This document shows, piece after piece, positions 1 through 32,184 of a DNA stretch of 32,184 nucleotides. The DNA lies in assembly GCA_947476075.1 (NCBI GenBank), contig CANJPM010000015.1, positions 1-32,184 of the forward strand, in the 5' to 3' direction. This stretch comes from Beijerinckiaceae bacterium (GTDB lineage Bacteria; Pseudomonadota; Alphaproteobacteria; Rhizobiales; Beijerinckiaceae). Every line of letters starts with the position of its first letter. Position 1 is the first letter of the stretch. The position numbers and the translations under genes were made by a program. The notes under the pieces are model-generated. The model did no database searches. It was not told the DNA's origin and saw only the letters and a list, made by a program, of their open reading frames with translations.

Positions 1-858
1 CTGCTATCCAATCAGGTGGACTGGATTGAATCGCCCGCCCCTGACGCAATGCCGCAGATCAAGAGCCGCGGCTTCACGATCTATTCCAACCCGCAGCCCC
101 ACGTCTGGCCGTGGCAACTCTCGTTCGCCGAAGGCTCGCCCTGGCTCGACAAGCGCACACGCCACGCCGCAAATCTGTGCATCAATCGCGAAGAGCTTAA
201 GGGCCTTCTGAGCGGCATGATGGGCGTGCCCAAAGGCACGGTTGCGCCAGACCATCCGTGGTGGGGCAATCCCACATTCGACATCAAATACGATCCCGCC
301 AGCGCCAAAAAGCTGATGAATGACGCAGGCTATACCGCAGCAAAGCCAATGAAGGTGAAAGTGCTGACGTCCGCCTCCGGCTCGGGCCAGATGCAACCTG
401 TGCCAATGAACGAATTTTTGCAGCAGGCGCTGAAGGAATGCTTCTTCGACGTAGAACTGGACGTGATTGAGTGGAACGCGGTGTTCACCAATTGGCGTCA
501 GGGCGCGAAAGATCCGATGGCGCGCGGCGCCAACGCGATCAATGTCTCGTTTGGAACGATGGACCCCTTCTTCGCCATGGTTCGCTTTGTCTCCACCAAG
601 ACGTTCCCGCCGGTTTCCAACAATTGGGGCTTTTTCGGCACGCCGGAGATTGACGATCTGATCGCCACAGCGCGCTCCACCTTCGACGACAAGGCGCGCG
701 ACGGCGCACTCGCCAATCTGCACAAGCGCGTCGTTGAAGAAGCCCCCTTCGTTTGGGTCGCCAATGACGTTGGCCCGCGCGCGATGAGCGCGAAGGTGAA
801 GGGCGTCGTGCAGCCCAAGAGCTGGTTCATCGACATCGCACCGATGTCGATGGATTGA
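1..858 (+). CDS. ABC transporter substrate-binding protein, family 5 (5'-truncated by window edge)
   Basis: This is the C-terminal 285 residues of a periplasmic dipeptide/oligopeptide-type solute-binding protein (SBP_bac_5 family). The reading frame is open from base 1, so the true start lies outside the window; the internal ATG at 16 is not the start. The assignment rests on close similarity to the complete binding protein that follows at 940. Both share QVDWIE-PAPDA near the beginning, EGSPW, a GSGQMQP-PMNEF block, and a closing R-AMS-KVKG-VQ-W segment. The gene ends in ATGGATTGA. It is followed after 81 bases, including a stem-loop, by its paralogue, so it is probably part of the same transport operon and may give the transporter a second ligand range. 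The ligand cannot be read from the sequence; peptides, glutathione-like compounds and opines are all handled by this family. Confidence 0.9.
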   Translation: MLSNQVDWIESPAPDAMPQIKSRGFTIYSNPQPHVWPWQLSFAEGSPWLDKRTRHAANLCINREELKGLLSGMMGVPKGTVAPDHPWWGNPTFDIKYDPASAKKLMNDAGYTAAKPMKVKVLTSASGSGQMQPVPMNEFLQQALKECFFDVELDVIEWNAVFTNWRQGAKDPMARGANAINVSFGTMDPFFAMVRFVSTKTFPPVSNNWGFFGTPEIDDLIATARSTFDDKARDGALANLHKRVVEEAPFVWVANDVGPRAMSAKVKGVVQPKSWFIDIAPMSMD

Positions 859-872
859 GTTTGCCTGAAATC

Positions 873-901
873 AGCGGCGCGCGAAAACCTCGCGCGCCGC
901 T
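873..901 (+). other. stem-loop between the two binding-protein genes
   Basis: An 11-base-pair perfect hairpin has arms at 873-883 and 891-901 around a 7-base loop (AAAACCT). The stem is almost entirely G+C. No run of T follows, so a classical intrinsic terminator is unlikely. An mRNA-stabilising or processing hairpin at the 3' end of the first binding-protein message is more plausible. Confidence 0.6.
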
Positions 902-939
902 ACCTCCTGCACTCGCACCTTGCACATGAGAGCCGCGCC

Positions 940-2535
940 ATGAAAAAAACTTCGCTCGCATTGTCCATCGCCTTTGGCGCCGCTTTAAGCGCGCCAGCTC
1001 TTGCGCAAGGTACGCTGCGCATCGGAATGACCGCCTCCGATATTCCGCTCACCACCGGACAGCCCGATCAAGGCGGCGAGGGCCAGCGCTTTATGGGGCT
1101 CACGGTTTATGACGCGCTTGTCCATTGGGATTTGAGCGCCTCCGACAAGCCCTCCGTGTTAGAGCCGGGCCTCGCCGCCAGCTGGAGCGCCGATCCGGCG
1201 GACCGCACCAAATGGACGTTCAAGTTGCGTGAGGGCGTCAAGTTTCACGACGGCAGCAGTTTGACAGCTGAAGCCATTGTGTGGAATTTCGACAAGCTCT
1301 TGAAACAGGACGCGCCCCAATTTGATCAGCGCCAGGCTTCACAAGGGCGTTCGCGCATTCCAGCCATCGCCACCTATCGCGCAATTGACGCGTTGACGCT
1401 GGAGATCGTGACGAAAACGCCAGACGCCACGCTGCCCTATCAATTGGCGTGGATTGCGATTTCATCGCCCGCGCAATGGGAAAAACTGGGAAAGAGCTGG
1501 CAGGAATTCGCCAAAACGCCGTCTGGCACAGGCCCATGGAAGCTGACCGCCTTCACCCCCCGCGAGCGCGCGGAAATGGTTCCAAACAAGGATTATTGGG
1601 ACAAGGCGCGCGTACCCAAACTCGACAAGATGATCCTGATCCCGATGCCTGAAACCAATGCGCGCGTGGCGGCATTGCGCTCTGGTCAGGTGGACTGGAT
1701 TGAGGCGCCGGCGCCTGATGCTGTTCCCTCGCTGAAGGCGGCGGGCATGCAGATTGTCGCCAACGCCTATCCGCATAACTGGACGTGGCATTTATCGAGC
1801 GTCGAGGGCTCGCCGTGGAATGACGTTCGCGTACGCAAGGCGGCCAATCTTGCGGTGGATCGCGAAGGATTGAAAGAACTTCTGGGCGGCCTGATGATTC
1901 CCGCTGAAGGCTTCATGCCGCCCGGCCATCAATGGTTCGGCAAACCATCGTTCAAGCTAAAGCGCGATCTGGCTGAAGCAAAGAAACTGCTGGGGGAAGC
2001 CGGCTACGGCCCCGCAAAGCCGTTCGTCACCAAGATCCTGATCTCGCCCTCGGGTTCGGGCCAGATGCAGCCGCTGCCGATGAACGAATTCATCCAGCAG
2101 AATTTGGCCGAGGCCGGGATGAAGATTGATTTTGAAGTGGTCGAATGGAACACGCTCATCAACATCTGGCGCGCCGGCGCCAAGCATGAAAGCTCGCGCG
2201 GCGCCACCGGCATGAATTACAGCTATTTCATTCAAGACCCCTTCACAGGCTTCATGCGCCATCTGCAATGCGACCTCCAGCCGCCGGCGGGAACAAATTG
2301 GGGCCATTATTGCACACCGGAAATGGACAAGCTGTTTGCAGCCGTACGCAATACGTTCGATCCTGTTGCGCAGGCAAAAGTACTCGAAGCAGTACATGAA
2401 AAGTTCGTCGATGACGCCCTGTTTTTGATGGTGACGCATGACGTGAATGCGCGCGCCATGAGTCCGAAAGTGAAGGGCTTTGTGCAGGCGCAGAACTGGT
2501 TCCAGAACTTCTCTTCTATCAGCATGGCGCCATAA
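940..2535 (+). CDS. ABC transporter substrate-binding protein, family 5 (dipeptide/oligopeptide type)
   Basis: A complete 531-residue periplasmic solute receptor. Residues 1 to about 22 form a Sec signal peptide: lysines at 2 and 3, a hydrophobic core and an ALA cleavage site before Gln. The mature protein starts with GTLRIGMTASDIPLTTGQPDQ and carries the family pattern of a YDALVHWD segment, a PGLAASW segment and the W-F-LR-GVKFHDG motif at about residue 95-110. The length is normal for DppA/OppA-like proteins. The start ATG at 940 is followed by the positively charged signal peptide; the upstream ribosome site is weak (GAGAG). It is a paralogue of the preceding partial gene and sits 63 bases before the permease genes, as expected for the receptor of that importer. 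The substrate is not identifiable. Confidence 0.93.
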   Translation: MKKTSLALSIAFGAALSAPALAQGTLRIGMTASDIPLTTGQPDQGGEGQRFMGLTVYDALVHWDLSASDKPSVLEPGLAASWSADPADRTKWTFKLREGVKFHDGSSLTAEAIVWNFDKLLKQDAPQFDQRQASQGRSRIPAIATYRAIDALTLEIVTKTPDATLPYQLAWIAISSPAQWEKLGKSWQEFAKTPSGTGPWKLTAFTPRERAEMVPNKDYWDKARVPKLDKMILIPMPETNARVAALRSGQVDWIEAPAPDAVPSLKAAGMQIVANAYPHNWTWHLSSVEGSPWNDVRVRKAANLAVDREGLKELLGGLMIPAEGFMPPGHQWFGKPSFKLKRDLAEAKKLLGEAGYGPAKPFVTKILISPSGSGQMQPLPMNEFIQQNLAEAGMKIDFEVVEWNTLINIWRAGAKHESSRGATGMNYSYFIQDPFTGFMRHLQCDLQPPAGTNWGHYCTPEMDKLFAAVRNTFDPVAQAKVLEAVHEKFVDDALFLMVTHDVNARAMSPKVKGFVQAQNWFQNFSSISMAP

Positions 2536-2546
2536 CGCACTCAAGG

Positions 2547-2570
2547 CTCCCTCCCCTTGCGGGGAGGGAG
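2547..2570 (+). other. stem-loop between binding protein and permease genes
   Basis: A perfect 10-base-pair hairpin has arms CTCCCTCCCC (2547-2556) and GGGGAGGGAG (2561-2570) around TTGC. It is not followed by T residues. Hairpins after the binding-protein gene are a known way to keep receptor mRNA more abundant than permease mRNA, and that is the inferred role here. This CTCCC-TTGC-GGGAG form is also a common dispersed intergenic repeat in alphaproteobacteria, so it may be a repeat copy. Confidence 0.65.
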
Positions 2571-2598
2571 AGCCCAACGCTCTTCATCGGACCCACCA

Positions 2599-3552
2599 AT
2601 GCTGAAATATCTGGCGGAGCGCATTCTCTACACATTGCCGGTGGCGTTTGGCGTCAGCATCGTTTGCTTTATGCTTGTCCACATCGCGCCGGGCGACCCG
2701 CTGACTTCCGTTTTGCCGCCCGACGCCTCGGCGCAATTACAGGCGGAGATGCGCGCCATTTACGGATTCGACAGGCCGCTTCCCGTGCAATACGGCCTCT
2801 GGGTCCTGAAAGTCATTCAGGGGGATTTCGGGACGTCCATCGCAACCGGACGCCCGGTGGCCATGGAGCTGTCTCGCGCGCTTGGCAATACGTTGATGCT
2901 GGCGGTGCTGGCGACCATGATCGGCTTTTTGTTCGGCGGCCTGTTTGGTTTCGTCGCAGGTTATTTCCGCGACAGCTGGATTGACCGCATCGCATCGCTG
3001 ATCTCGATCATCGGCGTCTCTGTGCCCCATTACTGGCTTGGCATGGTTCTGGTCATCATATTTTCAGTACAGCTCAACTGGCTGCCCTCAACGGGCGCGG
3101 GCCCTGGCGGCTCGGCTGATTGGGTTTGGGACTGGGCGCATGTACGCCATCTCATCCTGCCTGCGATCACAATGTCGGTCATCCCGATGGGCATTGTCGC
3201 GCGCACGGTGCGCGCTCTGGTGGCCGACATCTTGAGTCAGGAATTCATTACCGGCCTGCGCGCCAAGGGCCTTCTGGACGTCGGCGTTTTTCGCCACGTG
3301 GTCAAGAACACCGCGCCGACTGCACTTGCCGTCATGGGCCTGCAATTGGGCTATCTGCTTGGCGGCTCGATTCTGATTGAAACCGTGTTCTCGTGGCCAG
3401 GCACGGGCTTTCTGCTGGGCCAGGCTATTTTTCAGCGCGACCTGCCGCTGCTGCAAGGCGCCATTCTGGCGCTCGCCATGATTTTCGTCGTCCTCAACCT
3501 CCTCGTGGATATCGTCCAATCAATGCTCGATCCACGCGTGCAACGGTCGTGA
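2599..3552 (+). CDS. ABC transporter permease, DppB/OppB type
   Basis: Inner-membrane permease of about 317 residues, beginning MLKYLAERILYTLPVAFGVS. This is the usual DppB N-terminus, with the first membrane helix directly after a short basic stretch. The reading frame is open from 2557, but the extra 14 residues lie over the upstream hairpin and lack family character, so the ATG at 2599 is preferred. Features visible are the extracytoplasmic HIAPGDPL segment, the Y-GFD-PLP-QY motif, several hydrophobic helices, and a cytoplasmic coupling loop (EFITGLRAKGL, then VVKN) of the EAA type. It forms a heterodimer with the next gene product and moves the ligand delivered by the receptor at 940. It is co-directional with, and four bases upstream of, the second permease. 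Confidence 0.93.
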   Translation: MLKYLAERILYTLPVAFGVSIVCFMLVHIAPGDPLTSVLPPDASAQLQAEMRAIYGFDRPLPVQYGLWVLKVIQGDFGTSIATGRPVAMELSRALGNTLMLAVLATMIGFLFGGLFGFVAGYFRDSWIDRIASLISIIGVSVPHYWLGMVLVIIFSVQLNWLPSTGAGPGGSADWVWDWAHVRHLILPAITMSVIPMGIVARTVRALVADILSQEFITGLRAKGLLDVGVFRHVVKNTAPTALAVMGLQLGYLLGGSILIETVFSWPGTGFLLGQAIFQRDLPLLQGAILALAMIFVVLNLLVDIVQSMLDPRVQRS

Positions 3553-3556
3553 TTTG

Positions 3557-4450
3557 ATGAGCGACGACCTGATCCACGCGCCCGCACAATACCAGGCTGC
3601 ATTCCAGAAGTCGCCGGGCTATTGGTCCGGCGTGATGCGGCGTTTCCGACGCGATCCTGTCGCCATGATTGCGCTCTGCGTCGTGCTGGCGCTGATATTG
3701 ATGGCCGTGTTTGCCCCGTTAGTAGCGCCTGCAGATCCCTATCGCGCTTCAATGCTGCGACGTCTGCGCCCAATCGGGACAGAGGGATTTCCGCTTGGCA
3801 CGGACGAGCTGGGCCGCGATATGCTCTCGCGCCTGATCTATGGCGGGCGCCTGTCGCTGCTGATGGGCGTGACGCCGGTATTCATCGCCTTTTTGATCGG
3901 ATCGGTAATCGGGATTACGGCGGGCTATTTGGGCGGCAAGGTCAACAGTGTGCTGATGCGCACGATTGATGTGTTCTTCGCCTTCCCGTCGGTGCTGCTG
4001 GCGATCGCGCTTTCGGGCGCGCTGGGGGCTGGCATATTTAACGGGCTGCTGTCGCTGACCGTCGTGTTCATTCCCCCCATCGCCCGCATCGCCGAGAGCG
4101 TAACGACGGCTGTGCGACGCATTGAATATGTCGAGGCTGCACGTGCATCCGGCGCGTCCTCGTTCACCATCGTGCGCGTGCATGTTTTGGGCAATGTAAT
4201 CGGGCCGGTATTCGTCTACGCGACGGGGTTGATTTCCGTGTCGCTTATCCTGGCATCCGGATTGTCGTTTCTTGGCCTTGGCGTGAAGCCGCCAGAGCCT
4301 GAATGGGGGCTGATGCTGAACACTTTGCGTAACGCTATTTATGTTCAGCCGTGGGTCGCAGCTCTGCCCGGCCTGATGATCTTTATCACCTCTATCTCGT
4401 TTAATCTTTTGTCCGATGGATTGCGTTCAGCAATGGACCTGAAATCATGA
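3557..4450 (+). CDS. ABC transporter permease, DppC/OppC type
   Basis: Inner-membrane permease of 297 residues, partner of the preceding permease. The N-terminal cytoplasmic stretch reads FRRDPVAMIALCVVLALILM, typical of DppC. It is followed by the periplasmic GTDELGRDMLSRLIYGGR-SL motif that nearly all family members carry, and by an EAA coupling loop (YVEAARASGAS). The C-terminus ends [14 protein letters not shown], again typical. A TTG at 3554 immediately precedes the ATG; the ATG at 3557 is taken as start, with no strong ribosome site, which suggests translational coupling to the upstream stop at 3552. The stop overlaps the start of the ATPase gene by four bases (ATGA). Confidence 0.93.
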   Translation: MSDDLIHAPAQYQAAFQKSPGYWSGVMRRFRRDPVAMIALCVVLALILMAVFAPLVAPADPYRASMLRRLRPIGTEGFPLGTDELGRDMLSRLIYGGRLSLLMGVTPVFIAFLIGSVIGITAGYLGGKVNSVLMRTIDVFFAFPSVLLAIALSGALGAGIFNGLLSLTVVFIPPIARIAESVTTAVRRIEYVEAARASGASSFTIVRVHVLGNVIGPVFVYATGLISVSLILASGLSFLGLGVKPPEPEWGLMLNTLRNAIYVQPWVAALPGLMIFITSISFNLLSDGLRSAMDLKS

Positions 4451-5457
4451 CGCCAGAGAGCGCTCCGCTCCTTCAGGTCAACGACCTGACCAAGCATTTT
4501 CCACTGAGCGGCGGGTTTTTTGGACGCAGCGCGGGCGTTGTGCGCGCGGTGGATTCTATCAGCTTTGAAGTCGCCGCCGGCGAGACCCTGGGCATTGTGG
4601 GTGAGAGCGGTTGCGGCAAATCCACGACGGCCCGCCTGCTGGTGAATTTGATCGAACCCGACAGCGGTCAAATCATTCTCAACGGCAAGCGCGTTGGCGG
4701 CGAGATGAGCGTGCGCGACATGCGGCGCCAAATGCAGATGGTGTTTCAGGATTCCTACGCCTCGCTTAATCCGCGTCTGACTATGGAGGATTCGATCGCC
4801 TTTGGCCCGCACGTCAACGGCATGCCGCGCAACAAAGCTCTGGCTTTGGCCCATGACCTGCTTTCCAGGGTCGGGCTTGAACCGCGGCGCTTTGCGGGCC
4901 GCTATTCGCACGAATTGTCGGGCGGGCAACGCCAGCGCGTCAACATTGCGCGCGCCCTCGCCTTCTCGCCCAAGATCGTCATTCTCGATGAAGCCGTATC
5001 GGCGCTCGATAAATCGGTTGAGGCGCAGGTGCTCAATCTGCTGGCCGATCTGAAAAGCGAACTGGGGCTAACATATGTTTTCATCTCCCATGACCTCAAC
5101 GTAGTGCGTCATATGAGCGACCGCGTGATGGTGATGTATCTGGGAAAGATCGCAGAAATCGGGCCCGTGGATGCGCTCTACTCGGCGCCAGCTCATCCCT
5201 ATACGCGCGCGCTTCTGGCCGCGATGCCGTCTATGGATCCCGACAGACGCACGATGGAGCCACCGCTCACCGGCGACCCGCCAAATCCAATCAACCCGCC
5301 GGCGGGATGTCGCTTTCATACCCGTTGCAAGTTCGCACAAGACGTGTGCGGCGAGGAGCAGCCAGTACTTCACATTCTGCCGCACGCATTGCATTTGGCC
5401 GCCTGCCACGCGCATATTCCACATTCAGGCCATAGCGGACTTGAGGCGCGCGCATGA
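4447..5457 (+). CDS. ABC transporter ATP-binding protein, DppF/OppF type
   Basis: Cytoplasmic ATPase of 336 residues. Visible elements in order: N-terminal KHFPLSGG-F insertion typical of OppF/DppF, Walker [10 protein letters not shown] (about residues 52-60), Q-loop ([13 protein letters not shown]), signature LSGGQRQR, Walker [12 protein letters not shown] and the H-loop in FISHDL. The usual proline after the Walker B glutamate is alanine here, a mild deviation. The C-terminal oligopeptide-transport extension holds the [12 protein letters not shown] motif and four cysteines in [11 protein letters not shown] order. It overlaps both neighbours by four bases. The F-type ATPase comes before the D-type, the reverse of the enterobacterial dpp order. 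Confidence 0.93.
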
Positions 5458-6416
5458 GCGAGAAACTGGTGGAATTGCGCGATCTCCACGTGCGCTTTCA
5501 TGGCGAGCGCACCGTTCATGCGGTGAATGGAATCGATCTCGATCTGAAAGCCGGCGAGACGCTTGGCATTCTGGGCGAGAGCGGCTCTGGCAAAAGTGTG
5601 ACGCTGAAGACGCTGCTGCGTCTGCTGCCGGAAAACCGCACGCAGATCAGCGGTTACGTGCGCGTCGCTGGCATTGATGTCACAACGCTTGGCGGCCGCG
5701 CTTTGGCCAATCATCGCGGCGCCGTCGCCTCCATGATCTTTCAGGATCCGATGCTGGCGCTTGATCCGGTTTACACCATTGGCGAACAAATAGCGGAAGT
5801 GGTCATGCGCCATGAGGGCGCGAGCCGTGCGCAAGGCCGCGCGCGGGCGCTCGACATGCTGACGCGCGTACGCATTCCATCGCCGGAGCGACGCCTGAGC
5901 GCCTATCCGCACGAAATGTCGGGAGGCATGCGCCAACGCGCGATGATAGCGTTGGCGCTGGCGTGCAGGCCTAAGCTCCTACTTGCAGACGAGCCCACAA
6001 CGGCGCTTGACGCCACGGTGCAGATTCAGATCCTGATCCTGCTGCGGGAATTGCAAGCCGAATTTGGCATGGGCATGATTTTTGTCACGCATGACATCGG
6101 CGTCGCCGTGGAAGTGTCGGATCGCATCGCGGTCATGTATGCAGGGCAAGTGGTGGAGACGGGCAGCGTGCGCGACATTATCGCCAACCCGCAACATCCC
6201 TATACGCGCGGACTATTGGCGGCCAATCTGCATGGCGCCATGAAAGGCGCGCGCCTGCAGGCCATTCCTGGCGCACCGCCGGCGCTGGAGACAGCGCCGC
6301 ATAATTGTCCGTTTTCTCCGCGATGCCCTTCAAAGCTGGAGTCATGCGATACGGCGCCGCCGCCCAATGTTGAATTGTCGCCCGGACGCGCAGTGCGCTG
6401 CGTCCATGCCGCATAA
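5454..6416 (+). CDS. ABC transporter ATP-binding protein, DppD/OppD type
   Basis: Cytoplasmic ATPase of 320 residues, the second nucleotide-binding subunit of the importer. Walker A is GESGSGKS (residues 42-49), the Q-loop is [14 protein letters not shown], the signature is MSGGMRQR, Walker B is [12 protein letters not shown] and the switch histidine lies in FVTHDI. The C-terminal extension has [10 protein letters not shown] and then cysteines in [13 protein letters not shown] and RCVHAA, the cysteine-rich tail of this family. The start ATG overlaps the previous stop. Its stop at 6416 converges on phoB with only 11 bases between, and no obvious terminator separates the two operons. Confidence 0.93.
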
Positions 6417-6427
6417 GCGGCCTTTAG

Positions 6428-7132
6428 CTAGCGAAACGTCTCGTCAAACGAATAGCCTGAGCCGCGCACGGTGCGGATCGGGTCTGCCTCAGCGCCGCGA
6501 CTGAGCGCCTTGCGCAGGCGCCCCACATGCACGTCCACGGTACGTTCGTCGATTTCTGCTGATTGCCCCCAGACCGAATCGAGCAATTGCGCACGCGAGA
6601 ACACCCGGCCGGGGCGCTCCATCAGATGTTCAAGCAGGCGAAACTCGGTAGGCCCCAGATGCACGTCGCGCGCGGCGCGTCGAACACGGCGGGTTTCGCG
6701 ATCAAGCTCAATTTGCCCATGAGCAAGCTTTGAAGCAATTCGCTCTGGCTTGACGCGGCGGAGCAATGCGCGCACGCGGGCCATGAGTTCGGGCACAGAG
6801 AATGGTTTGACGACGTAATCGTCGGCGCCGACGGAAAGCCCGCGCACGCGCTCGCTCTCTTCGCCGCGCGCGGTCAGCATAATCACGGGAAGGGTGCGCG
6901 TAGCGTCGCGCGCACGAAGGCGCCGGCATAATTCAACGCCGGTGAGCCCTGGCAGCATCCAGTCGAGTATGACGAGATCAGGCGGGTTCTCCGCCAGCAG
7001 AATTTCCGCTTCGTCGCCGCTATCGGTTCGCTCGACGATATACCCTTCGGCCTTCAGATTGTACTCAAGCAACAAGCTTAAAGACTCTTCATCCTCGACC
7101 ACCAATACGCGTGGCGCGTTCGCAATGCTCAT
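6428..7132 (-). CDS. phoB: phosphate regulon response regulator PhoB
   Basis: OmpR/PhoB-class two-component response regulator, 234 residues. The receiver domain (about 8-125) shows the acidic pair in VVEDEE, the phospho-acceptor Asp57 in VILDWMLPG, the threonine in MLTARG and the lysine in VVKPFS. The C-terminal winged-helix DNA-binding domain (about 135-232) has LGPTEFRLLEHLMERPGRVF and the ERTVDVHVGRLRKAL recognition region of PhoB. In its phosphorylated state it would activate the pst promoter and other Pho genes under phosphate limitation. It is the last gene of the leftward operon and its ATG overlaps the phoU stop by four bases. Its usual sensor partner PhoR is not in the window. Confidence 0.95.
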   Translation of the reverse strand: MSIANAPRVLVVEDEESLSLLLEYNLKAEGYIVERTDSGDEAEILLAENPPDLVILDWMLPGLTGVELCRRLRARDATRTLPVIMLTARGEESERVRGLSVGADDYVVKPFSVPELMARVRALLRRVKPERIASKLAHGQIELDRETRRVRRAARDVHLGPTEFRLLEHLMERPGRVFSRAQLLDSVWGQSAEIDERTVDVHVGRLRKALSRGAEADPIRTVRGSGYSFDETFR

Positions 7133-7812
7133 AGCGCGCCCTTGGGACGATCGGAGGGCATGGTCGTCCCCGTGCGCATGTAATGGATCGTCTCGGCGAT
7201 GTTGGTTGCGTGATCTCCTACGCGCTCAAGGTTTTTCGAGCAGAAAAGCAGATGTGTGCAAAAAGTGATGTTGCGCGGATCTTCCATCATGAAGGTGAGA
7301 AGATCCCGGAACACGGAATCCTCCAGCGCGTCAATCTCGGCGTCGCGGCTCCAAACGATGCGCGCGCGGTCAACGTCGCGTTGGGAATAGGCGTCGAGCA
7401 CGTCCTTCAATTGCATGGCGGCAAGCTCGCCCATGTGCTTGAGGCCGACGATTGCGCGTGGTACGCGGGCGTCTGCTGAAATCTTGATCGTGCGTTTGGC
7501 GATGTTCTTGGCAAGATCACCGGTGCGCTCAAGGTCGCCCGCGATATGAATGGCGCCAACCAGCTCGCGCAGATCCACCGCCATCGGCTGTCGACGCGCG
7601 ATGGTCAGCACCGCCTGCTCCTCAATCTCGCGCTGAAGCGCATCGAGACGCGGATCGTTCTCGACAACGCGGCGCGCAAGGTCAGCGTCAAGCTTCGACA
7701 ACGCGTCCATAGCGTCGGTGAGCATTTTCTCGGCGACGCCACCCATTTCCGCGATCTTGCTGCCGATGACTTCCAGCTCGGCGTCGTAGGCTTTAACAGT
7801 GTGAACGGCCAT
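7129..7812 (-). CDS. phoU: phosphate-specific transport system accessory protein PhoU
   Basis: A 227-residue cytoplasmic protein with two repeated PhoU helical-bundle domains: first about 10-105 with ERTGDLAKNIAKR, second about 115-215 with LERVGDHATNIAETIHYM. The acidic E-R-GD-A-NI pattern in each repeat is the metal-binding signature of the family. It is a negative regulator that links PstSCAB to PhoR/PhoB signalling and limits phosphate uptake when phosphate is plentiful. It lies 15 bases after pstB and overlaps phoB. Length and position are standard for alphaproteobacteria. Confidence 0.95.
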   Translation of the reverse strand: MAVHTVKAYDAELEVIGSKIAEMGGVAEKMLTDAMDALSKLDADLARRVVENDPRLDALQREIEEQAVLTIARRQPMAVDLRELVGAIHIAGDLERTGDLAKNIAKRTIKISADARVPRAIVGLKHMGELAAMQLKDVLDAYSQRDVDRARIVWSRDAEIDALEDSVFRDLLTFMMEDPRNITFCTHLLFCSKNLERVGDHATNIAETIHYMRTGTTMPSDRPKGAL

Positions 7813-7827
7813 GATTTGTCCCCCGCG

Positions 7828-8643
7828 TCAGCCGAAGCGGCCGGTAATATAATCTTGCGTGCGTTGCTGCGACGGCGACGTGAACATGCGCGGCGTATCG
7901 TCGAACTCGACCAGGTCTCCCAGATACATGAACGCCGTGCGGTCGGAGACGCGCGCAGCCTGCTGCATGTTGTGGGTGACGATGGCGATCGTGTAGCGCG
8001 TCTTCAAGTCGTCGATCAGCTCTTCGATCTTGGCGGTCGAGATCGGATCAAGGGCAGAACAAGGCTCATCGAACAAAATGACTTCAGGGCGAATAGCCAC
8101 TGTGCGGGCAATGCAAAGGCGCTGTTGCTGGCCGCCAGAGAGAGACAGGCCGCTGGCGTTGAGCTTGTCTTTTACCTCGCCCCAGAGCGCCGCGCCCTTC
8201 AGCGCCGCCTCGACGCGGCCGTCCATCTCGCTTTTGGAAATCTTCTCATAAAGACGCACGCCGAAGGCAATGTTTTCGTAGATCGTCATCGGAAACGGCG
8301 TCGGCTTTTGAAACACCATGCCCACGCGGGCGCGCAAAAGATTAAGATCGACGCCGGGGTCGAGAATGTTCTTACCGTCTAGAAGCACTTGCCCCGTCGC
8401 GCGCTGGCCGGGGTATAAATCATACATCCGATTGAGCACGCGCAGCAGCGTCGACTTTCCGCAGCCCGACGGGCCTATGAAAGCGGTGACGCGATTGGCT
8501 TCGAGCTTCAGATTGATGCCTTTCAGCGCGCGCGTGTCGCCATAATAAAAATCAAGATTGTTGATCTCAACCTTGGGGGTGCGCGCAGCCGCGTGCAGCG
8601 GCGCTTCGGTACTGGTCGCGTCGTCTGTCATCACGTCGGTCAT
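7828..8643 (-). CDS. pstB: phosphate ABC transporter ATP-binding protein PstB
   Basis: ATPase of the PstSCAB phosphate importer, 271 residues. Walker [10 protein letters not shown] is at 57-65, the Q-loop [19 protein letters not shown] at about 110-128 is diagnostic of PstB, the signature LSGGQQQR is at 168-175, Walker B VILFDEP at 188-194 and the switch histidine at 224 (THNM). The C-terminus YITGRFG is the characteristic PstB ending. A 25-residue N-terminal tail, rich in Thr/Ala, precedes the domain. The start overlaps the pstA stop by four bases, indicating coupled translation. Confidence 0.96.
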
Positions 8644-9485
8644 TTCGATTTCCTTTCCGCGCCGAGAACGCGGGCGACGATATTGAGAGCAAGAACCGCA
8701 AGCGTGATGATAAGCGCCCCGGTCCAGGCGAGCTGGCGCCAGACTTCATACGGGCTTTGCACAAACGCGTTGATGGTCACGGGCAAATTGGCCATCGCCT
8801 TGCTCATGTTGACGCTCCAGAACTGGTTCGACAAAGCGGTGAACAAAAGCGGCGCGGTTTCGCCGGCCACGCGGGCGGTGGCGAGCAACACGCCAGTGAT
8901 GACGCCGGCGCGCGCCGCACGAAAGGCGATCCGCTTGATGACGAGCGAACGCGGAAGACCCAATGCAGAGGCGGCTTCCCGCAAGGTGTTGGGCACCAGC
9001 AACAACATGTCCTCAGTCGTGCGCACCACCACGGGCACCACGATGACGGCAAGCGCAATCGCGCCAGCAAAGCCCGAGAAACCGCCGGTGGGCTTCACGA
9101 CCGCCATATAGACGAAAAGGCCGATGATGATGGAGGGCGCGCTCAGCAGAATGTCGTTGATGAAGCGCACGACATTGGACAGCTTTTCATAGCGGCCGTA
9201 TTCGGCAAGATAAGCGCCTGCGAGCATGCCCAGCGGCGCCCCGACGATCACACCCAGAAACGTCATTGCCGCCGAACCAAAGATTGCATTGGCGAGGCCG
9301 CCGTCGGAGGCGCCGGGCGGCGGCGTCATTTGCGTGAATACATTGACCGACAGGCCTGCAAAGCCGTTGGCGAACAGCGAGAACAGAATGAGACCAAGCC
9401 AGACGAGCCCAAGCGCAGTGGCTGCATAACAGAGCGCGCGAATGATGAAATCGCGGCGGCGACGGGAGGCGTAGAGACTGTTCAT
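8640..9485 (-). CDS. pstA: phosphate ABC transporter permease PstA
   Basis: Inner-membrane permease of 281 residues, one half of the phosphate channel. The N-terminus has a basic stretch (ASRRRRDF) then a first membrane helix. Further helices surround the coupling loop [22 protein letters not shown], which contacts PstB. The segments [19 protein letters not shown] and [12 protein letters not shown] are typical of PstA, and the C-terminus has [19 protein letters not shown]. The gene begins three bases after pstC and overlaps pstB. Confidence 0.95.
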
Positions 9486-9488
9486 GGA

Positions 9489-10487
9489 TCAGCTCCCCGC
9501 ACGGCGTTCGAGACGTCGCAACATGAGACGGGCGGCGGCCAGCACGAAGAAGGTCAGGACGAACAACAACAGTCCCAGCAGGATCAGCGCCGATTGATGG
9601 ACGCCGTCGCTTTCGGCGAATTCGCTGGCGATGGCCGCCGAAATCGTGGTGCCGGGAGCAAAGATCGAGCCGTTGATGCGAAACGAATTGCCGATGATGA
9701 AGGTCACGGCCATGGTCTCGCCCAAAGCTCGCCCCAAACCCAGCATTACGCCGCCAATGAGGCCGACGCGCGTATAGGGTATGACGACGTTCTTCATCAC
9801 TTCCCAGGTCGTGCAGCCAAGACCGTAGGCGCTTTCCTTCAGCATTGGCGGCACGGTGGAGAACACGTCGCGCGCGATTGCGGTGATGAACGGCAGCACC
9901 ATGATCGCCAGCACGAGGGAGGCGTTGAAGAGGCTGAGGTAAGACGGCGGCCCGCCAAACAGCGTCCCCAGCACCGGCACGCCCTCAAACAGGGCGATCA
10001 TGCCCGGCTGAAAATGATCGGTCAGGAACGGCGCGAGCACGAAGAAGCCCCACATGCCGTAGATGATTGAGGGTATGCCGGCGAGCAGTTCAATCGCCAG
10101 TCCAATTGGCCGGCGCAGACTGGCGGGGCACAATTCTGTCAGAAAGATCGCGACGCCTATGCCCACGGGGGTGGCTATAGCCATAGCGATGAACGAGGTC
10201 AGCAGCGTTCCGTAGATCGGCCCTAAGGCGCCCAGAATCGGCTGCGGCTCAAGCTGCGGCGCCCAGCGGCTGGTCCACAAGAACTCAAACCCGAAAGCCT
10301 CCATCGCCGGCAGAGCGCCTGCGAACAGGGTGACGATGATTCCGCCCAGCAGCAATAACACGCTCATGGCGGCGCAGCGGGTGAGCCAGTAAAATGCGCG
10401 GTCGCCCAGCTTGAACGCCGCAAGAGCCTGAGCGCGATCCGCCGAGTCCGCGTTGACGGCGACCTGTTTCATGGCGATGTCGGTCAC
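9489..10487 (-). CDS. pstC: phosphate ABC transporter permease PstC
   Basis: Inner-membrane permease of about 332 residues, partner of PstA. Six hydrophobic helices can be seen, with LLAGIPSIIYGMWGFFVLAPF and the coupling loop KESAYGLGCTTWEVMKNVVIPYT as the family markers, and a LGRALGETMAV segment. The reading frame extends upstream to a GTG at 10538 (349 residues). GTG at 10520 (with GGAG upstream) and GTG at 10487 (with GGGGGA immediately upstream) are better supported by ribosome-site sequence; 10487 is chosen but is not certain. It follows pstS after a terminator-like hairpin, so it is expected to be expressed at a lower level than pstS. Confidence 0.9.
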   Translation of the reverse strand: MTDIAMKQVAVNADSADRAQALAAFKLGDRAFYWLTRCAAMSVLLLLGGIIVTLFAGALPAMEAFGFEFLWTSRWAPQLEPQPILGALGPIYGTLLTSFIAMAIATPVGIGVAIFLTELCPASLRRPIGLAIELLAGIPSIIYGMWGFFVLAPFLTDHFQPGMIALFEGVPVLGTLFGGPPSYLSLFNASLVLAIMVLPFITAIARDVFSTVPPMLKESAYGLGCTTWEVMKNVVIPYTRVGLIGGVMLGLGRALGETMAVTFIIGNSFRINGSIFAPGTTISAAIASEFAESDGVHQSALILLGLLLFVLTFFVLAAARLMLRRLERRAGS

Positions 10488-10552
10488 TGGTCCCCCTTCG
10501 GGCGAAACTTTGGAATTCACAACCGTCTCCAGAGACACAAATCACAATGAAA

Positions 10553-10578
10553 AGTGGAGAGGGCTGCCCCTCTCCACT
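10553..10578 (-). terminator. terminator/attenuator hairpin between pstS and pstC
   Basis: A perfect 11-base-pair stem has arms at 10553-10563 and 10568-10578 around a 4-base loop. On the minus strand the second arm (CCCTCTCCACT) runs directly into TTT, so it looks like an intrinsic terminator lying seven bases after the pstS stop. Because pstC continues on the same strand, partial read-through is the likely behaviour, giving more PstS than permease. Confidence 0.75.
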
Positions 10579-10584
10579 CTTATC

Positions 10585-11610
10585 TTATTTGGTCTGGATT
10601 TCCTTGTCCCATGTCTGCTTGATCAGCGCGACGACGGAGTCAGGCATCGGGATGTAATCCAGCTCCTCAGCCATTTTGTCGCCCTTCTCGAAAGCCCAGG
10701 CGAAGAATTTCAACGCTGATTGAGCCTCGGCCTTATTGGTCGGGTTGGCGTGCATCAGGATGAACGTGCCCGCAGTGATCGGCCACGACTGGTCGCCGGG
10801 CTGGTTGGTCAGGATCACGCGATAGCCAGGAGCCTTGGCCCAATCGGCATTCGAAGCGGCTGCCTGGAAGGTCGCGACCGTCGGCTGCAACGTCTTGCCT
10901 GCTTTGTTGACCAGCGCCGTATGCACCAGCTTGCTCTGTTTGGCGTAAGCGTATTCCACGTAGCCGATGGAGTTGCGGGTCTGGCCGACATTGCCCGCCA
11001 CGCCTTCATTGCCACGTGCGCCAACGCCCACGGGCCATTCAACAGCCGTGCCGGAGCCGACCTTTGACTTCCACTCGTCGCTGACTTCAGCCAGGTAATT
11101 TGTCCAGATGAACGTCGTGCCCGAGCCGTCAGAACGACGAACCACGGTGATCGCGGCTTTGGGCAGGTTCAGATTGGGGTTCAGCTTCTTGATCGCGGCG
11201 TCGTCCCAGGTCTTGATCTTGCCAAGATAGATGTCGGCCACCGTTGGTCCGTCCAGCACCATCTCACCGGCCTTCACGCCCTCGACGTTGACGACGGCGA
11301 CAAGCGCGCCCATCACCTGCGGCCATTGAACGAGACCGTCCTTGCTGAGCTGGTCAGCAGTCAACGGCGCATCGGTAGCGCCAAAAGCGACCGTCTTGGA
11401 CTGGATCTGCTTGACGCCTGCGCCCGAGCCGATCGACTGATAATTAAGGCCCGTACCGGTCTCTTTCTTGTAGGCGTCAGCCCATTTCGAATAGATCGGA
11501 TAAGGGAACGTTGCGCCAGCGCCCGTGATGTCGAGAGCGTGCGCGCTCGCGATCGAGCCAAGCGCTGCGCCAGCGATGAGAGCGGAGCGGAAAATCTTCT
11601 GCAGGTTCAT
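10585..11610 (-). CDS. pstS: phosphate ABC transporter substrate-binding protein PstS
   Basis: Periplasmic phosphate receptor, 341 residues. A Sec signal peptide covers about 1-25 (MNLQKIFRSALIAGAALGSIASAHA). The mature protein opens LDITGAGATFPYPIYSKWADAY. The phosphate-contacting segments of the family are present: GAGATFP, SIGSGAG, FGATDAPL and RRSDGSGTTFIWT. The C-terminus ends VALIKQTWDKEIQ. An AGAGG ribosome site lies upstream of the ATG (minus strand GCAGAGGCGTATC). It is the first gene of the operon and has a Pho-box-like element about 60 bases upstream. Confidence 0.96.
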   Translation of the reverse strand: MNLQKIFRSALIAGAALGSIASAHALDITGAGATFPYPIYSKWADAYKKETGTGLNYQSIGSGAGVKQIQSKTVAFGATDAPLTADQLSKDGLVQWPQVMGALVAVVNVEGVKAGEMVLDGPTVADIYLGKIKTWDDAAIKKLNPNLNLPKAAITVVRRSDGSGTTFIWTNYLAEVSDEWKSKVGSGTAVEWPVGVGARGNEGVAGNVGQTRNSIGYVEYAYAKQSKLVHTALVNKAGKTLQPTVATFQAAASNADWAKAPGYRVILTNQPGDQSWPITAGTFILMHANPTNKAEAQSALKFFAWAFEKGDKMAEELDYIPMPDSVVALIKQTWDKEIQTK

Positions 11611-11655
11611 GATACGCCTCTGCGTTTTTAAGCCAGCCCGGTGGCCGGCACCTAG

Positions 11656-11689
11656 GTTCTAAGGCGCCGACGCAACACATATGTGACAG
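11656..11689 (-). promoter_or_regulatory. putative Pho box and -10 element upstream of pstS
   Basis: On the minus strand, 11689-11672 reads CTGTCAC-ATAT-GTGTTGC, which fits the PhoB-binding layout of two 7-base repeats separated by an A/T-rich 4-base spacer. The first repeat matches the consensus CTGTCAT at six of seven positions; the second is weak (about three of seven). Ten bases downstream is TAGAAC (11661-11656), a plausible -10 hexamer, the spacing seen at PhoB-activated promoters. PhoB control of this operon is well established in the group; this exact site is inferred. Confidence 0.6.
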
Positions 11690-11720
11690 CTTATCTATTT
11701 GTTAATAAAAGATTTTATTT

Positions 11721-12040
11721 CTCGCTGCGGAACGCGGCTCGGCCGCTGAGGGCTATTACGCCAATGGGTTCGGGGGAACCTCTGCGGCCGGCCCTGTTAC
11801 TGCAAGCGCCGTCCCATTGTTCTAGACGCCAACGAGACGCTTGGCGGGCGCAACGTTCAAGACATCCTCCCCTATTCGGCCATTGGAGCCGGGGGTCTTT
11901 ATACCCGCCTGACGTCCTACGAAGGCTCCACCTGGAAATGGAATGGCGCTTCGAACTGGAACGGCGGCGGCCTTCATTACAGCGAGAACTACGGATACGG
12001 CACGGTCAACGCGCTCAATGCGGGCGCATGGCTGAGGTCT
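11721..12040 (+). pseudogene. subtilisin-family (S8) serine protease fragment, frameshifted
   Basis: No intact gene is present, but three reading frames in succession give a recognisable stretch of an S8 peptidase. In one frame 11748-11822 reads EGYYANGFGGTSAAGPV, containing the GTSA motif of the catalytic serine, before a TAG at 11823. A one-base shift then gives, from about 11816, IVLDANETLGGRNVQDILPYS, and later NWNGGGLHYSENYGYG-VNA, matching the segment after the active site in kexin/subtilase-like proteases. A second shift near 12028 restores MAEVWSV, the end of the catalytic domain. The Asp and His parts of the triad and any start codon are missing. It is a decayed remnant lying just upstream of the pst promoter region. 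Confidence 0.7.
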
Positions 12041-12097
12041 GGAGCGTGCGTTTCCGATCACCGCCACGTCAGCCTTCGTCTTGTAGCAAAAGGAGCG

Positions 12098-12125
12098 GAC
12101 ATATCCGGCACGAACCGGATATGTC
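12098..12125 (-). terminator. putative terminator downstream of the isochorismatase-family gene
   Basis: A perfect 11-base-pair stem (GACATATCCGG, 12098-12108; CCGGATATGTC, 12115-12125) with a 6-base loop lies 16 bases after the stop of the leftward hydrolase gene. On the minus strand it is followed five bases later by TTTT. It is a reasonable intrinsic terminator for that gene, though the T run is short and slightly displaced. Confidence 0.55.
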
Positions 12126-12141
12126 TGCGGGCGACCCGAAC

Positions 12142-12909
12142 TCAGGCGAGCGCAGGCGCGCGTACTGACTCTTGGACTTGCTCTGACCAGCTCTTCTGGC
12201 CGAGATGGCGGAGCGCATCGGCGACAGAAATCACGTCGGCGTATTTCTGATGCAGGTCGAAAAGATTCATGGCGTGCGTGGCCTCATGGCGATCAAACAC
12301 GCATTCCTCGACCACCTGCACGCGATAGCGATGCGAGGCCGCTTCAACCACCGAAGCGCGCACGCAGCCGCTGGTGGCTTCCCCCGCCACGATCAGCGTG
12401 TCGATTCCAAGGAACGTCAAATGCCCGGCCAGCGGCGTGCCCCAGAAGGCGCTGGGCGCCGTCTTGCGCAACACAACCTCTCCGGGGATCGGCTTCACCT
12501 CGTCGACGATGTCCGCCGAGCGCTTCTTGCGGGCGAGCGCCGCCTCGTCCATCACGCTTGCGCGCCCGCCGCCCGCCGCCCCCCCGCTGGCGCGATGGGC
12601 CGCGTCATACCAGCCCAGCATGCCTGAATCGGCCAGCATCGTGATGTGAATGACAGGAATGCCAGCAGCACGCGCGCCTTCAAGAAGGTTCTGGATATGG
12701 GGAAGCGCATTCCAGCCCGCCATGCCGCAACTTGAGGGCCACGTCCTGATAGCCTCCATCATCGGCTCAGGCTTGTCGCCAAACACCGCGCGGTAAAGAT
12801 CGATCAGCAACAGCGCCGGCTTTTGCCCAAAGCCGACCCGGCGATCCGTCGCCTGCGCCAGATGCGCAATGTCCGATTCCGTCAGATACCGATCCCAAAC
12901 GCGCGCCAT
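12142..12909 (-). CDS. isochorismatase-family cysteine hydrolase, N-carbamoylsarcosine amidase-like
   Basis: A 255-residue cytoplasmic hydrolase of the isochorismatase fold. The three family catalytic residues are visible: Asp37 in PALLLIDLYR, Lys149 in VVLRKTAPSAFWGTPL and Cys182 in GEATSGCVRASVVEA. The TSGCVRASVVEA motif and the tail CVFDRHEATHAMNLFDLHQKYADV most resemble N-carbamoylsarcosine amidohydrolase and maleamate amidohydrolase rather than true isochorismatases, so it probably cleaves a small amide or carbamoyl compound. The frame is open to 13035, but the ATG at 12909 has a strong AGAGGAGA ribosome site and the family N-terminus MARVWDRYLTESD, so that start is used. It stands alone, with a hairpin terminator after it. 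Confidence 0.88.
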   Translation of the reverse strand: MARVWDRYLTESDIAHLAQATDRRVGFGQKPALLLIDLYRAVFGDKPEPMMEAIRTWPSSCGMAGWNALPHIQNLLEGARAAGIPVIHITMLADSGMLGWYDAAHRASGGAAGGGRASVMDEAALARKKRSADIVDEVKPIPGEVVLRKTAPSAFWGTPLAGHLTFLGIDTLIVAGEATSGCVRASVVEAASHRYRVQVVEECVFDRHEATHAMNLFDLHQKYADVISVADALRHLGQKSWSEQVQESVRAPALA

Positions 12910-13655
12910 TTTTGTCTCCTCTAGTGCCGCAAGACCCTCAGGATGACAGCGCAAGCCATTGCTCACAAGGCGGAATAATGGACAGACAGATGCCCGAAAA
13001 CGCGCAAAACCCACAGAAAGAAAGCAGCTTGCCATTCCTCAGGGCAGGATGCCCCTTGCCTCGTCAACAGGCCATGTGCAGCGCTTATGGATGGGCTGCA
13101 ATTCTGGCGGCTGCTCAGGAACGAGGGCATGATTGACATCGGACATCACCCGCGCCGGGAATGATCGACCCCGCAACCCGATCACCAAACTCCACCCGGC
13201 TTTCGCGCGATAAGAAGGGCTTCCGCAAGGCTTCGAGCCGTTCCTCGCACGAGTCGTTATGCTCACCTGATTTTTGGGCGTCCATCCGCATTTCAACCGG
13301 AAATGTGTCTTCTGCTGTTTAAGGTGACATTATCCCATTCCGTGGAACACTTCGTCGGGGGCGCCCCGCTCTATTTTCATTTGCGACTGCTCATAACCCG
13401 CAGCGGAGCGCAGCCAAGCCCATGCACGATTTTGCCGACTTCATTCGCGTGGCCGTTGCGGGGGCTGAGTGGCGCACAAAGCCAAGTCCGCGTCACCCGA
13501 AAACCTGTGGGGAGGGCCATCCCCAGTGTTTTAGTCCCCATCGAATGACGCATGAACGCTTGAGCGAGATTGAACAGTCGCGCTTTGGATGTATGATGAT
13601 GAAAAATCGCGCGAAGATTCCAATAATACGCGACATTCGAAAGAGTTAGACAGAC
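12910..13655. other. intergenic region, no convincing gene
   Basis: The stretch between the leftward hydrolase and the rightward efflux operon is about 745 bases. Several short open frames cross it on both strands (for example 13039-13296 minus), but none shows a ribosome site together with a recognisable family pattern. The region must hold the promoters of both flanking units; no clear operator for the efflux genes was found. It may contain decayed gene sequence. Confidence 0.5.
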
Positions 13656-14777
13656 ATGCTGAACATCAGGCCATCTGCGTCCAAAAGCCCTTCTGCGCTG
13701 TTCGCCCCGCTCGGTCGCCTGATGCTTGGTTTTGCGCTGGCAGCTCCGCCTGCACTTACACTTGCGTTAGCTTTTTCCGCCGCCCCGGTCGCCGCTCAAA
13801 GCGGTCGTTCCGCCGTCAGCGCAGCTGCGGTTGAGGCTGAGGCTGTTGAGACTGGCCTAATTGTAGAGGACATCAGGGCGGTCGGAACATTGCAGCCCAA
13901 CGAATCAGTGGGCATCGCGACGGAAATTGCAGGCCGTGTCTCCAACATCCATTTCCGTGAAGGCGAAAGGGTGAAGGCGGGCGACACCCTCATCGAGTTG
14001 GACGCGACAATTCTTAAAGCAGAACTCGACAAGGCTTCCTCTGATTTTCAACTGGCGCAAACCAATCAGGAGCGCGCCCAGACGCTCGCCAGCGTCGGCA
14101 GCGGAACCCAGCGCGCACGTGACGAGACCAGCGCCGCTCTGCGCGCTGCGCAGGCCAATCTTGCGCTCGCGGACGCACGCTTCCAGAAAGCGACGCTCAT
14201 CGCGCCTTTGTCCGGAATCATTGGCCTGCGCACGATCAGCGCCGGCGCTTATGTCATTCCCGGACAGAAGATCGTGGATCTCGTCGATCTCGATACTTTG
14301 AAGCTGGACTTTCGTGTCTCCGAGATCCATGCGTCGCGGGTCCGCGTCGGCCAATCAATCGTTGTTTCTTCTGATTCCGCGCCCAATGTGACGTTTGAGG
14401 GCAGCATCTACGCTATTGACCCGAGCGTTGACGTCAATGGACGCGCCATCAGGCTGCGAGCGCGGGTGCCCAACACCAACAGCGCATTGGCGCCAGGGTC
14501 TTTCGCGCGCATACGCGTTGTCATAGAGGAGCGACCAGATGCGCTCATCGTTCCTGAATCATCCATCTTTCCGTCTGGTGGAAAGACCCTCGTCTATCGC
14601 CTCGTAAACGGTCGCTCCGTGCAGAGCGAAGTTGTTCTGGGATTGCGCTTGCCGGGCAAGGTCGAAATCCGGAAGGGGCTTTCGAAAGGCGACATGATCA
14701 TCACCTCGGGCCAGCAGCGCCTGCGTGATGGTGTGGCTGTGCAGGTTGTTCCCACTGCGGCGGGAGCTTCCAAATGA
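13656..14777 (+). CDS. RND efflux system periplasmic adaptor subunit (membrane fusion protein)
   Basis: A 373-residue HlyD/AcrA-type adaptor that bridges the inner-membrane pump and an outer-membrane channel. An N-terminal signal segment (about residues 10-47) ends in PVAAQS. The order of domains is a first beta/lipoyl half with VSNIHFREGERVKAGDTLIELD (about 95-115), a coiled-coil hairpin (about 118-180, ending LALADARFQKATLIAPLSGIIGL), then the second lipoyl half and beta-barrel (VSEIHASRVRVGQSI), and a membrane-proximal domain with ALIVPESSIFPSGGKTLVYR. The start ATG has only a weak ribosome site (AAAGAG). Its stop overlaps the pump gene by four bases. No regulator gene or outer-membrane factor adjoins it. 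Confidence 0.93.
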   Translation: MLNIRPSASKSPSALFAPLGRLMLGFALAAPPALTLALAFSAAPVAAQSGRSAVSAAAVEAEAVETGLIVEDIRAVGTLQPNESVGIATEIAGRVSNIHFREGERVKAGDTLIELDATILKAELDKASSDFQLAQTNQERAQTLASVGSGTQRARDETSAALRAAQANLALADARFQKATLIAPLSGIIGLRTISAGAYVIPGQKIVDLVDLDTLKLDFRVSEIHASRVRVGQSIVVSSDSAPNVTFEGSIYAIDPSVDVNGRAIRLRARVPNTNSALAPGSFARIRVVIEERPDALIVPESSIFPSGGKTLVYRLVNGRSVQSEVVLGLRLPGKVEIRKGLSKGDMIITSGQQRLRDGVAVQVVPTAAGASK

Positions 14778-17700
14778 GCATCTTTGATTTTTTCATTCGT
14801 CGTCCCGTCTTCGCAACAGTCCTCAGTCTTCTCATTCTGACCTGTGGCGCCGTCTCCTATAAATCGCTTACTGTACGTGAATATCCAAACATTGATCAGC
14901 CCGTCGTCAATGTGACGAGCAGCTATCCCGGCGCCAGCGCCGAGATTATCGAAAGCCAGATCACGCAAGTGCTGGAAGCGTCCATCGCCGGCATTGCCGG
15001 CATCGAGACGATCGCATCCAACAGTCGCCCGGAGCAAAGCCAGATCACCGTGCGTTTCCGGCTCGGCATCGATTCCGATTCAGCGGCCAATGACGTGCGT
15101 GATCGAGTGGGGCGCGTTCGCAAGCAATTACCTGCCGAAACAGAAGAGCCTGTGATCGCCAAAGTCGAGGCGGATGCGCAGGCCATCATCAATATCGCTT
15201 TTGTCAGCGACCGGCACACGGCGCTTGAGCTATCGGACTATGCAAGCCGCTATATTCGAAACCAATTGCAGAACCTGCCCGGCGTGTCCGAAGTACGAAT
15301 AAACGGCGAACGCCGCTACGCGATGCGCATCTGGGTCGACCGCTCGAAACTCGTTTCGCACAACCTCACAGTTCAGGATATCGAGACCGCGTTGCGTCAG
15401 CAGAACGTTGAAGTCCCGTCGGGCCGGATTGAGGGGCCTGATCGCGAATTCACCGTTCTGTCGCGCACAGGGCTTTCTACGCCAGAGCAGTTCCGCCGTA
15501 TCGTCGTGAAGGACGTCGACGGTTTCCCGGTTTATCTGGGCGACCTGGCAAAAGTGGAATTGGGGCCGCAGGACGAGCGACGCACGTCTTCATTCAACAA
15601 TGAAACTGCGATGATCCTTGGCATCATCAAACAGGCGACAGCCAACCCGCTGGACGTGTCTCTGGCGCTGCGCAAAGTGATGCCGCAGGTGAAGCGCGAT
15701 CTGCCCGCCGGAATGAACATAGAGATCAGCTACGATCGCTCGGTGTTCATCGAAGAATCTATCAAGGAAGTCTACAAAACTATTGCTGAAGCGGCCGTGC
15801 TGGTTGTGATCGTGATTTTCGTCTTCCTTCGGACATTCCGGGCTACCATCATTCCGCTCGTCACTATTCCCATATCCTTGATCGGCGCCTTCGCCATCAT
15901 GTCGATGTTGGGATTTTCGATCAATGCATTGACGCTCCTGTCCATGGTGCTGGCGATAGGACTCGTCGTCGATGACGCCATTGTTGTTCTGGAAAACATC
16001 CACAGACATATCGAGGAAGGGCTTGCGCCTGTACGCGCGGCCATGGTGGGCATCAAGGAATTATCGGGCGCGGTCATTGCTATGACACTGACGCTTGCCG
16101 CCGTTTACGCTCCAGTGGCTTTTTCGCCAGGGCGCACGGGAAAACTGTTTGCCGAGTTCGCGCTCACGCTTGCTGGCGCCGTTCTCGTATCGGGCTTCGT
16201 CGCATTGACCTTGAGCCCGATGATGTGCTCGAAAATGCTGAAGTCGCACGAAAGCCACGGGCGGGTTTACAAAGCGATTGAAGCGGTGTTTGTCGCGCTG
16301 AACCAGGGCTATCAGAAGGCGCTCGGCGCGGTTCTGTTAAGGCCGGTGGTCATGATGGTCGTGGCCCTCGGGGTCACGTCAAGTGGCTATTACATATTCA
16401 CGAACCTGAAGTCGGAACTCGCGCCCATTGAAGATCGCGGCGTATTGTTCACGACAGGGCTCGCCCCGGAAGGCGCCACGATTGATTTCACCAATCGCTA
16501 CGCTGGCCAGATGCAAACCTTGCTCAAGGATATTCCGGAGGTCGAGGCGTATTTTGTTATTACCGGAGGGCGGTCAGTTAATGAGCTCGTATCGTTTTCA
16601 CGCCTGAAGCCCTGGGGGGAGCGCACGAGAAGCCAGATGGAGATAGCGGCTGAATTGCAACCCAAGCTCGCGCGAATCTCAGGCGTGCGCGCCTCCGTAA
16701 ACAATCCCGGTTCGTTTGGCCAAAATCCTCGCTCCCGACCCGTGGAGTTCGTGATCCAGACCGGCGACAGCTACAAGAAACTTGAAGAATATGTAGACAA
16801 AGTTTCGGCGGAAGTTCGCAACTACCCGGGCTTTGTGAATCTGGACAGCAACCTCGATCTCAACAAGCCGCAATTGCAAGTTGATGTTGACCGTGAACGC
16901 GTAGCTGACCGCGACGTGAGCGTGTTGACCGTGGGGCGCACGTTGGAAACGCTGCTGGGCGGACGTCGCGTTACTCGCTTCATTCAGAACGGGGAGCAAT
17001 ATGACGTCGTGGTGCAGGTTGATGCCGATGCGCGGCAGACGCCAGGAGATCTCGCCGACATCTACATTCGCGGACGTAACGGCTCTATGAACCAGCTCAC
17101 CAGCCTTGTGCAGGTTGAGGAAACTGTAGCGCCGAAAGAGCTGAACCGCTTTAATCAGTTCCGCGCCGCAACGATTACGGCCAATCTGGCGCCGGGCTAT
17201 GCGCTCGGAGAAGCTTTGGATGTGATGCAAAAGGCGGCCGAGCGCGCTTTGCCGGAGACGGCCCGCTATGATTACTCGGGCGTTTCACGGGAGTTTAGAG
17301 AATCAGGCAGCAGTCTGTATTTCATCTTCTTGCTGGCGCTCTGCTTTATCTTTCTCGTGCTTGCGGCGCAGTTCGAGAGCTTTGTTGATCCGCTCATCAT
17401 CATGTTCACCGTACCATTATCGATGACAGGCGCTCTTGCCGCACTGATGTTCACAGGCACGTCGCTAAACATTTATAGCCAGATTGGTCTGGTAACGCTG
17501 ATCGGCCTTATTACGAAACACGGCATCCTCATTGTTCAGTTCGCCAACCAATTGCAGAATGAGGGACGCAGCGTGCGTGAAGCGATCACTGAGGCGGCGT
17601 CCCTGCGTTTGCGTCCGATCCTCATGACCACGGGCGCAATGGTCGGCGGGGCGATACCGCTCGCACTCGCCAATGGCGCCGGAGCGATGGGCTTGCGATC

Positions 17701-17857
17701 AGTGGGTTGGGTGATTGTCGGGGGTATGACCTTTGGCACGCTGCTGACGCTGTTCGTAGTGCCGACCGCCTACATGTTGCTGTCACGTGATCGTTCGAAA
17801 TCCGTCGCGGTGGATTTCAGCGTCGATCATGCGCACAAGCCGCAAATGGCCGAATGA
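14774..17857 (+). CDS. RND family efflux pump, inner-membrane transporter (HAE-1 type)
   Basis: A 1027-residue AcrB-like proton-driven drug exporter. The N-terminus MSIFDFFIRRPVFATVLSLLI is the family hallmark. Two homologous halves each have one helix, a large periplasmic loop and a block of helices. The proton-relay aspartates Asp400 and Asp401 lie in GLVVDDAIVVLENIHRH, and the matching lysine Lys915 lies in GLITKHGILIVQFAN, so the pump looks functional. The motif GAFAIMSMLGFSINALTLLSM precedes the aspartates. Its length is slightly short of AcrB (about 1049). It is translated with the adaptor at 13656. The outer-membrane partner (TolC type) must be encoded elsewhere. Substrates are unknown; hydrophobic drugs, dyes or solvents are typical. 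Confidence 0.95.
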   Translation: MSIFDFFIRRPVFATVLSLLILTCGAVSYKSLTVREYPNIDQPVVNVTSSYPGASAEIIESQITQVLEASIAGIAGIETIASNSRPEQSQITVRFRLGIDSDSAANDVRDRVGRVRKQLPAETEEPVIAKVEADAQAIINIAFVSDRHTALELSDYASRYIRNQLQNLPGVSEVRINGERRYAMRIWVDRSKLVSHNLTVQDIETALRQQNVEVPSGRIEGPDREFTVLSRTGLSTPEQFRRIVVKDVDGFPVYLGDLAKVELGPQDERRTSSFNNETAMILGIIKQATANPLDVSLALRKVMPQVKRDLPAGMNIEISYDRSVFIEESIKEVYKTIAEAAVLVVIVIFVFLRTFRATIIPLVTIPISLIGAFAIMSMLGFSINALTLLSMVLAIGLVVDDAIVVLENIHRHIEEGLAPVRAAMVGIKELSGAVIAMTLTLAAVYAPVAFSPGRTGKLFAEFALTLAGAVLVSGFVALTLSPMMCSKMLKSHESHGRVYKAIEAVFVALNQGYQKALGAVLLRPVVMMVVALGVTSSGYYIFTNLKSELAPIEDRGVLFTTGLAPEGATIDFTNRYAGQMQTLLKDIPEVEAYFVITGGRSVNELVSFSRLKPWGERTRSQMEIAAELQPKLARISGVRASVNNPGSFGQNPRSRPVEFVIQTGDSYKKLEEYVDKVSAEVRNYPGFVNLDSNLDLNKPQLQVDVDRERVADRDVSVLTVGRTLETLLGGRRVTRFIQNGEQYDVVVQVDADARQTPGDLADIYIRGRNGSMNQLTSLVQVEETVAPKELNRFNQFRAATITANLAPGYALGEALDVMQKAAERALPETARYDYSGVSREFRESGSSLYFIFLLALCFIFLVLAAQFESFVDPLIIMFTVPLSMTGALAALMFTGTSLNIYSQIGLVTLIGLITKHGILIVQFANQLQNEGRSVREAITEAASLRLRPILMTTGAMVGGAIPLALANGAGAMGLRSVGWVIVGGMTFGTLLTLFVVPTAYMLLSRDRSKSVAVDFSVDHAHKPQMAE

Positions 17858-18371
17858 TTCCAAAGCGCCAAAGGGGAAATTCCCCTGGACGGGGACACGC
17901 GTAAAAAACGTCGCGCATTACGGTAAGCTTTTGTTCGAAAGATGTGGCTGGACGCACTCGATCTGGCCATTTTTCTGCGGGCTGCATCCAATGTGTCATC
18001 AGGCGCGACAGCGCCCCCGGAGCGCCGATTACAACGCCTTCAAGATGTCGCGCAAATTCCTCCCCGCAAATTCCTCACGGTGAGCTCCGCGACGCGGAGG
18101 CTGATTGCGGGAGACTGTCTGCAAGTTTGGAGAAATGGCGCGCCAGAAAGAATAAAGACAAGAAAATGTATGTCGTTGAAATCAATGCCTAATACTTATC
18201 TAGGGCTCATGAGCCCGCCAGGAGCGCTTAAGTTCGCGGCGCGTCAGCGCTAGGGGCAGCAGGCCGCCGCGGACAAGCGGCATAATAGTTATCAAACCAG
18301 CCCGAGCCTCTAATGCTCACGCCGCTCTGATGTTCTATTTTGAATGACGACGCGCAGTCTGGCCAACCCTA
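17858..18371. other. intergenic region after the efflux operon, no convincing gene
   Basis: About 510 bases without a supportable gene. Open frames here are short and compositionally poor. Visible small structures are a perfect 14-base palindrome GGGCTCATGAGCCC at 18203-18216 and an interrupted direct repeat of GCAAATTCCTC near 18050-18077. Neither has a clear role. The stretch ends at the terminal sequence of a degenerate IS5-family element. Confidence 0.5.
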
Positions 18372-19201
18372 AGAGTCTGTCCGGAGAGTTCACGCTGGAT
18401 TGCATAGCTTTCGGAGCATGATCCTAATGGAGGCCAAATGCAGGAAGGCGAGCCTCTTTCGGTTCAGGCACTCCCAGTCTTTGGCGAGCCTGCGGCATGC
18501 GAAGGTGCGCTCTACAACCCATCGCTTCGGCAAGACTACGAAGCCCCTCGCCGCATCCGAACGCTTGACGATCTCCACGTTCACCCGCGCCATGATTTTC
18601 TTTATGGCGGCGCGAAACAGCGGCCCCTGATAGCCGCCGTTGGCGTAGAGCTTCAGCAGAAACGGAAACATACCGAACATCGTCGCCATCACCAGCGCGC
18701 CACCGTCGCGGTCCTGAATGTCAGCCGCGTGCACTATTGAATGGATCAGCACGCCTTGCGTGTCGACGAGGATGTGACGCTTCTTGCCCTTGATCTGCTT
18801 GCCAGCGTCGTACCCCGGCGGATCGATCGAAGCCCCCCTTTTTCAGCCCTTTTGACGCTTTGACTGTCGATAACGGCAGCGGTGGGGCTGGCTTCCCGTC
18901 CGATCGTTTCGCGGCATTTCACGTAAAATGCGTAATGGATTCGATTGAGCGTGCCGTCCCAGTCCCACAGATCAAAATAGCCGTGCACGATCGAGCGCGG
19001 AGGCAAGTCTTTCGGAACCGCACGCCACTGGCAGCCCGTGGACAAAACATACATGAGCGCATTCACGACCTCGCGTATGTTCACTGTGCGCTTGTCGCCG
19101 CCGCGTTTGGCGGGAGGAATTAGTGGCTCGACGAGTTGCCATTCCTCATCGGTTAAGTCGCTGGGATAGCGCAGCCCGCCACGGTTGTAACGTCCACGAA
19201 T
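18372..19201 (-). mobile_element. truncated IS5-family insertion sequence
   Basis: The lower-coordinate end at about 18372 begins AGAGTCTGTCCGGAGAG, a terminal sequence familiar from IS5-family (IS427-like) elements. The transposase reads leftward towards it. At the opposite end similarity stops at the presumed transposase start (about 19201), and no inverted copy of the terminal sequence can be found in the following 100 bases. The element has therefore lost that end and should be immobile unless helped in trans. Confidence 0.7.
18390..19201 (-). pseudogene. IS5-family transposase, degenerate
   Basis: A DDE transposase in two frames. The first part (19201 to about 18840) reads RGRYNRGGLRYPSDLTDEEW, then MYVLSTGCQWRAVPKDLPP and AVIDSQSVK, the first catalytic Asp. 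The second part (about 18840 to 18390) includes HSIVHAADIQDRDGG, LYANGGYQG and VVERTFACRRLAKDWE. The frames meet at a minus-strand A5G6 run (18843-18833), which could allow a -1 frameshift as in some IS5-family elements. Three changes argue for decay: the expected ATG is ATT (19201-19199), the second catalytic Asp is Asn (codon at 18641-18639), and four residues (usually WLNR) are missing after VVERTFA. The comparison forms are from general family knowledge. Confidence 0.8.
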
Positions 19202-19633
19202 TTCGAAGCAGCTGATTATGGGGCCAACGAGCTGCTAACGCAGCCGCTTGGATACCGTGGGCGAGTGTAGGTGATGGATGCGATGCTCTCTCCGAGGGCA
19301 CCGCTTGCAATCATGAACTGGCAGAGGCGAGCAGTAAGCCACCAATTACTGCCAGGTTGGTCTGCCAAGAAGCTATATTGCCCGACCGAGCTTCGCCCCT
19401 CTTGTCCCAGAAGTTTAGGGCGATAATCCCCGCCACAACGGTGAAGGCGATCAATCCGAATGCAGCGAAGCGAACATAAAGACCCAAGATGAGCAACAAG
19501 CCACCAGCGCTTTGGACCAGCGTGCCAGCGGCGAATGCAACGGCGGGCATCGGAACGCCTCGAGCTGACATGGCTACTGTGGCAGTACCTCTGATCATGA
19601 ATCGCTTGACGGCAGTTACTACGTACAAGGTGC

Positions 19634-20598
19634 CTAGGTGTTTAGTCCCGAAGAGAAGCGGTACGGATCCAACTTGAATCTTGTAGGCTCTTTTGTCCAC
19701 ATTTTTGCGATGTATTCGTAGGGCGTGAGCCCGTGCAGGGTCTTCAGCCGCCGCGCATGGTTGTATGCGTCTACGAATAGCCGAAGGTGTTGCCTGAGTT
19801 GGTCGTGGCTGTCGTAGTAGTAGCGTTTGACAGTCGCTTCTTTGAGGGTGCGGTTCATACGCTCCACCTGGCCGTTGGTCCATGGGTGGTTGGGCTTGGT
19901 TAGCCGATGTTCAATATCGTTCTCATGGCATATCTGATCGAAGCGGAGAACTTTGTAACGGGCTGTCCATCCGTTCCTGTTGCGTGGCAGGTCGGCGAAC
20001 TGGATGCCGTTGTCAGTCAGGATAGTATGCTGCCGATAAGGAACAGCCTCGGTCAGCGCTTCGAGAAACGACACCGCCGTTGGCCGTTCAGCCTGCTCGT
20101 GGAATTGCACGTAGGCCAACTTTGAGGTGCGGTCAATCGCTAAAAAAGGAAGAGCTTTCCTTCTTTGGTGCGAACCTCGGCGATGTCGATGTGGAAGTCG
20201 CCAATCAGATAGACCTTGAATCTTTGCTTTGCAGGTTTGTCGCCTTCTATCTCGGGCAGGCGGATGATGCCGTGGCACTGAAGGCAGCGATGAAGGGATG
20301 ACCGGGAGAGGTTGTGGATCGTCGATTGCAGCGCATAGAGGCAATCATCGAGCGGCAGCAGCGTATGCCGCCCGAACGCGACGATCATCGTCTCTTCTTC
20401 GACGGACAAGACGGTTGAACGCACCTCGATGGGTCCCATCGGCAGATCGACGACGAAGCTGCGTTTGCGCCACTTCTGAACCGTCGTTGGGCTAATGCCA
20501 TGGCGCTTGGCCAAAGCCCTTATACTCTCTTCACTCCGCTGTACTGCTCGACGGACCGCCTCTGTCGTGCGGGCGCTCCCGTGTAAAACGTGCCCCAT
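19634..20598 (-). pseudogene. IS481-family transposase (integrase core), one frameshift
   Basis: The N-terminal part starts MGHVLHGSARTTEAVRRAVQ with a helix-turn-helix ending GISPTTVQKWRKRSF; the frame is open to 20634 but 20598 fits the family start. The rve integrase core has DDE residues in HIDIAEV (first Asp), ILTDNGIQF (second Asp) and GQVERMNRTLKEATV (Glu), all intact. The frame breaks at the A6 run at 20142-20147 (T6 in the gene): one frame stops at TAG (20142-20140), while the other continues LAIDRTSKLAYVQFHEQ. Either a one-base indel has inactivated it or the T run allows a -1 slip. The final codon ACC-TAG extends past the element, so the stop codon is supplied by the duplicated CTAG target. 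Confidence 0.85.
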
Positions 20599-20654
20599 AA
20601 CTCCTCGCGAAAAAGACGACGGCTTTCCGTACAATCACTTTCTGGGACTAAACA
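19639..20654 (-). mobile_element. IS481-family insertion sequence
   Basis: A 1016-base element with TGT...ACA ends. The terminal inverted repeats are TGTTTAGTCCC at 19639-19649 and its perfect inverse GGGACTAAACA at 20644-20654. It is flanked by CCTAGG (19633-19638) and CCTAGA (20655-20660), a 6-base target duplication with one mismatch that fits the NCTAGN target preference described for IS481. The inverted match extends into the flanks because the CTAG target is itself a palindrome. It carries one transposase gene and interrupts doxX. Confidence 0.9.
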
Positions 20655-20756
20655 CCTAGAAGCACCTGTCCGATGACGACCATTAAATTTGCGTCTAAAC
20701 CAATCATCGTTTTACCCCGTTTCTGTTTCGGAGTGATTCTGCCCTGACAGCTCTAA

Positions 20757-21524
20757 TCAAGCAGGAGTAGCCCGCCGGATTAACTTGGCAATCTGCAGTC
20801 GCTTGGCGCCGAACTGCTCTGTAGATTTGGTGTTGACTTGGTCTCGCGTGCCCGTGATCCCAACGGTGATTTCTGCAAGCACCACTGTGGGGCTGCGGGA
20901 CAAAACGACAACACGATCGGAAAGATACACCGCTTCATCGATATCATGAGTCACTATAACAACGGTTATACCGAACCGCCGTCTAATGTCGGCAACAAGA
21001 TCTTCAAGGTCGGAGCGGGTTTGAGCATCGACAGACGCAAAGGGCTCGTCCATAAGAAGCAGAGCTGGCCGGTAAGCCAGTGCTCGTGCAATCGCCACTC
21101 GCTGCTGCATGCCTCCAGATAGCTGCCAAGGGTAGTGCTTGCCCTTACCGTCCAAACCCACTGCATCGAGGCTCTCGGCAACGCGTTGCGCGCGATCGCT
21201 GGCAGACATTTCCTGGTACCGTAACGGCAGTTCGACGTTGTGTTCCACAGTGGACCACGGGTAAAGCGACCGGCTATATTCCTGGAAGACCATCGTTAAG
21301 CCGCGAGGAACACCGCGAATGGGCTCTCCGCGGAGCGTGAGAGTTCCCGACGAAGGCGTTAACAGGCCGGCCAGAATCTTCAGGAGCGTCGTCTTTCCGC
21401 AACCAGACGGTCCAACGATCGACACGAACTCGCCCTCGCTTACCTCAAACGAAACATCCTCAGTAACGACATTGCCACGAGAGTACTCGTGATGGAGGTT
21501 TTTAATTAACAGCAAGACTCCCAT
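20757..21524 (-). CDS. ABC transporter ATP-binding protein, NitT/TauT type
   Basis: Cytoplasmic ATPase of 255 residues, of the nitrate/sulfonate/taurine importer family. Walker A GPSGCGKTT is at about 38-46, the Q-loop MVFQEYSRSLYPWSTVEHNVELPL shows the LYPW pattern of this family, the signature is LSGGMQQR, Walker B LLLMDEPFASVDAQTR and the switch histidine lies in VTHDIDEAVYLSDRV. It is the last gene of the leftward operon, six bases after a permease gene, and would energise the two permeases upstream. No binding protein gene lies in this operon. Confidence 0.93.
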   Translation of the reverse strand: MGVLLLIKNLHHEYSRGNVVTEDVSFEVSEGEFVSIVGPSGCGKTTLLKILAGLLTPSSGTLTLRGEPIRGVPRGLTMVFQEYSRSLYPWSTVEHNVELPLRYQEMSASDRAQRVAESLDAVGLDGKGKHYPWQLSGGMQQRVAIARALAYRPALLLMDEPFASVDAQTRSDLEDLVADIRRRFGITVVIVTHDIDEAVYLSDRVVVLSRSPTVVLAEITVGITGTRDQVNTKSTEQFGAKRLQIAKLIRRATPA

Positions 21525-21530
21525 CCTCTA

Positions 21531-22340
21531 TCACGGTGAGCGGCCCTTGGATCCGGCGTGCCACTTGAGCGCACGTGCCTCGATAGCGACGAAAACAGCG
21601 TTCAATCCCGATCCAATCAAAGCCAACAGCAGAATTCCGCTCCAGACATCGGTCAAGAGGAACATCATTTGCGCTGTCTGAATGCTGTGGCCAATTCCGT
21701 TGGTGCTCGCCACCAACTCGCTGACAACCATGAGAATGACGGCCAGCGACAGGGAAACACGTAAGCCAGCAAAGAGCTTGGGTAAAGAAGCAGGAACCAC
21801 TATCCTAAGGAAGCGAGCCAGGGGGGGCAGTCGGAGGACTTTCGCTGTTGCGATCTTAACCTCATCAACCGTCCGCGCAGCCTCGATCGTGTTGAGAAGG
21901 ACCGGCCAGAGCGACCCAAAGGCAATGAGAGCCACTCGCATACTGGTGCCTGTTCCAAATAGAACAATGAACACGGGTACGAGGGCAGGTCCCGGAATTG
22001 CCCTCAAAAACTGCAGTACGGGGTCGATAAAGTCCGAAACCGTCTTATAGCCTCCAATCAGAAAGCCTGCTCCAATTCCGACGATTCCGCCGATCATCCA
22101 ACCCAAGAGAAGACGTCCAACACTTGGGAGGATGTCGGTGAAAACAACATCTCCTAAGAACATTTGCCGCTGGTCGGCTGAAGTCCACAGTTCGAGCGAT
22201 CGCGTTGCAATTGCTGTAGGCGTAGGAAAGTAGATGGAGGCATAATAAGATGTGGAAAGTTGCCATACAGCCAGAAGCCCGAGTAGCGGGACTGCGGCGA
22301 GCAGCAGGTTTCTCCCGTGGATCGCGCTCGCGTGCTTCAA
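21531..22340 (-). CDS. ABC transporter permease, NitT/TauT (SsuC/TauC) type
   Basis: Inner-membrane permease of 269 residues with about six helices. Family marks are SYYASIYFPTPTAIATRSLELW near the N-terminus, FLRAIPGPALVPVFIVLFGTGTSMRV in the middle, and the coupling loop AKVLRLPPLARFLRIVVPASLPKLFAGLRVSLSLA. The C-terminus ends with FVAIEARALKWH. It lies 12 bases after another permease of the same family and six before the ATPase, so the transporter may use a permease heterodimer rather than the usual homodimer. Confidence 0.92.
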   Translation of the reverse strand: MKHASAIHGRNLLLAAVPLLGLLAVWQLSTSYYASIYFPTPTAIATRSLELWTSADQRQMFLGDVVFTDILPSVGRLLLGWMIGGIVGIGAGFLIGGYKTVSDFIDPVLQFLRAIPGPALVPVFIVLFGTGTSMRVALIAFGSLWPVLLNTIEAARTVDEVKIATAKVLRLPPLARFLRIVVPASLPKLFAGLRVSLSLAVILMVVSELVASTNGIGHSIQTAQMMFLLTDVWSGILLLALIGSGLNAVFVAIEARALKWHAGSKGRSP

Positions 22341-22352
22341 GAGATTGATCTC

Positions 22353-23117
22353 CTAGGCCAAGGTGTCTTGATCGCTTCCCAAACGCCACCGAAAATAACG
22401 AGAGTCGATGACGTTAAGAACTGAATTGGCGCAGACGCCTAGCATCCCAGCAATGGCACTACCCGCTAGGACTGAAACGGCGTTTCCGCCATTTGCTGAG
22501 GCGAACAGGATATAAGATCCTATACCAGCGTCGGAGGACGCTAACAGTTCTGTGCCAATCACGACAATCAGCGCAATAGATGCCGAAATACGAATGCCAT
22601 TGAATATGAACGGCCCTGAACTTGGAACGATCACTCTACGGATAACGGCAGTTCTGTGCAGACCGAGCGTTTCTGCCGTGTGAACTCCCACTTGATCTAC
22701 GTCATGCACGCCGTAGATCGTGTTGTAAAGAATTGGCCATGCACTTGCCCACGCCGCTAGGATGACCTTCATCATTACACCCTGGCCCCAGAGCATGATG
22801 CCCAGAGGGATAAGCGCGACCGCTGGAATGGGGCGCATGAATTCCACTATCGGAGAAGCCATTCTGTAAGACGTGTCTGACAATCCGAGAAGAATGCCAA
22901 GCGGAACGCTGATGCAGATGGCGACACCGAGCGCCAACGTCCAGGTGGCGACTGTCGCGGCTAGATGTCGAAGAAACGAAGGGTCAACCAGAAGCTCTCC
23001 CATTCGAAGTAGCACATCGCTAGCGTAAGGCAAGTAGATCCGCGGCACAACCTCAAGGCGCGTGAGCGCCTCTAGGGTTAGTACGAAGAGAAGCACACCG
23101 GCGCATTTTCTAACCAT
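22353..23117 (-). CDS. ABC transporter permease, NitT/TauT (SsuC/TauC) type
   Basis: Inner-membrane permease of 254 residues. The core shows EFMRPIPAVALIPLGIMLWGQGVMMKV and a coupling loop TAETLGLHRTAVIRRVIVPSSGPFIFNGIRISASIALIVV, both typical of the family. The N-terminus begins directly with the first helix, and the helix count is the usual six or so. It follows the second deacetylase-like gene after 87 bases, the widest gap in this operon. Together with the next permease and ATPase it forms an importer lacking its own receptor in the operon; the receptor at 27891 or the binding-protein-like product at 30113 could serve it. Confidence 0.9.
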   Translation of the reverse strand: MVRKCAGVLLFVLTLEALTRLEVVPRIYLPYASDVLLRMGELLVDPSFLRHLAATVATWTLALGVAICISVPLGILLGLSDTSYRMASPIVEFMRPIPAVALIPLGIMLWGQGVMMKVILAAWASAWPILYNTIYGVHDVDQVGVHTAETLGLHRTAVIRRVIVPSSGPFIFNGIRISASIALIVVIGTELLASSDAGIGSYILFASANGGNAVSVLAGSAIAGMLGVCANSVLNVIDSRYFRWRLGSDQDTLA

Positions 23118-23204
23118 TGCGATACCAAAAACAGTCTTTCCTAGGATGCGGTTTCGTGTGCTAGCACGTCGTGGCAGAGCGGAAATTAGATCTATCTGTC
23201 TCTG

Positions 23205-24131
23205 CTATTGTTCGTACGGCGAATGCTTCGCAAAGGCCTGGGCTACCTCCCCGGCCGTTGCAAACCAGGCATTGTCAGAACCCACGAGATGCTGCAAAAT
23301 TTCATCAAGACCCTTGATCCGGTGAGGGTAGCCCATCACCCAGGGCGACACCGAGAGCGAGAGCATCTTAGCACTGCCATGTGCAGTTGCTTCCTGACTT
23401 AGATGTTCGTAGGCTTGTAAGACCTGCGCTACATAGCTCGCGACTGAGTGCGTGTGATGCACCATGCAAAAGCGGTCAGATAGCTCAACAAGACTCGGGA
23501 GGGAGACCACTGGCCCGGAGCGCGTCTTAATCCAATAAGGTGCGTCATCGTTCGCCCAGTCGAAAATATACTTGAAGCCTTGCTCACATATAAGATCCAA
23601 GGTGCGGTTAGACTCGAGTTGGCCTGGTGAAGCCCACCCGTGAACCGGTGATGCAGCCATCGATGATAGAATAGTGCGGGTGGAAACTATGAGATCGCGC
23701 TCTTCCTCCTCGCTAAGCAGCCCGTGATGAGGTCGTCCCATGTCAAAGCCGCCGGCGGCGATTTCCCAGCCGCATTTCTGAATTTCTTCAATGACCCGTC
23801 CATAAATCAGCGCCGCATTTCCTTGAACTTGCGCAGTGGCTTTCACACCATAAGCTTGAAGCACGCGCATTAGCCTGAAAATGCCAAGCCGTAAGCCGTA
23901 GTCCCTATTGCTGTAGCTCCAAAAGTCTGGGTAGCCACGGTCTAGACCACCAGCCGGACGCACCGGGGGCGCGTGCGAATCAAGTGGGAAGAATTCCACC
24001 GGAATGTTGATGCACACTGCAACGCGGCCGCGCGGCCACTGGATAGTGCCGTCCGTTGACGAACGGAAATCAAACCACTCATGATCGAGACCGGGGCCTC
24101 GCCGGGGGTAATCCAAGCGTCCGTTCGTCAT
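23205..24131 (-). CDS. polysaccharide deacetylase-family hydrolase (PuuE/cyclic-imide-hydrolase-like), paralogue 2
   Basis: A 308-residue predicted cytoplasmic hydrolase related to the NodB-fold enzymes that open cyclic amides (PuuE allantoinase, cyclic imide hydrolase). Visible are RVAVCINIPVEFFPLD, a YSNRDYGLRLGIFRLMRVL motif matching the SYRDYGNRVG-WR signature of the group, GWASPGQLESNRTLDLICEQGFKYIFDW, and a C-terminal LSVSPWVMGYPHRIKGLDEILQH. Where its neighbour has the metal-type SHG motif, this protein reads AAGGFDMGRPHHG, so the usual first histidine is replaced. The frame is open to 24392, but the ATG at 24131 lies just after the upstream gene and begins a sensible N-terminus. It is 26 bases downstream of paralogue 1. 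Confidence 0.85.
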   Translation of the reverse strand: MTNGRLDYPRRGPGLDHEWFDFRSSTDGTIQWPRGRVAVCINIPVEFFPLDSHAPPVRPAGGLDRGYPDFWSYSNRDYGLRLGIFRLMRVLQAYGVKATAQVQGNAALIYGRVIEEIQKCGWEIAAGGFDMGRPHHGLLSEEEERDLIVSTRTILSSMAASPVHGWASPGQLESNRTLDLICEQGFKYIFDWANDDAPYWIKTRSGPVVSLPSLVELSDRFCMVHHTHSVASYVAQVLQAYEHLSQEATAHGSAKMLSLSVSPWVMGYPHRIKGLDEILQHLVGSDNAWFATAGEVAQAFAKHSPYEQ

Positions 24132-24157
24132 TTGCTGTTTCCCAGTTCGGCGCGTGC

Positions 24158-25033
24158 TTAAGAATAGTAGTTGTCGTAGTACCAATCGGCGATTTCGCCC
24201 GCAGTGGCATGCCACACGCCTTCGTGAGACGTGACGTGTCTCAGAACATCGTACAATGCTTGAATCCGATGCGGTTGACCGACTACATATGGATGTAGCG
24301 GCATGCAAAGGACCATAGGATTGTCCTGACCTTCGAGATAAAGTTGGTCGAAGGCCGCTTTCATCATGTCTGCCCAATCGCCGGCCGAGCATCCGCGAAA
24401 GCCCATTACGCGGATGTCATTGATTTCGGTGGAATAGGGGACCGCGATCAGCTTACCCGATGCGGAGCGTATCGGAACAGGTTGGTCGTCAGGAACAACG
24501 TCAATTGTGTATGTTATCCCAAACTCGGGCAAAAGGTCGAGAAACGTCTCTGTTGCACTGATCGCGGGAGCCAGCCACCCACGTACCGGCTGCCCAGAAA
24601 AATTGCTGATGGTTTCTACGCTGTCTTTGATCACGGCTCTCACTTCATCGTCTGTCATCTCAGAGATGATGCGTGTGTTATAAATGCCGTGGCTGAACAG
24701 CTCCCATTTCGCGTCGACGCACGCTTGCACCACATGGGGTAAGTGGTCCACCATTGCTGCGTTCAGGGACACGCTCGCGCGCAGGCCAAAACGTTGGAGG
24801 GCTTCTAAGACACGCCAGACCCCAACCCGGTTTCCGTAGTCCCGCTGCGAGTAGCTCAAGATGTCTGGTGCTGGGCGCGGCCAAATCGGGCGACCTTGGT
24901 TTTCCGGCGGCCGCAGCTCGTAGAACTCAATGTTTGGCGCAATCCAGAACGCCACCCGCGATCCATTCGGCATCTCGAGCCGCGGCCGGTCTATAAGTGG
25001 GAGATATGAGTAGCGGTCCACCTTCGAAATCAT
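24158..25033 (-). CDS. polysaccharide deacetylase-family hydrolase (PuuE/cyclic-imide-hydrolase-like), paralogue 1
   Basis: A 291-residue predicted hydrolase of the NodB-like fold, lacking a signal peptide. The sequence has RVAFWIAPNIEFYELRPP, the group signature SYSQRDYGNRVGVWRVLEAL, WELFSHGIYNTR with the Ser-His-Gly metal/catalytic motif, VRGWLAPAISATETFLDLLPEFGITYTIDVVPDDQP and MPLHPYVVGQPHRIQALYDVL. This pattern fits enzymes such as PuuE-type allantoinase and cyclic imide hydrolase better than chitin deacetylases. The frame starts at a GTG (25039); the ATG two codons later (25033) is chosen, without strong ribosome-site support for either. It heads the leftward operon and diverges from the amidohydrolase gene over a short control region. 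Confidence 0.88.
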   Translation of the reverse strand: MISKVDRYSYLPLIDRPRLEMPNGSRVAFWIAPNIEFYELRPPENQGRPIWPRPAPDILSYSQRDYGNRVGVWRVLEALQRFGLRASVSLNAAMVDHLPHVVQACVDAKWELFSHGIYNTRIISEMTDDEVRAVIKDSVETISNFSGQPVRGWLAPAISATETFLDLLPEFGITYTIDVVPDDQPVPIRSASGKLIAVPYSTEINDIRVMGFRGCSAGDWADMMKAAFDQLYLEGQDNPMVLCMPLHPYVVGQPHRIQALYDVLRHVTSHEGVWHATAGEIADWYYDNYYS

Positions 25034-25058
25034 GGCCACTCGATTCTGTTCTGCCGGA

Positions 25059-25092
25059 TTGACAAGATACGACTGTGATGTATCACTGTCGT
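25059..25092 (+). promoter_or_regulatory. promoter with 24-bp palindromic operator in the divergent gap
   Basis: TTGACA at 25059-25064 is a perfect -35 hexamer and TATCAC at 25081-25086, after 16 bases, matches four of six -10 positions. An imperfect palindrome covers 25069-25092: ACGACTGTGAT, centre GT, ATCACTGTCGT, with only one mismatched pair in 11. It spans the spacer and the -10 of the rightward promoter, an ideal repressor position, and could also control the leftward operon. The regulator is not encoded in the window and its family is not clear. Confidence 0.7.
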
Positions 25093-25129
25093 TTATTGGT
25101 TGTCCATCAACTTTTAAGAGGGTTCAGTA

Positions 25130-26638
25130 GTGAACAGCAAGCGCTCATTTGTTCTGCGCGGCGGTCACGTCATCGATGACGTGACCGGTTTCAACCGTGT
25201 TGCGGATGTCCATGTGGAAGACGGCAAGATAGCCTTTGTGGGCAGCCGCGCTGTTGATCCTGCCACTGAGGTTATCAACGTCTCTGGAAATTACGTGTCG
25301 GCCGGCTGGGTTGACATACACGTCCACGCCTATGGCACGCTAGGGTTCTCCAACCCGGATACCATTGGCGTCCATCAGGGCGTGACGTCATTCGTAGACG
25401 CTGGGGGACCTGGAATTGGCGTTCTTGATCAGTTCATGGACTTGCGCGACAGGCTTGAGACGACGCTATATGCGGGGGCTTTCATCCGCCCCATGGGCTT
25501 GCTTGGGCTCAATTTCATCGAAGGCAACGTAAGAACACTTGGTAATGTCCCGATAACCCAGTGGGTAGATTTCGCCAAGCAAAACAAAGATATGCTCCGC
25601 TATATCAAATGTAATGCTATGGGGGATTACGGCCCCGGCACCCTCCGTTTGACAAAGGGACTGGCAGAGATCTTGGGCCTGCCGCTATACATGCACATCG
25701 GCGAATTCCAGCTGCAAAATCCGGAACATTTGCTTGCGCCTGAAGCCTTCAAAATCGCTGAGGCAGGAGATATGATTACCCATCTTTATCATGGTAATCT
25801 CGGTCAAGTTATTGATGAGAACGGCAAAGTTCTGAAAGTCGTAAGGGAAGCACAGAAGCGCGGCGTCCTGTTTGATCTTGGCTTCGGGGGCTATAACTTC
25901 TCGTGGGACGTGGCCGAGAAGGCGTTTGCGCAGGGCCTGATTCCCCACACGATTAGTTCTGACCTTCAACAATTCAATGTAGTGCGACCCGTAATGTCGC
26001 TGGCTAATGTCATGGGAGCGATGCTCAAGCTCGGCATGTCGTTGCCAGATGTCGTAGCGCGAGTGACCTCCACAGCTGCACAAGCAATTTCGATAAGAGA
26101 CCGCGCAGGCACCCTGGAAGCTGGAAAACCAGCCGATATCACGGTCTTCAAGGTTGAAGACGGGGAATTCCTGATGCTCGACTGCTACACGAAAACCCGT
26201 GTTGCTAACCGCCGCGTCGTCCCGATCCTGACCTTTAAGGCCGGTAAGCGCTTTGAAGCTAACATGACCCTCGGGCAAGACGAGTCTAACTGGTTCCTTC
26301 AGATAGCTGAGGACCATGTGCCCAGCGCCGCGCAGGTGCTTTCTTCGGGACAGCGCGAGTTTCTGAGCGCCCTTGTCGAGGCTCTCGGCCCAGCAACTTG
26401 GGACCTTTCATCGGCCGAACGGCTAGACATCGAGCGGGCTCTCGAGTTGCAGGACCTGTTCCACGCGACGCGAATTAAGCAAGATCTCTCGCTGCACGAA
26501 GCTCTTGAAGCACTCTACGCTTGCTTCCTAGACAACCAATTCACCATGCAGGTCGGACTGCTTCTTGTTCGCCTGGAGCCTGATTTCGTGAAATCGCGGT
26601 TCCGAGAAGTTGCAGGGGCGCGTCCGCTCGCAGCTTGA
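25130..26638 (+). CDS. metal-dependent amidohydrolase (dihydroorotase/D-aminoacylase-like) with C-terminal extension
   Basis: A 502-residue cytoplasmic hydrolase of the amidohydrolase superfamily. The metal-site residues are visible: His64 and His66 in GWVDIHVHAYG, Lys160 in YIKCNAMG as the likely carboxylated bridge, His189 in YMHIGE, His218 in DMITHLYHG and Asp278 in HTISSDLQ. The closest named relatives are the deacetylase/D-aminoacylase-like group, so an N-acyl or cyclic amide substrate is expected. The core ends near residue 376 (RVVPILTFKAGKRFEAN); about 120 mostly helical residues follow, which I do not recognise. Translation starts at GTG 25130, with GAGGG eight bases upstream. It is the first gene of the rightward operon. 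Confidence 0.9.
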   Translation: MNSKRSFVLRGGHVIDDVTGFNRVADVHVEDGKIAFVGSRAVDPATEVINVSGNYVSAGWVDIHVHAYGTLGFSNPDTIGVHQGVTSFVDAGGPGIGVLDQFMDLRDRLETTLYAGAFIRPMGLLGLNFIEGNVRTLGNVPITQWVDFAKQNKDMLRYIKCNAMGDYGPGTLRLTKGLAEILGLPLYMHIGEFQLQNPEHLLAPEAFKIAEAGDMITHLYHGNLGQVIDENGKVLKVVREAQKRGVLFDLGFGGYNFSWDVAEKAFAQGLIPHTISSDLQQFNVVRPVMSLANVMGAMLKLGMSLPDVVARVTSTAAQAISIRDRAGTLEAGKPADITVFKVEDGEFLMLDCYTKTRVANRRVVPILTFKAGKRFEANMTLGQDESNWFLQIAEDHVPSAAQVLSSGQREFLSALVEALGPATWDLSSAERLDIERALELQDLFHATRIKQDLSLHEALEALYACFLDNQFTMQVGLLLVRLEPDFVKSRFREVAGARPLAA

Positions 26639-26660
26639 AGTGCAATAGAGGAGAGTTCCT

Positions 26661-27011
26661 ATGAGCGAACAGTCCTGGTCGCAGCTCCCGGGCGTAAGCG
26701 CGGAGACCAACAAGTTTCCGGCACGTAGCAGCATCGCCGGAGAAGGAATCATAGTTTTCAAGACAAAGACGGGCTATCGGGGTGTTCAAAGGGCATGCCC
26801 CCATATGAAAGCAACAATGATGGCTGGTGAACTCACGGCTAACGACACGATGGTTCGTTGTCCACTCCACGTGTTCACCTTCCGTTTATCCGATGGCCGA
26901 GGGGTAAACTGCCCAGGCTTTGAGATTAAAGTCTACGAAGTGAAGGAAGAGGGCGGTCAGCTATACGGAAGAAGTGCAAATGAACTATCACTTACTCCAG
27001 GTGCACGATAA
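26661..27011 (+). CDS. Rieske [2Fe-2S] ferredoxin-like protein
   Basis: A 116-residue soluble Rieske-type protein. The cluster ligands are in CPHMKA (Cys-Pro-His) and CPLHVFTF (Cys-Pro-Leu-His), separated by 18 residues, slightly more than the 15-17 usual in Rieske ferredoxins. The rest (VFKTKTGYRGVQRACPH, and after the second site FRLSDGRGVNCPGFEIKVYEV) fits the NirD/toluene-dioxygenase-ferredoxin fold. It would normally pass electrons to an oxygenase, or be an oxygenase accessory part, but neither an oxygenase nor a reductase gene is in the window. A good ribosome site (GGAGAG) precedes the ATG. The stop overlaps the next start by one base, so the protein is made together with the transporter. 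Confidence 0.88.
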   Translation: MSEQSWSQLPGVSAETNKFPARSSIAGEGIIVFKTKTGYRGVQRACPHMKATMMAGELTANDTMVRCPLHVFTFRLSDGRGVNCPGFEIKVYEVKEEGGQLYGRSANELSLTPGAR

Positions 27012-27841
27012 TGGTCGATTTGGCCGCTCTCGATAGGCCGGCGGCGAAGGGGAGGGCTCGCCCTCGCTCGATGAGGCGTTATTACGTTCTGATGACGCAG
27101 CTCAGCCTGCTGCTCACGCTGATCTTGGGATGGCAGTGGGGGGTATCTGAGGCGCAGCTGCCCTATTTTAGCCGCCCTACGTTGGTCGCGGCGAAACTTA
27201 TGGAGCTTATAAGTCAGCCGACCATCTACCGGCACATTTGGGTCACTCTCCAAGAAATCTTGATTGGTTACTTTCTTGGCGCTGTCTTCGGGCTAGTGCT
27301 CGGCTTTGTGCTGGGTCGATCACAGTTCCTTTCGGATGCGCTCCAGCCTTTCATTATTGGCTTATATAGTATCCCGAAGATCGCACTTGCGCCGGTTTTC
27401 ATTGTGTGGCTCGGATTAGGAATGTCGTCCAAAGTAGCAGTGGTTTTTCTAGCTAGCTTCTTTCTGGTTTTCTTCAATACCTACTCTGGACTGCGCGCAG
27501 TTAACGAGGAGCTGGTAAGGCTCGCTCGTTTGATGGGAGCTTCATGGCCCCAGACGATCTCGCGCGTTATTTTGCCCGCAGCCGCGGATCAGATCTTCCT
27601 TGGGCTCAAAACCGCGGTGCCATACGCGGTGATTGGCGCAGTGATCGGTGAATACATAGGATCCAACGAGGGCCTCGGGTTTTTTATTTTGTACGCATCT
27701 CAGACTTATGATGCCCCGGCGCTGTTCGCGGGTATCATTCTGCTGGTCGGGATAGTTTTTGCGGCGAACCTCGGCTTGAGCCATTTGGAAGGAAAGTTGA
27801 TCCGCTGGAAGACGAGCTCTTCGCAAGCGGTTCAAATATGA
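27011..27841 (+). CDS. ABC transporter permease, NitT/TauT (SsuC/TauC) type
   Basis: Inner-membrane permease of 276 residues. A basic N-terminus (RPAAKGRARPRSMRRYY) leads to the first helix. The family core reads LYSIPKIALAPVFIVWLGLG and the coupling loop LVRLARLMGASWPQTISRVILPAAADQIFLGLKTA. The C-terminus has ANLGLSHLEGKLIRWK. The start ATG shares a base with the Rieske stop (TAATG). Together with the receptor at 27891 and ATPase at 28955 it makes a complete importer, the second of this type in the locus. Confidence 0.92.
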   Translation: MVDLAALDRPAAKGRARPRSMRRYYVLMTQLSLLLTLILGWQWGVSEAQLPYFSRPTLVAAKLMELISQPTIYRHIWVTLQEILIGYFLGAVFGLVLGFVLGRSQFLSDALQPFIIGLYSIPKIALAPVFIVWLGLGMSSKVAVVFLASFFLVFFNTYSGLRAVNEELVRLARLMGASWPQTISRVILPAAADQIFLGLKTAVPYAVIGAVIGEYIGSNEGLGFFILYASQTYDAPALFAGIILLVGIVFAANLGLSHLEGKLIRWKTSSSQAVQI

Positions 27842-27890
27842 GACGCATCGGGAAGCGATCGCGCGCTTCGTCTAGCACTGGAGAATTGTC

Positions 27891-28910
27891 ATGATTGGAC
27901 GTCGATCCTTCTGCCAAGGGGCCGCTGCGGCCACACTAAGCCCACTGCTTCTTCAGCAGGCTTCTGCTCAGCAGCCCATAACTCTGAAGGGCGTCTATTC
28001 GGCGCCTGGTCTGTCATACGCCGCTATTTACATCGCCGATGCGACTGGGCTTTGGGCGAAGAACGGCATCGCCGCCGAGATGCGCCAAGTGCAAGGCGGA
28101 CCACTCGCTATGGTCGCCCTTACAAACAATGAGGCACGGTTCGCTGGAGTGGCTTCCACCGATCCAGTCATCGCCTATGACAAAGGCATCAAGAGTCTTA
28201 CGGTTGGCGCGTTTACCGGGGGGCTCGCAATGCAGATTGCGGCTCGTAAGGACTGGATGTCAAAGACGGGTGTCTCTGGCGCAAGCAGCTTGGAGGAGAA
28301 GCTGAAGGCGCTCCGCGGCGCGCGAATTGGCGCGTCGACGATCGGCGGCGGGCCGGCGCAGTATACCAGGTACCTTGCTCGATCGGTCGGCATAGACACC
28401 GATAAGGATCTCCGCATCTTGGCCGTTGGCCTTGGAGCTGCAAGAATTGCGGCTTTGAGGACAAACCAGGTGGATGTAATCGTTGGGAGCGCTCCCGATG
28501 CAGATCAGGTCGAGCTGGAAGGTTTCGCCGAGCTGTTCTTGGACTGCGCTCATGAAGTGCCTATCTTCAAAGAATTCCCCTACACAGTAGCGACGGTGAC
28601 GGCCTCGTTCGCTGAACAGCAGCCGGAAACAGTGCGGCGAATCATGGCGGCGCTCGGTCAAGCGAACGACATGTTCACGACCAACTTTGGCCAGGTGGTC
28701 GATATTCTGAGGCCGCAGTTCCAGAATATCCCCATCAAAGCACTAGAACGCGCGCTTGAGCGTGATCGGGACACTTATCCGCAGGCGTGTCGAATGACTC
28801 AAACGATGTGGGAGAACAATATTAAAGTGAGCATCGATATCAAAATGATTGGCAAGCCTATCGCTACCGAAGAAGGTGTTCTTTGGACCAACAAGTTCAT
28901 TGCGTCATAG
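27891..28910 (+). CDS. ABC transporter substrate-binding protein, NMT1/SsuA-like, probable Tat substrate
   Basis: Periplasmic receptor of 339 residues for the NitT/TauT importer. The N-terminus MIGRRSFCQGAAAATLSPLL carries a twin-arginine motif (RRSF) followed by a modest hydrophobic stretch and an ASAQQ cleavage region, so export by the Tat pathway is likely. The mature part reads GVYSAPGLSYAAIYIADATGLWAKNGIAAEM, the typical opening of the NMT1/SsuA family, then LKALRGARIGASTIGGGPAQYTRYLARSVGI and ALRTNQVDVIVGSAPDADQ. The ligand is unknown; the family binds sulfonates, nitrate, pyrimidine precursors, aromatic acids and others. A GGAGA ribosome site precedes the ATG. Confidence 0.91.
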   Translation: MIGRRSFCQGAAAATLSPLLLQQASAQQPITLKGVYSAPGLSYAAIYIADATGLWAKNGIAAEMRQVQGGPLAMVALTNNEARFAGVASTDPVIAYDKGIKSLTVGAFTGGLAMQIAARKDWMSKTGVSGASSLEEKLKALRGARIGASTIGGGPAQYTRYLARSVGIDTDKDLRILAVGLGAARIAALRTNQVDVIVGSAPDADQVELEGFAELFLDCAHEVPIFKEFPYTVATVTASFAEQQPETVRRIMAALGQANDMFTTNFGQVVDILRPQFQNIPIKALERALERDRDTYPQACRMTQTMWENNIKVSIDIKMIGKPIATEEGVLWTNKFIAS

Positions 28911-28954
28911 GATCTTTCCGATCCTCACCATCTTAGTTTGAAGAGGCCACAATT

Positions 28955-29800
28955 ATGACTGCCATTCTGGGAGTCTCACCACCCGTTTATCACGAAGTTA
29001 AGAAGCCGCCCCCGGCCATCGATTTTCGGGACGTGAAACTCACGTTTGCGGGCCAAACGGACGGTACCTTAGTCCTGGGCGGCATCAGCTTCTCGGTTCG
29101 TCCAGGCGAAATCATGAGCGTCGTGGGCCCTTCGGGGTGCGGAAAGACAACACTTTTACGATTGGCGTCGGGCCTGGTTCCACCTTCATCAGGCCAAGTA
29201 TGGTGTAACGGTCGAAGAGTCGACGCTCTCAACACGGAAGTTGGCTTCGTTACCCAGGACAGCAACCTGTTCCCCTGGCTGACGGCGCTAGGCAACGTAG
29301 AGTTTCCGCTGGCGGTGCGCGGGGTCCCGGACAAGGAACGGCGCGAGCGCGCCATGCATTGGTTGGAGCTGGTGGGGTTGAGTGGATTTGAAAATCACTA
29401 CCCCGCTCAGCTGTCAGGCGGCATGCAGAAGCGTGTATCGATTATACGAACGCTAGTGTACGAGCCTTCCGTTGTGCTGTTAGACGAACCGTTCGGAGCG
29501 CTCGATGCTCAGACTCGAATGCATCTGCACCACGAGTTGCTCAGCCTCTGGCAGCATCAGAAGAGCACAATGCTCTTCATCACTCACGATCTCGTTGAGG
29601 CTATTACTCTATCAGACACGGTAGTGGTCATGACCCGCGGTCCGGGACTTGTAAAGGAGATTTACGACGTGCCGCTTGCACGACCGCGGAACGTCTTTGA
29701 AATATATTTGGAGCCTGGGTTCGATAAGGCGTACGCTTCCCTCTGGAAGCACTTCAAACATGAGGTTCAAGAGGTGCTCCTTCCAGGCGGTGCACTGTAG
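28955..29800 (+). CDS. ABC transporter ATP-binding protein, NitT/TauT type
   Basis: Cytoplasmic ATPase of 281 residues. Walker A GPSGCGKTT (about 62-70), Q-loop TQDSNLFPWLTALGNVEFPLAVRGV with the FPWLT pattern of the family, signature LSGGMQKR, Walker B VVLLDEPFGALDAQTR and switch histidine in ITHDLVEAITLSD are all present. The signature has lysine where most members have glutamine or arginine (MQKR). The C-terminal 40 residues extend past the core. An AAGAGG ribosome site lies upstream. It is the last gene of the rightward operon and is distinct from the ATPase at 20757, so each transporter set has its own. Confidence 0.92.
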   Translation: MTAILGVSPPVYHEVKKPPPAIDFRDVKLTFAGQTDGTLVLGGISFSVRPGEIMSVVGPSGCGKTTLLRLASGLVPPSSGQVWCNGRRVDALNTEVGFVTQDSNLFPWLTALGNVEFPLAVRGVPDKERRERAMHWLELVGLSGFENHYPAQLSGGMQKRVSIIRTLVYEPSVVLLDEPFGALDAQTRMHLHHELLSLWQHQKSTMLFITHDLVEAITLSDTVVVMTRGPGLVKEIYDVPLARPRNVFEIYLEPGFDKAYASLWKHFKHEVQEVLLPGGAL

Positions 29801-30112
29801 CGCCGTTCAGGTCTCCGTACTCGCCAACGGCACGATTAAGGTCGTTACGGCGACACTGCGCGTGTTCCACCGCGCCACCATAATGAAGCTCGGCGCAACG
29901 CCGGCTCACCTCTCAGGCTGAGTACCTAACGGCTTGCCGGCTGATACTATTAAGTCGCTAGATGGGATACGGGGCAACAGGCGTTCGCTCTGTATCCGTC
30001 CCCGCGTCGGCAACTGCATTCCACGGCGCAGTTACAAAGTACAGGCAACCAAGGCCGAGCAGATAAGACAGCGTTTCAAGGTCAATCATGATATCACTCC
30101 TCGCAGGTCTTA
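29801..30112. other. intergenic region between converging genes, no gene seen
   Basis: About 310 bases separate the end of the rightward operon from the end of the leftward binding-protein-like gene. A frame continues from the preceding ATPase region to 29921 without family character. No strong terminator with a T run is visible; only a short CGGCG-CAA-CGCCG hairpin near 29890 was noticed. Confidence 0.5.
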
Positions 30113-31105
30113 CTACGTCTTAGACACGTCAAAGACAGACGGATGGAAGATTTCTTCAGGCGTCAGAATTCTCGTTGCCAGGCCTTGTTCATACGAGTAG
30201 CGGGCAAGCGTTTGAATTTCGTGCATGCTCTCGGCTATGCCATAGCGCCAGAGATCCTGTCCCGCTGCCAGCCTTTCATCAACGTTGAGCTCCGGCCAAG
30301 GCAGCGTGACCTTTTTTGCGGACATCGCGCGCATATCTGCGATAGCTAATGCTTTTGCTTGAGAGAAGGCCTTATAAACGGTACCCGGAAGCCACGGATA
30401 CCGGGCAACCAGCTCCTTCTTGATTCCCACGAGGTGCATGATTGGGAAGTTGCGAGTTCGGCTGTAATAATCAGCTTCAACGTCTCGATAGTTTGGGAAC
30501 ATCAGTCCGATGTTCGGTGCGCCCTCGACGTAGCAAGCCATTTCACGCGCACTAAAAACGGCGTCGAGTTCACCATCGATTAGCATTTGGTTCAGCGTCG
30601 AGGTGGACGATATAGGCTGGAGGTCGACGCTAGGAGGCAGCTGAAGAGGAGTACGCTCGTCGCGGCCGGGCTCATCCTGGCCGCCGGTCCTCCAGTGAAG
30701 ATCACTGGGTTCAACACCAAAATCTTCTTTGAAAATTCCCCGCATCCACACATTAGCCGTCTGCTGGTACTCGGGCAATCCTACAAGCTTGCCTTTCAAG
30801 TCACTGGGCTTGTTGATCCCCCGATCCGTTCGAATGTAAATGGCCGAGTGACGGAAATGACGTGACACGAATGCCGGGATCGCTACGTAAGGGCAAGCAT
30901 CTCTAGACGTCGCCATCAAAAAGCTATTGAACGACAACTCAGCAACATCGAACTCGTGGTATCGAAACGCTCGAAAAAAGAGCTCTTCAGGCGGTAGCGG
31001 AAGGTAAGTCACTTCGCATCCGTCGACCTGGACGCGCCCGGTCATGATTGGGCGGGTGCGATCGTACTCGTCACACGCGATTGTGAGCGGCACCAGGTGA
31101 GGCAT
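30113..31105 (-). CDS. 4,5-dihydroxyphthalate decarboxylase-like / ABC substrate-binding-like protein
   Basis: A 330-residue protein of the family that includes 4,5-dihydroxyphthalate decarboxylase (Pht5) and related periplasmic-binding-fold proteins. Recognisable are IACDEYDRTRPIMTGRV near the start, the RYHEFDVAELSFNSFL motif, PAFVSRHFRHSAIYI, DLKGKLVGLPEYQQTANVWMRGI and the end region LTPEEIFHPSVFDVS. No signal peptide is seen, so a cytoplasmic enzyme is more likely than a periplasmic receptor, but annotation of this family is divided. The frame is open to 31168; the ATG at 31105 has GGAG six bases upstream and starts MPHLVPLTIA, so it is preferred. It diverges from the amidase gene. Confidence 0.85.
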   Translation of the reverse strand: MPHLVPLTIACDEYDRTRPIMTGRVQVDGCEVTYLPLPPEELFFRAFRYHEFDVAELSFNSFLMATSRDACPYVAIPAFVSRHFRHSAIYIRTDRGINKPSDLKGKLVGLPEYQQTANVWMRGIFKEDFGVEPSDLHWRTGGQDEPGRDERTPLQLPPSVDLQPISSTSTLNQMLIDGELDAVFSAREMACYVEGAPNIGLMFPNYRDVEADYYSRTRNFPIMHLVGIKKELVARYPWLPGTVYKAFSQAKALAIADMRAMSAKKVTLPWPELNVDERLAAGQDLWRYGIAESMHEIQTLARYSYEQGLATRILTPEEIFHPSVFDVSKT

Positions 31106-31131
31106 GTTGACTCCGTAACTCGATTTATGAT

Positions 31132-31146
31132 TGTGAGATTTCACTG
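31132..31146. promoter_or_regulatory. possible second operator, GTGA-N4-TCAC type
   Basis: TGTGAGATTTCACTG at 31132-31146 lies in the gap between the divergent decarboxylase-like and amidase genes. It matches 12 of 15 bases of TGTGATGTATCACTG inside the palindrome at 25069-25092, with the same GTGA/TCAC half-sites and spacing. A shared regulator is inferred. The core is short, so chance occurrence is possible. Confidence 0.4.
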
Positions 31147-31195
31147 CTGGGGGCTTGTAGTCAAGCATTTTACAGCTCGAGTCTAAAGGCGTTGG

Positions 31196-31868
31196 ATGCT
31201 TAACACAAAACCCACACTTCAGGAATTGTCGTTACGACTCCGTGAGGGAACAACGTCGAGCCGAGGGCTTGTCGAGGATTGCCTCGCCCGCTTGGACGCC
31301 GACGATCGAGCATACTTGTATGTTGATACGCGCGGAGCTCGTGAAGCCGCTGACGCGATGGATCGGTTACGGCAAGTCAAGGGAGTCCCATCGGAATTCG
31401 CTGGAATCCCGATGGCGGTGAAGGATCTTTTCGACATTCAGGGGGCAAGTCACAGGCGCTGGATCGCGCGTTCTTTCGGGACAGATGCCTGCTTCCTCAG
31501 ATGCCGCCACGGTGTCGCGGCTGCGCAGGCAGGGCTTCATAATTCTTGGTCGCACGAACATGACCGAGTTTGCCTTCTCGGGGCTTGGTTTGAACCCGCA
31601 TTTTGGCTCTCCTTCCAATCAATTGGGCGACGGAAAGCGCATTGTCGGAGGGTCATCGTCGGGTGCGGCGGTGGCGGTAGCGCAGGGAACAGCTCACACG
31701 GGGCTTGGAACTGACACTGGAGGTTCATGCCGTATCCCAGCAGCATTCAACAGACTCGTAGGCTTTAAGCCCACCGCGCACCGTGTGCCGCTCAGCGGCA
31801 CCATCCCGCTCTCTCCCAGTCTGGATTCCGTCGGTTCGATTGCGCGGTTGTCAATGGCGGAGGCAAAA
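31196..31868 (+). pseudogene. amidase-signature family hydrolase, frameshifted and truncated by IS21-type insertion
   Basis: The N-terminal part (31196 to about 31445) reads LQELSLRLREGTTSSRGLVEDCL and GIPMAVKDLFDIQG, with catalytic Lys76. An extra G in the G5 run at 31441-31445 throws the frame. The next frame continues QVTGAGSRVLSGQMPASSDA, then GRTNMTEFAFSGLGLNPHFGSPSN, IVGGSSSGAAVAVAQG with the cis-serine and TDTGGSCRIPAAFNRLVGFKPT with the nucleophile serine. All three triad residues (Ser-cisSer-Lys) exist, but in two frames. The gene is then cut at about 31868, where insertion-sequence DNA begins, so the C-terminal half is missing. Such enzymes hydrolyse aliphatic or aromatic amides; this copy should be inactive. 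Confidence 0.85.
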
Positions 31869-31911
31869 TGTGCCAGATGGCGGCGTAAAAGTGTACCAGT
31901 CCGGTTTAGAG

Positions 31912-31932
31912 AAAAGGGCTGCATGAGCCCTT
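31912..31932 (-). terminator. putative intrinsic terminator of the istB gene
   Basis: On the minus strand AAGGGCT, loop CATGC, AGCCCTT and then further T residues form a 7-base-pair hairpin (arms 31914-31920 and 31926-31932) with a T tail, downstream of the istB stop. A second, larger inverted repeat of 14 perfect base pairs (31946-31959 with 31975-31988) lies between the stop and this hairpin. Confidence 0.65.
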
Positions 31933-31997
31933 GTGAGTTGCGCTGCCGCGCGCATTGAGACGTGGGAAGCGCGGCTCAATGCGCGCGGTGGCGATTT

Positions 31998-32184
31998 CTA
32001 TTTCGGTTCGGCGTCTCCCTGGCTGATTGTCTTTGTGGATGCACTTGGCGCGTGGTTTTGCGGCGCGTGAGTTTGTCGGCGTTGCGCCTTCTTGCTGGTC
32101 GCGAGCCGGAAGCTTTCGCCGTTCATCTCCAGGATATGAACGTGATGGGTGAGGCGGTCGAGGAGCGCGCCGGTGAGCCGTTCC
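31998..32184 (-). CDS. istB: IS21-family ATP-binding helper protein IstB (C-terminus only)
   Basis: The minus strand is open from the window edge to a TAG at 31998. It encodes ERLTGALLDRLTHHVHILEM, then NGESFRLATSKKAQRR, and a polar tail ending GDAEPK. The LTGALLDRLTHH-HILE-NGESFRL pattern is the C-terminus of IstB, the AAA+ partner of the IS21 transposase. The Walker motifs and the transposase gene istA would lie beyond the window. The downstream border of the element at 31869 is within a broken amidase gene. Confidence 0.85.
   Translation of the reverse strand, partial: ERLTGALLDRLTHHVHILEMNGESFRLATSKKAQRRQTHAPQNHAPSASTKTISQGDAEPK

Follow-up and report, generated by a model that had tools for sequence, protein, structure and literature searches.

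The stretch of DNA analysed here, referred to as the window, spans 32,184 nucleotides of the draft genome of a Beijerinckiaceae bacterium, and its last third carries the following genes:

20757..21524, minus strand: ATPase1, ATPase of a NitT/TauT-type ABC importer (PF00005, E 7.4e-34)
21531..22340, minus strand: perm1, ABC importer permease (PF00528, E 4.5e-19)
22353..23117, minus strand: perm2, ABC importer permease (PF00528, E 6.4e-17)
23205..24131, minus strand: Deac2, degenerate PuuE-like partner of a putative imide hydrolase (PF01522, E 3.7e-7)
24158..25039, minus strand: Deac1, PuuE-like protein with intact motifs, putative cyclic-imide hydrolase (PF01522, E 2e-9)
25130..26638, plus strand: AmdH, amidohydrolase with an EF_0837-like core and an all-helical C-terminal tail
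26661..27011, plus strand: Rieske [2Fe-2S] ferredoxin with a CxH..CxxH motif (PF00355, E 2.4e-10)
27011..27841, plus strand: perm3, ABC importer permease (PF00528, E 7.6e-33)
27891..28910, plus strand: periplasmic receptor, SsuA/NMT1-like (PF13379, E 8.8e-17)
28955..29800, plus strand: ATPase2, ABC importer ATPase (PF00005, E 1.4e-33)
30113..31168, minus strand: Pht5-like protein (Pht5L), dihydroxyphthalate decarboxylase homologue (solved enzyme 9jp7, E 2.2e-99)
31196..31958, plus strand: AS-family amidase, frameshifted and truncated (PF01425, E 3.9e-40 for the second piece)
32001..32183, minus strand: end of an IS21 helper ATPase, IstB (PF01695, E 3.9e-8)

All the genes listed by an earlier sequence-only reading were found to be open, in the family proposed and in the place given. 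ATPase1, perm1, perm2, Deac2 and Deac1 form an operon on the minus strand, and AmdH, the Rieske gene, perm3, the receptor and ATPase2 form another on the plus strand, with intergenic gaps of -1 to 87 bases inside both; the importer genes of the minus operon are two permeases and ATPase1, without a receptor gene. The start of Deac2 was set at the ATG at 24131, the mechanical ORF beginning upstream at 24392. Beyond the plus operon, the Pht5-like gene (minus) and the broken amidase gene (plus) stand as a divergent pair. The amidase is frameshifted, being spread over three reading frames, and the IstB end stands in place of its tail; since the contig ends at this fragment, the locus is cut.

A separate contig of the same draft genome (C171) carries dioxygenase alpha and beta subunits, a thiamine-diphosphate (TPP) enzyme, an intact amidase and two GntR/FCD regulators. 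In genome G837, 8 of the 12 window genes and 5 of the 6 C171 genes have counterparts on one and the same contig, within about 28 kb, with identities of 69% for the dioxygenase alpha, 59% for the TPP enzyme, 64% for Deac1, 65% for AmdH, 69% for Pht5L and 56% for the amidase. The G837 stretch also encodes an HcaD-like reductase and a second ferredoxin (AndAb nearest, HcaC next), and its Pht5L gene lies about 8 kb past ATPase2, with six other ORFs intervening. Because G837 unites homologues of both contigs, the window represents about half of the pathway; the missing half consists of a Rieske ring-hydroxylating dioxygenase, a Pht4-like dehydrogenase, the TPP enzyme with an aldehyde dehydrogenase, and an amidase. 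The sequence-only reading would have been refuted if homologous genes never clustered in other genomes. They do cluster, for instance in G837, and the cluster is rare but recurring. The order AmdH-Rieske-perm3-receptor-ATPase2 is kept in three of nine AmdH loci (the window, L021 and L022, with perm3 being 70-71% identical in the latter two), and AmdH lies directly upstream of the Rieske gene in all nine, so that the clustering exceeds chance. The dioxygenase clade is present in only three of the nine AmdH genomes (our own, G836 and G837), from which it follows that AmdH-Rieske also serves other pathways. In G836 the best Deac1 match is at most 43% identical and on a different contig.

The ring-oxidation genes point towards phthalate-type chemistry. 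The Pht5-like protein matches the solved 4,5-dihydroxyphthalate decarboxylase 9jp7 over residues 12-347, and it groups, together with its G836 and G837 homologues, with Pht5 of two putative phthalate operons (support 98/96) in a tree of 15 rows in which those operons are identified by annotation only. The genome has 16 further Pht5-family matches, which means that the family is not phthalate-specific; the seven of them included in the tree fall apart from the window group. By homology, the window protein is thus a candidate dihydroxyphthalate decarboxylase acting in ring oxidation and decarboxylation. The Gfo/Idh protein of G837 matches the solved 4,5-dihydroxyphthalate dehydrogenase 7wzd (E 6.8e-89), which ranks second after the uncharacterised dehydrogenase 3moi, and its G836 counterpart is 53% identical to it. 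No Pht4-like gene of this G837/G836 clade was found in our own draft genome, where the best match (43%) lies on contig C149, which carries a separate Pht2/3/4-like set. The cluster therefore shares a Pht4-like dehydrogenase, a Pht5-like decarboxylase and Rieske oxygenase chemistry with the phthalate 4,5-pathway (pht/oph), but adds imide/amide hydrolases, a TPP enzyme and ABC importers, and its oxygenase is of the alpha-beta type; a Pht3-type phthalate dioxygenase is absent from it. Phthalate 3,4-dioxygenase 9jp5 is the second-best solved match of the alpha subunit. Genus g231 offers further support for a link to Pht5: in all three of its species, a dioxygenase of this type stands divergent from a Pht5-family gene. 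The nearest NCBIfam models for alpha (HcaE), beta and reductase are those of 3-phenylpropionate dioxygenase (Hca), but all three proteins score below the curated cut-offs, on which ground alpha was rejected as a classical HcaE, and unlike Hca the cluster oxygenase is linked to Pht4/Pht5-type genes.

Deac1 and Deac2 belong to the fold family of the PuuE allantoinase, which is also the fold of cyclic imide hydrolases. Deac1 matches solved PuuE (3cl6, E 2.1e-28) and its HG-YN motif and second histidine are retained in 10 of 10 sequences, whereas Deac2 forms its own lineage opposite Deac1, and the window copy is changed at both histidine positions. With 126.7 bits (Deac1) and 88.4 bits (Deac2) against a curated cut-off of 424.6 for the PuuE model TIGR03212, neither qualifies as a classical PuuE. 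Judged by their motifs, and unlike PuuE, they look like a two-gene tandem pair with one intact and one degenerate member. The earlier count of three or four hydrolases was therefore too high, as the two deacetylase-like proteins appear to be one pair, one of them mostly without the conserved histidines. The tandem was found in all eight annotated plasmid loci examined. An isochorismatase-type gene lies directly upstream in seven of the eight and a LeuCD-type dehydratase within the region in three; such neighbours fit the expected conversion of a cyclic imide into a half-amide and a diacid. By analogy with PuuE and from this gene context, Deac-type proteins may hydrolyse imides.

Taken together, the cluster probably imports an aromatic compound with amide or imide bonds, hydrolyses these, and subjects the ring to oxidation and decarboxylation in a way similar to phthalate degradation. 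More specifically, we give about even weight to the view that the window contains roughly one half of a cluster for the catabolism of an aromatic compound in which an imide or amides mask the ortho-dicarboxylate (phthalimide-like). We infer this substrate, as well as the order of the first three steps and the roles of AmdH and the TPP enzyme. One or two ABC importers of the NitT/TauT type would take up the compound; its cyclic imide would be opened to a half-amide by Deac1 together with the degenerate Deac2; and AmdH and/or the AS-family amidase would free the carboxylates, a precursor with a 2-oxo acid side chain being shortened by the TPP enzyme and aldehyde dehydrogenase. The last three steps fall to members of recognised families: the Rieske dioxygenase (alpha and beta, with a Rieske ferredoxin as feeder) would form a cis-dihydrodiol, the Pht4-like Gfo/Idh enzyme would rearomatise it, and the Pht5-like protein would turn the dihydroxy-diacid, by decarboxylation, into a catechol of the protocatechuate type that can enter general ring cleavage. 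The families and their context agree with the import and opening of a cyclic amide or imide proposed by the sequence-only reading, but this is not a hydrolysis-only locus, because the Pht5-like gene has its place in the oxidation and decarboxylation of a ring, and both C171 and the G837 cluster contain the dioxygenase, TPP enzyme and intact amidase.

Alternatively, the locus might combine two unrelated modules, one of the phthalate type and one for salvaging nitrogen from imides or ureides, which share only regulation and DNA neighbourhood. The plasmid Deac1-Deac2 pairs, which have no such dioxygenases annotated nearby, would fit this, as would genus g231, in which the 20 kb read around the alpha-beta and Pht5-family genes show no homologues of the Deac proteins. 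We consider this unlikely, since the G837 genes for dioxygenase alpha and beta, Gfo, Deac1, Deac2, TPP enzyme and aldehyde dehydrogenase form one co-directional block. Catabolism of an N-heteroaromatic similar to lumichrome or quinazolinedione, in which a pyrimidinedione is opened, the heteroaryl acid is decarboxylated by a TPP enzyme and the remaining ring is attacked by a Rieske dioxygenase, is a distinctly unlikely alternative. Its logic is alike: the lum operon of Nocardioides, as far as its description was available, combines hydrolysis of amides with decarboxylation by a TPP enzyme and a Rieske dioxygenase of four parts (PMC12746152), but that same portion of the description includes neither Pht4 nor Pht5 (PMC12746152), both of which types occur in the cluster. 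A uracil-type ring does contain a cyclic imide; the TPP enzyme here is nevertheless a single chain of 580 residues with both TPP domains, not LumK/LumL, and no P450, xanthine oxidase or extradiol dioxygenase was recognised by eye in the window locus, C171 or the G837 ORFs. Oxidation could also come first, in which case a diacid of the pyridine type would be the substrate of the dioxygenase, and N-formyl or maleamate-type ring-cleavage products those of the hydrolases, in keeping with the known pyridine pathways, where ring cleavage precedes the amide hydrolases; this seems improbable, as no ring-cleaving dioxygenase was recognised by eye in the window locus, C171 or the G837 stretch, and the two intradiol and six LigB-type matches of our own genome are all on other contigs. 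An indole-3-acetate (iad-like) auxin locus, to which the dioxygenase alpha/beta and amide-type hydrolases and plausible cyclic amide intermediates would lend themselves, is rejected on gene content as very unlikely, the markers iadA/iadB (an indolepyruvate oxidoreductase) not having been seen among the scanned window, C171 and G837 proteins. The parts of the iad literature consulted (PMC9613470, PMC10374108, PMC12633357) mention no Pht4, Pht5 or PuuE-like gene.

If the phthalimide-like reading is true, these genes would allow benzo-fused imides, for example imide pesticide or drug residues, to be opened biologically and fed into the phthalate/protocatechuate route. Among the matches listed for imide, phthalimide and isoquinoline, no paper, as far as its text was accessible, describes this gene set, and within the same bounds two parts of the cluster are without a match in the literature searched. 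Two features are unusual. The PuuE-type hydrolase would consist of two subunits, one of them degenerate, and the amidohydrolase is linked to a Rieske protein and would also carry a kind of domain familiar from tRNA synthetases.

The core of this amidohydrolase, AmdH (residues 1-380), and its expected metal-ligand residues, invariant in eight of eight sequences, are shared with EF_0837-type amidohydrolases (PRK09237, Atu3266). AmdH differs in its Rieske partner and in an all-helical tail of about 100 residues (about 394-495), and was rejected as a classical EF_0837-type enzyme, scoring 320.3 bits against the curated cut-off of 371 for the PRK09237 amidohydrolase/deacetylase model NF006689; on sequence criteria, it is a distinct amidohydrolase subfamily. 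When 385 genomes of the class were searched at E <=1e-60, further relatives turned up only in G256 and our own genome; a search of 398 genomes of the phylum gave just our own. Rows L028-L031, with matches over 27 to 69 residues, and the row L096, for lack of annotation, were dropped from the analysis. The solved folds nearest to the tail are those of class I LysRS and GluRS (C-terminal domain), with consistent matches and weak statistics: in Foldseek searches, ranks 1-23 of 74 are LysRS-I or GluRS, with a best E of 0.046 and none <=0.001, and residues 419-520 of LysRS 1irx match weakly (E 0.11). A tail profile placed 2 of 30 LysRS above every decoy (best E 0.0098), AmdH not rising above decoys in the reverse search, and hhalign gave P 5.7e-4 but a probability of 12%. 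A brief literature search on the tRNA-synthetase-like tail returned an unrelated clinical paper and nothing relevant. We tentatively suggest, as a possibility that we hold with considerable doubt, that AmdH and the Rieske protein are a new kind of two-component enzyme: a metal amidohydrolase with a recruited anticodon-binding domain of the aminoacyl-tRNA-synthetase type, which would either hold a redox partner, making the hydrolase redox-gated or redox-assisted, or still bind RNA, inside an undescribed imide-to-catechol pathway with an obligate intact/degenerate imide-hydrolase pair. That the AmdH-linked Rieske protein is simply a dioxygenase ferredoxin is weakened by the separate AndAb/HcaC-like ferredoxin beside the reductase in G837, and by the lack of a recognised ring-hydroxylating dioxygenase around five of the nine AmdH loci (L023, L025-L027 and L044; DNA read by eye and by BLAST with our own alpha). 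At L024 a different, VanA-like Rieske oxygenase was seen by eye, and in G256 the contig with AmdH also carries a Rieske oxygenase of 33% identity, some 38 kb away.

The sequence-only reading had proposed a candidate uptake-and-hydrolysis locus with amide-bond hydrolases and two NitT/TauT-type transporters (window 20757-31868), and all the genes it named were found in the window, each matching its named family. The window is a complete contig (G000:C15) of a draft genome of 3.87 Mb in 357 contigs. Two divergent operons with small internal gaps are separated by 90 bases between the starts of Deac1, the first gene of a PuuE-like deacetylase-like pair, and AmdH, an amidohydrolase with a C-terminal tail. 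Beyond them lies a divergent pair formed by Pht5L, a Pht5-like decarboxylase homologue, and a frameshifted amidase; one end of an IS21 element stands in place of the amidase tail, and there the contig stops.

A pattern scan with AmdH over an 84,980-species genome collection returned 11 loci; in seven (L021-L027) the match extends across most of AmdH, tail included, at 48-65% identity (the start of L024 is lost at a contig end); the four others, short partial matches, were left out, and one further locus (L044, genome G256) came from a class sample. The sequence-only reading had suggested looking for co-occurrence of the deacetylase-like pair with the amidohydrolase and the Rieske gene: a Rieske ferredoxin gene directly follows AmdH in all nine loci, window counted (gaps of -4 to 41 bases), and Deac1 and Deac2 accompany this unit in L022. 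Since L025-L027 are close relatives with similar neighbourhoods, these loci represent at most seven independent contexts. The AmdH subfamily is rare, occurring at E 1e-60 or better in 2/385 genomes of the class and 1/398 of the phylum (own genome counted in both). The tail is absent from ordinary family members, the 19 next-best matches beginning at residues 2-30 and ending by residue 380, and none of the 222 records matching AmdH in the plasmid collection reaching 80% coverage of it. The linked Rieske protein is also unusual, with matches in 3 of 72,556 plasmid records at E 1e-5. The AmdH-Rieske unit is unusual and worth bench work.

Two other genomes, G836 and G837, place this unit in a wider gene context. 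In L021 (G836), Pht5L, cut by the contig end, is divergent from AmdH, Rieske, perm3, receptor, ATPase2, the alpha and beta subunits of a Rieske ring-hydroxylating dioxygenase, and a Pht4-like Gfo/Idh dehydrogenase; a second ABC importer and another, oxygenase-sized Rieske protein lie further on. L022 (G837) reads GntR, alpha, beta, Gfo/Idh, Deac1, Deac2, a thiamine-diphosphate (TPP) enzyme, aldehyde dehydrogenase, AmdH, Rieske, perm3, receptor, ATPase2. It is flanked on one side by an HcaD-like ferredoxin reductase, a second ferredoxin, a flavin monooxygenase and an amidase, and on the other by Pht5L (69%), about 8 kb past ATPase2, with six ORFs in between (EthD/DUF4286-like, AA_synth, amidohydrolase, two apparent MFS transporters, acetamidase/formamidase). 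In the own genome, the 8.2-kb contig C171 encodes alpha, beta and the TPP enzyme, along with a pair of GntR/FCD regulators and an amidase that is intact; its alpha is 65-69% identical to those of G836 and G837, and its amidase 56% to that of G837, a C171-type enzyme which is the sole G837 counterpart of the broken window amidase. The G837 stretch of about 28 kb holds homologues of 8/12 window genes and 5/6 C171 genes, without homologues of perm1, perm2, ATPase1 and one regulator. Because both sets share this one stretch, C171 and the window would be parts of one cluster, linked through G837, their physical adjacency being putative. The earlier interpretation was borne out in part: families and context support import and the opening of cyclic amide/imide bonds, but the homologous cluster in G837 also holds genes for oxidising and decarboxylating the ring.

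Pht5L is similar to a 4,5-dihydroxyphthalate decarboxylase of solved structure, 9jp7 (E 2.2e-99). In a 15-row tree (G836 row partial; 7/16 own-genome paralogues included), Pht5L of the window, G836 and G837 cluster together (100/100); their group connects to the Pht5 proteins from putative phthalate operons in Polaromonas and Thalassospira (98/96) and is separate from all seven paralogues. For the Gfo/Idh protein of G837, the solved 4,5-dihydroxyphthalate dehydrogenase 7wzd is the second-ranked match (E 6.8e-89), after the uncharacterised dehydrogenase 3moi. The dioxygenase alpha has a Rieske motif and a facial-triad-like motif, and its nearest solved structures are naphthalene dioxygenase (2b1x), then phthalate 3,4-dioxygenase (9jp5). 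Another genus has the same dioxygenase pair in three species, each time facing away from a gene of the Pht5 family (36-38% to Pht5L); in one of them alpha has an internal stop. A caution applies to this reading: phthalate itself may be handled elsewhere, at contig C149, as the Pht5 family is expanded in the 3.9-Mb draft (17 matches, Pht5L included), and C149 (L053, 572-4261) carries a separate Pht2/3/4-like set of Gfo/Idh, reductase and Rieske oxygenase, the Gfo protein being 51-56% identical to those of putative phthalate operons. Beside this set are an apparent MarR regulator and an apparent P450 (labelled by eye). Contigs C7, C37 and C246 each have a Pht5-family and a Rieske-oxygenase match. 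Close to each of the two putative phthalate operons (L049, L050) is nadC, the gene for quinolinate phosphoribosyltransferase.

The TPP enzyme matches PRK08327 at 602 bits (cut-off 456). Its homologue adjoins an aldehyde dehydrogenase gene in L022, another is carried by a Comamonas plasmid, and a weaker TPP-family gene occurs with an aldehyde dehydrogenase near the putative phthalate operon of Thalassospira; this recurrence suggests that the two enzymes remove a 2-oxo acid side chain.

Proteins of the PuuE fold can, we assume, be cyclic imide hydrolases. Among eight annotated plasmid loci picked from the best 25 of 552 matching records, Deac1 and Deac2 are in tandem in all eight, and an isochorismatase-type gene lies just upstream in seven (L045, L046, L047, L048, L097, L098, L099; in one annotated 'cysteine hydrolase'). 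Three regions (L045, L048, L098) include a LeuCD-type dehydratase, and these cassettes are possibly alkyl-maleimide degradation loci. In a tree of these pairs with the window and L022 added (10 pairs), Deac1 and Deac2 fall on opposite sides of one branch (100/99), and 4/5 Deac1 sister pairs are found again in Deac2. Deac1 keeps HG-YN and the second histidine in 10/10, Deac2 the first histidine in 4/10, the second in 3/10 and both in 1/10. From this we infer that the pair may form a complex in which a catalytic subunit is joined by a degenerate one; it would open cyclic imides, with a half-amidase acting next. The most likely order would be uptake of the substrate, imide opening by Deac1/Deac2, hydrolysis of the half-amide by AmdH or the amidase, dihydroxylation, rearomatisation, and decarboxylation to a protocatechuate-type catechol. 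The lumichrome pathway is the closest proven analogue in logic, but its gene set is different (PMC12746152); no description of the present set was found in the open-access literature, searched mostly at the level of titles and abstract openings.

The positions that we take to be the metal ligands of the amidohydrolase superfamily are invariant in 8/8 aligned AmdH sequences. Modelled over its whole chain, AmdH gives a mediocre structure (pLDDT 67), for which amidohydrolases, 8wzy and 2ics among them, are the matches; the tail modelled alone is better (pLDDT 81).

26270-26635, + strand: AmdH tail, residues 381-502; nearest solved folds class I LysRS and GluRS

Ranks 1-23 of 74 in its Foldseek search are class I lysyl-/glutamyl-tRNA synthetases over 88-131 columns (best E 0.046, none at or below 0.001). 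Separately, a tail profile against the PDB placed class I LysRS 1irx first (E 0.11) at residues 419-520 of 523, presumably the anticodon-binding domain. A local search covered 4496 sequences, of which half were reversed decoys and 30 were LysRS genes added deliberately. Its first two matches after AmdH itself are LysRS (E 0.0098 and 0.17; best decoy 1.2), the remaining 28 LysRS scoring among the decoys or lower; in the reverse profile search AmdH did not rise above the decoys. Aligning the tail with 30 LysRS tails by hhalign gave P 5.7e-4 at a probability of only 12%, and the window tail matches no Pfam family at E 1. The tail thus likely adopts a LysRS/GluRS-type fold, a claim of fold and not of common ancestry.

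G+C is about 0.60 over the first 12 kb of the window vs 0.52-0.58 in the locus; since the drop starts near 13 kb, ahead of transposase remnants, it is weak support for acquired DNA. The locus and its flank also include:

940-11610: ABC importer of the peptide type (SBP_bac_5), followed by an ABC region of the phosphate type that includes PhoU
12142-13035 (-): member of the isochorismatase family with a weak resemblance to biuret amidohydrolase and RutB, lying about 8 kb away from the locus
13656-14777: HlyD-type protein
14774-17857: 1027-aa protein that we take to resemble an RND pump
18746-20344: IS5-like and IS3-like transposase remnants, on the flank opposite the IS21 end
20757-23117, - strand: ABC importer of two different permeases and one ATPase, in an operon without a receptor gene
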